Positions 1 to 46,433 of a stretch of DNA of 46,433 nucleotides are shown here, one piece after another. Every line of letters starts with the position of its first letter. The stretch's first letter is position 1. The notes below the pieces were generated by a model that saw nothing but the letters and a program-made list of their open reading frames with translations, had not been told where the DNA came from and made no database searches. A program made the position numbers and the translations under genes. This DNA comes from a virus: positions 1 to 46,433 of IMG/VR virus record IMGVR_UViG_3300032288_001529. One strand, 5' to 3'.

Positions 1-674
1 ACGTTGCGTTCATACAGTCTGTTCCAAGGCGACAGGCGACGAGCAAAGTCCTCACCCATCAGCTTGGTGATACGATTGACCAGATATGGAATATCGAAGA
101 ACTTGACGTTCCAGCCTGTGATGATATCAGGATGATCACCAGACCACTCGTCAACGAAACGCTTGATCAGGTCAATCTCATCTGTGCATTTCACATACCG
201 CACGTCTTCACGAGTATTCTTGAACTCACCACAACCCAGCACCACAAACTTCTTTGCAGTCTTGAAGGTGATAGCAGTGATTGGTTCATACGCAGTATCA
301 GGCTCAGGGAAACCATTCTCTGAGCCTACCTCGATATCGATGTTGCACACATTGATGTGCGCTATGTCCCAGTCAATGTCACCGGGGAATGTGTCGGAGA
401 TATAGGTGTATTCGTACTTCTGATTGCCATAGATTTTGAAGTTCTCGACACCATCATACTTCTCAACAAACTCACGACAATCACGGATGTTACCTGGCTT
501 TGTCTCAGCCACGTATTCTCCGTGAATTGTCGTAAACTCTGTTGGCTGTGATGAGGGAACATATAGTGTGGGAAAGTATTCGATTGGTCTTCTTACTCGT
601 CTTCCATTTTCGACACCTCTGTACAAAATCTTTGAACCATAGACATGTACAGAGGTGTAGAATGAATGTGACAT
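1..674 (-). CDS. 43: DNA polymerase gp43, N-terminal part (cut by window edge)
   Basis: Family B replicative DNA polymerase of the T4 type; only the first ~224 residues are inside the window. Conceptual translation from the ATG at 674 opens MSHSFYTSVHVYG and contains the exonuclease signatures of the family: Exo I (NIDIEVGSENGFPEP, the DIE triad, near residue 115) and Exo II (ITGWNVKFFDIPYLVNR, near residue 190). These match T4 gp43 (CDIEVTG; FTGWNIEGFDVPYIMNR). The start overlaps the stop of the upstream Sm-like gene as TAATG, with AAGG about 7 nt upstream. The polymerase active-site motifs lie beyond the left edge. In T4, regA sits directly after 44/62 and before 43; here about 21 kb of virion and sugar genes separate them. 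Confidence 0.95.
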   Translation of the reverse strand, partial: MSHSFYTSVHVYGSKILYRGVENGRRVRRPIEYFPTLYVPSSQPTEFTTIHGEYVAETKPGNIRDCREFVEKYDGVENFKIYGNQKYEYTYISDTFPGDIDWDIAHINVCNIDIEVGSENGFPEPDTAYEPITAITFKTAKKFVVLGCGEFKNTREDVRYVKCTDEIDLIKRFVDEWSGDHPDIITGWNVKFFDIPYLVNRITKLMGEDFARRLSPWNRLYERN

Positions 675-994
675 TAGGGACCTTTCTCTGGAAGCAATAG
701 ATTGTTTTGCGGAAGAACCAAACCACTAAATGTGGCATTGTATTGCGTGATGAACTCTTTGATCGGTGTCATTATACACAATACGTGGGAGTTGTCAAGT
801 GTAACTTCTTTCTCTTCGGCAAATTCCATCCAAGGAGCAAAACCGATCGTTGGTTGCTGTGGATTTCCTTTAGAAGGAACGACTACAATTCGAATTGGAT
901 TCTTGATAGTTAGTTTGAGTCCTGTATCCAATACAAGCTCTGCAATTAGTTCTTCACCGTTCAGTAGTCGAATTAGTTTGATATCTTTTGTCAT
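674..994 (-). CDS. Sm-like (LSM-type) small protein, copy 1
   Basis: A 106-residue protein with the opening pattern IKLIRLLNGEELIAEL, then a beta-rich stretch with ITIKNPIRIV-like and PWMEFAEEKEVTL segments. This looks like the small Sm/LSM-fold proteins conserved in T4-like cyanophages. A second, longer copy lies at 36771-37241 (FIRLVTGEDLITEI, LNPLKIVYA, VQWVFPEVVESQEITI). The function in phages is not known; RNA binding is inferred from the fold only. It starts inside an ATGA overlap with the 62-aa gene and its stop overlaps the gp43 start, so it is probably translated together with the polymerase. Confidence is high that the gene is real and moderate for the fold. Confidence 0.7.
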   Translation of the reverse strand: MTKDIKLIRLLNGEELIAELVLDTGLKLTIKNPIRIVVVPSKGNPQQPTIGFAPWMEFAEEKEVTLDNSHVLCIMTPIKEFITQYNATFSGLVLPQNNLLLPEKGP

Positions 995-1179
995 TTGTCA
1001 ACAATCTCCATAAGGAAGTCATATACGGCAACAGTAACCCACTTTTCTGGAATCAGTGATACACTGACACCAGACTCATTGAAGTATGTATATGCGTTTT
1101 CGTGATCGACAATCTTGACGATCTTTTCCCAACGCTTGTCCCAGTCACGCTGGACGATTTGTGTTTCGAGAACTTCCAT
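991..1179 (-). CDS. Hypothetical protein, 62 aa
   Basis: Small protein of 62 residues, not recognised. It is rich in W, V and charged residues (RDWDKRWEKIVKIVDHE) and has no membrane segment. AAGGAG lies about 7 nt before the ATG at 1179, a strong ribosome-binding site, which supports a real gene. It overlaps the following Sm-like gene by ATGA, so the two and gp43 form a coupled unit. It could be a small regulator of host or phage replication, but nothing in the sequence shows this. Confidence 0.6.
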   Translation of the reverse strand: MEVLETQIVQRDWDKRWEKIVKIVDHENAYTYFNESGVSVSLIPEKWVTVAVYDFLMEIVDK

Positions 1180-1194
1180 AACTATCTCCTTTAA

Positions 1195-1905
1195 TTAATC
1201 TTCGATATAAGCACCAGATGCTGCAATATAACAGCCAACATGCATTCGTTCTTTTTCTATGAGCTTGTCTTTTGGTATATTGATAAAATGTGCATGTTCA
1301 GTATCTAATCCTTGATTGAATAGCTCAAAGTTTTTCTGTATGATTCCAAGATAGTCATACATGAAACTTATCGGCCAAGAATAAAATCTTGTTTCTAATA
1401 GATGTGTGCTATCGCATACCTTTTGTTGTTCTGGTGTTCTCCATGTTGATAGTCTAGTCTTGAATACGTAATTATCACCAGAATCATGGTGCTCTTGAAT
1501 ATCAAAAGAAGGAAGAAGTTTGCATCTACCGCCAAGTTTATACATTCTTCCTTTTGTGTCTTTTAGATCATAGTTGTAATTGACATCATAGATTTCTTTT
1601 AGACGGAGTATTGAGTTGTGTAGGAGATAGTTTTCACCATGACTCTTTAGCCAGTTCTTATTGAACTGTTGTGCTAGATCATCATTATGAAAGTCAAGAA
1701 ATAATGTAACGCTATCTCTGAGCTTTTGTAATTTCTCAGCAGGCAACTCTTTGGCAGAACTATCAGCAAGAATAATGATACTTTTGCCTTTTACTGTGTC
1801 TTTGATGCTTTGTATTGTTTCAAGTGTTTGAGTGAATCTATCTTCGTAGTTTATGACGCCGAAGAGTGGTTGAATAGTTGATGGTATGATAAAAACATCA
1901 AGCAT
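1195..1905 (-). CDS. Hypothetical protein of the sugar cassette, possible GT-A-like
   Basis: A 236-residue protein at the downstream end of the glycan cassette. The N-terminus (DVFIIPSTIQP, then RFTQTLETIQSIKDTV and SIIILADSSA) reads like the first beta-alpha-beta of a nucleotide-diphospho-sugar transferase fold, but no clear DxD with flanking hydrophobics is visible, so the call is weak. It starts 8 nt inside the end of the DegT aminotransferase gene and is separated from the next gene by only 15 nt. It belongs to the cassette by position. It could also be a non-catalytic partner of the other transferases. Confidence 0.55.
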   Translation of the reverse strand: MLDVFIIPSTIQPLFGVINYEDRFTQTLETIQSIKDTVKGKSIIILADSSAKELPAEKLQKLRDSVTLFLDFHNDDLAQQFNKNWLKSHGENYLLHNSILRLKEIYDVNYNYDLKDTKGRMYKLGGRCKLLPSFDIQEHHDSGDNYVFKTRLSTWRTPEQQKVCDSTHLLETRFYSWPISFMYDYLGIIQKNFELFNQGLDTEHAHFINIPKDKLIEKERMHVGCYIAASGAYIED

Positions 1906-2974
1906 ATGTGTTCAAAGCCTCAACGACATGATCGAGTTCTGTTTGTGTGAGCCACCAACCATTAGGAATACAAACTTGAGTTGTGGTAAACTGTGTCACA
2001 CCAGGCAAATCATTCTCAGCAAACTGGATCGTGCAGTCATACAAATCGTTTCTGAAATGAACTGGACTTGATGCAATATCTTTCTCTTCCAGATACTTCA
2101 TAAAGTGATCTTTCTTAGTTTCTGGTGCGTGCATACTGAACAGCCAGAATGATGTTGTACTATCAAACTTAGGAAGAGTCAGAGCTTTGTTAGTTACATT
2201 GTCGATGATGTACTTGCTGTTCTCACGTTGTTTGATAACAGATTCATTTGCAAGATCGATGTTTGCAAGACCAATAGTTGCACTGATATCATTCATATGA
2301 TACTTGAAGCCAGCTTTCTTGATATTCTGTGTGCAACGAAATGACTCGTTCTTAGTTCTGTCTAGACCAAACCAACGAAGCAGTCTAGCTTCTTCAGCCT
2401 TCTTTTCGTCAGCACAAACGATTGCACCACCATCACCACAAGTTAGAAACTTGATTGCTTGAAAGCTATAACAGATATAATCACCACGTTCTGGTCGATC
2501 AGTAAAGAATGAGTCCCAAGTGTGTGCAGCATCTTCAATAACAGGTATGCCAAAAGACTTTAGCTTTGCATAGTCACACAGCTTACCTGCCCAGTTGACT
2601 GCAACGATAGCTTTTGTCTTTGGTGTGATGAGCTTTGCTGCCGAATCAGGATCCATCAGACCTGTAATGGGATCAATGTCTGCCCAACGAATTTTGGCCT
2701 TCTTATGAAGAATACCAATCTGTGAAGCAAAGCATGTTTGTGGTGTGGAGATGACCTCATCACCAACTCCAACTCCACATAACTCTAGTGATAGATCAAT
2801 TGCAGATGTGCATGAGTTTACGGTTACAGGCACACTTTTGCTTTTTAGCTCTTTCTGTAGAGCTAACTCAAATTCATCTACCTTTGGACCCTGTGAGATG
2901 TATCCACTATGCAGTACAGGAATCAAATGAAATCCTACGTTTTCAGACATTCTCACCTTGAATAGTGGAATCAT
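1898..2974 (-). CDS. DegT/DnrJ/EryC1-type sugar aminotransferase
   Basis: PLP-dependent aminotransferase that adds an amino group to a keto-deoxy nucleotide sugar. The 358-residue length fits the family. Visible landmarks are YISQGPKVDEFE at the N-terminus, the SCTSAIDL cofactor-binding stretch (~54-61), VIEDAAH with the PLP-contacting Asp (~145-151), and the probable Schiff-base Lys175 in SFQAIKFLTCGDGG. It sits directly after a GNAT acetyltransferase (ATGA overlap) and in the same cassette as a 4,6-dehydratase, the usual trio for an N-acetylated dideoxy-amino sugar. No 3,4-ketoisomerase (FdtA type) was seen, so a 4-amino product (perosamine, viosamine or Fuc4N type) is more likely. GGAG lies 9 nt before the ATG. 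Confidence 0.88.
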   Translation of the reverse strand: MIPLFKVRMSENVGFHLIPVLHSGYISQGPKVDEFELALQKELKSKSVPVTVNSCTSAIDLSLELCGVGVGDEVISTPQTCFASQIGILHKKAKIRWADIDPITGLMDPDSAAKLITPKTKAIVAVNWAGKLCDYAKLKSFGIPVIEDAAHTWDSFFTDRPERGDYICYSFQAIKFLTCGDGGAIVCADEKKAEEARLLRWFGLDRTKNESFRCTQNIKKAGFKYHMNDISATIGLANIDLANESVIKQRENSKYIIDNVTNKALTLPKFDSTTSFWLFSMHAPETKKDHFMKYLEEKDIASSPVHFRNDLYDCTIQFAENDLPGVTQFTTTQVCIPNGWWLTQTELDHVVEALNTYA

Positions 2975-3417
2975 TGTCTATACTCCATTTTCGTAATTTC
3001 TGCTGTTTTGTCGTATTCGATAAATCCTAGTTTATCGTACAGACTTTTTGCTACGGTGTTTGTGTTTAGAACTTCTAGTTCAATCTTTCTTGAACTGTCA
3101 ATTCGCTTTGCTTCATCAATCAGATTCTGAAATATGTATCTTCCCATGCCTTGACCTCGTGACTTTTTAGTCAGACCACCAGTCACAAGGAAAACATCAT
3201 TTTCAATTCGAAGTATTCCATATCCGACAGCACGATTATCAACTTTAGCAAGATACAACTTCATCTTGCTTTTGTCAAGTGAATTGTACCAAGATGACTG
3301 TTGTTTCTTGGAAATATATTTTGTGTTCCTTGTCATGAAAAGACGGCATTCATTTCTCAGCTTTCGCATAATCTGCGCATCATCTTCACTTAGAACTTCT
3401 GTGAAATCAAATGTCAT
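2971..3417 (-). CDS. GNAT-family N-acetyltransferase
   Basis: A 148-residue GCN5-related acetyltransferase. It shows the acetyl-CoA pyrophosphate-binding motif RGQGMGRYIFQNLIDEA (~90-106, R/QxxGxG/A) and the closing NTVAKSLYDKLGF segment typical of motif B. The likely role is to acetylate the amino sugar made by the adjacent DegT aminotransferase, as in VioB- or WecD-type steps, though the acceptor cannot be read from sequence. It begins 11 nt inside the 254-aa gene and ends in an ATGA overlap with the aminotransferase. No strong ribosome-binding site precedes the ATG at 3417, so coupling to the upstream gene is likely. Confidence 0.85.
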   Translation of the reverse strand: MTFDFTEVLSEDDAQIMRKLRNECRLFMTRNTKYISKKQQSSWYNSLDKSKMKLYLAKVDNRAVGYGILRIENDVFLVTGGLTKKSRGQGMGRYIFQNLIDEAKRIDSSRKIELEVLNTNTVAKSLYDKLGFIEYDKTAEITKMEYRQ

Positions 3418-4171
3418 TTTCTACATAATATCCCTGATTAGCTCTGACATTAAATGCTTTTGTATTGGGCTTTGAACATACCCAAAACTCATTTCTAAAT
3501 CGGTCTGCAAGATTTTGAATCCACGGATCTCTTGCAGACTTTCTAAACTCAATCCACCAATTATCATCCATAGGATGAGCAAGTGATCTTACATGTTCAG
3601 ATTTTGTCCACCAGAAATTGCCTTTATAATGTGGCGGATCAGATTGATAGTCGATTCCTGCTGTATCAAATTGGCTCAATGAATCAACACACTTTTGCCA
3701 ATTGTTGATCACACCCCAATTCATCAACTGGCGCCATAGATGCCTGTTCTTGAACTTAGATGCTGCTTTGTATGTTAGTAGGCAATTTGATATTGCTGTT
3801 ACTGCTTTAGTGTGAATATACAGAACATGCAAGTCTTCTTTCTGACAGTCATCATACAATTTGGCAATCGTGTGTGTTTCACTAAATGGCTTTGCTTTAT
3901 CTCCCTGTAATTGAGAGAACTCCTTTAGCATATCAAAGTCATCTTGAAATTTGTTCTCGACAAACTCTAATTGAATCTTGACGGGAAACGCAGCACATAG
4001 TTTATGAAAGATTTCTGTTCTCTCGTCAGCCTTTGAGATTGCAGTGATCTTCATCAAATCAACCTGCTGAAGCAGATTGTTTTTTTCCATCAGAGTCATT
4101 TGCTCTGTGAAGATGCTTGTCCAATAATAGAGATCATCCAAATAGGCATGATAATAGATTTGCTTCTTCAT
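3407..4171 (-). CDS. Glycan-cassette protein, putative glycosyltransferase
   Basis: A 254-residue protein without a domain I can name with certainty. A pattern common in polysaccharide loci is visible: YIHTKAVT, then a W-rich core (RHLWRQLMNWGVIN), GIDYQSDPPHYKGNFWWTK and FRNEFWVCS. Proteins with such HYxGNFWW stretches are usually listed as putative glycosyltransferases. It lies between a C-methyltransferase (ATGA overlap upstream, GAGG 11 nt before the start) and a GNAT. Function in glycan assembly is inferred from context and this motif only. Confidence 0.6.
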   Translation of the reverse strand: MKKQIYYHAYLDDLYYWTSIFTEQMTLMEKNNLLQQVDLMKITAISKADERTEIFHKLCAAFPVKIQLEFVENKFQDDFDMLKEFSQLQGDKAKPFSETHTIAKLYDDCQKEDLHVLYIHTKAVTAISNCLLTYKAASKFKNRHLWRQLMNWGVINNWQKCVDSLSQFDTAGIDYQSDPPHYKGNFWWTKSEHVRSLAHPMDDNWWIEFRKSARDPWIQNLADRFRNEFWVCSKPNTKAFNVRANQGYYVENDI

Positions 4172-5403
4172 GTTGTGTGAACCTCTACTTTTGGAAAGTA
4201 TGTCACAAACTGATCTCTAATATTAGGTCTTGCAGCTTTGATCTTAGCTTTGATTTCATCATAGAAATTCCAAGCAAGTGGCACAAAGACTGTAGGACGT
4301 TCGTCAAGGAGTTTTTCAGAACCAAAGATAGGAATGTTCATTCCTGGTGTGAACTTGTTTTGTTTGAGTGGATTATCGTCGATGATATAATCTAGCTCAA
4401 TATTACCATAGTTTAGTAGAGTCATGCCTTTGGCCGCTGCACCATATCCAACAATAGGTAGTGATGAACCACGGAACTGATCTAATGTTGTTTTGAGAGC
4501 AGTAACAATCTCTGTGCATTTCTTAGCATACTCAACATATGTTGAATCTGTGTATAGTCCTGCTTTACGTTCGATCTCAATTGCATTAGCAATGTTAGCT
4601 GGTCGAGACATGAGACGATTACGAGAGATGACGAATAGATAGCTGTTGCCATGCAATGGTGTTTTGATCACATCTACAAGAAACAAGCCAACACGAGTAC
4701 ATAGCTCATTCATCGACTTGATATTGAAGAAGTTGATGTGCTCATGATAAATGGTATCAAACTCATTATTGAGAATCATATCAGCCTGTGAAGTCTGAAC
4801 GAACAATAACGAATCGTCACTCATAGCTATACGAGCAGCACGCAAGAATGCTTTGGGATCAAAGTTATGAGCAAACACATTCTGCGCAATCAGAATATCA
4901 AAAATCTTGCCTGTCTTGAGCACAAAGTCCATATTGAAAAACTCTGGCCATACAGTATGTCGCTGTGATGAAACTTTGTATAGATTCTGTGCCGGATCAA
5001 TACCAAATGTTTTGACACGATGATGAGCAAACGCATCTAGTTGTGATCCATCATTGCAACCAATATCAAGCACATTTACTGGACGCAATGCTGATAACGT
5101 CTCAAAATACTCATGAGCATAGTCAGCAAACCACTTGAAGTAGTTTTTCATGGTCTTTGATGTACCAGACACATACAAATAATCCTTGAACATAAGTTCT
5201 GGATTGACTGCATGTGTTAGCTGCACATGAAAACAGTCCTGACAACGATTGATCGCCAGAGGAAACTCTTCTTGGTATTCCTTTTTGCTGTTCTTGTATG
5301 AGTTAGCCAGAGGCTGATTGTTCAAATCGAGTGTGAGAACAAGGCGATCAGAGCCACATGCCAAACACTCATTGAGTTTAAGTAAATTGTTTTGGGAAAA
5401 CAC
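4168..5403 (-). CDS. SAM-dependent sugar C-methyltransferase
   Basis: About 411 residues, the size of TylC3/NovU-type nucleotide-sugar C-methyltransferases. An N-terminal zinc-like site is visible (NECLACG ... NRCQDCFH), followed by the SAM-binding motif VLDIGCNDGSQLDAF and a C-terminal domain with PIVGYGAAAKGMTLLNY and YIIDDNPLKQNKFTPG. The three-part arrangement (zinc, Rossmann methyltransferase, C-terminal nucleotide-binding-like domain) is characteristic. I prefer a GTG start at 5403, which has AAAGGA about 9 nt upstream and overlaps the 222-aa gene by 26 nt. An in-frame ATG at 5451 has no ribosome-binding site. The substrate is probably a dehydrated nucleotide sugar from the 4,6-dehydratase. 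Confidence 0.85.
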   Translation of the reverse strand: MFSQNNLLKLNECLACGSDRLVLTLDLNNQPLANSYKNSKKEYQEEFPLAINRCQDCFHVQLTHAVNPELMFKDYLYVSGTSKTMKNYFKWFADYAHEYFETLSALRPVNVLDIGCNDGSQLDAFAHHRVKTFGIDPAQNLYKVSSQRHTVWPEFFNMDFVLKTGKIFDILIAQNVFAHNFDPKAFLRAARIAMSDDSLLFVQTSQADMILNNEFDTIYHEHINFFNIKSMNELCTRVGLFLVDVIKTPLHGNSYLFVISRNRLMSRPANIANAIEIERKAGLYTDSTYVEYAKKCTEIVTALKTTLDQFRGSSLPIVGYGAAAKGMTLLNYGNIELDYIIDDNPLKQNKFTPGMNIPIFGSEKLLDERPTVFVPLAWNFYDEIKAKIKAARPNIRDQFVTYFPKVEVHTT

Positions 5404-6046
5404 GTTGCATATTCCTTTTGCCAAATTTCTCAAAGACCACAACACTATCATAGAAGTGAACTGAAGTCAACCCTTCAGCTAGTTTCGTTTTTCTCTCCCA
5501 TTCAGTGTTAGTATCTATCTGATCTCTCCAATCATGATGCAGGACATCAACAAAGTCCTTTGCATACTCTATGAATGATGAGTTTCTTTTATATCCTCCA
5601 TTATGTGTTCTGTGATATGATGTGTGAGTATCTTCACAGATGTATGTGCCGCCCATATTCAATTTAGGAAACACTTTTTCAAAAGTCACAATCTGCTGTT
5701 CCATGACATGCCCACCATCATCGATAAACACATCGATAGGAGGAAAATGTGTGAGAAACTTGTCCCAGAACTGTTCTGACTGTTGATTTCCTATAACAAT
5801 AGAGATGTTTGGATTATCGTATTTTAGATTCATGCAGTTAGGATCAGCATCAATACCTGTGATGATTGATTTCTTGAAATACTTACTCCACAGAATGAGA
5901 CTGCCACCATTTTGAACACCCACTTCAACAAGATGAATGGGACGCTCTGTGTATCGACGAAGATACCTTTCATAGATTTCAAAGTATGCATTCCATTTGT
6001 CTGACGACAAAGGAAGATCATAGAACAACTCTTCTATTTCTAACAT
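5378..6046 (-). CDS. Class I SAM methyltransferase (CmcI/macrocin-type)
   Basis: A 222-residue Rossmann methyltransferase. Motif I reads HLVEVGVQNGGSLILW, the acidic beta-2 end is ITGIDADP, and the stretch VFIDDGGHVMEQQI with CEDTHTSYH resembles the cephalosporin-hydroxylase/macrocin O-methyltransferase group, in which the DDGGH stretch helps bind metal. Likely role: O-methylation of a sugar. The ATG at 6046 overlaps the upstream stop as TGATG and AAGGA lies about 8 nt before it; an in-frame TTG one codon upstream is less likely. Confidence 0.8.
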   Translation of the reverse strand: MLEIEELFYDLPLSSDKWNAYFEIYERYLRRYTERPIHLVEVGVQNGGSLILWSKYFKKSIITGIDADPNCMNLKYDNPNISIVIGNQQSEQFWDKFLTHFPPIDVFIDDGGHVMEQQIVTFEKVFPKLNMGGTYICEDTHTSYHRTHNGGYKRNSSFIEYAKDFVDVLHHDWRDQIDTNTEWERKTKLAEGLTSVHFYDSVVVFEKFGKRNMQRVFPKQFT

Positions 6047-6792
6047 CAAAGAGTTCCTTCTTTTTTCATATTGTACAAGCCGATAAATTTATCATGATTG
6101 TGTTTTCCATACATTTCAGTGTAGCATTCATGTTCTATAGGAAACTTCTTTACTTTGATGTTTCTGTTCTGAATGAAAAACAAACTGACCAATCTTTCGA
6201 CGATGAAGATAAAATTTGGAATCACAGAAAAATGTTCTTTGCCGTCTTTGAAAGATGAACACATTCTTCCTCTTCTGTATAATTGCTCATACAGATATTC
6301 GTCTTGACTGCAAAGAACTAAGATGTTATCGACATAAAGAAAGAACTCAGTCCAAAAATGAGAGTTACCGATCACGAAATTACATGTTGCAAAATCTTCT
6401 GCTTTGTATGAGATGTCTTGGCATGGCACATTTATACCAATTTTAGGAAACAGAACATTAGCAAAGTCTGTATATCCATCTTGACACCAAAGATTGTTGC
6501 ATAGTGCAGCAACAATCAAGTATGCATCAAAGTGATATACATCATAACCAGGATTATCGAGAATCCACTGCCGAAATACTTGAGGTTCGAGATGTGTTTT
6601 CTCTTTCCATTTCCAAGAGACTAGACCCCAATGAGCATCGGTATGTCTATTCTTTTGAAACAAGTCCTTCAGCAGTGGATACTCTCTAAGATCAGGCCTT
6701 TTATTTTCGGTATTATCGTAAGGAATAAATGCACTATCAAGGCTAGGCAATTGAATAGGATCATAATATGCCTGATATATTTTCACGTTCAT
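6046..6792 (-). CDS. Hypothetical glycan-cassette protein
   Basis: A 248-residue protein opening VKIYQAYYDPIQLPSLDSAFIPYDN, a pattern I associate with uncharacterised proteins of viral and bacterial polysaccharide clusters, with GYDVYHFDAYLIV and a tail ending in YGKHNHDKFIGLY. No nucleotide-sugar motif is certain; HFDAY could be a DxD-like site. It lies between two methyltransferase genes with a TGATG overlap downstream and only 15 nt upstream, so it belongs to the same transcript. A glycosyltransferase role is a guess from context. Confidence 0.55.
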   Translation of the reverse strand: MNVKIYQAYYDPIQLPSLDSAFIPYDNTENKRPDLREYPLLKDLFQKNRHTDAHWGLVSWKWKEKTHLEPQVFRQWILDNPGYDVYHFDAYLIVAALCNNLWCQDGYTDFANVLFPKIGINVPCQDISYKAEDFATCNFVIGNSHFWTEFFLYVDNILVLCSQDEYLYEQLYRRGRMCSSFKDGKEHFSVIPNFIFIVERLVSLFFIQNRNIKVKKFPIEHECYTEMYGKHNHDKFIGLYNMKKEGTL

Positions 6793-6807
6793 TATAAGTA
6801 GTCTCTG

Positions 6808-7377
6808 TTACGAGAGAGTCAATTCTCGTTGTTTATACCAGAACCAAACGTCTTGGTTCGTTGTTCCAATCATGGCTTTCAGATCATTAGCAAATTCCAC
6901 AACTGCATTATTTACATCTGGAATGCCTCTGAAGTCATGTCCACAAAACAGTCCACCCTTCTTGAGTTTGGGCCAATAGTTACGACAATCAAGAAGTACC
7001 TGCTTGTATGTATGTAAACCGTCAATGAAGATGAAATCGAAGCTATCATCTTCAAACATACTTAGTGCGTCATCAGATGTCTTTCTAACATGAGTGAATC
7101 TATCACTATAAGGAGATGTTCGATTCTTCATGATAGTTAGTGCATTTTCACGATCATCTGCTGGTACAGTTGGTCCTGTCCAATCATCATACATTGTGTA
7201 TGGATCAACACCAATCAATGTCAACTTGGGTAATGACTTGAGTAGATATTCGGTAGTCACACCGTGATCGACACCAATTTCAATACCCTTTAGTTCAGCA
7301 TTCTTGTCGAGAAGGGATGGAATCCCTTCTCCTGGTAGCCATGTTGGCTTTGTTTCTGATTCGAAGATGTATTTCAT
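6808..7377 (-). CDS. Class I SAM methyltransferase (Methyltransf_24-like)
   Basis: About 189 residues. SAM motif I is GIEIGVDHGVTTEYLL, the acidic residue after beta-2 is in LIGVDPYTMY, and the later motif FDFIFIDGLHTYKQVLLD plus GGLFCGHDF is the classic pattern of this small methyltransferase group. The ATG at 7377 forms an ATGA overlap with the stop of the 4,6-dehydratase, which decides the start over an in-frame ATG at 7410. It is probably a sugar O-methyltransferase. It closely resembles, in layout, the 176-aa gene at 11833-12363. Confidence 0.82.
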   Translation of the reverse strand: MKYIFESETKPTWLPGEGIPSLLDKNAELKGIEIGVDHGVTTEYLLKSLPKLTLIGVDPYTMYDDWTGPTVPADDRENALTIMKNRTSPYSDRFTHVRKTSDDALSMFEDDSFDFIFIDGLHTYKQVLLDCRNYWPKLKKGGLFCGHDFRGIPDVNNAVVEFANDLKAMIGTTNQDVWFWYKQRELTLS

Positions 7378-8411
7378 AGATTGATCCACTCTTGATTTTG
7401 CATTGACCAATCAACAACACCCTTGATTCGCTCACGTAGAGTGAATCGTGGTTCCCAACCTAGCTTGCGCATAAACTCACCAGACAAAGCATAACGAAGA
7501 TCGTGACCAGGACGTGAAGAATGGAAGTCAATCATCTCATACTTCAACTTCTTGCCTTGACATTCTGCAATGTATTGCGCAAGTTGTAGATTGTTGATTT
7601 CTTCTTTACCAACAACGTTGAACTTTGGACACTTTGCACCACCATAATCAGGCTCATAAACTAGCTTGAGTTGCTTTTCATTGAGATGCAATAGGAAATA
7701 GATTGCATCGGCTACATCTGAACCATGGATATAGAAACGTGATCCTGGAATAGTTTTTGTGTGATCAGAGTGAATGAACACAGTATCATCATCACGCACT
7801 TTACGAATGCACATAGGAATATACTTCTCTGGATGCTGTCTTGGTCCAAAGACGTTCATTGTATGTGTGATGAAGACTGGCAGCTTGTATGTGTTTTCAA
7901 ATGCAACAGCCAACTCTTCACCACCAGCTTTAGATGCTGAATATGGATTGCTACAGTTGTAACGTTCTTTCTCTGTATAGTTTACACCATTTGGTGCTGG
8001 TCCAAAGACTTCATCGGTAGAGAAATAAATGAACCGCTTGAGATCCTTCTGTTCACGAGCAAAGTTAAGGATGTTGCAAGTACCAACAACGTTGTCCATC
8101 ACAAACTCCATTGGATGTGTGATAGATCGATCAACGTGGCTGCTTGCTGCTAGATGGACGATATAATCAAACTCACCAAGCATGTTCTTGAGCAGTGTAT
8201 TGATTTCTGCTTTGAGATCGTGCCAAACAACCTTCACTCGTTGCTGTTCACTCTTAGAATACCGAGAAACAACATCATTTAGTCTGTTGAGATTACCAGA
8301 ATAATCTAGTCGATCTAGTGATACGATTTCCCAATCTGTTTGTTTCAAAAACATATCTACAACATGATGACCGATGAAACCAGCACCACCAGTTAGAAGC
8401 ACTCTTGTCAT
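7374..8411 (-). CDS. NAD-dependent nucleotide-sugar 4,6-dehydratase (RmlB-like SDR)
   Basis: A 345-residue extended short-chain dehydrogenase. It has TGGAGFIGHHVV at the N-terminus for NAD binding, LAASSHVDRSI, then FSTDEVFGP with the catalytic Thr-Asp-Glu of sugar 4,6-dehydratases, and YSASK with catalytic Tyr and Lys. TDEV is the signature of the dTDP-glucose 4,6-dehydratase branch, but the base (dTDP, UDP, GDP or CDP) cannot be fixed by eye. Product: a 4-keto-6-deoxy sugar, the substrate for the DegT aminotransferase and the C-methyltransferase in this cassette. The start at 8411 is chosen for AGAGG 7 nt upstream. Confidence 0.88.
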   Translation of the reverse strand: MTRVLLTGGAGFIGHHVVDMFLKQTDWEIVSLDRLDYSGNLNRLNDVVSRYSKSEQQRVKVVWHDLKAEINTLLKNMLGEFDYIVHLAASSHVDRSITHPMEFVMDNVVGTCNILNFAREQKDLKRFIYFSTDEVFGPAPNGVNYTEKERYNCSNPYSASKAGGEELAVAFENTYKLPVFITHTMNVFGPRQHPEKYIPMCIRKVRDDDTVFIHSDHTKTIPGSRFYIHGSDVADAIYFLLHLNEKQLKLVYEPDYGGAKCPKFNVVGKEEINNLQLAQYIAECQGKKLKYEMIDFHSSRPGHDLRYALSGEFMRKLGWEPRFTLRERIKGVVDWSMQNQEWINL

Positions 8412-8424
8412 TATATTACCTCTC

Positions 8425-9204
8425 TTATCGATTTGAAATGTACTTGTGGGCAGGATCAACTGTTGCCCGTTTCTTGATCAACTCATAAACTTCTGGATCA
8501 TTCTTTTGATCTTCTCTTGGCGAAAATAGAGCACGAACTCTGTTTTCAGTTGTGGATGGAGCAGGCTGCAAGTAGTATGCAGCAATGCTTTTTCTAACAA
8601 CATTCTCTGGACAATCAATATAGTTAGGCAGACCATGCCAGGAATTTTGTGTTGTGTCGAAGATTATAGCACGATTGTATATATTGTCAACCACTTTCTC
8701 GCATCTCAATGGCTGATTTGTTTCTGGATTGTGTGACCACAACTCAAGACCACCACCCCACTCAGGTTTCCAATCTTTTGTAAGATAGACAATGATGTTT
8801 AGCTTTCGTTGCATACCCATCTTTGGATGAAGATTATAGTCTAGATGGATATTGTTGTTACCACCTTTACTATGCATATGCCAACCGCCACCGTTGAGTC
8901 CATAATCAAAGATCAGTTCATATGATTGAACCATATTCTTCATTTGACACAAGAACGATTCTCTACCAAATTCCATGAAAGCACGATATGTACATGATGG
9001 AAATCTGTTCCAGTGATTGAACGACTTCTTGTTTTCGAGTGCGTTCATATGTTCAGCAATGCTTGTGTCGTTGTAGTCAGGAAACTCTTCGGATAGTTTA
9101 TCAGCTACTTCGGGTGTGAAGAAGTTGTCAATTATTACATGATTGAAAGGTATAGAGTTAGTAAACTCATAGCACACCTTTTCCCATGGCAAATCACGAA
9201 TCAT
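8425..9204 (-). CDS. 2-oxoglutarate/Fe(II)-dependent oxygenase
   Basis: A 259-residue prolyl-4-hydroxylase-like dioxygenase. The iron facial triad is readable as His120 and Asp122 (NIHLDYN) and His190 (NSWHGLP), followed by Arg204 (VVRKSIAAYY) for the 2-oxoglutarate carboxylate. WGGGLELW between them is a common feature of the family. T4-like phages often carry such enzymes with unknown substrates. Here it is locked between two glycan genes (ATGA overlap with the 240-aa gene, GAGG 10 nt upstream), so a sugar or a glycosylated protein is a reasonable substrate guess. Confidence 0.88.
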   Translation of the reverse strand: MIRDLPWEKVCYEFTNSIPFNHVIIDNFFTPEVADKLSEEFPDYNDTSIAEHMNALENKKSFNHWNRFPSCTYRAFMEFGRESFLCQMKNMVQSYELIFDYGLNGGGWHMHSKGGNNNIHLDYNLHPKMGMQRKLNIIVYLTKDWKPEWGGGLELWSHNPETNQPLRCEKVVDNIYNRAIIFDTTQNSWHGLPNYIDCPENVVRKSIAAYYLQPAPSTTENRVRALFSPREDQKNDPEVYELIKKRATVDPAHKYISNR

Positions 9205-9923
9205 TTTTTGTAACCTCTTAGTGTTTGTTGCACATCAACTGGAGTGTATTCGATATTAAACTTCTCTCTCATATACTTTGGAAAGAAGTCCGTCATCAAA
9301 TAGTTCATCTCACGAAAACCATCTTCTTTGTCATATGAACTTTCTCGTCTCGCATGTTTGATTGAAACATCATGAATCACATGAGCAGAGGCTTGCAGAT
9401 AATAACAAAGAATCTTGTCGATACCCCAATCGGACTTTTCGTACTTGTAGTCATTCAAAAACTTGAGAACTTTTCTGAAGATGTCATTTCTAAAGAACGG
9501 TACGCCAAGTTCGATGAAGTTCGTCTCTGTGAATATATAGTCTTTGTTTTGTTCAAGACATGGATACACTGTCCATGATGTCAGTGATTGCTGAAAGAGT
9601 CTAAAGTCATATTGTCTAGCTAGTGTCAATGCTTTATTGACTGATTGAATGTCAGTCACATAATCGTCATCCCAACATCCGATGTAATCATAATCTTGCC
9701 AGTTGATGATCTTGCAGATTTCAGGAATCAGATTCCACTTGAGTCCCTTCTTTCGAATGATATAGTCATATGTGCCTGGCTCTGGTTGAAAGTCATTGAA
9801 CACAACCACACACGTTTCATACGTGCGTTCTGGTTTAGTCATACGCCAATGATTGTCTTTGTCATATCCCTCATCAAAATATAATGGACATCCAGTTGGT
9901 GTGATGATCAGTGCTTTATGCAT
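9201..9923 (-). CDS. Putative GT-A glycosyltransferase
   Basis: A 240-residue protein with a GT-A style layout: beta-strand start KALIITPTGCPLY, a later strand ending in the acidic cluster YIGCWDDDYV (DxD for metal-bound nucleotide sugar, ~residue 84-93), VPFFRNDIFRKV, and EKSDWGIDKILCYYLQ, the WGID-type acceptor-side stretch often seen after DxD. It overlaps the fucosyltransferase gene by 8 nt and the oxygenase gene by ATGA. Donor and acceptor are unknown. Confidence 0.7.
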   Translation of the reverse strand: MHKALIITPTGCPLYFDEGYDKDNHWRMTKPERTYETCVVVFNDFQPEPGTYDYIIRKKGLKWNLIPEICKIINWQDYDYIGCWDDDYVTDIQSVNKALTLARQYDFRLFQQSLTSWTVYPCLEQNKDYIFTETNFIELGVPFFRNDIFRKVLKFLNDYKYEKSDWGIDKILCYYLQASAHVIHDVSIKHARRESSYDKEDGFREMNYLMTDFFPKYMREKFNIEYTPVDVQQTLRGYKK

Positions 9924-10806
9924 TTAGAACACCCTTATATACTGTGCGTTCGAACCAGTTGAGGAATCTATCTTTGTCAAAGAACTTGTTGACCTTTTGA
10001 TAGTCAGCAAACATTGGTTCCATATACATTTCTTCATACATGTCTGGTGTTTGATCGATCTCTTTGATTGCTTCGAAGAAGTCTTGATCATTGCCAAAAT
10101 CATGATAGTTGAGAAATGCTTTGCGATTGAAATCAACTTCGATTGTTGGACTACCCCAATAGATAGGAATTGTCTTGGCGCACAGAGCTTCGTACAACTT
10201 CTCTGTTGCATAGCCAGGATAGCTGCTGTTCTCAAAGCACAGATTGAACTTGTATGAGTTGAGAAACTTGAGCTTGGCTTGAACTGCTTCTTCACCTCGA
10301 GGTAGAATGTATCCAATATTATTAAAAAGTGGTCCACCAGATGCAACTTGACGATATTCGTTTAGCTTGTGAAACCACTTGTTGCGCATTTCACATGCAC
10401 CGTTCTTGACAACAAACGAACAAAAGTCTTTTTTCACATTTAGATCAGATGGTGATCTAGAAATAGTATCTGTGTTAGGCACGTCTCTAAAATGATTGTC
10501 ATAGTCATAGATTACATACAAGGGCAAACGATAGTTACGACCATCAAATTCATGATGGTCAAATGAGATTGAAAAATGACAACGATAGTCCCATGGTCTT
10601 GCATTTTCTCCTGTATAGAAAATCTTTAGACAATTTCTGTTGTCATAGTTGACATTGTTATTGCCAAAGTTTTTATCACCAAAGATCAGATAGTCTGGAT
10701 TTGTATCATCTCGAACGACCTGAAATCTCTCAGATAGAATATTAGTGAAGAAGTTTTCAACTCCACCAAATGTATCTGTGAATCCTAATTTCAATAGATT
10801 AGTCAT
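9916..10806 (-). CDS. GT10 alpha-1,3/4-fucosyltransferase-like glycosyltransferase
   Basis: A 296-residue GT-B enzyme. The C-terminal half holds the fucosyltransferase hallmark: KFNLCFENSSYPGYATEKLY followed by EALCAKTIPIYWGSPTIEVDFN, the region binding GDP-fucose in GT10 enzymes. The N-terminal half (FTGENARP, SISFDHHEF, LPLY) also follows the family. Donors are GDP-L-fucose or the related GDP-L-galactose. It lies directly downstream of a GDP-mannose 3,5-epimerase, whose product is GDP-L-galactose, with the ATG at 10806 overlapping that gene and GGAG about 11 nt upstream. The pair therefore looks like a dedicated donor-and-transfer module. Confidence 0.88.
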   Translation of the reverse strand: MTNLLKLGFTDTFGGVENFFTNILSERFQVVRDDTNPDYLIFGDKNFGNNNVNYDNRNCLKIFYTGENARPWDYRCHFSISFDHHEFDGRNYRLPLYVIYDYDNHFRDVPNTDTISRSPSDLNVKKDFCSFVVKNGACEMRNKWFHKLNEYRQVASGGPLFNNIGYILPRGEEAVQAKLKFLNSYKFNLCFENSSYPGYATEKLYEALCAKTIPIYWGSPTIEVDFNRKAFLNYHDFGNDQDFFEAIKEIDQTPDMYEEMYMEPMFADYQKVNKFFDKDRFLNWFERTVYKGVLNA

Positions 10807-11830
10807 TATTCACTTGCTCCATAATCCACTTGTATGTCAGTGCTAGACCAACTTCTAGTGAGTAGCTAGGTTTCCAACCAAGTTTTTCTTCAATCAACCG
10901 ATTATCAGAATTGCGACCACGAACACCTGTAGGACCATCAATATGATTTTTGGTCAGTGTCTTGTTGCCGATCATGCAAGCAATATCTACTAGCCGATTG
11001 ATTGTGACCATCTCTTCAGAGCCAATGTTGACTGGACCCATGAAGTCAGATTCCATGAGCTTGCGTACAGCATCAATGCAATCGTTGATATACAGAAATG
11101 ATCGTGTCTGATTGCCGTCACCCCAGATTTCAAGACTGTCTTTTGCTTGAATAACCTTACGGCAGATAGCAGCAGGTGCTTTCTCTTTACCGCCTTGCCA
11201 TGTTCCAAGTGGACCATAGATGTTATGAAAGCGAGCAATACGAACAGGGATGTCATAGTTGCGATGATATGCGAGATACAGTCGCTCAGAGAACAGCTTC
11301 TCCCAACCATACTCACTGTCAGGATTAGCAGGATATGCCGAGTCTTCAGCACAATTTGGATTGTTAGGATCAAGCTGATTATGCTCTGGATACATGCAAG
11401 CCGACGACGAATAGAAAATCTTGGGTAGCTTTTGATCGATCATTTGCTTATGATGTTTGACGACTGCATCTAGCACATTGAGATTGATCGTGGCCGAGTT
11501 GTGCATCACGTTGGCATCATTCTCACCGGTAAAGATGTATCCTGCACCACCCATGTCAGCAGCAAACTGGTAAATTTCGTCAAACGGAACATCGAATCGA
11601 CGAGCAAACGTCTGATGTGGATTACGCTCACAACCAGCATAAGAAACAAGCTCATATACTTCTCGTGCATCACGAAGATCACGATATACGAAATGATCTG
11701 CTTTTGAAGAAGAGAACTCGGGATACTTCATATCAATAGCACGAACCCAGTAGCCTTCTTCTTTGAGTCGTGTTACCATATGATTGCCGATGAAGCCACC
11801 AGCACCCAACACCAATGCAGTCTTTTTCAT
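10799..11830 (-). CDS. GDP-mannose 3,5-epimerase-like SDR
   Basis: A 343-residue extended SDR that follows the plant enzyme GME closely by eye: FAADMGGAGYIFTGEN with early ADMGG, SSSACMYPEHNQL, DSEYGWEKLFSE with catalytic Tyr174/Lys178, ARFHNIYGPLGTWQGGKEKA, WGDGNQTRSFLYINDCI, GPVNIGSEEMVTINRL and GVRGRNSDNRLI. GME epimerises C3 and C5 of GDP-D-mannose, giving GDP-L-galactose (and L-gulose). Start 11830 is selected for AGAGG upstream; an in-frame ATG 27 nt further up has no such site. The next gene is a GT10 transferase. A different epimerase of the same subfamily remains possible. Confidence 0.85.
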   Translation of the reverse strand: MKKTALVLGAGGFIGNHMVTRLKEEGYWVRAIDMKYPEFSSSKADHFVYRDLRDAREVYELVSYAGCERNPHQTFARRFDVPFDEIYQFAADMGGAGYIFTGENDANVMHNSATINLNVLDAVVKHHKQMIDQKLPKIFYSSSACMYPEHNQLDPNNPNCAEDSAYPANPDSEYGWEKLFSERLYLAYHRNYDIPVRIARFHNIYGPLGTWQGGKEKAPAAICRKVIQAKDSLEIWGDGNQTRSFLYINDCIDAVRKLMESDFMGPVNIGSEEMVTINRLVDIACMIGNKTLTKNHIDGPTGVRGRNSDNRLIEEKLGWKPSYSLEVGLALTYKWIMEQVNND

Positions 11831-11832
11831 AA

Positions 11833-12363
11833 TTACCTCTTGATCCAGAACCAGCACCCGTTTGAAACCATGATGGGTGTGCCAATCTTATTTTTGCGAC
11901 GGAAATTCCAAAGAGCTGTTTTCACTCTTGATTGATCATGTTCGTTACCACAGAAAATTCCATTTGACTTGACAGCAGTATAGTACTTTTCTAAGTTAGA
12001 GTCAAGATCAGAATCAACATGGACAGATACAACATGAGCAGACCCGCTGTAATCAGAAATAGAAAGTCTCTCCAGTCCTGCCACGTTTCTTTCAAGAACT
12101 GCTTTGTATCCTTCAAACTCTTCTTTCCTTTTTGGATCATATGAAACTACTCCATAAATCTTCTCAATCTTTTTGTCTGTATCTTTCTCAAGAAGATAGG
12201 CAGCATTCTCACCTTTCATGACACCAACATCAAGCACGATTAGATTTGTTTCTTTGAGTCGTTTGATATATGGCCAGATACCGTGTGCAACAATATCACT
12301 TGGTGGCCATATTCCCATCTCCTTAGACTGAGTGATGGAAAATTGTGTCGGGTCTAGTAGCAT
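11833..12363 (-). CDS. Class I methyltransferase-like protein
   Basis: About 176 residues. It shows IVLDVGVMKGENAAYLL (a motif I in which the usual second glycine is changed) and a C-terminal segment SNGIFCGNEHDQSRVKTAL that corresponds in place to the GGLFCGHDF segment of the 189-aa methyltransferase at 6808-7377. It may be a diverged or inactive relative. Several in-frame starts exist; ATG 12363 is favoured because GGAG lies 6 nt upstream. It overlaps the 313-aa gene by 41 nt, unusual for this tightly packed but mostly short-overlap cassette. Confidence 0.65.
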   Translation of the reverse strand: MLLDPTQFSITQSKEMGIWPPSDIVAHGIWPYIKRLKETNLIVLDVGVMKGENAAYLLEKDTDKKIEKIYGVVSYDPKRKEEFEGYKAVLERNVAGLERLSISDYSGSAHVVSVHVDSDLDSNLEKYYTAVKSNGIFCGNEHDQSRVKTALWNFRRKNKIGTPIMVSNGCWFWIKR

Positions 12364-13264
12364 TATCATCTCCATAAAGTTGTTCAATTCGCTGTTTCAA
12401 AAATGGAATACGGTCATACTGATGCACGACCACATAAGGCATTTTGTCTTCATTATACACTAGCCCATTTTCGCCAAACACAGGCTGCTTGTCTTCATAT
12501 GAAAGTTGATACTTAAGAAGATTCGTTGGATTATCACCAAGAGTTTTTCCTAGATCACCAGCACCTGCTTTGACTGCTTCAATCGTTGTGCCAAGATTTG
12601 CTGCCCAATCATCTTCCATTGATGTAAAGTATGTATCAAGTCTCCATGGATCAGTTTGAACGATAAAGTTGAATACAGCTTGATCAACGATTAGAATAGG
12701 ACGATTGACACTCAAATGGAAAATGAAAGAAAGCAGACCCTTCATGTGTGCAAATTCACCAGCCAGCACACCGACATTGTAGATATAATTCTCTTTGAGA
12801 ATATGATGAAAGTATGGTCCAAATGCTTCTAGAAGATTTTGATTGCCCCATGGCTCATTCTTGTAACGCATACCTTCAGATGCACACACGATAGGATACA
12901 TCTGTAGACCACGTTCTAGCCATGTTGATGGATTGCGTTGAAACACAACATCACGAGTATCTGTTGTGATGACATAACGATATGCTTCTTTTGTTGACTT
13001 GAGATATTCCCATAGATAGAAGAATCGCTCGACATGTGGTGCATTGTTAGTGGGTGCTTCAACATCACCATTTTCTTTACGGGTACCATAAAGATTGAGC
13101 ATCACGCCTTCTTGAGTGAGCTTCTTGATGGTTTCTGCTTTGAGATTAGTTCCAACTAGAACCACATCACCCGTGAAGCCAGTCTTGCGAATAGAGTTGA
13201 TCCAATACTTTAGATCGTTCCATGTGTAGCCCACTGCTGCACCAATAATCAAGTCCTTCATCAT
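12323..13264 (-). CDS. Putative glycosyltransferase of the sugar cassette
   Basis: About 313 residues. The N-terminus MKDLIIGAAVGYTWNDLKYW with INSIRKTGFTGDVVLVG is a GT-A type first strand and helix, and VITTDTRDVVFQRNPSTWL carries the conserved TDxRDVVFQ motif of GT-A proteins common in polysaccharide loci, with the two aspartates in DxD-like position. YNVGVLAG and DQAVFNFIV further support this. Three ATGs cluster at 13270, 13264 and 13261; AGAGG just before the first suits 13264 or 13261 better. It follows the FkbM gene within 3 nt. Confidence 0.72.
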   Translation of the reverse strand: MMKDLIIGAAVGYTWNDLKYWINSIRKTGFTGDVVLVGTNLKAETIKKLTQEGVMLNLYGTRKENGDVEAPTNNAPHVERFFYLWEYLKSTKEAYRYVITTDTRDVVFQRNPSTWLERGLQMYPIVCASEGMRYKNEPWGNQNLLEAFGPYFHHILKENYIYNVGVLAGEFAHMKGLLSFIFHLSVNRPILIVDQAVFNFIVQTDPWRLDTYFTSMEDDWAANLGTTIEAVKAGAGDLGKTLGDNPTNLLKYQLSYEDKQPVFGENGLVYNEDKMPYVVVHQYDRIPFLKQRIEQLYGDDNATRPDTIFHHSV

Positions 13265-13266
13265 GT

Positions 13267-13986
13267 TCATCCTCTATAAAGATAGAAATCGTCCCATCGT
13301 GACAATTGTGTAAACTTTCTCTCATACTTATGCTTACTCATAAGATCAAACAACTTCTGTCTCATGCTCTCATTATAGTTATGCTCGATTGTAATGCACC
13401 TAATCATGTGTTCATTTCCATGATTTGAAAAGTATGCATTCAAAATATCATACTCACTGCCTTCTGTGTCTACTGACATATAATCAATTTCATATGGTGC
13501 AGATTTGAGCATGTCGGCAAGTGAGATTGTGTTTACTTCAAAAGTATTACCATTCTTACGAATATGACTGTGCTCATCGTCTTCACCAAATCCTTGAATA
13601 GTAGAAAGTGTTGGATCAGGTGCATTGACAAATTGCAATGTCTTACCAGTTTCAGTGTATACGCAGTCTTTTACGATTTTTGCTTTTCGATTTTTGATTA
13701 GATCATCGTGCCACACAACATTTGGTTCAGCAAGAATGCCAGTCCAATTATGATTTGCTTCTAATAAAAGTGTGTTGCTTCCATCTACTCCATTTGTGGC
13801 ACCAAACTCGACAAAGAATCCATTCATTTTATACTTTGTCTCATAAAGAGCCCAGACATCTTGAAAGTTTTGAGAGTTCGTATGATGTGTATGAGCTAAA
13901 CAATGACCTAGAAAATGAATCTGTTCTTCATTTCCATATTGATCCCGAAAGGAGTAGAGTAGTGATTCAAGACTTATTTGTGCCAT
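13267..13986 (-). CDS. FkbM-family methyltransferase
   Basis: A 239-residue SAM-dependent methyltransferase of the FkbM group. Visible are SQNFQDVWAL, the motif I variant FVEFGATNGVDGSNTLLLE, GILAEPNVVWHDDL, and the family signature DYMSVDTEGSEYDIL. FkbM enzymes O-methylate sugars and polyketides and are common in phage and bacterial glycan loci. The start lies 13 nt inside the GT2 gene (ATG overlapping the last codons), with only a weak CGGAA-type ribosome site, so coupling is likely. Confidence 0.88.
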   Translation of the reverse strand: MAQISLESLLYSFRDQYGNEEQIHFLGHCLAHTHHTNSQNFQDVWALYETKYKMNGFFVEFGATNGVDGSNTLLLEANHNWTGILAEPNVVWHDDLIKNRKAKIVKDCVYTETGKTLQFVNAPDPTLSTIQGFGEDDEHSHIRKNGNTFEVNTISLADMLKSAPYEIDYMSVDTEGSEYDILNAYFSNHGNEHMIRCITIEHNYNESMRQKLFDLMSKHKYERKFTQLSRWDDFYLYRG

Positions 13987-14711
13987 GGATAAATTCCGCC
14001 ATATTTTTGTTTTACAATTTCATTACCACGTTCAAAGAACTTCATATCACCACCATATGCTTTTTGCATGTCTGGTAGTCTATAATGGAGCGTATGTAGT
14101 CCAGTTGTATCATAATTATCATGCTTGAGTGCTTGAGTGATAATACTAAAGAAGCGACGATCACCACCCCAACCATGATGCCAGTAATGACAGACTTGAA
14201 TCAAGAACTGTCTTTGAAACATATAAGATGATGTATCAACGAGATGTTGCGGATTATCATCTTGTGAAAAGAAGATTGGCCAACGACCAATGCTTTCGCA
14301 ACAGTCATCTGCCAGATATTCATCACCTACATATACCTTGCGTAATGAATGTGCCCAATCTAGATTCTTTGATTGAATTTTAGAAACAAGTGAATCAACA
14401 TGATTCTCGTCCCACCAGTTATCTGCATCTAGAAAAGCAATAAAATCTTGATTGATAAGATGAGGATATGCAGCAAGAATACGATGACCATAATAACCAC
14501 TACCACCTGTGTTTTCTGGTGTGACTGTCAATAGAACATTATATGGAACATACTTTCTAGCTTGTTCAAGATACTCAGGACCATCAACAACAATAATGTG
14601 TGTGATGTTTTTGTATGTCTGCTTCTTTACACTTTCAATTGCTTGTGTCAGATTCTTTTCACCAATAGTAGGTGTAAGAACGGCCACAGAAGGCTCAATA
14701 ATCAATCTCAT
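13974..14711 (-). CDS. Family 2 glycosyltransferase
   Basis: A 245-residue GT2 enzyme and the first gene of the sugar cassette. It has VAVLTPTIGEKNLTQAIESV with KKQTYKNITHIIVVDG, the canonical GT2 opening, then DFIAFLDADNWWDENHVDSL with the DxD metal site (~95-97). GWGGDRRFFSII in the second half is the acceptor-side stretch. GAGGT lies 7 nt before the ATG at 14711. No promoter is evident in the 8-nt gap after the endolysin, so the cassette may be read through from the lysis block. Confidence 0.9.
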   Translation of the reverse strand: MRLIIEPSVAVLTPTIGEKNLTQAIESVKKQTYKNITHIIVVDGPEYLEQARKYVPYNVLLTVTPENTGGSGYYGHRILAAYPHLINQDFIAFLDADNWWDENHVDSLVSKIQSKNLDWAHSLRKVYVGDEYLADDCCESIGRWPIFFSQDDNPQHLVDTSSYMFQRQFLIQVCHYWHHGWGGDRRFFSIITQALKHDNYDTTGLHTLHYRLPDMQKAYGGDMKFFERGNEIVKQKYGGIYPWHK

Positions 14712-14719
14712 AATTTACC

Positions 14720-16072
14720 TCAAAGTTTGGAAAATTGCCAATGCATCCAATCGTAATCACGTTCCTTGCCCAGAGAGATAGCTCCTTCATCATACACAAA
14801 TTGCCAGAACTTATCGTAGGCTGATTTACTTAGTGTAGCTTGTTTTGCGTTCATTGTCAATGTATTTCTTTCGGGGTCGATATCTACAGCAATACCCCAG
14901 GAATGCATTGACCAGGAAGAACCACCACGCATCTTACGAACATTTAGACAACCGCCGAAATAGTGTAATCGAAGCTGGACGATCTTAGTATACCCATAGT
15001 GTTCTAGTGTACGATTCCAAATACGTTCCATTGGCTCTTTGACAAGCTCATGGCAGCTATAGCTTGTAAGTGTTGTCTTAGGATCCCAGGCAAGTACCAT
15101 CTTGAATGGCACATTACATTTGACTTGTCGAGTTCCTACGTTGCCATAAAATGATGACACATTCGATTGACGTGGCCATGAAGGAGAAGAAACGAGTGAT
15201 ACGATCTTAGAAGTCTTTGGTGCACACTCAGGAAAGATTTTAGTCCAGTCTCCAGTTGCACCCTTCTTGAATGCTTCACGAGCAAGTTGTGGACGATCTT
15301 TGAGACCGAACCAGTGATTACGCATGGCTTTGATTGCAGCTTCTAACGCTTCACTTGATCCAGACTTGAGATTCTCATACACTTCACCATATTTCATTTG
15401 CAAACGCAGATGCATTGCAATCGTTTGTTGTTCAATTGTTGATGTACCACCCTTGCCACCACCATTGAGATGCTTTGCAACCTCGGGATCAATGCCTGCT
15501 TTGATCATCTGCTTTACGTCAAGACCGTTGTTTTGATAGTAGCCATAGTCAGCACCGTCTTGTCCGTATTGCTTCACATTCGCATTGTTTGATGCTTTGT
15601 TGTAGGCTTCGGAGTATGCTTCTTTTTGTGAAAAGCCAGTTTCTGTTTCACCAATACCACGAATGAAAGCTAACTGATATGGATTGATGTATGGCAGATC
15701 AAGATTCTTTCGATCAGGAATTTTTGAAGTAATCTTGGAATCTTCTTTCTTGACATAGATTTGGTCTGCTTTATCTCGCCATGTTGATACGAGTTTGGCT
15801 TGATACTGTTCACGGGCATATGATAACATCGGTCCTGCAAGACCGTCAATGGCACCGACTTCCAGATTCTGTGATTGATAGAGTATCTGTTCTGCTGCGA
15901 TGATCTTACGGTCTTTAGACCATGCACTTTTTACCATGATTCCTTTTGAATCAAGAAGGTCATCAATCGCAGCAATAGATTTAGGACCTAGTTTGCCATC
16001 TAGTGGACCTTTATACAGACCAGCATCGGCAAGCATCTTTTGAATTTCAACTTTAGCATTTACAACTGGCAT
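14720..16072 (-). CDS. Modular endolysin: PG-binding, lysozyme-like and M15 peptidase domains
   Basis: A 450-residue lytic enzyme, much larger than T4 gpe. Residues ~5-35 (VEIQKMLADAGLYKGPLDGKLG) and ~55-90 (AAEQILYQSQNLEVGAIDGLAG) look like two peptidoglycan-binding type 1 repeats. Residues ~130-300 (FIRGIGETETGFSQKEAYSE ... YGYYQNNGLDV ... TIEQQTIAMHLRL) resemble a lysozyme or transglycosylase fold with GETETG as possible catalytic Glu. The C-terminus is an M15/VanY-type zinc peptidase: His390 and Asp397 in SMHSWGIAVDID and His444 in DWMHWQF. No signal peptide or membrane segment is visible and no holin was recognised. GGAG lies before the ATG at 16072. Cleavage of both glycan and peptide is inferred from the domains. 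Confidence 0.85.
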   Translation of the reverse strand: MPVVNAKVEIQKMLADAGLYKGPLDGKLGPKSIAAIDDLLDSKGIMVKSAWSKDRKIIAAEQILYQSQNLEVGAIDGLAGPMLSYAREQYQAKLVSTWRDKADQIYVKKEDSKITSKIPDRKNLDLPYINPYQLAFIRGIGETETGFSQKEAYSEAYNKASNNANVKQYGQDGADYGYYQNNGLDVKQMIKAGIDPEVAKHLNGGGKGGTSTIEQQTIAMHLRLQMKYGEVYENLKSGSSEALEAAIKAMRNHWFGLKDRPQLAREAFKKGATGDWTKIFPECAPKTSKIVSLVSSPSWPRQSNVSSFYGNVGTRQVKCNVPFKMVLAWDPKTTLTSYSCHELVKEPMERIWNRTLEHYGYTKIVQLRLHYFGGCLNVRKMRGGSSWSMHSWGIAVDIDPERNTLTMNAKQATLSKSAYDKFWQFVYDEGAISLGKERDYDWMHWQFSKL

Positions 16073-16090
16073 AATAATCTCCGTTTATAA

Positions 16091-16624
16091 TCAAGTCACT
16101 GAAACATTGGACTCTATTTCATTTGCAGTATTGATGAGAGCACTAAAACATGCTCGGGCTGAGTCAATTAGGTCTTCACGATTTCGTAATTGGACAATTG
16201 CTTGAATAGCATGTGGTCTTTCAGTCTTGTCGAACAAAAGATGCCGACAAGGCAATCTACCATTGATCTGCTTTTGAATGATCGCACCACCCATAACATG
16301 AGCACCACCGAGAACATACACTGCACCTAAAGCATCTGTGTTAGTCTTGATTGATTGCACATAGTCGATAGAAGATGCAACAGGAACTTGTTTCATATTT
16401 CTAGTTAGCATCTCACTATAATCTGCTAGAACAGGATAATATCTTTGTAATGCAACTGGTGCCCAATTATCTATGATGCAGTGAATATCACACATTGCTT
16501 TGAGCCACATTGTCCACGCTTCTGGTGATACAGTACCCTTTGCCATTGCTGTGCCAAACTTAGTTGATTCGACAGCATGATGTAAATCTCGGGTAGCAGA
16601 ATGAAGTGGACCTAGTGTTTTCAT
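16091..16624 (-). CDS. Heme-oxygenase-like protein
   Basis: About 177 residues, all-alpha by composition. The N-terminus LHSATRDLHHAVESTKFG fits the bacterial heme oxygenase pattern (LRxxTxxxHxxxE, with the proximal His), and YVLGGAHVMGGAIIQKQI in the middle resembles the glycine-rich distal helix over the heme. Heme oxygenases open heme to biliverdin, CO and iron; phages of cyanobacteria use them for bilins, but no bilin reductase is seen here. The ATG at 16624 has GAGG 6 nt upstream and follows a terminator, with a TATAAT at 16647-16652 as a possible -10 box lacking a -35. It could instead be another heme-oxygenase-fold protein. Confidence 0.6.
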   Translation of the reverse strand: MKTLGPLHSATRDLHHAVESTKFGTAMAKGTVSPEAWTMWLKAMCDIHCIIDNWAPVALQRYYPVLADYSEMLTRNMKQVPVASSIDYVQSIKTNTDALGAVYVLGGAHVMGGAIIQKQINGRLPCRHLLFDKTERPHAIQAIVQLRNREDLIDSARACFSALINTANEIESNVSVT

Positions 16625-16655
16625 TTCAGCCTCAGTATGATTGTACATTATATAG

Positions 16656-16688
16656 TAAAGAAAAAGCAGGGAGATTATCTCTCCCTGC
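16656..16688 (-). terminator. Rho-independent terminator after hsp20
   Basis: On the minus strand a perfect 9-bp stem (GCAGGGAGA with TCTCCCTGC, 5-nt loop) at 16666-16688 is followed by CTTTTTCTTT. It lies 25 nt after the hsp20 stop. A smaller CAGGACT/AGTCCTG hairpin precedes it. It separates hsp20 from the heme-oxygenase-like gene. Confidence 0.88.
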
Positions 16689-16712
16689 CGAACCATCTCA
16701 GGACTTTTTGCA

Positions 16713-17186
16713 TCAGTCCTGTTGAGACTTTTTTTCGTTTAGCAACTGCTTGTCAGAGGCTTCTGTGCCACCAATCTCAATCTTCTTTGGTCGCTTGCTT
16801 TCTGGGATGAAACGTTCAAGCCAGATTTTCAGCATACCATTGATGAGGTCAGCATTCTTGACTTCAACAGTATCAGCCAACGTGAACTTACGGGTGAAAG
16901 CACGATCTGCGATGCCTTTGAACAGATAATCGGCACTCTCGTCAGTTGTGACTTGACCCTTTACAGATAGGATACCATCTTCAAGAACGAGTTCAATGTC
17001 CTGCTTACCAAAGCCCGCAACAGCAATCTCGATGACGTACTTGTTCTCGTCAATCTTCTTGATGTTGTAAGGTGGATAGGTTGGAATCTTGGGAAGAGTT
17101 TCTGCCATTGTTTCAATACGCTTGAGGATAGTATCGAAGCCAATAGAACCTTTGGTAAGTGTGGGGAGATCGAAAGGATTATACAT
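16713..17186 (-). CDS. Small heat shock protein Hsp20 (IbpA-like)
   Basis: A 157-residue alpha-crystallin chaperone. The N-terminal arm (MYNPFDLPTLTKGSIGFD) is IbpA-like, the alpha-crystallin domain spans ~35-130 (YPPYNIKKIDENKYVIEIAV, AGFGKQDIELVLEDGILSVK, the Ala-Phe-Thr-Arg-Lys-Phe strand, and LINGMLKIWLER), and the C-terminal I-x-I contact motif is in KKIEIG. Hsp20 is a common core gene of T4-like cyanophages and of some T4-like phages of Alphaproteobacteria, thought to help virion assembly. It is a single-gene unit: it has its own TTGACA-N17-TATATA promoter, a structured leader of ~87 nt and a strong terminator. AGGAG lies 7 nt before the ATG. Confidence 0.95.
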   Translation of the reverse strand: MYNPFDLPTLTKGSIGFDTILKRIETMAETLPKIPTYPPYNIKKIDENKYVIEIAVAGFGKQDIELVLEDGILSVKGQVTTDESADYLFKGIADRAFTRKFTLADTVEVKNADLINGMLKIWLERFIPESKRPKKIEIGGTEASDKQLLNEKKSQQD

Positions 17187-17273
17187 GTGTCAACTCCTAT
17201 GTTAGCGAGTTAAGTTGTGATGCTTTCCCCTTAGGCGAAAGCTGTTGAGGTACGCAACACCTTATCCTCAACA
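17187..17273 (-). ncRNA. Structured hsp20 leader, candidate ROSE-like RNA thermometer
   Basis: The predicted transcript from the 17280-17308 promoter begins near 17273. Three successive hairpins can form. First, UGUUGAGG/CCUCAACA (8 bp, 17266-17273 with 17243-17250). Second, GCUUUC/GAAAGC with an inner CC/GG separated by a G-G mismatch (17222-17242). Third, UUAACUC/GAGUUGA (17207-17213 with 17190-17196), which buries the GAG of the Shine-Dalgarno AGGAG (17194-17198). A UCGCU (17204-17208) matching the ROSE signature U(U/C)GCU lies 5 nt before AGGAG. The last-hairpin layout agrees with ROSE thermometers of rhizobial small heat shock genes. Temperature response is inference. Confidence 0.6.
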
Positions 17274-17279
17274 CTACTA

Positions 17280-17308
17280 TATATAATACTTTTTTGCTTC
17301 CATGTCAA
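17280..17308 (-). promoter_or_regulatory. Sigma70-type promoter for hsp20
   Basis: Minus strand: exact -35 TTGACA (17303-17308), 17-nt spacer, -10 TATATA (17280-17285). The predicted start falls at the base of the first leader hairpin. Confidence 0.85.
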
Positions 17309-17314
17309 GAAAAA

Positions 17315-17587
17315 TTATCGCACATGCTTGATGATATTTACGATTCGTGAGTTGGGTTCCAGTGCAATAAACTCGTGAGATTGATTTGATTGCCAGTCAA
17401 TAACATTTCCAGCAGTGACTGTTTTTTCCCAAGTTAGACTATTTACTTTGAAGCTGCCTCTGGCAACTATTGTAATATGTACAGTTGTAGAATCATGTGA
17501 GTGCATAGGAAGCACATCATTTACTTCTAAAAAGTCATAAATTGTACCCCGCAAGTCACCCATCTCGATTTGTGTATTTTTCAACAT
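17315..17587 (-). CDS. Small cupin-domain protein
   Basis: A 90-residue single-domain cupin. The metal-binding motif 1 is visible as PMHSHDSTTVHITIVARGSF (two or three histidines in place of the HxHxxxxE pattern), and motif 2 is shortened to GNVIDWQSNQSHEFIAL with one His. Small cupins of this type occur in T4-like cyanophages with unknown role; binding of a metal and a small ligand is the usual property. AGGA lies 7 nt before the ATG at 17587. It ends the fibre gene group, just before the hsp20 promoter. Confidence 0.75.
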   Translation of the reverse strand: MLKNTQIEMGDLRGTIYDFLEVNDVLPMHSHDSTTVHITIVARGSFKVNSLTWEKTVTAGNVIDWQSNQSHEFIALEPNSRIVNIIKHVR

Positions 17588-17595
17588 AGTTTATC

Positions 17596-17817
17596 CTACA
17601 GTATCACAGGCTCGCTAGTATTAGCCTCTATAATTTCATTCTCAATCACAGGCATATCAACAATAGGTCTTTGATATTCGGTGCCTGTCCAAATATTACC
17701 AATTTCACCACCATCTGGTCCAATCGTTTGTCCAGCGGGCGGATTCCAAATAGAGTCTTCATTTAGAACAATGACGTTGACAACTGTGTTTGAAGAGTCA
17801 AGAATTGATTTGCGCAT
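17596..17817 (-). CDS. Small tail-fibre-associated protein (assembly chaperone-like)
   Basis: About 73 residues: MRKSILDSSNTVVNVIVLNE followed by WNPPAGQTIGPDGGEIGNIW and TGTEYQRP. Short proteins with this pattern (self-start MRKxIL, NVIxL, WxPPxG, GxxW) are common just behind tail-fibre genes and resemble the N-terminal part of tail fibre assembly proteins. Start 17817 is preferred because AGGA lies 5-6 nt upstream; longer in-frame options run into the fibre gene. Its role as fibre chaperone or fibre component is inferred from location. Confidence 0.65.
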   Translation of the reverse strand: MRKSILDSSNTVVNVIVLNEDSIWNPPAGQTIGPDGGEIGNIWTGTEYQRPIVDMPVIENEIIEANTSEPVIL

Positions 17818-17827
17818 TTTGTTCCTA

Positions 17828-19006
17828 TTACCAAACAGTAATGATAGCTTTGCCGTTTGCACCAGCACCGCTGGCCATAACATATGTATTTGATGATGTG
17901 TTTACTCCAGCACCGCCACCTCCACCTGGTTCAGAACCAATGATACCATTAGCTGTGTTTCCTTGGTTTCCGCCGTTTCCTCCCAAAACAGATGTAGCCG
18001 GATTAAATTGCCATATACCTGTCAGATGCGATGAACCATATTGCGTTATGCTTCCCCCACCAGCACCCCCAAAAAAAACATTTGATGTATTTGCCCAAAG
18101 ATAGCTTGTAATGGCACCACACGCAACTGTGAATCCTAGCGCACCACTATTTGCTCCTGTAATATGTGGTGCCATTACAAAATACTTATTATCTCCACCC
18201 AAACCAACCTGTACAGAAAACGTACCGGTGCTAATATTTTTTCTGTCTTGTTTGCCTCCAGAACCACCTCCAGCTCCATCCAAAGAACCAAATGTTGTGG
18301 ATCCGCCGCTGTTGCCATCAGTGTTGGCCGATGTTATTGCTGCACCACCAGCACCAATAGTTACTGTTTCTGTTGAATTGAAATCTGAAAGTGGATAAAT
18401 ATATTCCCTATAAGCTCCTCCTCCACCACCAGAAACAACTTGTGCTGTCGTAGTGTTCGCTGTTCGACCAACACGAGAAGCACCACTTCCGCCAGCACCC
18501 CAAAGCTGTATTTTGATCATAGAACCAGATACTGGCTTATACCATGTGCCAGAAGCAGTGAATGTTTGAACGTTTGCAGCAACACTTGCTGTTGACCAAT
18601 AAACTGCTGAACCATTAGACGTTAGAACTTGACCAGAAGAGCCATAAGAGTTGTTAGTTGTTGATCGTATACCACCAGAAATGATGATGTTAGATGCTAC
18701 AGTATTACCTTTGATTGTTAGTGTGCCTTCAAACGTACCTGTTGCATTTGCTAATGCAGCATTAGCTTTATCGTATGCAGCATTAGCTTGAATGAATGAA
18801 TTTGATGAAACACCTGAGAGTGCAAAACCACTAACATATAACTCACCATTAGAAGTGAGTTTCAATTTCTCTTCATCATTGAATGATAGTTTGAAAATAC
18901 TAGAGTTGGCATCATAAGATGAAGCATTGACATTGAGACCTAATCCTGTATAGGTAATGCTACTGTTTGCCCAAGTTGATCTTAGATTACCTATACTGAC
19001 TGGCAT
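17828..19006 (-). CDS. Glycine-rich tail fibre / adhesin
   Basis: A 392-residue fibre protein. The N-terminus (MPVSIGNLRSTWANSSITYT) is typical of cyanophage-like collar or fibre proteins. A middle stretch with AAYDKANAALANATGTFEG and GSSGQVLTSNGSAVYW is the common fibre-shaft pattern. The C-terminal ~240 residues are strongly glycine-rich (GAGGSG, GGGGGAYREYIY, GAGGAA, GAGGGSGGK, GGNGGNQGNTANG, GSEPGGGGGAG), like polyglycine-sandwich adhesins such as gp38 of T2/T6-type phages. This domain probably contacts the receptor. It begins in a TAATG overlap with the 114-aa gene. Confidence 0.82.
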   Translation of the reverse strand: MPVSIGNLRSTWANSSITYTGLGLNVNASSYDANSSIFKLSFNDEEKLKLTSNGELYVSGFALSGVSSNSFIQANAAYDKANAALANATGTFEGTLTIKGNTVASNIIISGGIRSTTNNSYGSSGQVLTSNGSAVYWSTASVAANVQTFTASGTWYKPVSGSMIKIQLWGAGGSGASRVGRTANTTTAQVVSGGGGGAYREYIYPLSDFNSTETVTIGAGGAAITSANTDGNSGGSTTFGSLDGAGGGSGGKQDRKNISTGTFSVQVGLGGDNKYFVMAPHITGANSGALGFTVACGAITSYLWANTSNVFFGGAGGGSITQYGSSHLTGIWQFNPATSVLGGNGGNQGNTANGIIGSEPGGGGGAGVNTSSNTYVMASGAGANGKAIITVW

Positions 19007-19350
19007 TATACTTCTCTTACAATATATGTTGATTGGTAGTCTTGTGACAACAGTCCAGTGAAATGCTCATCAATAGCAACAAGCTCACATGGTCCATCAC
19101 CACTTTCAAATACCATATTATTTAGATCGTCCCAGTTGGTGTCAGCATATTCATCACTGCTATAAATTTCCGAGATTGCAAAACCATTCAACGTACCAAC
19201 TGAGCCCGATTCGTCACCAACAATAACACTACCATCTTTGATGTCGCCCTCTATGTCACTCAAGACAATGAAGTTGGTATCTTTGTTGTAACTTTGAACT
19301 CTTGCCGTGTAGTTTCCTGATCTTACAATCTCGTTAGTTAGCCAATTCAT
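19006..19350 (-). CDS. Hypothetical tail-associated protein, 114 aa
   Basis: A beta-rich, acidic 114-residue protein (NYTARVQSYNKDTNFIVLSD, then DIKDGSVIVGDESGSVGTL). This kind of stretch, alternating short strands and GxVxGxxSG turns, is found in many marine T4-like tail proteins. It lies between the PAAR gene and the fibre gene, overlapping the latter by TAATG, and is expected to be a virion or baseplate component. No enzyme motif is visible. Confidence 0.6.
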   Translation of the reverse strand: MNWLTNEIVRSGNYTARVQSYNKDTNFIVLSDIEGDIKDGSVIVGDESGSVGTLNGFAISEIYSSDEYADTNWDDLNNMVFESGDGPCELVAIDEHFTGLLSQDYQSTYIVREV

Positions 19351-19680
19351 TTATGATACTGTGCCACCTCCAGTAGTGCCTTCATAAACGAATGTATCTC
19401 CAGAACCTCCTTTTGGTCTTGATATTGAAGGAGGATGTAAATCTATGCATACTTCTCTATCCGGAGCAGCGCTGTCTCCAACAGCACAAATTGCAAACTT
19501 ACCTTCTATTTCTACTGACGGTGGTCCATAAACTGCAATCAAATCACCTTCACCACAATGGTCATCTTTATCACCAACAACAGCCCATAGTCTATTATTG
19601 ACAAAGACTGTCGATTGTCCTGTTACAGAAGTGATTGCTCCACAAAATCTATTGTCGGCATTTCTATGTGCTCTTGGCAT
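19351..19680 (-). CDS. PAAR-like spike tip protein (T4 gp5.4 analogue)
   Basis: About 109 residues beginning MPRAHRNADNRFCGAITSVT. The repeated beta pattern (STVFVNNRLWAVVGDKDDHC, GEGDLIAV, KFAICAVGDSAAPD) and the conserved Cys and His placements match PAAR-repeat proteins that form the sharp zinc-bound tip on the central spike of contractile tails. The tail (SISRPKGGSGDTFVYEGTT) is Gly/Pro-rich. ATG 19680 is chosen; an in-frame GTG at 19695 is possible. It overlaps the beta-helix gene by 17 nt, which fits joint assembly of tip and spike. Confidence 0.82.
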   Translation of the reverse strand: MPRAHRNADNRFCGAITSVTGQSTVFVNNRLWAVVGDKDDHCGEGDLIAVYGPPSVEIEGKFAICAVGDSAAPDREVCIDLHPPSISRPKGGSGDTFVYEGTTGGGTVS

Positions 19681-19954
19681 TTTTCTTATATCCACTCTTA
19701 CCTGATTCTGGATTCAGATCGATTCTTGGTGCTTGTTCGACAATTCCTTTACCTGAACCGATGTACACGTTTTCTTGTGCTTGCATTGAAATGTTCTTGG
19801 CATCAAACTCGATATCACTATCGGTCTTGAATCTGATGCTTCTTTGACCTTCAATGGTCACATTGTTCTGTGCATCAATACGAATAGTGACTCCCCCGTC
19901 AACCTCGATGATTGTGGGAGAGTATATTTTATAGAACTCAGGTACCTTTAGCAT
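19664..19954 (-). CDS. Baseplate spike beta-helix-like protein
   Basis: A 96-residue protein made of short alternating strands: YSPTIIEVDGGVTIRIDAQN, NVTIEGQRSIRFKTDSDIEF, DAKNISMQAQENVYIGSG. This is the pattern of the C-terminal beta-helix of contractile-tail spike proteins (gp5/VgrG type). Here it is a separate small protein next to a PAAR protein. The start (ATG 19954) has GGAG 6 nt upstream and lies 17 nt inside the dUTPase gene. The lysozyme and OB domains of gp5 are not in this window. Confidence 0.7.
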   Translation of the reverse strand: MLKVPEFYKIYSPTIIEVDGGVTIRIDAQNNVTIEGQRSIRFKTDSDIEFDAKNISMQAQENVYIGSGKGIVEQAPRIDLNPESGKSGYKKNAKST

Positions 19955-20459
19955 TATTCACTCCTGTCGAACCCATGCCACCCTTGCGATCTGTCTTTTG
20001 TGTTGGTGCTTTCTTAGATTCAGCCAACTTATAGATTTCGGACTTGACAAGTTCAGCCTGTGCAATGCGATCACCATTGTTGATAAACCAACCATTGTCT
20101 GATCTGTTATAGAGAAGCACAAATAGTTCTTGAATGTAATCAGAATCAATCACACCTTCTGAGTTAGCAAGAATCAGTCCTTGCTTGAGAGAAAGACCAG
20201 ATCGTGCATGAACACGAACAGAGAAACCTTCTGGAATATCTAGAATGAGTCCAGTTGGTACCAAAGCACGCTCATGAGGACCAATGAAGATATTACCATC
20301 TTTGAATGGACGAGTGAAGGCCTTATTGTAATGATTGTAACCGCTGTACTCATACTTACCAGCACTGCTAAATGAAACATCAAAGCAGGCAGACTGCTGT
20401 GTAGCGAATGCTGGTGTGATAGCGTCTGGATGTACTTTATAATATTTCAATGTTGTCAT
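19938..20459 (-). CDS. dut: dUTPase
   Basis: About 173 residues, trimeric dUTPase. Motif 1 is SACFDVSFSS (usual AGYDL changed), motif 2 VHARSGLSLK, motif 3 NSEGVIDSDYIQEL (GVIDxDY, with catalytic Asp), motif 4 NNGDRIAQAELV and motif 5 RKGGMGSTG (RGxGxFGSTG-like, with Met for the stacking Phe). It hydrolyses dUTP to dUMP, preventing uracil entry into phage DNA. Start 20459 is set by GGAG 8 nt upstream; the longer frame would cover the preceding Lys-rich gene. It is placed among virion genes, away from the replication block. Confidence 0.92.
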   Translation of the reverse strand: MTTLKYYKVHPDAITPAFATQQSACFDVSFSSAGKYEYSGYNHYNKAFTRPFKDGNIFIGPHERALVPTGLILDIPEGFSVRVHARSGLSLKQGLILANSEGVIDSDYIQELFVLLYNRSDNGWFINNGDRIAQAELVKSEIYKLAESKKAPTQKTDRKGGMGSTGVNNAKGT

Positions 20460-20475
20460 AACGAATCTCCACTGA

Positions 20476-20658
20476 TTACTTCTTTGCTTTTGGCTTCTTC
20501 TCTTTTTTCTTCTTGAACTCTGGTTGACCGTCTTTCCATTCGACTTCAACATCAGGGTTTGACTTTGGAAGTTTCTTCATAAGTTCTTTAACTTCCGCAG
20601 CCTTGTCTTTAGCGACTTCCTTCATGTTGTTCCAGAAGTCTTTTACTTTCGTAAGCAT
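20476..20658 (-). CDS. Lysine-rich small protein
   Basis: 60 residues, strongly basic: MLTKVKDFWNNMKEVAKDKA followed by AEVKELMKKLPKSN and a C-terminal Lys run (KKKKEKKPKAKK). Predicted as a single amphipathic helix plus a basic tail. Not recognised. It might bind nucleic acid or an acidic partner. AAGGAG lies 6 nt before the ATG at 20658, which supports expression and decides against the in-frame start 33 nt upstream, which would overlap the structural gene. Confidence 0.6.
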   Translation of the reverse strand: MLTKVKDFWNNMKEVAKDKAAEVKELMKKLPKSNPDVEVEWKDGQPEFKKKKEKKPKAKK

Positions 20659-20675
20659 TTTGTCTCCTTGTTTGA

Positions 20676-22025
20676 TTAAACTTCTTCCCAAGATAATGCA
20701 CCAACACCATCATTACCGTTTGCTGCACCTGTTGCTACTAGCATATAAATTGTTCCTACATTTGATGTAGCAAATGGATTTCGTTCCATCTGAAACTTAT
20801 ATATGTCGCTTGGTTCGATCTGTTGAGATGCTGCACCAGCACCTGATGCAACGTTGAGATATTCAACTCTCAAATCTCTTCCGCCAGAATAATCTGTAGC
20901 AGAAATATCGTACTCGATTGGTGAATCATCACCAGCAGATACCCAACTTGCACCTGTTAGTGTAGCACCAACAACGATCTTCCATCTATATGATGTGTTG
21001 TTTGTTGTGCCAAAGAACTGAACATTTCTAGGAAACACAATAGCATCTCTGAATGAATCTTTCAATCGAATAGCAACAATTGGTGTGAATGTACCAGCAG
21101 TTGGCAAATCTTTTGGTGTAGTTATAGGAATACTAATTGATCTAGGATTACCAGTTGGCTGAATACCACCTTCAGAAATTACAGTAGAACATATCTCTCT
21201 CATGTTACTTGAGTTTGCTGTGCCCGCTGTGTTTTCAATCTCGATTCTTACTGGTAGAGAACCTGTTGTCATGTATGTATTGTTTGCTTGATTAGCATGA
21301 TTCCATGTATGACAATGATAGAACTTACCGTCTATCACGAATCCTTGTCTTACAGAACCAACACCAAGCCATTCGATGTCTGTAAACATAATCTGTGCTT
21401 TAGAAAGATCGAGTGTCTTGCCAGATGGATTTCTGTTTTGAGATGGGGAAGATTCGGGCGCAGCAGGTACATTTGATCCATCAAGTGTATCAACATTCCA
21501 GTCTGCTTGTGCTACACGAGTTTCGACAACAGTTCCTGTTGACTTTGAACGTCTAACAAAGTAGACATTTGCACCATCTTTTTCTAAGAAAAATCCATTG
21601 TCTGTATTGAAGTATCCACATCTTTGACGCAAGCCAGTTTTTGCTTGATCCATCACAAACGTTTGAAGTATCTGTAATGACTTGCCTGGCTGATATGCAA
21701 ATACTCTTTTTGATTCTCTATACACATAAGAACCACTAGAAGTGTTTACACTCAAAACAACAGATGATGAGTTTGCATCATGTGTGTGAGAACTGCCTAA
21801 AGCAGAATTAGATGTAGCAATTTTACCATTGTCTTGATATCTATGTGTAGAATCGAAAAGTGTGAATGGTTGTGATGATCTAGCACGACCGAAAGCATCC
21901 ACAGCCATACCAGAAGGATTGGCAGGACCAATAACACTACCATATTGGTCTGCAAGCATTACAACTTCAAACAGTGTTTTTTCTTGTGGTAGATATTGAT
22001 TGGTATCTTTTCTAAACTGTGCCAT
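20676..22025 (-). CDS. Probable virion structural protein, 449 aa
   Basis: A 449-residue, beta-rich, low-Cys protein. Stretches such as GSVIGPANPSGMAVDAFGRA, RSSQPFTLFDSTHRYQDNGK, VDGKFYHCHTWNHANQ-like His-rich turns and PRSISIPITTPKDL look like a large virion surface or tail protein of the kind seen in marine and cyano T4-like phages. No enzymatic motif is visible. It starts in a TAATG overlap with regA and has only a weak A-rich ribosome site, so it may be coupled to regA. It heads the structural block inserted between regA and gene 43. Confidence 0.65.
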   Translation of the reverse strand: MAQFRKDTNQYLPQEKTLFEVVMLADQYGSVIGPANPSGMAVDAFGRARSSQPFTLFDSTHRYQDNGKIATSNSALGSSHTHDANSSSVVLSVNTSSGSYVYRESKRVFAYQPGKSLQILQTFVMDQAKTGLRQRCGYFNTDNGFFLEKDGANVYFVRRSKSTGTVVETRVAQADWNVDTLDGSNVPAAPESSPSQNRNPSGKTLDLSKAQIMFTDIEWLGVGSVRQGFVIDGKFYHCHTWNHANQANNTYMTTGSLPVRIEIENTAGTANSSNMREICSTVISEGGIQPTGNPRSISIPITTPKDLPTAGTFTPIVAIRLKDSFRDAIVFPRNVQFFGTTNNTSYRWKIVVGATLTGASWVSAGDDSPIEYDISATDYSGGRDLRVEYLNVASGAGAASQQIEPSDIYKFQMERNPFATSNVGTIYMLVATGAANGNDGVGALSWEEV

Positions 22026-22438
22026 TAGGTATCTTTTCTTTTTGATTTTCCTATTGTGTATTTAGTTACCAGAGCCCAGTCATGCTTCTCTTTGTGTGAA
22101 ATGATTTTTACTTGGCTGAGAGGTGCCAGAGGTGATTCAGTCTTCTTTGGCTCAACCAGTTCTACTAGACCCCAATCACTCAACAGATTGGCAATCGTAT
22201 TGCGTCTAGCCTTATCGTCTTCGGTATAGTCTGATCTCTTGCCATCTAAAAGGAAGAGTTCTTTGAAATGTGTAATATAATATTTACCTTGTTTGTGAAG
22301 AATATGACAGGACTGATATAGAGTTTTGCTTTTATGTGATGCAGATGCAACACCAATTCTTGAGAGTGTTTCACGGACTTTCAGAAAGTCATCAGGTTCC
22401 GCTAGTCTTACCTCTACTAATTCGCTTATGTTCAACAT
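22025..22438 (-). CDS. regA: RegA translational repressor
   Basis: 137 residues (T4 RegA 122). It follows T4 RegA closely: EPDDFLKVRETLSRIGVAS (T4 KPEDFLKVKETLTRMGIAN), LYQSCHILHKQGKYYITHFK, YTEDDKARRNTIANLLSDWG and VKIISHKEKHDWALVTKYT with a terminal IGK. RegA binds the start region of many early mRNAs and blocks translation. The ATG at 22438 has AGGTGG about 5 nt upstream and overlaps the gp62 gene by 47 nt. In T4 RegA represses the clamp-loader transcript it belongs to; the same layout (44-62-regA) is kept here. Confidence 0.95.
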   Translation of the reverse strand: MLNISELVEVRLAEPDDFLKVRETLSRIGVASASHKSKTLYQSCHILHKQGKYYITHFKELFLLDGKRSDYTEDDKARRNTIANLLSDWGLVELVEPKKTESPLAPLSQVKIISHKEKHDWALVTKYTIGKSKRKDT

Positions 22439-22811
22439 TCAAACCACCTTTATCAATTTTTTTCTTTATAGCATTAATCTGATCATCATGTAAAACTGAC
22501 AAAATCTCTTTGGCCTTTTCATTGGAGCATTGATAGTACTCTTTTAGAATATTAAGATTTTCAGTAACCTCACGCTTTTGCCATTTCTGAAATGGTCTTT
22601 TATATGGCCTAATGCTATTTAGAAAATAGTGGTATTGTAGTTTTCGATCTGTGTGTGGCACCATGTTCATCTGATTGGCTTGCATGATGCAGTCATAGTG
22701 GTGTGATAATGCACGATTGACGACGAAGGAAACATAATCCCCCTCGTCTAATAGAACGTCTTTCTTGGTCTGAAGAATAGATGGTACGATGTCTTTGAAC
22801 AGATCAGCCAT
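22392..22811 (-). CDS. 62: Clamp loader small subunit gp62
   Basis: About 139 residues (T4 gp62 187, so shorter). It opens ADLFKDIVPSILQTKKDVLL, with YVSFVVNRALSHHYDCIMQAN and LQYHYFLNSIRPYKRPFQKW, the conserved stretches of T4-like gp62. It forms the 4:1 clamp loader with gp44, loading gp45. The ATG at 22811 is chosen: the frame upstream runs into the endonuclease gene and has only a GTG. Its only visible ribosome site (AGAGGA) lies in the last codons of the endonuclease, about 12 nt before the start. In T4, 44 and 62 are adjacent and coupled; here the endonuclease splits them. Confidence 0.9.
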   Translation of the reverse strand: MADLFKDIVPSILQTKKDVLLDEGDYVSFVVNRALSHHYDCIMQANQMNMVPHTDRKLQYHYFLNSIRPYKRPFQKWQKREVTENLNILKEYYQCSNEKAKEILSVLHDDQINAIKKKIDKGGLNVEHKRISRGKTSGT

Positions 22812-22819
22812 TGATATTT

Positions 22820-23620
22820 TTATTCCTCTAAAGGGAGTTGTGAAGATTGCTTCTCTTTTCGTATTTTTGCCCACCTTTTTTTATGACTTTCAACAACTTT
22901 TTTTCTAAAATTCGGATTACTCCAGTTTTTTTTAGAAGTTATTGACTGTTGCTTTCTATAATCATCATCCATTGAAACTTTTAGTGATTGACTTATTTTA
23001 TTTTTTGTCTCTTCCGTATGTTTTTTACCATACATAGGATTGTTAATGCCTGATACTTTTGCACGAATTTCTGGTCTGTGCATTGGATTATTTTCTAAAA
23101 GTCTTTTTCTATGTTTCTCTCTTACTTCTGGCAAATTATTAGGATTTCTTTCTGGATTTTCCAGAAGAAATTTACTCATCGATTTAGCCTGTTTTGCCTT
23201 CACTTCAGGTCTTTTCATTTGATGATCTGGACTACCAGTCATTCGTTCAGATGTTTGTCTTGCGATTTCTCTACGAACTTCATCAGTTATGAAAAACATT
23301 TTACCATTAGTCATATTCAAACATGTTCCACCCTTACCATATCGTCCATGTTTGGACCATGCTTCTTTTATTAATTTACTTTCTTTATCAATAAATAATT
23401 TAATATCTGATCTCGATTTTACTTTTTTAGACTCAATTATTTCTTTTTCTTTTTTATATGTCACATCTTCCCAAAGATTCTTGAATGTATGAGGTGATCC
23501 CATGTAGTCATCATCTTCTGGTTTACATCTACAACCATATCTAATACCAAAATAATATAGAGTGGGATTATTTTCTTTTATAAAACTAATTTTGTATAGA
23601 TATACATATTGTTCCTTCAT
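22820..23620 (-). CDS. Free-standing homing endonuclease (GIY-YIG-like, NUMOD3)
   Basis: 266 residues, very basic and visibly AT-rich (28% GC in one 60-base sample line, compared with about 40-45% in neighbours). The N-terminus YVYLYKISFIKENNPTLYYF with GIRYGCRC is a GIY-YIG-type catalytic segment variant. The middle has NUMOD3-like repeats: NNPMHRPEIRAKVSGINNPM and YGKKHTEETKNKISQSL, DNA-binding modules typical of phage homing enzymes. It is inserted exactly between genes 44 and 62, starting in a TAATG overlap with gene 44. It is not in an intron: both neighbours are intact. Confidence 0.85.
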   Translation of the reverse strand: MKEQYVYLYKISFIKENNPTLYYFGIRYGCRCKPEDDDYMGSPHTFKNLWEDVTYKKEKEIIESKKVKSRSDIKLFIDKESKLIKEAWSKHGRYGKGGTCLNMTNGKMFFITDEVRREIARQTSERMTGSPDHQMKRPEVKAKQAKSMSKFLLENPERNPNNLPEVREKHRKRLLENNPMHRPEIRAKVSGINNPMYGKKHTEETKNKISQSLKVSMDDDYRKQQSITSKKNWSNPNFRKKVVESHKKRWAKIRKEKQSSQLPLEE

Positions 23621-24564
23621 TACTTAACCTCACAGTCAACCATGATCTCAGTAAGACAGGCTACTAGATTGATCTCTTGATCAGGAACAAAGGCACTCTG
23701 ATACTGATACTTGGCCAGAATGACAACTGCTTGTGGGATGCTTTCTGGCTTTAGATACTCATACAATCCATCATAAATTTTACGATACACTCGTGCTGGA
23801 TCAATGTCAGAGTTTACAACAACCCACTTGCGCATCTCAGCAAAGTTCTTTTCTTTGAGATGCTTGATCAGATCGGAAATGTTTTTGACATCCACAACCT
23901 GAGCAAGAATACCAGCATCAATCATACCACGACTTGCATACCTTTGCAACTCGTTTAGTGTTCTCCGATAGTCTGGAAAATACTTCTCAACAATCTTGAC
24001 GATGACATTCTTATCAAACTCAACCTTCTCATTCTTCAAAATTTCACACAGTCTCTTGAAGAACAAAGCAGCCATCTTTGGCTTCTCACTATTCTGGAGT
24101 GAAAAGTCAATGACAGAACACCTGGAATGTAGGGCATCAATCAATCGAGACTTGAAGTTACATGTAAAAATGAAAGTACAGTTTGATGAAAATTCTTCGA
24201 TGGCACCACGCAGACCAGCTTGTGCTTCTGGTGTGATGTAATCAGCCTCGTCTAGAATGATGACCTTACGTGTACCAGCGAATGAGATTGTTGATGCATA
24301 ACCCTTGATCTTGGTTCGTAGTGTATCAATACCTCGTTCTTCAGATGAGTTGATAAACAGATAATCAAGACCGATCTCCTCACACATGGCCACAGCAACG
24401 GTGGTTTTACCCACCCCTGCCGTGCCAGTTAGCATCAAATTAGGAACATTCTTTGTATTCACATATTCTTGAAATACTGCCTTCAATCGATCGGGCAGAA
24501 TACAGTCATTCACAGTTTGTGGACGATACTTCTCAACCCACAAATATTCATCACGAAAATTCAT
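23620..24564 (-). CDS. 44: Clamp loader ATPase gp44
   Basis: 314 residues (T4 319). AAA+ ATPase: WVEKYRPQTVNDCILPDRLK at the N-terminus, Walker A GTAGVGKT (47-54), sensor and Walker B VIILDEAD, and the arginine finger region in LHSRCSVIDF (SRC motif). Forms a complex with gp62 to load the gp45 clamp. AAGGAG lies 6-8 nt before the ATG. The transcript order 45-dsbA-44-62-regA is a rearranged but recognisable T4 replication cluster. Confidence 0.96.
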   Translation of the reverse strand: MNFRDEYLWVEKYRPQTVNDCILPDRLKAVFQEYVNTKNVPNLMLTGTAGVGKTTVAVAMCEEIGLDYLFINSSEERGIDTLRTKIKGYASTISFAGTRKVIILDEADYITPEAQAGLRGAIEEFSSNCTFIFTCNFKSRLIDALHSRCSVIDFSLQNSEKPKMAALFFKRLCEILKNEKVEFDKNVIVKIVEKYFPDYRRTLNELQRYASRGMIDAGILAQVVDVKNISDLIKHLKEKNFAEMRKWVVVNSDIDPARVYRKIYDGLYEYLKPESIPQAVVILAKYQYQSAFVPDQEINLVACLTEIMVDCEVK

Positions 24565-24574
24565 ATCTTCTCCT

Positions 24575-24865
24575 TCAGGTTTTGGAGATTAGAACGGAAT
24601 AAAATTCTTCGAATGTCTTGTTCTCTTCGGACTCTTGATTGAAGTTAGCCTTGAAGTATGTCTTGGCTAATCGACGAACTAGCTTCTTATCAAGACCTAG
24701 CTTTTCGGAAATATCGTTGATGCCTTCTTTCTGTAGTTCACGTTCAGCAGCAGCCCGTGTCATAGAGTCATTTAACTCTTGAATTGCCTTCTTGAGTTGC
24801 TGCTTTTGTTCCGATGAAAGAGAGTTGACATTCACACTTGATTGATTGTGTCCGATCACCGACAT
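24575..24865 (-). CDS. dsbA: DsbA-like dsDNA-binding protein
   Basis: 96 residues (T4 DsbA 89). The second half, GLDKKLVRRLAKTYFKANFN with EENKTFEEFYSVLISK, matches the pattern of T4 DsbA (MFNRLLALYHKQ, then EVxELYDxxF). DsbA binds double-stranded DNA near late promoters. It lies between gp45 and gp44 with a TAATG overlap to gp45. The charged helix ELNDSMTRAAAERELQKEGI precedes the conserved part. Confidence is moderate because the protein is short and only the C-terminal half is clearly alike. Confidence 0.7.
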   Translation of the reverse strand: MSVIGHNQSSVNVNSLSSEQKQQLKKAIQELNDSMTRAAAERELQKEGINDISEKLGLDKKLVRRLAKTYFKANFNQESEENKTFEEFYSVLISKT

Positions 24866-25518
24866 TATTTTGTCTCCAGTGCTACGAAGTAAACTAGCTT
24901 GCGATTGCGACTTGTAAACTTGGCAAACTTACCAGTCTTGACTTCAACAAGATAATCATCTGGAATCATCTTGATGTTTTCAGTCTTGAGTGAGATGGTA
25001 AATTCTGAACCAGTCCAGTCACCCATACGTGTCTTGGCATAGTTTGATGATGAATTGTTCTTATCATGTGCTTGAAGGAACAAACCACCAGCATTACCAG
25101 ACACAGACAAGAATGGCAGTGTGTTCATAGATGCTAGACGTAGGATCTTGGCGATGATAGCTGAACTCAAATCAAAGATAGCATCTGGTTCATCAATCGA
25201 CAGTGACTTGTCTGGTGGTGAAATGATAAGTTCTGGTGAACATGGCTTAAAGTTCAGAGTGAACGTACCGTCAGACAGAACACCCTCTTCCTTAGAGAAG
25301 GTAACTTCTGGCTTGTCTAGGGTCGAGATGTTGCCCAAAAACAAATTGAGATCATAGATTCCAAACTTGATTGGCATGGAATCATCCAACTCGGCTTCCA
25401 CAAGAACAGACTTTTCTGGTGACATGGTACGTTGAAGTGTACCAGGATTGAGAACTAGACCAGAGTTGATTGTCGAGAAGTTCTTGAGGACAGTCATAGT
25501 GTAATCAGAAAGTTTCAT
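24865..25518 (-). CDS. 45: Sliding clamp gp45
   Basis: 217 residues (T4 228). It opens MKLSDYTMTVLKNFSTINSG, as in T4 gp45 (MKLSKDTTALLKNFATINSG), with FGIYDLNLFLGNIS and the closing NRKLVYFVALETK. It forms the trimeric processivity clamp and, in T4, also activates late transcription together with gp55 and gp33. AAGGAG lies about 11 nt before the ATG at 25518. A TTGCAA-N17-TATAAT promoter directly upstream drives the 45-dsbA-44-(endonuclease)-62-regA unit. Confidence 0.96.
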   Translation of the reverse strand: MKLSDYTMTVLKNFSTINSGLVLNPGTLQRTMSPEKSVLVEAELDDSMPIKFGIYDLNLFLGNISTLDKPEVTFSKEEGVLSDGTFTLNFKPCSPELIISPPDKSLSIDEPDAIFDLSSAIIAKILRLASMNTLPFLSVSGNAGGLFLQAHDKNNSSSNYAKTRMGDWTGSEFTISLKTENIKMIPDDYLVEVKTGKFAKFTSRNRKLVYFVALETK

Positions 25519-25551
25519 ATCAAAGATTCTCCTTTGTTGGAAGATAGGTCA

Positions 25552-25580
25552 ATTATACATCAGGCTGGCATAACTTGCAA
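25552..25580 (-). promoter_or_regulatory. Sigma70-type promoter for gene 45 operon
   Basis: Minus strand: -35 TTGCAA (25575-25580), 17-nt spacer, exact -10 TATAAT (25552-25557). The -35 lies in the last codons of gene 1. Leader to the gene 45 ATG is about 27 nt. Confidence 0.7.
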
Positions 25581-26177
25581 GCACTTTTCTACGAGTTTAG
25601 CCAGTGTTTGCTTGTTACTGTCATTGTGGATTGTAGCGTCAGGTTTAGTTCCAATCCATGCCCACTCAGATACATGAACGTCAGGATATTTCTGTGGCAT
25701 CTCATTAGTGTTGAGCATGTTATGATTATACGCTGTATCGTACCAAACTGGATTTGGTCCTCTTTGGATTCGAATTAACTTGCCACCTAGTCTTTGAATG
25801 CATTCAATCTCATTTGGAAAACGAACATCAGTAATCACAACATTGTCTTTGCCTGTGATCTTGCTTTCGAGTGAATGCACCCAGATGTTTTGATTGATCA
25901 CGTTACGCATGGCATCGGTACCAACTTGCTGTAGGATCATGCGAGGCGTGATATCACGACCAAAACGGGCACTCCAGAAAACATCAACTTTTTCACGAAA
26001 CGCACGACTAGGCTCTGTATCTCCTTCTAGCAATGCACGATCCCAGTTGAAGATAACTGAGACAGCATCTTTGAGGCTATCAGCGAAAGCATATTGTTGA
26101 TATCCATATTGTTGAACTAGAATATCACCAACAGTGCTTTTGCCCGCTCCTGCAAATCCAAGCAGTCCGATTATCAT
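25560..26177 (-). CDS. 1: Deoxynucleoside monophosphate kinase gp1
   Basis: 205 residues. P-loop GFAGAGKST (7-15), then FADSLKDAVSVIFNWDRALL, ITPRMILQQVGTDAMRNVIN and NVVITDVRFPNEIECIQRLG, the conserved landmarks of T4 gp1-type dNMP kinases, which phosphorylate dGMP, dTMP and (hydroxymethyl-)dCMP. In T4 the enzyme is linked with the modified base hmdCMP. Here a TAGT-like glycosyltransferase 5 kb upstream raises the question of modified substrates. It follows the 272-aa glycosyltransferase gene with a 2-nt gap. Confidence 0.92.
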   Translation of the reverse strand: MIIGLLGFAGAGKSTVGDILVQQYGYQQYAFADSLKDAVSVIFNWDRALLEGDTEPSRAFREKVDVFWSARFGRDITPRMILQQVGTDAMRNVINQNIWVHSLESKITGKDNVVITDVRFPNEIECIQRLGGKLIRIQRGPNPVWYDTAYNHNMLNTNEMPQKYPDVHVSEWAWIGTKPDATIHNDSNKQTLAKLVEKCLQVMPA

Positions 26178-26179
26178 GA

Positions 26180-26998
26180 TTAGAGTGATCCAGTTAGAGC
26201 CGCAATCTTAGGCATATCGCCAGTGAACGCATATGTACCAACGTGCTGTGTCTTCATCCATGGGCACAGCCAAATCTTACCACCGATAGCTCGCCAATAC
26301 TGACAGAACATATAATCTTCTGAAAGATAACGATGGCTATCAGGATCGATTACAGTATCAAAGTATGCATGGATGTAACGTGAACCATCAAAGTTAGCTT
26401 GACCAACATGATCTGGCTTATAATTCAAGTGTGGATATTCTTCTTTGAACTTATCAAAGACTTCACGCTTGACCATCATGAAACCTGTGCCGATCTCCAT
26501 GACTTCAAGTGGTTCAGTTACCTTGAATGATGTTGTACCAGGAACTGGATTGAAAACATATTCGCCAGTCACACCCTCAAGTTCGCCTGGACTAAACTTG
26601 CTTTCGTCAAAATTGCTATCACCAATCAATCGCTTTGATGCTTTCCACACTGCACTCCAATTGATTGACTTCTTAGGATATGGTCCACCAATCACATCTT
26701 TGTCCATTGCAATTAGTGCAAGCACGTCTTCTGGATTGAATAGAATGTCTGAGTCAATAAACAGAAGATGAGTGAAGCCCGACCGAATAAACTCATCAAC
26801 CAGATAGTTGCGAGCACGAGTGATTAGTGATTCGTTGAACAGAAATGAAAAACGACAATCTACTCCGTACTTCAAACAAAGAGCCTGAAGATCGAGACAG
26901 GCTTTCATGTATAGACCAACACAATTGCCACCATACATTGGTGTGGCAACGAATAGTTTTGTTTTACGCAGATTTTCTGGTGTGATGCGAATTTCCAT
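26180..26998 (-). CDS. GT-A glycosyltransferase, 272 aa
   Basis: 272 residues, conserved type in T4-like cyanophages. KLFVATPMYGGNCVGLYMKA opens a GT-A fold; SLITRARNYLVDEFIRSGFT and HLLFIDSDILFNPEDVLALI contain the DxD site, and VIGGPYPKKSINW follows. The second half (EVMEIGTGFMMVKREVFDKF, YLSEDYMFCQYWRAIGGKIW, LCPWMKTQHVG) is the acceptor side. The target is unknown: DNA, virion protein or glycan. It is placed with replication genes and not with the sugar cassette, and has its own consensus promoter. Confidence 0.85.
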   Translation of the reverse strand: MEIRITPENLRKTKLFVATPMYGGNCVGLYMKACLDLQALCLKYGVDCRFSFLFNESLITRARNYLVDEFIRSGFTHLLFIDSDILFNPEDVLALIAMDKDVIGGPYPKKSINWSAVWKASKRLIGDSNFDESKFSPGELEGVTGEYVFNPVPGTTSFKVTEPLEVMEIGTGFMMVKREVFDKFKEEYPHLNYKPDHVGQANFDGSRYIHAYFDTVIDPDSHRYLSEDYMFCQYWRAIGGKIWLCPWMKTQHVGTYAFTGDMPKIAALTGSL

Positions 26999-27053
26999 AA
27001 TGTGGGCACTCCGATAATGATATAGAATTGTGGGAAGAGATAATCATCTCAGT

Positions 27054-27082
27054 ATTATATAGCAACAAAAATCATATGTCAA
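27054..27082 (-). promoter_or_regulatory. Consensus sigma70 promoter before the 272-aa glycosyltransferase
   Basis: Minus strand: TTGACA (27077-27082), 17-nt spacer, TATAAT (27054-27059), a perfect consensus. It begins 2 nt after the U-tract of the preceding terminator. A GAGAT/ATCTC hairpin lies at the predicted 5' end of the transcript. Confidence 0.9.
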
Positions 27083-27084
27083 AT

Positions 27085-27115
27085 AAAAAAAAGGAGGAAG
27101 CAGTTAGCTTCCCCC
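27085..27115 (-). terminator. Rho-independent terminator after the winged-helix gene
   Basis: Minus strand: GGAAGC/GCTTCC stem with 5-nt loop (27096-27112), extended by imperfect G-C pairs, followed by eight U at 27085-27092. It separates the winged-helix gene from the next promoter. Confidence 0.85.
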
Positions 27116-27136
27116 CTCTTATAAGCATAACGATGA

Positions 27137-27364
27137 TTATGCAGCCCGTGAATTACCACCGAAGCGATAATACATCTTACGCTCGCCATTTACAATTCGA
27201 GTGTTGCTGTAGATCATACGACCTTCAACATTGCGGAGATCGCTCACTCGCTTGTAAACGTTCGCAAGTGGCACACTCGCAGCCTTAGCAAGCTGACGTG
27301 GCGTGATGCCAGCACCAGTTGTGTTGCGACGAAGATGCTTTGCGATACGGGTAAGTTGTGACAT
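27137..27364 (-). CDS. Small winged-helix DNA-binding protein
   Basis: 75 residues. LTRIAKHLRRNTTGAGITPR followed by QLAKAASVPLANVYKRVSDL is a clear helix-turn-helix (AKAASVPLANVYKRVSDLR as turn and recognition helix), and MIYSNTRIVNGERKMYYRFG forms the wing strands. Probably a transcription regulator of phage or host genes; it may regulate itself or the preceding cobS gene. It is preceded by an 11-bp hairpin that can form a pseudoknot next to its ribosome site (GGAG at 27372-27375) and followed by a strong terminator. Confidence 0.75.
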   Translation of the reverse strand: MSQLTRIAKHLRRNTTGAGITPRQLAKAASVPLANVYKRVSDLRNVEGRMIYSNTRIVNGERKMYYRFGGNSRAA

Positions 27365-27371
27365 GCAGTTT

Positions 27372-27447
27372 CTCCAAAAAAGCCGCAGATGAAAGTAAGT
27401 TGAAATTGTGCGGCATCAATTTCAACTATTAGTAGGAGTTACCTACC
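27372..27447 (-). ncRNA. Structured leader with H-type pseudoknot or terminator potential
   Basis: On the minus strand, AGTTGAAATTG and CAATTTCAACT (27417-27427 with 27398-27408) form a perfect 11-bp stem with an 8-nt loop ATGCCGCA. The loop bases GCCGCA (27409-27414) can pair with TGCGGC (27382-27387) downstream, giving an H-type pseudoknot. Alternatively the same GCCGCA/TGCGGC pair followed by six U is a terminator-like hairpin. GGAG of the winged-helix gene follows immediately. An upstream GTAGG/CCTAC hairpin (27433-27447) precedes it. Confidence 0.55.
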
Positions 27448-27454
27448 AATTCTT

Positions 27455-28636
27455 TTAGAACTTGACTTCGCCATTAACAGGCGGTTCAGTACCAGATGCA
27501 GGAAGGTTGCTGTTGTCCAGCTTCTGGTAAAGTTCCATGAATGACCGCTTGGTGTCAACATCAAAGCGGTTCAAGCAAAGCTCGATTGCCTTGGTTTGGT
27601 TGCCAAAGATACCGTATGCTTCGCAGATATGGACGAGACGACGGGTCGAGATGATTTCGGTAACCGCACCCTCGACAAACGACTTGCGGATGACCTCAGC
27701 CCAACCGACGAGCTTATCAACAAAGTCAGCATCCTCAGTACCAATCGAAGCCAACACATTGCTGAGGATCTTCGCTTCGATCTTCCACTGCGGATATTCC
27801 TGCTCAAGGGTAATGCTGAACCGCTCGAGGAAAGCCTCGTTCATAACGTTGGTGCCGATGAAGCGACCATCGTCCGAACCCTTACCTTTAGTGTTAGCAG
27901 TGGCGATCACGTTGAAGCCCTTAGCCGGGGTGATCAATTTGTTGATCTTTTTGAGGAAGATCGACTTGCCTTCGAGCACGGGCTGGAGGCACATAAGTTT
28001 ATTCGAACCGAGATCGACTTCGTCGAGGAGCAGGACAGCGCCACGTTCCATGGCGTTGATAACTGGACCATTCTGCCAAACAGTACGACCGTCGATCAAT
28101 CGGAAACCACCGAGCAAATCATCCTCGTCGGTCTCGACTGTAATGTTCACACGGATGCATTCACGCTTTTCGGTGGCACACACTTGCTCGACCATCATAG
28201 TCTTACCGTTGCCAGACAGACCGGTGATATACATCGGGTAAAAACGGGCACTTGCGACAATCTTACGAACGTCGGCAAAGTGACCGAACGGAACATAACC
28301 TTCAGCCCGCTTCGGCACCAGACTGACCGAGTCCGCCTGGAAATGGGGCATCTGGACATGCGGCATCGGCACTACAGTAGATGCCATGGCCACAGTTTCA
28401 GCCTCGACGACGGGCTTAGACTTGACTGCTTTAGACTTGGCGTCGGCCTTCATACCAGCGGCCACGAGGGAATACGAACCACGACCAGCACGGTAGTCAG
28501 GGTTGGTGGTGAGCCATGCGGGCATGTTTACGCCCTGGGCATCGCACACATCCACAATCTGCTGGCGAGTGATAACGTCAATATTGCCAAGTTCGGCAAC
28601 AACGGCAGCAAAGAAGCGGTCACGAGCCTTAGACAT
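27455..28636 (-). CDS. CobS/MoxR-like AAA+ ATPase
   Basis: About 393 residues. N-terminal ~60 residues resemble a small DNA-binding-like helical domain (ITRQQIVDVCDAQGVNMPAW). The AAA+ module has Walker A GLSGNGKT (139-146), VNITVETDEDDLLGGFRLID (MoxR/CobS specific), Walker B VLLLDEVDLG (201-210) and sensor ANTKGKGSDDG. It pairs with the CobT-like VWA protein encoded upstream. In cobaltochelatase such a pair inserts cobalt; in phages the substrate is unknown. GC is high (50-62% in two sample lines). Start 28636 is set by AGAGGAA 6 nt upstream. Confidence 0.88.
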   Translation of the reverse strand: MSKARDRFFAAVVAELGNIDVITRQQIVDVCDAQGVNMPAWLTTNPDYRAGRGSYSLVAAGMKADAKSKAVKSKPVVEAETVAMASTVVPMPHVQMPHFQADSVSLVPKRAEGYVPFGHFADVRKIVASARFYPMYITGLSGNGKTMMVEQVCATEKRECIRVNITVETDEDDLLGGFRLIDGRTVWQNGPVINAMERGAVLLLDEVDLGSNKLMCLQPVLEGKSIFLKKINKLITPAKGFNVIATANTKGKGSDDGRFIGTNVMNEAFLERFSITLEQEYPQWKIEAKILSNVLASIGTEDADFVDKLVGWAEVIRKSFVEGAVTEIISTRRLVHICEAYGIFGNQTKAIELCLNRFDVDTKRSFMELYQKLDNSNLPASGTEPPVNGEVKF

Positions 28637-28664
28637 TTGAGTTCCTCTCTCAGTTGATGGCATC

Positions 28665-28692
28665 ATTATACATGAATGGTCGGGTAAGTCAA
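28665..28692 (-). promoter_or_regulatory. Sigma70-type promoter for cobS-like gene
   Basis: Minus strand: TTGACT (28687-28692), 16-nt spacer, exact TATAAT (28665-28670), in the 85-nt gap between the cobT-like and cobS-like genes. Confidence 0.8.
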
Positions 28693-28721
28693 GCACTTTG
28701 TTACTGGTGGAATACGATTTT

Positions 28722-30869
28722 TTACTTACCATTATCTTGGACAACACGAGTAATAAACTTGGAAAGCATGGTACGACTTACCGTCTTTTTGTGCGAGTAC
28801 TTCATAAATTCACGAGCCACTCGGTTTTTGGTCATCTTCGTATCCACATTCAGGCTTGCCGCAGCCGTGTCAGCCAACTTGCGGCTGTTGATAATATAAT
28901 ATTCATCATACCCAGAGCACTTCGCACCGAAGAAGTGCTCTTCTTTCCACGACTTGATCGTCTGGTCGCTATGCAGTACCGTTTCATCAATCATGTAGTT
29001 AAGATCACGAAGGTTACCAGAGTGAAGGTAGAAACCGATCATGTTTGACTGAGTGCGTTCCTTCAGGACTTTGAGTAGCGTGGACGTTTGGTCACGATTT
29101 GTAACATTGTAATATGTCTTCTTGGTAACAGTATCACGCCAAACAAAGTTACTTTTCTTGGTTTCCCAAACAGACCTGGAATAAGAAAGGTAATCACCAG
29201 CACCGTCAGTCAGGAAGATGGTGCTCACAACTTCCACCTTATTATTCTTGCGGAACTGATTGACAAGATAGTCAGCAGCAAGAATAGTCTCGTTCAACGG
29301 AGTGGAGCTCATGGGATCACAATACAACATACGGCGAGATGCCATCCACAAACATTCCATAGCACGATTGAACTCTGCCATGCTCATGCGAGACGAAAAG
29401 ATATTCCGAAGACGGAAAGACCTCAGCCGCATTTTTGTTTCGCTGTTGCTATTGAACCAATCACCACGTTCGGCAGATTGCCATGAAAGATCAGTACCAA
29501 CCGTATTGCGGAAGAAATAAACTTCGAACGGAATTTGAACCCGCTTACAGAACATGACCAGACTAAAGAGTTGCTTCAAAGTATTCTGAAGGTTACTGAC
29601 CATGGAACCAGACCAGTCAAGGAACATGACAAAGCCATGATTTTTGCCATTAGCTGTAACAGACACTTTGCGGAAGATATCTTCATTGAACTTGTACGAA
29701 TGAACTTTATTCGTGTCGATCACACCAGTCTTGGACACGGCCGTCCGAGCATAAGCATCGGCTGCCTTTTTCATCTCAAATTCTTTGACCATGTATGAGA
29801 TGACCGCGGTTTCATTGCGTTTCCACTCTTTCAACTGGTTCAAGTAAACGTTGATGGCTTCTTTAGAGAAGGCATAAGAAGACGTAAATACTTCTTTCAT
29901 CATATCATTGAGAACGACCTTGTAATCATCCACAATCTTAGAATGGTCAATCTTAGGAAGATCAACGAAATAATACTGAGTATCGTCCGAAGCAACGATG
30001 GACGACATGTTTTCCCGAGCAGCCTGTTCGGTCATCACTTCAGGCAGATCCTCATCGGCACCGTCCATGGACTTTGATGCCATAGTTTCAGTATCGCCAC
30101 CAGCATCATTAGGCGACTGGTTGCCTTCAAGTTCGTCTCTCATATCATCCGCATCATCGGCCGACATATCGACTTCCATATCATCCGAGTCGTCGGACTC
30201 GGAAGGAGTAAACTCTTCTTTGTTGTTTTCTTCCTTCTCTTTTTGCTTTTCCTTCTCGACGGTGATGGCATAACCGTAGGCATCGCTGGCAATACCAACA
30301 ACATCATCAAACGTCTCGGCGTTTTCCATGCGCACGATCAACTTGCGTTCTTCGGGCGTAAACTTGATATTGAGGACGTAACCACCCTTAAAGTAGATGT
30401 TAGCACGGTCAATGAAGGACAGTTCGTTCACGTCCTTACCACGGATTTTGAAGAAATCTCGTTCATTAAGGAGTTCGGCGTAGCCCTTCACATAATTCTT
30501 GCGTGAACCAGGATAGCGGCGCTTTTGGCGCTTGTCAATCCGAGCGTCCTCGACAACATTGAGGAAGTCCTTGATGACCGTTTCGGCTTTGACAGTCTTG
30601 GTGCCATGGTCATCCGCAATCTTTTTGATTGCCGCCATCCACGCTTCAAAGTCAGTGTCGAGAGCATGACCGACTTCATGCACCACGAGGAGATCATAAA
30701 GATCCTCAGAAATGTTTTGCCACACAGGCAGCACCAGCAACCGCTGCTTGATATCAAAGTAGGCGGTGGTCACACTAGGATTATGCTGCATAGTGATGTT
30801 TTCAGTGGCAAGGAGCTTTGCCAGAAGACTTTTGGTCTCGAAGGTGAAAGCAGGAGCGGTAGCAGTCAT
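28722..30869 (-). CDS. CobT-like VWA protein with HExxH metallopeptidase motif
   Basis: About 715 residues. N-terminal zinc-peptidase-like motif VVHEVGHALD (HEVGH 64-68) with a distal acidic pair in NVVEDARIDKRQKRRYPGSR (Glu107/Asp108), as in CobT-like phage proteins. Residues ~205-275 are a low-complexity acidic linker (SDDSDDMEVDMSADDADDMR). The C-terminal VWA domain starts near 412 with GFVMFLDWSGSM (MIDAS DxSGS 418-422). It partners the MoxR-type ATPase encoded next. The role in infection is unknown; protein remodelling or processing is possible. Start 30869 has GAGGT 5 nt upstream. GC is clearly higher than in neighbours. Confidence 0.85.
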   Translation of the reverse strand: MTATAPAFTFETKSLLAKLLATENITMQHNPSVTTAYFDIKQRLLVLPVWQNISEDLYDLLVVHEVGHALDTDFEAWMAAIKKIADDHGTKTVKAETVIKDFLNVVEDARIDKRQKRRYPGSRKNYVKGYAELLNERDFFKIRGKDVNELSFIDRANIYFKGGYVLNIKFTPEERKLIVRMENAETFDDVVGIASDAYGYAITVEKEKQKEKEENNKEEFTPSESDDSDDMEVDMSADDADDMRDELEGNQSPNDAGGDTETMASKSMDGADEDLPEVMTEQAARENMSSIVASDDTQYYFVDLPKIDHSKIVDDYKVVLNDMMKEVFTSSYAFSKEAINVYLNQLKEWKRNETAVISYMVKEFEMKKAADAYARTAVSKTGVIDTNKVHSYKFNEDIFRKVSVTANGKNHGFVMFLDWSGSMVSNLQNTLKQLFSLVMFCKRVQIPFEVYFFRNTVGTDLSWQSAERGDWFNSNSETKMRLRSFRLRNIFSSRMSMAEFNRAMECLWMASRRMLYCDPMSSTPLNETILAADYLVNQFRKNNKVEVVSTIFLTDGAGDYLSYSRSVWETKKSNFVWRDTVTKKTYYNVTNRDQTSTLLKVLKERTQSNMIGFYLHSGNLRDLNYMIDETVLHSDQTIKSWKEEHFFGAKCSGYDEYYIINSRKLADTAAASLNVDTKMTKNRVAREFMKYSHKKTVSRTMLSKFITRVVQDNGK

Positions 30870-30964
30870 GTTGACCTCGTTTTCGATTTGATGCAACAAT
30901 ATACGGCTTAGGGCCCAGTTGCAACACATATTTTTACATGACTGCTATGCTGTTCCTGCATACC

Positions 30965-31984
30965 TCACTTCATTGATTTCGATACACTTTTTGGAATGTG
31001 TTTTAACTTCATTCCATACTCATTTACTTTGGGTAGTTTGGACAAATCAATATCTGGTTTCAAACGCAATCTATTATCGGAATCTGTTAGACCAAGATTT
31101 CTCCTGATAATAATTTGTTGTGGATTCAAATCACATTCACGTTTTTGAAACACATGATAATCGACATAATGATGCCAACGACCATATCTCCAAACAACTT
31201 TAGCAACATCAGGATGCATATCGACAAGCATTTGCGACTTGTTGACTGTACCAGTTGCATTTAGCTGACCATCACGCCACTTCGATTTGTCAGTGATACC
31301 TTCTTTGTGATAGAACTCTTCGGTGTTGCCACCCTTGACAGTTTGTGTTGCTGCTTTACCTTGAAGAAACGCATTGAACTGGATCGTGCAGTCACCATCT
31401 TTCAATACACGAAGGCAAATATCAGTGTCTTCATTGTATCGACCACGCCAACGATGTTTGCAATCATTAGAGATCAAAAGACAAGAATATATGCGAGTGT
31501 TTGCAACGAAAGGTGGATAGGCTTGATTTGGTGCAATGAAGAATCTGTACTGAAAGCCTGAGATAGGAACATTCTCGAACCGATCAACAAAGTCTTCGGC
31601 TGCTTTGAAGATCACACCAGATTCCACACGAATGCGTTGATTCTTATGAAGTCGATAGAAGTCTTGGATGTTATCATCACAAACAAAATGTTTTTTTGAT
31701 CCTATCGAGATAGCATGATCCCATGCATAGTTTCTTGCACGACCAGGTCCATCACCATGATTAGAGAATGGTGCTACGATCAAAGTTGCCATATCAATAT
31801 TAAAAGTCTCGAATGATTTTCGATATGACTCTTCATCCTGAGGTTCAATGACAATGTAATGTGGTACTCGCATTCTGTTTAGAGAACGTGAGGTATACAT
31901 TGTGCTTGCTCTGCCTTTAGATACAATATACACAGGACTTTCAGGATTTGTATGTTTGAATTTGCCGTCAGCCATGATTTGCAT
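30965..31984 (-). CDS. TET-associated-type glycosyltransferase (TAGT-like)
   Basis: 339 residues from the first ATG. PVYIVSKGRASTMYTSRSLN with HYIVIEPQDEESYRKS is the opening I associate with TAGT glycosyltransferases, and GDGPGRARNYAWDHAI with KHFVCDDNIQDFYRLHK gives the GT-A donor site (DDN). RGRYNEDTDICLRVLKDGDC is the acceptor-side EDTD motif. TAGTs glycosylate hydroxymethylated pyrimidines in phage DNA; no TET/JBP oxygenase or hydroxymethylase is in this window. Two ATGs compete: 31984 (GGAG only 3 nt away) and 31975 (GGAG 12 nt away). Both lie in the 3' end of the HNH endonuclease gene. Confidence 0.78.
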   Translation of the reverse strand: MQIMADGKFKHTNPESPVYIVSKGRASTMYTSRSLNRMRVPHYIVIEPQDEESYRKSFETFNIDMATLIVAPFSNHGDGPGRARNYAWDHAISIGSKKHFVCDDNIQDFYRLHKNQRIRVESGVIFKAAEDFVDRFENVPISGFQYRFFIAPNQAYPPFVANTRIYSCLLISNDCKHRWRGRYNEDTDICLRVLKDGDCTIQFNAFLQGKAATQTVKGGNTEEFYHKEGITDKSKWRDGQLNATGTVNKSQMLVDMHPDVAKVVWRYGRWHHYVDYHVFQKRECDLNPQQIIIRRNLGLTDSDNRLRLKPDIDLSKLPKVNEYGMKLKHIPKSVSKSMK

Positions 31985-32468
31985 ATTCTCCGTGCAACAT
32001 GTTTCTCTGTTCCTCTAACCATTGCAAAGCTAATGATAGATTTTCTTCAGAAATAGGAACAAATGTTTTATGTATTTTTTTTCTGTTAACTTGAATTTGT
32101 GCATGTATTCTATTAAATTTAGGATAGAACGATATTCCTTTTATACCTGAACGATTGTTCTTTTGTCGTTTTTTATTTGTATTATTCCATGTACAATTTG
32201 CTGCTCTTAAATTTTCTATATGATTATTACGTGGATTACAATCAACATGATCTATTACTTCGGATAAAACACCATGATGAAAAAGGTATATCATTCTATG
32301 TAGAGGATATCGTTTATTGTCTATACAAATACGGTAATATCCTGTTGCTTTATGAAAACGACCTGCTGGTGATCCTGCTTTGATTTTATTGTTGGCAGCA
32401 TTGTGTTTTCTGTAAAGCATACCATCTCTATATTCAAACCGTGAATGTAGATATTCTTGCGTAATCAT
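31968..32468 (-). CDS. Free-standing HNH homing endonuclease (with AP2-like domain)
   Basis: About 166 residues. HNH nuclease core: YPLHRMIYLFHHGVLSEVID with HVDCNPRNNHIENLRAANCT and WNNTNKKRQKNNRS, then GIKGISFYPKFNRIHAQIQV with HKTFV, an AP2-like DNA-binding segment. Typical of small phage homing enzymes. AT-rich. It starts in an ATGA overlap with the 113-aa gene and its final codons contain the ribosome site and start of the TAGT-like gene, so it was inserted precisely at that junction. No strong ribosome site of its own, suggesting coupling. Confidence 0.9.
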   Translation of the reverse strand: MITQEYLHSRFEYRDGMLYRKHNAANNKIKAGSPAGRFHKATGYYRICIDNKRYPLHRMIYLFHHGVLSEVIDHVDCNPRNNHIENLRAANCTWNNTNKKRQKNNRSGIKGISFYPKFNRIHAQIQVNRKKIHKTFVPISEENLSLALQWLEEQRNMLHGEYANHG

Positions 32469-32806
32469 TCTTCGAACCATCGCTTCAATGAGTTTTCATC
32501 CTTATCGAGATGTGGATACCACATGCTCTTTGTCTTGTCGGAGATGACTTGTTCTGCATCTAACGCTTTGTACTTAGTCACAAACTCTTTGAAATCTGCT
32601 TCATTGCGAAAATGGAGATAGATTGTCTTGTATGTCTTTTTATCTTTTTGATCGAACTCTGGCATACCAACCCAGTACTTGTCTCGATCACTTTGTTCGA
32701 TAGCATCATCAAACAGTTTGCTTTCTTCTGGCAATTCTGCTTTTTGATTTAGGAAGTTGTCATATTCTGCTGTCTCTTGAACAGGTGTCTTTGCTACCTT
32801 TGCCAT
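32465..32806 (-). CDS. Small conserved phage protein next to TAGT gene
   Basis: 113 residues. The core YWVGMPEFDQKDKKTYKTIY, LHFRNEADFKEFVTKY and SDKTKSMWYPHLDKD is a recurrent phage domain. I recall it as a C-terminal part of ParB/methylase-like proteins and as a stand-alone protein near DNA-modification genes. Its biochemical role is not known. GAGGGA lies 5-8 nt before the ATG. Before insertion of the HNH gene it would have been directly next to the glycosyltransferase gene. Link to DNA modification is inference. Confidence 0.65.
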   Translation of the reverse strand: MAKVAKTPVQETAEYDNFLNQKAELPEESKLFDDAIEQSDRDKYWVGMPEFDQKDKKTYKTIYLHFRNEADFKEFVTKYKALDAEQVISDKTKSMWYPHLDKDENSLKRWFEE

Positions 32807-32814
32807 TTATTCCC

Positions 32815-34530
32815 TCATACCGTAAGGACGCTAAAGTTCTTTGTCTTCTTAAATCTATACACTTTTTTGAATTTGTCAACCAGCATATCTTGCTTATGGC
32901 TAATCACAAACACATTTGTATCTCCTGCTAGATTCCACATGATCTTGAGGAACTCATCTGTACCATTTGCGTCGAGTGATCCATCAAAGATTTCGTCGAA
33001 CAACAACAGATTGGTATTGATAGAGTTTCGCATCTTGGCAATAGTTCTCCATGTAAACAGAATAGCCAAGTCGATACGTGTCTTTTCGCCCTCAGAGAAA
33101 TTCTGATAGGAAAACTCATCACGATACCGAGACTTGATTGTCTCGTTGAAATTTTCATCAATGTTGAAATTGACGAAGAAGCCCATCTGCTGTAGGTACT
33201 TATTGATCAGCTTGTTGATGATAGGTAGATATTGTTTGATGATCTTGGTCTTGATGCCACCATCTTTGAGTAACTGAATAGCAGTCTCGATAAGCATTCT
33301 CTGATCAATCAACTCTTGCTTTTCTTTTTCAATCCGAGCAATATCATTTTTCACATTCTGAAGTTCTTGTTCGTTATCCAGCGTTAGCTTGTCTGCAACC
33401 TTGAGTTCATCGATTGTGTCTTTGATAGAACGCATTTGTGATTCCATGGTCTTGAGTTGTGAAGACTTGGTAGCCTTCTTCAATCCAAGATTATGCAAAT
33501 CAGTCATCAACTTCTCGAGGTCATCAATCTCTGCCGTTACACCATCAATTTTAGTTGTGATTTCTTCGATAGCTTTGTCATACTCGTTACGCTTCTTGGT
33601 AAGTTCAGATAATTCATTCTTGATGAATGAACCCTCAAGTGCTTGCTTACAAGTTGGGCAGCTATCGTTGTCGTGATAGAAGTTGATGTTCTTATCACAC
33701 CGATCCGAGTTAGTTACCATCTTGGCTTTGAGCTTGATCATTTGATTAAACTTGTTTCGCAACTGAGTTATTGGCTCAGTCTTTTTCACTAATTCTTCCT
33801 CTGAAAGTGTAAAGTTACAGATTACACTTTCAAGTTCATTTTTGTTTTGTGATAGTTCAGTATACTGTTTTTCTAGGTGCAAAATTCTTTCATCATTATT
33901 CTGCTTTAGACTCTTGATTGTCTTCTCAATAAACAGCATCTTCTCAGTCTTGCCAAGACCCTCGATACGATTCTTCTCGATGGATTCTTTGTTCTGAATA
34001 AATCTCTGCTTGGCAATCGTATTCATCACCGAGAAGATTTGAATATCTAGCAAGTCTTCAATGATCACACGCCGATCAGCAGGTGTTAACTGCATGAATG
34101 GCTTGAACGACGCTGAACCAAGAATGACAATCTGGGTAAATGACTTGAATGTCATCTTGAGAATGAATTTCTCTAGATGCTCTTGATAGTCCTTGGTTGC
34201 TGAGTCTTGATTGAGACACGTACCATCACACCAGATTTCAAAGATGTTTGGCTTGATGCCACGGATGACTTTATAATGTTTACCACTTGTTGTGAACTCT
34301 ACCTCAACAACAAGGGCTTTTTGATTTACTGAATTGACAAGATTTCCTTTGTTTATATTTCTAAATGCTTTTCCAAATAGAGCAAAACAAAGAGCATCTA
34401 AAATTGTAGATTTTCCTGCCCCATTATCCCCAATAATTAGAGCATTTGGTGTATTATTCAATAATATTTCAGTAAAGGCATTACCCGTACTTAATAAGTT
34501 TTTCCAACGAATCTTTTGAAATGCTATCAT
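32815..34530 (-). CDS. 46: Recombination endonuclease subunit gp46 (Rad50/SbcC-like)
   Basis: 571 residues (T4 560). Walker A IGDNGAGKSTILDA (~34-47), coiled coil arms on both sides of the zinc hook DSCPTCKQAL (~290), ABC signature FSEGEKTRIDLAIL and Walker B NLLLFDEIFDGSLD near the C-terminus. It forms the ATPase half of the gp46/gp47 exonuclease that resects ends for recombination-dependent replication and host DNA breakdown. It follows gene 47 after 17 nt. Confidence 0.96.
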   Translation of the reverse strand: MIAFQKIRWKNLLSTGNAFTEILLNNTPNALIIGDNGAGKSTILDALCFALFGKAFRNINKGNLVNSVNQKALVVEVEFTTSGKHYKVIRGIKPNIFEIWCDGTCLNQDSATKDYQEHLEKFILKMTFKSFTQIVILGSASFKPFMQLTPADRRVIIEDLLDIQIFSVMNTIAKQRFIQNKESIEKNRIEGLGKTEKMLFIEKTIKSLKQNNDERILHLEKQYTELSQNKNELESVICNFTLSEEELVKKTEPITQLRNKFNQMIKLKAKMVTNSDRCDKNINFYHDNDSCPTCKQALEGSFIKNELSELTKKRNEYDKAIEEITTKIDGVTAEIDDLEKLMTDLHNLGLKKATKSSQLKTMESQMRSIKDTIDELKVADKLTLDNEQELQNVKNDIARIEKEKQELIDQRMLIETAIQLLKDGGIKTKIIKQYLPIINKLINKYLQQMGFFVNFNIDENFNETIKSRYRDEFSYQNFSEGEKTRIDLAILFTWRTIAKMRNSINTNLLLFDEIFDGSLDANGTDEFLKIMWNLAGDTNVFVISHKQDMLVDKFKKVYRFKKTKNFSVLTV

Positions 34531-34547
34531 TCAATCCACTTTCCATA

Positions 34548-35621
34548 TCAAACATGCTCGATTGTCAATGCTTCTTGATATATATCCTTGAGATATGCTT
34601 TCATTCTATCATTAGGCACAGGCAAAGTCAAGTTATCCACAAACTTATCGAGGATTGTTTGTGTGTCTTCTGCTTCGTTGATTTCCTCATCACCATTTTC
34701 GGCAAATGCTGAAACATCTTCCACAATCGAAATATCCACAGGACCTTCTTTGTATAACTTGTCAACTAGCATGTCTAATGCATATGGATTAGTTTTGTTG
34801 GCACACACGATCTTTACATAACAGTCTTTGTATTCTTTGTAGCTTGACTTATTGATTGTTTCCAAAATCTCTTTGTCTTTTACATCATCATATGATATGA
34901 GTTTGAAGACTGAATATGGATTTCTGTAGAACTTGAACTCACGAGTTTCGGTATCAAAGATATGAAAGCCTCGAGGATCATTGTAGTCTGACCATGTGTA
35001 TTCAGCAAAGGCACCAAGATAGTGAATGTTGCCAGCAGATGATTTGTGATGATAGTGACCAGAGAATACGAGATCAAACTTGTTGTAGTAGGACTTATCT
35101 ACACCATGATCCGATACAGCACCACGAAACATCTCGAATCCAGTGATCTCGAGGTGCCCCATTACGATTTCTGCTTTTGTTTCCTTGACAGCGATTTCAG
35201 TCTCTTTTTCATTTGACTGATTGATCCAAGGTAGCAATAGAATAGGAAGACCATCAACTTCAATCGTTGTTGGCTTGTTATAAGTTCGGATATAAGAATA
35301 GCGACCATCAACAATCTCATCAAGTGAATTGATGAAAAAAGTATCTTTGTAGTAATGATCGTGATTACCAGAGATGATGTGAGTTTCTATGCCAAGATTC
35401 TCAAGTGGCTGGAGAAAAGTCTCACGACACACATTCGCTGTAAGAAAGCTGAGGTACTTTCTTCTATCATACAGATCACCAAGATGGATCACATGCTTGA
35501 TATTCTCTGATTTGACAACACTAAAAAAGTGTTCCATGCACCTAGCGAAGTATGCATGGAACACAGGACTATCATTGCGAACACCATAATGAGTGTCGCA
35601 GATTAGAGCAATCTTTGCCAT
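34548..35621 (-). CDS. 47: Recombination nuclease subunit gp47 (Mre11/SbcD-like)
   Basis: 357 residues (T4 339). Metallophosphoesterase motifs: ALICDTHYGVRND (motif I), VIHLGDLYDRRK (II), IISGNHDHYYKD (III), IVMGHLEITG and FSGHYHHKSSAGN (IV-V). It partners gp46. The ATG at 35621 overlaps the stop of the 64-aa gene (TAATG) with GGAAGAAAG upstream. The acidic insert near residues 300-320 (DEEINEAEDTQT) is a feature of this homologue. Confidence 0.96.
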   Translation of the reverse strand: MAKIALICDTHYGVRNDSPVFHAYFARCMEHFFSVVKSENIKHVIHLGDLYDRRKYLSFLTANVCRETFLQPLENLGIETHIISGNHDHYYKDTFFINSLDEIVDGRYSYIRTYNKPTTIEVDGLPILLLPWINQSNEKETEIAVKETKAEIVMGHLEITGFEMFRGAVSDHGVDKSYYNKFDLVFSGHYHHKSSAGNIHYLGAFAEYTWSDYNDPRGFHIFDTETREFKFYRNPYSVFKLISYDDVKDKEILETINKSSYKEYKDCYVKIVCANKTNPYALDMLVDKLYKEGPVDISIVEDVSAFAENGDEEINEAEDTQTILDKFVDNLTLPVPNDRMKAYLKDIYQEALTIEHV

Positions 35622-35815
35622 TATGCTTTCTTCCGCTTGGCTCTTGATGCATCGGAAGCAAGAAGTTCATTATCATACTTCCGAATGGCAGTATCAATAG
35701 CACCACGAATGTCGTTCAACCGAAAACGATAATTGCCACGTAGATGGACGTTCTCTTTCTTGTTGAGAAGAGAGTCAATCAATTGCTGAATTTGGTATGG
35801 AATATTGTGGTCCAT
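35621..35815 (-). CDS. Hypothetical protein, 64 aa, first gene of the 47-46 unit
   Basis: 64 residues, charged and probably helical: IPYQIQQLIDSLLNKKENVH and NDIRGAIDTAIRKYDNELLA with a basic tail RAKRKKA. Not recognised. AGAGGA lies 7 nt before the ATG, and a promoter with exact TTGACA precedes it, so it is very likely expressed. It overlaps gene 47 by TAATG. Confidence 0.65.
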   Translation of the reverse strand: MDHNIPYQIQQLIDSLLNKKENVHLRGNYRFRLNDIRGAIDTAIRKYDNELLASDASRAKRKKA

Positions 35816-35845
35816 GGCTTCCTCTGGTTGCTAACTAAAGGATAC

Positions 35846-35873
35846 ATAATACACTATTGTATATGATTGTCAA
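35846..35873 (-). promoter_or_regulatory. Sigma70-type promoter for the 47-46 unit
   Basis: Minus strand: exact TTGACA (35868-35873), 16-nt spacer, TATTAT (35846-35851), directly downstream of the gene 55 stop; the leader to the 64-aa gene is about 25 nt. Confidence 0.75.
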
Positions 35874-35876
35874 GTG

Positions 35877-36425
35877 TTATTCGAAGAAATTTTGAAGACC
35901 TTGTTTCATAGTCTTCCGCTTCTCTTTCTTCTCTTCTTCCTTCTTCTCAAACTTGGTCATGAACTCGTTGATGTTGTCGTATAGCTTTGAAGGAAGAATG
36001 TGCTTATCGTCACTGTCTGTAAGGTGCTCAATATCATGGACAGTCATCATCTCTTGGAAACTCTTGTAGATGGTGTATCTGTTCTTTTCTTCCTTTGATA
36101 TACGCCGAAGAAAAGCATAATAGATCACCTGTGTGAAATAAGCAAATGGATTTTGACCAATCTCTGGATTGTAGTCTTTGAAGTATAGAATGCAGTTCTC
36201 GATACCATCTGAGATCATTTCATCACGATAGGAATAATTCATGAAGCATGGTTTGGTAGATAGCTTAGTTGCAATTTTCCAGATACATTCACCAATGTAG
36301 TTAGGAATACGAGGTTCTTCTTTGCCTGCTTCTCGGGCTTCAAGCAACGCTTTGCGATAGGCTACGATCTCTTGATAGAACTTTTGGTTGTCTACATAGT
36401 GGATGCGTTTTTTTGGAGTCTTCAT
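35877..36425 (-). CDS. 55: Late transcription sigma factor gp55
   Basis: About 182 residues (T4 185). CIWKIATKLSTKPCFMNYSY followed by RDEMISDGIENCILYFKDYN and FAYFTQVIYYAFLRRISKEE is the reduced sigma region 2 found in T4-like gp55, which recognises the late promoter TATAAATA. Matching TATAAATA boxes are seen before gp22, gp23 and the Usg-like gene. Start 36425 is chosen for AGAGG about 7 nt upstream; a TTG further up is unlikely. It stands alone between two promoters. Confidence 0.92.
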   Translation of the reverse strand: MKTPKKRIHYVDNQKFYQEIVAYRKALLEAREAGKEEPRIPNYIGECIWKIATKLSTKPCFMNYSYRDEMISDGIENCILYFKDYNPEIGQNPFAYFTQVIYYAFLRRISKEEKNRYTIYKSFQEMMTVHDIEHLTDSDDKHILPSKLYDNINEFMTKFEKKEEEKKEKRKTMKQGLQNFFE

Positions 36426-36435
36426 GCATTTTCCT

Positions 36436-36452
36436 CTTGACAAACTTGACAA
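36436..36452. repeat. Tandem CTTGACAA repeat in the gene 55 leader
   Basis: Two copies of CTTGACAA (36436-36443 and 36445-36452) separated by one A, placed over the predicted 5' end of gene 55 mRNA. On the plus strand the first copy forms the -35 of a TTGACA-N16-TATAAT promoter-like pair. Confidence 0.7.
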
Positions 36453-36456
36453 CCCG

Positions 36457-36483
36457 TATATAATGGGTATGTCCCTGTTTCAA
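36457..36483 (-). promoter_or_regulatory. Possible promoter for gene 55
   Basis: Minus strand: TTGAAA (36478-36483) and TATATA (36457-36462) with a short 15-nt spacer. It lies just after the 92-aa gene. The -10 box overlaps a plus-strand TATAAT (36459-36464). Confidence 0.45.
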
Positions 36484-36492
36484 TGAATAGTA

Positions 36493-36771
36493 TTAGACAT
36501 TAGTTAGTTGTTTTAGCTTCTTGATCTGCTTCTCAATCATCTCTGCTCGATTAGGCCACTTGATCATTGGCTTATCCGGATCTTTAGCTAAGTTCTCTAA
36601 CAGAGGCATGAATATCTTATTGACTGCTTGAAGTCTCATCTTGAGATCATCGACTTGATCAGATAGTGATGAAAACTCCTGATTGGTTGTTACGATCTCA
36701 TCTTCATTAGCAAATGTGAATCCAAAATCATATGAATCATCGGTATCAATGTAGTTATTCTTGATTGCCAT
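36493..36771 (-). CDS. Hypothetical coiled-coil protein, 92 aa
   Basis: 92 residues. The centre FSSLSDQVDDLKMRLQAVNK with IFMPLLENLAKDP is a likely coiled coil, followed by KPMIKWPNRAEMIEKQIKKL. The pattern is similar to small conserved proteins encoded next to gene 55 or uvsW in cyanophages, function unknown. The ATG overlaps the stop of the Sm-like gene (TAATG). Confidence 0.6.
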   Translation of the reverse strand: MAIKNNYIDTDDSYDFGFTFANEDEIVTTNQEFSSLSDQVDDLKMRLQAVNKIFMPLLENLAKDPDKPMIKWPNRAEMIEKQIKKLKQLTNV

Positions 36772-37241
36772 TAGTGAAGTTTCCTCTTGTCTGTCTTCTT
36801 CATTGTATCAAGTAACTCTCTAATTGTTTCCACATCATCACTTGACACTTCCATATCATAGTCTTCTAGATCGTAATTGTCAAGATTATCTGCCTGAACT
36901 GATCTACTTTTTCCAGAAAAATCAAACGATAGACTTTTTTCCAACTTGGCAAGTGATTCCCAATAGCTTGCTTCCATTTGAATAGAAGGATTAGACATAG
37001 TGATCACATCACTTGGTTTGATTGTGATTTCCTGTGACTCAACAACTTCAGGAAATACCCATTGAACTAGACCGATTGAGATCACACCAGGCTTCTCACC
37101 GAACGCATATACGATCTTGAGTGGGTTCAGTAGTATATAGTTGGGTTCATTTTCACTCTTTAGAATCTCTGTGATCAAGTCTTCGCCAGTGACAAGACGA
37201 ATGAACTTCACTTCATTATTACTTTCTACGACTTGATTCAT
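36771..37241 (-). CDS. Sm-like (LSM-type) protein, copy 2, with acidic tail
   Basis: 156 residues. The first ~95 residues repeat the pattern of the 106-aa protein encoded at 674-994: VKFIRLVTGEDLITEILKSE, ILLNPLKIVYAF, GLVQWVFPEVVESQEITIKP and ITMSNPSIQMEASYWESLAK. A tail of ~45 residues rich in Asp and Glu (DNLDNYDLEDYDMEVSSDDV) is unique to this copy. Possible RNA-binding or RNA-chaperone role is inferred only from the fold. AAGGA lies about 10 nt before the ATG. It sits between uvsW and the 92-aa gene. Confidence 0.7.
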   Translation of the reverse strand: MNQVVESNNEVKFIRLVTGEDLITEILKSENEPNYILLNPLKIVYAFGEKPGVISIGLVQWVFPEVVESQEITIKPSDVITMSNPSIQMEASYWESLAKLEKSLSFDFSGKSRSVQADNLDNYDLEDYDMEVSSDDVETIRELLDTMKKTDKRKLH

Positions 37242-37244
37242 GAT

Positions 37245-38705
37245 CTAGATTCCTTTGAGTTCTATTTTATAGAGTTTGAATTGAAATTTCTCTTCACTGT
37301 AGATTTTGATGCGTTCTTGGAAATGTTTGAGTGTGTAGTTCTCGTGCTTCTTGTGTCTCATGTCATCCGCAATATCATAGAGTGTCGCTGATGATTTGGT
37401 ATCTGATTTACGTAGGCTTCGACCTATCGATTGAAGATTCCTAATACGAGATTTAGAAGGGCTGGCAAAAATGACATTATGTAGATTCCTAATATTGACA
37501 CCAGTGGAAAAAGTGCCGTAACTAGCAACAATGATAGCGTCTCGTTCGGACTCAACGATTGCTCTTGTTTCTTCCCTGATTTCAACATCAGTTTTGCCAT
37601 AAATGAAGAAAACTTTTCTTTCATCAGCCTTTTCTTTTATCAGTTGTTCTAGTATTTTTCCATGCTTATCAACATACTGATAAAGAACAAGAGTGTTTCC
37701 TTCAAGAGACAATGCTAGATTCCGAATGAACTTGTTCCTAGTCTCATTCAATACAAGATATTCTATCTCCTGTTGATATGTGAAATTTCGTGCAGCTTGA
37801 CAGATGCTATCAGAATGTTTTAGCAACAGACACTTGATACGAAAGTCTGCCACATGCTTTTGATCCATAAGCTCTTTAGTCGTAATAACCTTCTTTACAG
37901 GACCAAAGAGTCCCTCAAGAACCAACTTATGTGTCTTTGTGCCGTCAAGTGTACCTGTAGTACCAACTCGATATTTAGCATTGACAAGATTGGTCATGAT
38001 GTGGGTAAGTGACTTGGCTTTGAACTGATGTGCCTCGTCGCCAATCACTGCTTGGTATTGTTTGAAATACGCTGCTGGCAACGTGTGTAGACTTTGCCAA
38101 GTTGAGATAACCACTGGCTTATCAGTCTGTTTGTCTTGTCCAGCAAATACACGATGGACATAGCGATCAGAATCATAACCGTAATCAGCAAAATCAGTGA
38201 ATAGCTGAGAAACCAGAGAAGTAGTAGGCACGATAATAAGCAGCTTTTGAGTAGAGTGTTCAAGCATCCACCTTAGTAGAAGGTATATGATAAGAGATTT
38301 ACCAGAAGCAGTAGGGCTAAGGAGTAAGCAACGACGATTCCGTACAGCATGAACAAAAGCATCAAGTTGGTAATTCCGAGGTTCGTACTTGAGGTTGATT
38401 TCTTTGGTAAACTCTTTGGCTTCTTGGATAGAGATTTCTTGACTGATTTCTTCTTCGTAGTTATAATCATAGTTTCTGTCCTTACAAAACTTGTCTATGT
38501 ATTGAACCAGACCTCGATATAAAAGATTGTGTCTTACATCGTAAAGTCTTATCTTGCCATCCCAAAGTCTGGCTCTAAACTGAGGTGAAAACTGAGCACC
38601 AGGAACCATGAAAGTAAACTCGTCTCGTAGCTCATACGAAACGCTTTCAGAACAATCAATCTTCACATATACTTCATCTTTATTCTTGATAATCAATCGT
38701 TCCAA
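37245..38705 (-). CDS. uvsW: UvsW-type DNA/RNA helicase
   Basis: 486 residues (T4 503). SF2 helicase motifs: Walker A SPTASGKSLIIYLL (motif I), IVPTTSLVSQL (Ia), VIGDEAHQFKA (DEAH-type motif II), GTTGTLDG (III), and IIVASYGTFSTGVNIRNLHN with QSIGRSLRKSD (V-VI). UvsW unwinds branched DNA and R-loops and ends origin-dependent replication in T4. The only start that keeps the N-terminus is TTG at 38705, directly after the uvsY stop TAG; a strong GGAGG lies about 8 nt before it. The next in-frame ATG would lose ~30 residues. Confidence 0.95.
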   Translation of the reverse strand: MERLIIKNKDEVYVKIDCSESVSYELRDEFTFMVPGAQFSPQFRARLWDGKIRLYDVRHNLLYRGLVQYIDKFCKDRNYDYNYEEEISQEISIQEAKEFTKEINLKYEPRNYQLDAFVHAVRNRRCLLLSPTASGKSLIIYLLLRWMLEHSTQKLLIIVPTTSLVSQLFTDFADYGYDSDRYVHRVFAGQDKQTDKPVVISTWQSLHTLPAAYFKQYQAVIGDEAHQFKAKSLTHIMTNLVNAKYRVGTTGTLDGTKTHKLVLEGLFGPVKKVITTKELMDQKHVADFRIKCLLLKHSDSICQAARNFTYQQEIEYLVLNETRNKFIRNLALSLEGNTLVLYQYVDKHGKILEQLIKEKADERKVFFIYGKTDVEIREETRAIVESERDAIIVASYGTFSTGVNIRNLHNVIFASPSKSRIRNLQSIGRSLRKSDTKSSATLYDIADDMRHKKHENYTLKHFQERIKIYSEEKFQFKLYKIELKGI

Positions 38706-39155
38706 CTATTTGCCTCCAGTGAACCTCTCCCATTCGATGATGGACTTGATCTGAAACGTTCTACTATGTAGCTCTTTCAGAATAGAGGTAGCAGCATCGG
38801 CAATCTCTTGATGCATAGCTTTCTTCAATAGAATGTCGGTAAGTTGCTTGTCTGCATCGATCCACATTGGAATGTCTTGTCGAATGACTTTCTTAGTGAA
38901 TGGTTCTAAGTTGTGTTCAGCCAAATCTTCTGGATTGTTTAAGTCACCATGAAAATACTCCCACTTGAGTTTCTTGGTCCGTTGATAATCGTTGTGAAGT
39001 TTCTTGACCATTAGATTGTGATAGCTTAGAATGCGTAGATACTTGGCATGAAGAATAGGTATCTTTGCCATCGCACGACCAGGTTCTGTTTCATCAATAA
39101 TAGAGTCCTCAGCCCACATAGACATGAGGTCTTCAAGAGAGACAGGTGGCTTCAT
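38706..39155 (-). CDS. uvsY: Recombination mediator UvsY
   Basis: 149 residues (T4 137). The C-terminus FQIKSIIEWERFTGGK matches T4 UvsY FAIKHIQDMRAFEAGK, and LKWEYFHGDLNNPEDLAEHN with FTKKVIRQDIPMWIDADKQL matches the central YYSGRGDG ... VLSADKDVLKVDT part. UvsY loads UvsX on gp32-coated ssDNA. It is placed just before uvsW, as in T4. AAGGA lies 6-8 nt before the ATG; a consensus-like promoter precedes it. Confidence 0.9.
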   Translation of the reverse strand: MKPPVSLEDLMSMWAEDSIIDETEPGRAMAKIPILHAKYLRILSYHNLMVKKLHNDYQRTKKLKWEYFHGDLNNPEDLAEHNLEPFTKKVIRQDIPMWIDADKQLTDILLKKAMHQEIADAATSILKELHSRTFQIKSIIEWERFTGGK

Positions 39156-39187
39156 GGAAAATCCTTCTCAAAGAAAAAATGATTATG

Positions 39188-39216
39188 AGTATATCAGGAA
39201 GTTAAGTAGATGTCAA
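39188..39216 (-). promoter_or_regulatory. Sigma70-type promoter for uvsY-uvsW
   Basis: Minus strand: exact TTGACA (39211-39216), 17-nt spacer, TATACT (39188-39193). It lies right at the end of the tail-tube-like gene, whose stop is at 39218, so early or middle genes restart here after a late unit. Confidence 0.85.
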
Positions 39217-39217
39217 G

Positions 39218-39736
39218 TTATAATCTTGTTATTTCGAAACCATCATATCTGAAATTGATGTCTGTTGTGATTACAGTAGATGCATCCAATTTTGTATCAA
39301 AGTTTATACCACCCAAAGATACAGGATGACAGTTAGTAAACTTGATACGAATGTTTGGTATATTAGCGTTTGTATTGATAGTTAGAACACCATCATGATA
39401 TGGTGATTTTTTCTTATCATAGAATCTAATATACTCTGTAAAGTTTTTAGGAAATGTCAAAGCAACAAGCCAATTATATGTTTCTTCCCATACACGAATG
39501 TCCTCGTCAATGATTGCAGTAATAACTAAAGCATCATAGTTCAGTTTATCACCGTGTCTAAACGTGTTTGAGAATGGTGTTTCTACACTAATAGCATTTG
39601 TTGACACACCAGGAATAGATACAGATTGACAGAAGTATCTAAGAAATGGTAATTCTGGAAACAAGAATGAGAATCTTGTTGCTTGTAGAAATGATGTGTT
39701 CTCAGGTATCTTTGTTAGAACTGATGTGTTGGACAT
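39218..39736 (-). CDS. Tail-tube-fold protein (gp19/gp54 superfamily)
   Basis: 172 residues. LPFLRYFCQSVSIPGVSTNA, then FRHGDKLNYDALVITAIIDE, DIRVWEETYNWLVALTFPKN and IRIKFTNCHPVSLGGINFDT form the usual pattern of small T4-like tail tube or tube-initiator proteins (PGVS, a D-E-D strand turn, NW at the loop, and CHPVSLGG). T4 gp19 has 163 residues; I cannot tell whether this is the main tube protein or a paralogue. It follows the Usg-like gene and is under its late promoter. Confidence 0.7.
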   Translation of the reverse strand: MSNTSVLTKIPENTSFLQATRFSFLFPELPFLRYFCQSVSIPGVSTNAISVETPFSNTFRHGDKLNYDALVITAIIDEDIRVWEETYNWLVALTFPKNFTEYIRFYDKKKSPYHDGVLTINTNANIPNIRIKFTNCHPVSLGGINFDTKLDASTVITTDINFRYDGFEITRL

Positions 39737-39982
39737 TTAGTTGAGTACCTTATAGAAATCTGCATTTACGTAATGACTTTTATTGGAAGAACTTACTTTC
39801 ACATCTTTGATGACAGCTTCGATATTATTTTTCCAGTAGTTAAGAAACTCATGAACACGTGGTATATCTGGCACAATATCATCAAACTGACAATAAAACT
39901 CATTTACCAGATTTTGATAGTCTGGCAGATAGTATGTGATACCAACAAAGATTATTTCTTTTTTAGGTAACAGTATTATCAT
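39737..39982 (-). CDS. Usg-like small protein
   Basis: 81 residues. ITYYLPDYQNLVNEFYCQFD with DIVPDIPRVHEFLNYWKNNI follows the Usg family pattern of Alphaproteobacteria (YHLPDHPxLLQxFxWQxxDLAPxFPxLxxFLxFWExNLDG), found next to trpF in those bacteria. The role of Usg is not known. A phage-borne member would point to the host group. The ATG at 39982 lies exactly where a T4-type late promoter (TATAAATA, 39988-39995) is expected to start transcription, and no ribosome site precedes it, so it may be leaderless. Confidence 0.65.
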   Translation of the reverse strand: MIILLPKKEIIFVGITYYLPDYQNLVNEFYCQFDDIVPDIPRVHEFLNYWKNNIEAVIKDVKVSSSNKSHYVNADFYKVLN

Positions 39983-39987
39983 AATTC

Positions 39988-39995
39988 TATTTATA
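39988..39995 (-). promoter_or_regulatory. T4-type late promoter TATAAATA before the Usg-like gene
   Basis: Exact TATAAATA on the minus strand directly after the gp23 terminator. The following context GAAT is shared with the gp22 late promoter. Confidence 0.85.
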
Positions 39996-40024
39996 AAAAG
40001 AAAGAGGGGAACAAGTCCCCTCTT
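39996..40024 (-). terminator. Rho-independent terminator after gp23
   Basis: Minus strand: perfect 9-bp stem AAGAGGGGA/TCCCCTCTT, 5-nt loop, followed by TCTTTTT. It lies 32 nt after the gp23 stop and touches the next late promoter. Confidence 0.92.
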
Positions 40025-40055
40025 AGGTTTGTACTAATCTCTTTTCTTCTTCTTG

Positions 40056-41393
40056 TTAGGTTAGGTTTCTAACACGGAAGATTCTGTAGTAGATGTTAGC
40101 TTGATCGGCAGTATTGCGATCACTGATAACACCATTACCAGCAGCAGTAGCGAATGGGTTAGCTACCATGCCATAGCGGGTTTTGAAGCCGATCTTTGGC
40201 TGGAAAGTATCTTGACCGATTGCACGTACCATCTGGAGAGGAACGTAGGGGCAATAGAAAATGCCAGCGTCATAAGGAGAAGTACCCTTATAACCGACAG
40301 TGCAAAGTTCGTCGCCTACAGAAGAACCACCGAAGTATGGATCGATGTAAACTCTGATGCGACCATGGAGAACACCAGCGAAGGTGTTGCCAGTGTCATC
40401 AACTTGTAGATTGGCTTGGAGAGCTGGAGTATAGTCGAGAACACCAGCCATAGCTAGGGCAGATGCAACGTCTGAGGAGACGATGATCATGTTACCCTTG
40501 CCGCGGCGAGTCGCACGAGCAATAGCGTTAGCTTCACGTTCAATCTGGAATACTAGACCCTTGAACTTTTCAACTGACCAACGGCCATTTGCGTCGGTGT
40601 CAAGATCGAAAGTACCTGGAGTTGTTACGCCATATAGAGCACCCTTTGTGGCTGTTCTATAGATGGTACGAACGACTTCACGGTTGATTTCAGCTAGAAT
40701 TTCTGTTGAAAGAATATTGGCTAGCTCAGTCTCAGCGTCTAGACCATGAACTGCCTTAAGGTCTTGAGCAAGTTCCATGGTGTATTCTGCTTTGAGAGCA
40801 CGGCTACGAGCAGTGACAGTTACCTTATCAATGCTGAAAGCCATTTCAGCAAATGCATTGCCTGTGGTGCCGTCGCCAAGAGCTTCAGCTTGAGATGTAG
40901 ACATGCCCTTGCCAACAGTGTATGTTGAAGAGGTATCTAGATCATAAACAGGGTTAGTATTTGCATGGGCACCAGTACCAGTGAGACCACCAGCAGCGTT
41001 CTGTGAAGAGAATGCAGTGTTGGCTTCATTGAATAGGGCTTCAGTGCCGTCTTGTGTCTTGTAGCGTGACCGCATAGCGAAGATGAGGCCGGTAGGGCCA
41101 GTCATTGGCTGAACGCCGCAGATATCATAAGCAATGAGGTTTGGTAGAGCACGACGAACAAGTGAAATTAGAATTGGATCATATGAACCAATGTTTGTGC
41201 CTGCACCGAGACCGCCACCAGCGTTAGTGGGAGCAGCTTCGTTTAGCTGACGTGACTCTTCGGCCATAGCCTTTTCTTGGTTCTCAAGAATGATGGCTGT
41301 AACTGCACGACGATATGGATCTTTGATTTGTGAAAGACCGTCATGGTCGAGAACAGGTGACCACTTTCTTTCAAGTTGCTCTGTCAAATACAT
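40056..41393 (-). CDS. 23: Major capsid protein gp23
   Basis: 445 residues, exo-T-even type (T4 521, lacking part of the insertion domain). Landmarks: MYLTEQLERKWSPVLDHDGL, IKDPYRRAVTAIILENQEKA, then GSYDPILISLVRRALPNLIA, YDICGVQPMTGPTGLIFAMR and GYKGTSPYDAGIFYCPYVPL. A gp21-type cleavage site L-N-E|A occurs in RQLNEAAPTN (after residue 52). AGGA lies 9 nt before the ATG, within the coding end of the endonuclease. It forms the capsid hexamers; no gp24 vertex gene is seen here. Confidence 0.97.
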   Translation of the reverse strand: MYLTEQLERKWSPVLDHDGLSQIKDPYRRAVTAIILENQEKAMAEESRQLNEAAPTNAGGGLGAGTNIGSYDPILISLVRRALPNLIAYDICGVQPMTGPTGLIFAMRSRYKTQDGTEALFNEANTAFSSQNAAGGLTGTGAHANTNPVYDLDTSSTYTVGKGMSTSQAEALGDGTTGNAFAEMAFSIDKVTVTARSRALKAEYTMELAQDLKAVHGLDAETELANILSTEILAEINREVVRTIYRTATKGALYGVTTPGTFDLDTDANGRWSVEKFKGLVFQIEREANAIARATRRGKGNMIIVSSDVASALAMAGVLDYTPALQANLQVDDTGNTFAGVLHGRIRVYIDPYFGGSSVGDELCTVGYKGTSPYDAGIFYCPYVPLQMVRAIGQDTFQPKIGFKTRYGMVANPFATAAGNGVISDRNTADQANIYYRIFRVRNLT

Positions 41394-41952
41394 ATTTTTT
41401 ATTCCTTCTTTTTCTTTCTGTAGGATTTACTTGAAATCCCTTATGTTGTTTTCTATTTTGGATTCTGTAAGCAACAGCCCTAAGGGCTGACTCACTCAAT
41501 CCGTTTTCTTTTGCAAACTTTCTTATATTATTTATAATTTCTATTTTTCCAGAAGGAAAAATAATTTGCCAAAATTTTGAATTACAAGAAAGTTTATTTT
41601 GGTGTTCTTTGGTTCTTGGTTTTTTAATTCCTGTTTGACTCAAACTCATTTTTCTTTTTGATATATCGGAATGTTTAGAAAACCAACCATCGCCACCTTC
41701 AGTTTTGTTTAATAGTATACCAGTCTTATTATCTTTACGACCATACCATCGAATATATCTTCTCTCTAAAGCACAAGCTCCTAGATTTGTCAAATTTGAT
41801 TCCATAATAACACGAAAACACTTTTCTTTAGGTATAGAAATGCCTTTATGTTTTTCATTTATTCTATTCTTGCGTCCTTTTCCAATATAGTAAGGAGTAA
41901 GAGTAGATTTTTTTATATAAGCATACACATAATAATCGTTATATATACTCAT
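41371..41952 (-). CDS. Free-standing GIY-YIG homing endonuclease between gp22 and gp23
   Basis: 193 residues, AT-rich. GIY-YIG core YNDYYVYAYIKKSTLTPYYI with GKGRKNRINEKH, then WYGRKDNKTGILLNKTEGGD and a NUMOD1-like segment GKIEIINNIRKFAKENGLSE with SALRAVAYRI. GGAGG lies 9 nt before the ATG. Its last 23 nt overlap the gp23 start, and the codons for KRRNKKY contain the gp23 ribosome site. An internal TATAAATA (41529-41536) may serve gp23. Nothing suggests an intron: both gp22 and gp23 are complete. Confidence 0.88.
   Translation of the reverse strand: MSIYNDYYVYAYIKKSTLTPYYIGKGRKNRINEKHKGISIPKEKCFRVIMESNLTNLGACALERRYIRWYGRKDNKTGILLNKTEGGDGWFSKHSDISKRKMSLSQTGIKKPRTKEHQNKLSCNSKFWQIIFPSGKIEIINNIRKFAKENGLSESALRAVAYRIQNRKQHKGFQVNPTERKRRNKKYVFDRAT
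41529..41536 (-). promoter_or_regulatory. Possible late promoter for gp23 inside the endonuclease gene
   Basis: Exact TATAAATA on the minus strand, 136 nt upstream of the gp23 ATG. The region is AT-rich, so a chance match is possible, and the downstream context (ATAT) differs from the two other late promoters (GAAT). Confidence 0.5.
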
Positions 41953-41978
41953 ATGCTGATACCTCCGTTTCAGGTGTT

Positions 41979-42014
41979 AGAGTGGGCAGATGCTGTAACA
42001 TCGTGGCCCACACT
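41979..42014 (-). other. Hairpin between gp22 and the endonuclease gene
   Basis: Minus strand: AGTGTGGGC and GCCCACTCT (8 of 9 pairs) closing an inner GATG/CATC stem with 6-nt loop. No U-tract follows on the minus strand. It lies 18 nt after the gp22 stop and may slow transcription, block exonucleases or be part of the old gp22-gp23 spacer. Confidence 0.6.
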
Positions 42015-42031
42015 TTTAATTCACAGTATTC

Positions 42032-43645
42032 TTACTTTGGTAATGTTTTACCGAGAGCACGGACATATGCATTCATTGGTCCTTGCAATTCTTCTGAGAT
42101 CATGGATCTCCCATCAGCATCTTCAACATTATCAAGTGAAGTTTGTGCTGTTACTGTGGATGGGAAATAGCTCTCTTTGAGAGTATGAATCTTGCGAGCA
42201 TACTCGTCGGTTGAGTTGAAATCAATGTTTTCAGCAAGAGCAAATAGCTTGTCTGCTTGAGTGTCAGTTAGACCACCGCAAGCACCTCTAAGAATTTCAT
42301 ACTTCTTAGATTCAGCAAGCATCTTGTTGAGAGAAACATTGCGATCAATTTCTTCGTTTAGCTTGCCTTCAAGAGCTTCGACCTTTTCAGCAAGACCTTC
42401 AACGATGGAAATTTTTTCTTCTGGAACATCGATATAATGTTCTGCAAATAGATTACGAAGACCTGAGATGAAGTCTTCAGTTAGTTCTGAACGAAGACCA
42501 GATTCAATAGCAACTTCGTTTTCTGCAATCCATTGTTCAACGACATAGTTGAGATAATCATCAACTTGTTCTGTGAGTTGTTCCATGATAGCAGAAACTT
42601 CTTCTTGAAGTGATTCAGCATATGCTTCTTCGATTACAGAAAGTTCTTCTTGAAGTCTGGTATTGACAGCAGATTCGAAGATAGTTTCAGCCTTTACACG
42701 GAAATCTTCAGAGAGTTGTTCGCCGTCTAGGAGTGCATCAACATCTTCTTTTATACTTTTTTCAATCTTACGACGTTGTGCTTGAGACATAACTTGACTT
42801 GCCGAATTTTTTCTGCGTTCATCTGGAGTTTCTTTTTCATATTTCTTTTGAGCATAGTCATCAAACTTCTTGCCTCTTTCTTTTTCTGCTTTGTAGGCAT
42901 TTAGTGCAAATGTATTCTTACCGGGTTGACCTCGCCAAACGTCGCTTCTGCCAAGGATTTCAGATGCTCTTTCATCACTTTTCATTTTTGCACGCATTGC
43001 TTTTTCAGAAGAGATTTCGTCGAGTTGTTCAACATCTTCTTCGATGATTTCGAAGTTCTCTTCGATAGCTTCAGCAATTTCTTCCTCAGAAGCACCTTCT
43101 TCGAGCATGGCATCAATGAATGCTTCTAGCTCTTCGGAAAGTTCGAAGTCTTCTTTCATTTCTTCTTTATCATCTTCTTTATCATCTTCTTTTTCGTCTT
43201 CTTTTTCGTCTTCTTTTTCAGCCTTTTTGGCTTCTTTGATTTGACGATAAAGTTCTTGAAGTTTCTTCTTTTTATCTTCTTCGTCGTCTTCCATTTCTTC
43301 AGCCATAGAAGTCTTCTTCATTGGCTCTTGAGGAACAGCAGATACGCTTGAACGTGATGAATCTTTCTTTGTTTGACCAGCAGCCCGAGCGCCAAGATTA
43401 TCAGTGGGTGCACCTGATTCAGGTGTTTGGCCACCAAGATCCTCAGCATCTTCTACTGGAGGCATTGAGCCTGGATTTACAAGACGACCTTCAGCGCCAC
43501 GTGAATTGGGGCGAAGAGTTGCCATATTTGGTGTCATTGACTTAGCGCCACGATCAGGATCTCCAGCGTCCATTGGGCTGACGGAAGGAATCATACCTTC
43601 TTTCATCAAGATCGCCTTCGCTGTTTCTGTTAGAGACTTACCCAT
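42032..43645 (-). CDS. 22: Prohead core scaffold gp22 (long, acidic)
   Basis: 537 residues, about twice T4 gp22 (269), as in cyanophage-like members. The N-terminus MGKSLTETAKAILMKEGMIP and SRGAEGRLVNPGSMPPVEDA is followed by a highly acidic part with five tandem 12-bp units (EKEDEKEDEKEDDKEDDKE), then long helices (EEVSAIMEQLTEQVDDYLNY, VEQWIAENEVAIESGLRSEL, EDFISGLRNLFAEHYIDVPE) common to gp22. It is the scaffold for gp23 assembly, later removed by gp21. AAGGAG precedes the ATG and a late promoter variant lies 31 nt upstream. Confidence 0.92.
   Translation of the reverse strand: MGKSLTETAKAILMKEGMIPSVSPMDAGDPDRGAKSMTPNMATLRPNSRGAEGRLVNPGSMPPVEDAEDLGGQTPESGAPTDNLGARAAGQTKKDSSRSSVSAVPQEPMKKTSMAEEMEDDEEDKKKKLQELYRQIKEAKKAEKEDEKEDEKEDDKEDDKEEMKEDFELSEELEAFIDAMLEEGASEEEIAEAIEENFEIIEEDVEQLDEISSEKAMRAKMKSDERASEILGRSDVWRGQPGKNTFALNAYKAEKERGKKFDDYAQKKYEKETPDERRKNSASQVMSQAQRRKIEKSIKEDVDALLDGEQLSEDFRVKAETIFESAVNTRLQEELSVIEEAYAESLQEEVSAIMEQLTEQVDDYLNYVVEQWIAENEVAIESGLRSELTEDFISGLRNLFAEHYIDVPEEKISIVEGLAEKVEALEGKLNEEIDRNVSLNKMLAESKKYEILRGACGGLTDTQADKLFALAENIDFNSTDEYARKIHTLKESYFPSTVTAQTSLDNVEDADGRSMISEELQGPMNAYVRALGKTLPK
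43161..43220. repeat. Five tandem 12-bp units in gp22
   Basis: Five direct repeats of TCTTCTTTWTCR on the plus strand; in the protein they encode alternating Glu/Asp/Lys residues. Suitable for length change by slippage. Confidence 0.85.
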
Positions 43646-43675
43646 TGTTGAAAAACTCCTTTTATATGGTTATTC

Positions 43676-43683
43676 TATTTATG
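43676..43683 (-). promoter_or_regulatory. T4-type late promoter (CATAAATA) before gp22
   Basis: One mismatch from TATAAATA on the minus strand, followed by GAAT as at 39988. Predicted start near 43670 gives a ~25-nt leader containing AAGGAG for gp22. Confidence 0.7.
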
Positions 43684-43688
43684 CTTCT

Positions 43689-44339
43689 TTAGATTTTGCG
43701 AATGTAATTCTCAAATAGTTTGAGTGCTGTTTCTTCTATCTCTCTACGGCTTAGAGTTTTGATATGTCTTCTTGTGTCTTCTGCTGCCTCTGCCATTTTC
43801 CAGTTAGCACCATCAAAGAACCATTCAACACCTTCCATAATACCACTTACGAAAGCATCAGGTGCAGAAGGATCAGCCACAATATCAGCAGCCGTAGCTA
43901 GTTTGAAATCATCTTGAACTAATTGAAATCCATTTTGTGGTTTGAGTGAACCAACACCTCTAGTTGAAACACCTAAGTTAGCACCACTATCGAGCAATCC
44001 TTTTACTATATTACCCATTGGAGTATCAACAATTTTTGCTTTACCAATGAAGTTATTGCCATCAGGATACAGTTTAGAGATCATGTGTGATACACGATCA
44101 AGGTTGATAGATGGTGTGTCGGGGTGACCTAGTTCACCATAAGCACGATTCTTGTTTACATACTCTCTGTTGTATCTATCAACTTCTTTGCTTAGAACGG
44201 CATATGGATATACTCTTCCATTTCTGTTTTGTCGTTCCGCTTGCATGAAGATACCTGTAATGAAATGAGATTTTTTCCCATCTTTTGATTCTTCAACAAG
44301 ATATTTGATTTCTTCTACTTGTTCTTTAATCAACTTCAT
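43689..44339 (-). CDS. 21: Prohead protease gp21
   Basis: 216 residues (T4 212). Serine protease of the S77 type: HFITGIFMQAERQNRNGRVY, YGELGHPDTPSINLDRVSHM with the probable catalytic His, and GLLDSGANLGVSTRGVGSL with the probable catalytic Ser. It cleaves scaffold and capsid proteins at L/I-x-E sites such as the one in gp23. A weak AGGA lies about 13 nt before the ATG. It is followed by gp22 and gp23, the standard T4 order. Confidence 0.95.
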   Translation of the reverse strand: MKLIKEQVEEIKYLVEESKDGKKSHFITGIFMQAERQNRNGRVYPYAVLSKEVDRYNREYVNKNRAYGELGHPDTPSINLDRVSHMISKLYPDGNNFIGKAKIVDTPMGNIVKGLLDSGANLGVSTRGVGSLKPQNGFQLVQDDFKLATAADIVADPSAPDAFVSGIMEGVEWFFDGANWKMAEAAEDTRRHIKTLSRREIEETALKLFENYIRKI

Positions 44340-44343
44340 TGGC

Positions 44344-44613
44344 TTAGTATCCTAATCTCTTTCTTTTTTGAAGTGACTTAGCACGCTTTCTGATTGCTTG
44401 CTGAAGTTTTGCTCTTCTTTTAATCTTGCCTGTTCTGGCACCCATCTTACGATTGCGGCGTTCAGTTGGTGACATTCTCTTGAGTTTGCCACCACGAATG
44501 GTCATGCCAGGCACATTAGAGACTTTCTTACGTCTCTGTACTTGACCATTTCGAATTCTGAGCTTTACGATCTTGACTCTTGCAGCTTCACCTAGCTGCT
44601 CTTCTTGGCTCAT
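44344..44613 (-). CDS. Highly basic small protein of the prohead region
   Basis: 89 residues with about one third Lys/Arg: RVKIVKLRIRNGQVQRRKKV, SNVPGMTIRGGKLKRMSPTE and RRAKLQQAIRKRAKSLQKRK. Not recognised by family. It sits just before gp21, where T4 has gp67/gp68 prohead-core genes, so a core or DNA-binding internal head role is possible. It could neutralise the acidic gp22. ATGA overlap with the 120-aa gene. Confidence 0.65.
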   Translation of the reverse strand: MSQEEQLGEAARVKIVKLRIRNGQVQRRKKVSNVPGMTIRGGKLKRMSPTERRNRKMGARTGKIKRRAKLQQAIRKRAKSLQKRKRLGY

Positions 44614-44972
44614 TTGCCTTTTTCTTTCTTAATTTTTTCCATAGCAGCACGAGCAAGTTTTTTAGCTTGATTCTCTTTCTTTGCTTTTGGATTTGATACT
44701 TTTTCAGTATCGCCGCCAACAAATGGAGAATCGTCGTCTTCAGCTAGACCTCTTTTAGCATAATCAAGTGAACGTGGTATTGAACCAGTTGATGTCATAG
44801 AACGCCCAGTCATAGGATTCAATGGATATTGTTCTTTGACAAAATCTCTAGCAGCCATCATCTTCTTCATTTCGTGAAGTTTGGCTTGTGTAATTTCTGC
44901 AATTCTTTCTTTGATAAGACTTTCAGCTAGTGTCAAGTCTTTTTCTATAATACTTCCTACGAAATCTTTCAT
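44610..44972 (-). CDS. Small head-region protein, possible prohead core
   Basis: 120 residues: a helical N-terminus MKDFVGSIIEKDLTLAESLI and KERIAEITQAKLHEMKKMMA, a middle with YPLNPMTGRSMTSTGSIPRS, and a basic tail (KKENQAKKLARAAMEKIKKE). The N-terminal pattern is similar to gp68-type prohead core proteins of T4-like phages, at the expected position between portal and protease. ATGA overlaps on both sides couple it to its neighbours. The call is by position and pattern only. Confidence 0.6.
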   Translation of the reverse strand: MKDFVGSIIEKDLTLAESLIKERIAEITQAKLHEMKKMMAARDFVKEQYPLNPMTGRSMTSTGSIPRSLDYAKRGLAEDDDSPFVGGDTEKVSNPKAKKENQAKKLARAAMEKIKKEKGK

Positions 44973-45490
44973 AGTGCTGCTGGTCCTCTATTGAATGCTA
45001 CTGGATCTGCTGTTTGTCCTTGATCATAATCTCTGCCGTCTTTTCTAACTTCAACAAGTAGAGTGAAGACATCATTGGCTTTCATACCATAAGTTGATAT
45101 GAGAATATCACCATTTGTATTTGCTTCAGGATTAGGAAAAGAACCACCACCAACACCACCAAGAGGTTCGCCAATAAACTCAAATGAGTCGTTGCTTATT
45201 ACAATGATTTCAGAATTGCTGTCTCCATGCCACTGCAACTTCATATATCCAGTTGCATTAGGACCAATTGAAGTTGATCCTTTAATCTTGCTGATTGCTG
45301 TTCTATAAGTTGATCTTGGATCAGCGCCAGCTTGCATAATATAACCATTGGCATTTAGTGCATTTGTCAGTGTAGAAACATCAACCAGAGTTGTGTTGGC
45401 AAATTGTGTGCCATCAGATATACAAATATACTTCAGAAGTGCTCTTCTGTTATTATCAACAATTCTTTGTTCTCTTATCAAATTTGCCAT
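44969..45490 (-). CDS. Probable virion protein, 173 aa
   Basis: 173 residues, beta-rich. NRRALLKYICISDGTQFANT, TLTNALNANGYIMQ, GYMKLQWHGDSNSEIIVISN and PNEANTNGDILIST-like stretches are reminiscent of conserved structural proteins in marine T4-like phages; the end DYDQGQTADPVAFNRGPAAL is also typical. No T4 counterpart is known to me. It overlaps the upstream gene by TAATG and the downstream gene by ATGA. A head decoration or neck role is possible. Confidence 0.6.
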   Translation of the reverse strand: MANLIREQRIVDNNRRALLKYICISDGTQFANTTLVDVSTLTNALNANGYIMQAGADPRSTYRTAISKIKGSTSIGPNATGYMKLQWHGDSNSEIIVISNDSFEFIGEPLGGVGGGSFPNPEANTNGDILISTYGMKANDVFTLLVEVRKDGRDYDQGQTADPVAFNRGPAAL

Positions 45491-46433
45491 TAGTGGTGCC
45501 TTACTGCAAAGTTAATTACTTTTTTAAGTGATGATACGTCTTCGTTGATCATCTTTTCGACTTTTCTTTTATTCTCTTTATTTAGTGATTCGTGAAGATT
45601 CATAATTTTCTTAGCAACCCTGCCGTTTACAGTGATTGAAGTGTCTTCAAACATAAGTTCTTCTTGAGTATCTTTGTTTTCTGAAAGAATCCGAATCTTG
45701 TTGAAGTTGGTTTGTTCAGACATAGACATTGCCGTCTGAGCATTTCCCCAATATCTTTTTGCTCTTTCAACTGAAGTTTGTTGTGATTCACCAGGTGCAC
45801 CAACTTTAGCTTTGGCCATATTAGCATCAAATTGATATTCACCACCAGTCGATCTTGGTGTGTCACCAGGAGAAGCTCTGGTTCCCTGATCGCCATCTTG
45901 ATTGCCACCACCGCCTAGTACTGCTCCTGCAAGAGTTGCAGCACCTCTTGCTACTCCTCTTGCTCCTCGTCCGATTCCTTTAGCAACTTTCCAACCCTTT
46001 GAACGTTTGAAACCTGTTTTAGCTGCTTCTTTAGCGGCATTTAATTTGGTACCTGCTTTAGCAAATTTAGCAGCTTTAGCAGCACCTGAAGCACCTCTTA
46101 TTGCTGCTGCACCAAGTCCACCTGTTGCTAGTCCAGCACCTATCGTGGCAGCATCGAGAGCTAGATTTCCAGCTGCATCCAAATATCTTCCTTCTTTGTA
46201 TGCTTTATATGCGTCTACACCAGGAGTAAGACTTTTTGCTACTTCTTTAGTTTTTTCCCAACTAGGAATATAGTCTGATACACCTTCATCCAATTTTTCT
46301 TGTCTTTTTTGTGAAAGCCTATTTTTGAAATTTGTTCTAGTGTTTTCTCCAAACATACCATAACTTGCTTCTGGTCCTCTAATTGGACCTTTGCTTGAAG
46401 ATTTTGTATCTTTCTTTTCTGATGGTATCTCAG
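45490..46433 (-). CDS. Alanine/glycine-rich head-region protein, 5' end outside window
   Basis: The frame is open to the window edge; the ATG at 46356 has no ribosome site and the codons before it (…GPIRGPEASYG) continue the reading frame, so the protein is longer than 288 residues. Residues after that ATG include an amphipathic start (NRLSQKRQEKLDEGVSDYIP), then a Gly/Ala-rich hydrophobic stretch (LALDAATIGAGLATGGLGAA) followed by basic helices, a pattern of RHS-/toxin-like pre-domains or membrane-inserting virion proteins. The C-terminus (RKVEKMINEDVSSLKKVINF) is helical. Not recognised. It precedes the head genes and might be an injected or internal head protein. Confidence 0.6.
   Translation of the reverse strand, partial: EIPSEKKDTKSSSKGPIRGPEASYGMFGENTRTNFKNRLSQKRQEKLDEGVSDYIPSWEKTKEVAKSLTPGVDAYKAYKEGRYLDAAGNLALDAATIGAGLATGGLGAAAIRGASGAAKAAKFAKAGTKLNAAKEAAKTGFKRSKGWKVAKGIGRGARGVARGAATLAGAVLGGGGNQDGDQGTRASPGDTPRSTGGEYQFDANMAKAKVGAPGESQQTSVERAKRYWGNAQTAMSMSEQTNFNKIRILSENKDTQEELMFEDTSITVNGRVAKKIMNLHESLNKENKRKVEKMINEDVSSLKKVINFAVRHH

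Follow-up and report, generated by a model that had tools for sequence, protein, structure and literature searches.

ROSE-like RNA thermometers are defined by a U(U/C)GCU sequence that is imperfectly paired with the Shine-Dalgarno (SD) sequence in a 3'-proximal hairpin, and two hairpins are enough in Pseudomonas (Krajewski 2013; PMC3669281). Searches of the open-access literature on phage RNA thermometers returned reviews and lambda cIII (PMC4166951). No report of a phage ROSE element was found in the open-access literature searched, mainly at the level of titles and abstracts, which agrees with a preceding sequence-only reading of this locus that knew of no such element; subscription papers were outside the search and absence is unproven. 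Leader regulation was not mentioned in the cyanophage Hsp20 papers examined, and a survey of the non-coding RNAs of S-CREM1 reported wcaG, manA, glnA and abiF, with no thermometer. In a survey of 104 motifs, manA RNAs were found before ibpA chaperones, and their structure differs from that of the phage hsp20 leader. Among the core genes of cyanobacterial T4-like phages is hsp20, whose role is unsettled between capsid scaffolding (Sullivan 2010; PMC3037559) and host survival at raised temperature (PMC7674155).

The hsp20 transcription unit and its leader

The window, i.e., the whole 46,433-b virus record analyzed here, was identified by its PHROGs gene content as a fragment of a T4-like phage. 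The PHROG genes included those for the clamp loader, sliding clamp, late sigma factor (gp55-like), SbcC-like recombination protein, UvsW-like helicase, major head protein and head protease. Judged by eye, positions 1195-14711 hold a big block of ORFs resembling glycosyltransferases, methyltransferases and nucleotide-sugar enzymes, larger than is usual in fragments of T4-like phages, and homing-endonuclease-like ORFs (GIY-YIG and HNH, also by eye) lie amid core genes at 22820-23620, 31968-32480 and 41371-41952. A scan of genome contigs for close bacterial Hsp20 proteins returned a single match (58%), in a metagenome bin. The 58% identical Hsp20 is encoded by L082 (CAIWHI010000271.1), a 132-kb contig binned as uncultured Bacteroidetes that is perhaps a phage contig in the bin.

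The features of the locus are listed in Table 1. The ATG of hsp20 is at 17186 and the leader (17187-17273) lies directly before this small heat-shock gene, as is required for ROSE membership. Transcription is inferred, from sequence alone, to start near 17273. The window has five TTGACA-N15-19-TATA promoters, that of hsp20 among them, and TTGAC-N16-19-TATA precedes hsp20 in most relatives as well. Because a likely intrinsic terminator is found downstream, hsp20 is apparently its own transcription unit.

Table 1. Features of the hsp20 locus in the window (positions of the 46,433-b record).
Feature	Position	Strand	Basis
Likely intrinsic terminator, GCAGGGAGA GATAA TCTCCCTGC TTTTT	16661..16688	-	By eye, downstream of hsp20
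hsp20, small heat-shock protein, 157 aa	16713..17186	-	Pfam HSP20 4.5e-16; PHROG 432 2.1e-38
Hairpin 3 (thermosensor candidate), UUAACUC-G-CUA ACA UAG-GAGUUGA, bulged G 17206	17190..17213	-	Predicted fold, covariation
Shine-Dalgarno AGGAG	17194..17198	-	Sequence; 7 nt before ATG
UCGCU, ROSE anti-SD motif U(U/C)GCU	17204..17208	-	Motif search; conserved in relatives
Hairpin 2, GCUUUC-G-CC UAAG GG-GAAAGC, bulged G 17236	17222..17242	-	Predicted fold, covariation
Hairpin 1, UGUUGAGG/CCUCAACA, large loop with UUGCGUACC	17243..17273	-	Predicted fold
-10 box TATATA	17280..17285	-	Sequence; 17-nt spacer from -35
-35 box TTGACA	17303..17308	-	Sequence

The position of the promoter bears on one alternative, a T4-style early/late switch, in which the hairpin would close the ribosome site in read-through transcripts and a late promoter within it would give an open transcript. 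T4 e/soc is a precedent for such a switch. In its favor, the window phage encodes the gp55-like late sigma factor and the -10 boxes of many relatives are TATAAATA-like. However, ~60 nt separate the hsp20 promoter from the 5' arm of the SD hairpin, which lies downstream of it, and the transcript thus includes the whole hairpin. Moreover, sequence inspection revealed no promoter-like box between the arms of the SD hairpin, and TATAAATA occurs only twice on the minus strand of the window, neither time at the hsp20 leader. This switch is therefore regarded as very improbable, and the reading preferred here remains a ROSE-like thermometer.

The ~87-nt leader folds into three hairpins in both the MFE and the centroid predictions, which is within the two to four hairpins expected of ROSE elements. 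Hairpin 3 is predicted to cover the entire SD and to pair UCGCU with AGGAG, the two being separated by exactly 5 nt. G17206 is bulged in both predictions, which meets the criterion of an imperfect SD pairing with a conserved G that is unpaired or non-canonically paired. This bulge was read from predicted folds, and the geometry of a non-canonical pair is beyond their reach. All 48 distinct leaders of the relatives allow the same bulged-G arrangement. The promoter, the leader length, the three successive hairpins and the 5-nt spacing had all been claimed by the sequence-only reading, and all held. Its claim that UUAACUC/GAGUUGA hides the SD also held and is extended, as an inner helix, CUA/UAG, continues past G17206. 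The G-G mismatch that it saw in the middle hairpin is amended and is better read as bulged G17236, a bulge found in 47 of the 48 distinct leaders.

The whole leader was moderately better folded than its shuffled versions (z of -1.98, 8/200). TYGCT-N5-AGGA by itself is not significant, for it occurs once in the window where 0.61 occurrences are expected by chance. What raises the leader above chance is the universal presence of the motif before hsp20 in the relatives, together with covariation.

Hairpin 1 is optional, and many relatives either lack it or have a tRNA-like sequence in its place. A role for this hairpin, with its UUGCGUACC loop, as a second sensor was weighed; it is missing from many relatives and is left unexplained. 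Its loop (hairpin at 17243-17273) is conserved and resembles GAUAAGGUAUUGCGUACC, with TGCGTW in 20 of 48 distinct leaders, and GGUA/UACC in the hairpin 1 region could compete with GAGG/CCUC. In several relatives, the place of hairpin 1 in the hsp20 leader is taken by tRNA-Met genes or by a degenerate tRNA (31.4 bits with Rfam). For instance, such tRNA sites lie between the promoter and hairpin 2 in contigs L066 (4853-4927), L072 (987-1061) and L025 (3684-3753).

Conservation and covariation of the element before phage hsp20 genes

Eighty viral contigs were retrieved by similarity of the Hsp20 protein, blind to the leader. U(U/C)GCU...AGGA was correctly placed in all retrieved close-relative contigs except two that end at the gene, and it preceded 77/77 hsp20 loci with sufficient upstream sequence (48 distinct proteins). 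Further sets were retrieved with cyanophage and pelagiphage Hsp20 queries. The motif was present before 77/77 loci of the S-RSM4-like set (50 distinct proteins), 68/79 of the HTVC115P-like set and 16/23 of the HTVC008M-like set. It was also found in 12/12 leaders of named hsp20 records, namely the cyanophages S-CREM1, S-CRM01, S-RSM4, S-CAM3 and P-RSM1, the SAR11 phages HTVC008M, Mosig and HTVC115P, the methylophage Melnitz-3, and C48C1, AG-345-P14 and 'Pseudomonas phage Y7'. As a control, the motif preceded 27 of 5524 other ORFs in all retrieved contigs, and 1 of ~1500 in the first set only. In the reverse test, a scan of IMG/VR with the motif only, 64 of 119 readable matches were directly before an Hsp20 ORF, and the remaining matches mostly had no ORF behind them.

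The second hairpin with a bulged G was similarly frequent among distinct leaders: 44/45 in close relatives, 56/56 in the S-RSM4 set, 51/51 in the HTVC115P set, 6/6 in the HTVC008M set, 39/48 in the motif scan and 9/12 in the named records, compared with 0-1.8% in shuffled sequences. In two failures of the HTVC115P set (L385 and L394) and in L112 of the motif scan, the element was found upstream of a small ORF, with hsp20 following as part of one operon. Other failures retain a variant motif, such as CUGUCU.

The small ORF encodes 71-79 aa (MSEQFTAQASQFIDTVQ...) and is phasin-like by eye. The element at this ORF (L385 1182-1245, L394 1173-1237, and L112) suggests a heat-controlled two-gene operon. 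The leader of 'Pseudomonas phage Y7' (L213, OQ572409.1) is a full, intact Pseudomonas-type ROSE_3 element, scoring 69 bits. This record is unverified, its gene is a Pseudomonas-type ibpA, and it is possibly host DNA mislabelled as phage.

In hairpin 2, 98.4% of the cells were paired and double-change cells numbered 55, compared with 15.6 after shuffling; in slid controls, pairing collapsed to 42-62%. The six outer pairs vary on both sides, with an invariant CC/GG core and an invariant bulged G. Covariation in the SD hairpin is limited because the SD itself is fixed. The innermost pair changes from A-U to U-A among relatives, and S-RSM4-like cyanophages have G-C at the third outer pair in place of C-G, which probably reflects a single event. 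Pairing is favored by the anchored way in which hairpins were extracted, and the sequences, being related, do not count as independent. Relatedness is preserved in the slid controls, but part of the extraction bias remains. The compensatory changes support the fold, strongly for hairpin 2 and modestly for hairpin 3, and this covariation was one of the checks proposed by the sequence-only reading. The anatomy of the phage elements, their conservation, their covariation and their association with hsp20 are established by these results.

A second alternative is that the leader structure serves mRNA stability or processing only and that its likeness to ROSE is coincidental. Two or three stable hairpins at the 5' end commonly protect mRNA, and some relatives have tRNA-like sequence in their leaders, both of which would fit. 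However, it would not account for an anti-SD motif that is nearly universal, for the conservation of the bulged G or for the restriction to hsp20, and this alternative, too, is very unlikely compared with a ROSE-like thermometer.

Covariance models, calculated stability and proposed function

With the Rfam ROSE models (RF00435, RF01832 and RF02523), neither the window nor its close relatives gave a match at E-values up to 10, and the positive controls did match. The absence of a covariance-model hit had been named beforehand as a result that would refute the thermometer, and it came true. The leader of Melnitz-3 matched ROSE_3 with 34 bits (E 7e-4), under the gathering score of 43. Since this methylophage leader matches ROSE_3, the null result for the window family is not decisive. 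The three Rfam models are narrow, and in their current form they miss the phage elements. The name ROSE-like is used here because the curated-model criterion, which is one of database and not of mechanism, is unmet.

A first covariance model of the window family, R1, was built with RNAalifold on a raw MAFFT alignment. Its stems were poorly placed, and R2 was therefore built with the anatomical structure. R2 scored 64 bits at the window site, the window itself being among its training sequences, and the next match in the window was at chance level. It recovered 35/35 sampled hsp20 leaders, mostly training sequences, and only a single weak match besides these across 382 kb. Outside the training set, R2 found the leaders of eight isolated phages at E-values of 2e-6 to 0.04, including S-CAM3 (2e-6), C48C1 (1e-4), S-CRM01 (2e-4), Mosig (2e-4) and Melnitz-3 (0.002). 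The phage elements are kin to one another. Via the ROSE_3 match of Melnitz-3, a chain links the window family to Melnitz and to the Pseudomonas ROSE element. Common descent with cellular ROSE elements is likely; it is unproven because R2 did not recognise cellular ROSE loci as whole structures.

The calculated cost of opening the SD in the window was 9.8, 7.3 and 6.6 kcal/mol at 20, 37 and 42 °C, respectively, higher at each temperature than that of E. coli ibpA (7.5, 5.4 and 4.9 kcal/mol). The cost ranged from 2.8 to 7.7 kcal/mol at 20 °C for the rhizobial controls, and the medians for the phage relatives were 4.5, 3.1 and 2.7 kcal/mol at 20, 37 and 42 °C. For the isolated hairpin, the predicted half-opening temperature was ~60 °C in most phages, 73 °C in the Pseudomonas type and 74 °C in ibpA, and it reached 81 °C in the window. 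By these predictions, phage hairpins fall within the stability range of functional thermometers and that of the window slightly beyond it. In the model, even known thermometers are not yet open at 45 °C, and absolute melting values thus fail to distinguish functional hairpins from non-functional ones. Because their known switching range is not reproduced, the energy calculations neither prove nor refute a thermometer.

These values bear on the third alternative, a constitutive or factor-responsive repressor hairpin. In this view, the leader hides the SD so that little hsp20 is translated, and opening is brought about not by heat but by translation or by a protein, e.g., a host RNA chaperone or a RegA-like phage repressor system. 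In favor of this alternative, the calculated stability of the window hairpin exceeds that of the known ROSE controls, and hsp20 adjoins regA in S-CRM01 and S-RSM4. However, U(U/C)GCU with a bulged G is the design of thermometers on the same bacterial gene family, and it is rare before ~5500 other phage ORFs, where a general repressor site would recur. The hairpins of relatives are also weaker, with the median opening cost at 37 °C given above. A repressor hairpin of this kind is thus considered unlikely.

Our preferred reading is that the leader of the window is a phage-borne ROSE-like RNA thermometer that represses hsp20 translation at low temperature and that is general to phage hsp20 genes, to which we give a probability of about 0.8. 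At low temperature, hairpin 3 would pair UCGCU with the SD and exclude ribosomes. Upon warming, it would melt, as the bulged G makes the helix imperfect, and hsp20 would be translated; hairpin 2, of the same bulged-G design, is probably a folding scaffold. The chaperone would then be put to use when the infected cell is under heat stress. Melting, translational control and use in heat stress are inferred, in the absence of expression data. Thus, of the claims of the sequence-only reading, heat control of hsp20 translation was an inference and remains one, and the ROSE-like assignment is supported by the position before a small heat-shock gene, the anti-SD with its bulged G, the number of hairpins, the covariation and the conservation across hundreds of phage contigs.

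A thermometer on hsp20 would favor the heat-response role of the protein and is testable in the cultured phages S-RSM4, S-CRM01, HTVC008M, Mosig and Melnitz. If true, ROSE elements extend from bacterial genomes to lytic phages. In a bolder reading, to which we incline with reserve, ROSE-like thermometers would be near-universal and long-standing in the hsp20 of T4-like and other phages of cyanobacterial, SAR11, methylotroph and freshwater hosts. Heat-triggered chaperone synthesis would then count as a general strategy of infection, and RNA thermometers would have a large, overlooked reservoir in phages.

Comparison with known RNA thermometers

As is proposed for the window element, the RNA thermometer of lambda cIII is a phage mRNA leader with temperature-dependent ribosome access (PMC4166951). 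Different from it, however, the cIII element closes when hot, alternates between two folds, has no ROSE motif and belongs to a lysis-lysogeny gene. The rhizobial hspA-type ROSE elements (RF00435) share the small heat-shock gene, the bulged G and UUGCUC opposite the SD (UUGCUC..GAGGA) with the window element, but they are larger and G+C-rich with long hairpins, and their covariance model does not match the window. ROSE_2 (RF01832), the element of E. coli ibpA, has the layout of the window element, with CUC-G-CUG AUUU CAG-GAG and an upstream bulged-G hairpin; the window does not score with it, and its cellular gene is in a different regulatory context. ROSE_3 (RF02523), the short Pseudomonas ibpA-type, shares the pair of core hairpins, the last of which has U(U/C)GCU facing the SD, the (U)GCC..GGG bulged-G first hairpin, a leader of ~60 nt and the small heat-shock gene. 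The window differs from it in scoring nothing, in a possible extra preceding hairpin and in its carrier, lytic T4-like phages. The phage element fits the description of ROSE-like elements by Krajewski 2013 (PMC3669281). The comparison with alphaproteobacterial ROSE elements made by the sequence-only reading is amended, since the closest cellular relatives are instead the short gammaproteobacterial elements, i.e., ibpA, ROSE_2 and ROSE_3.
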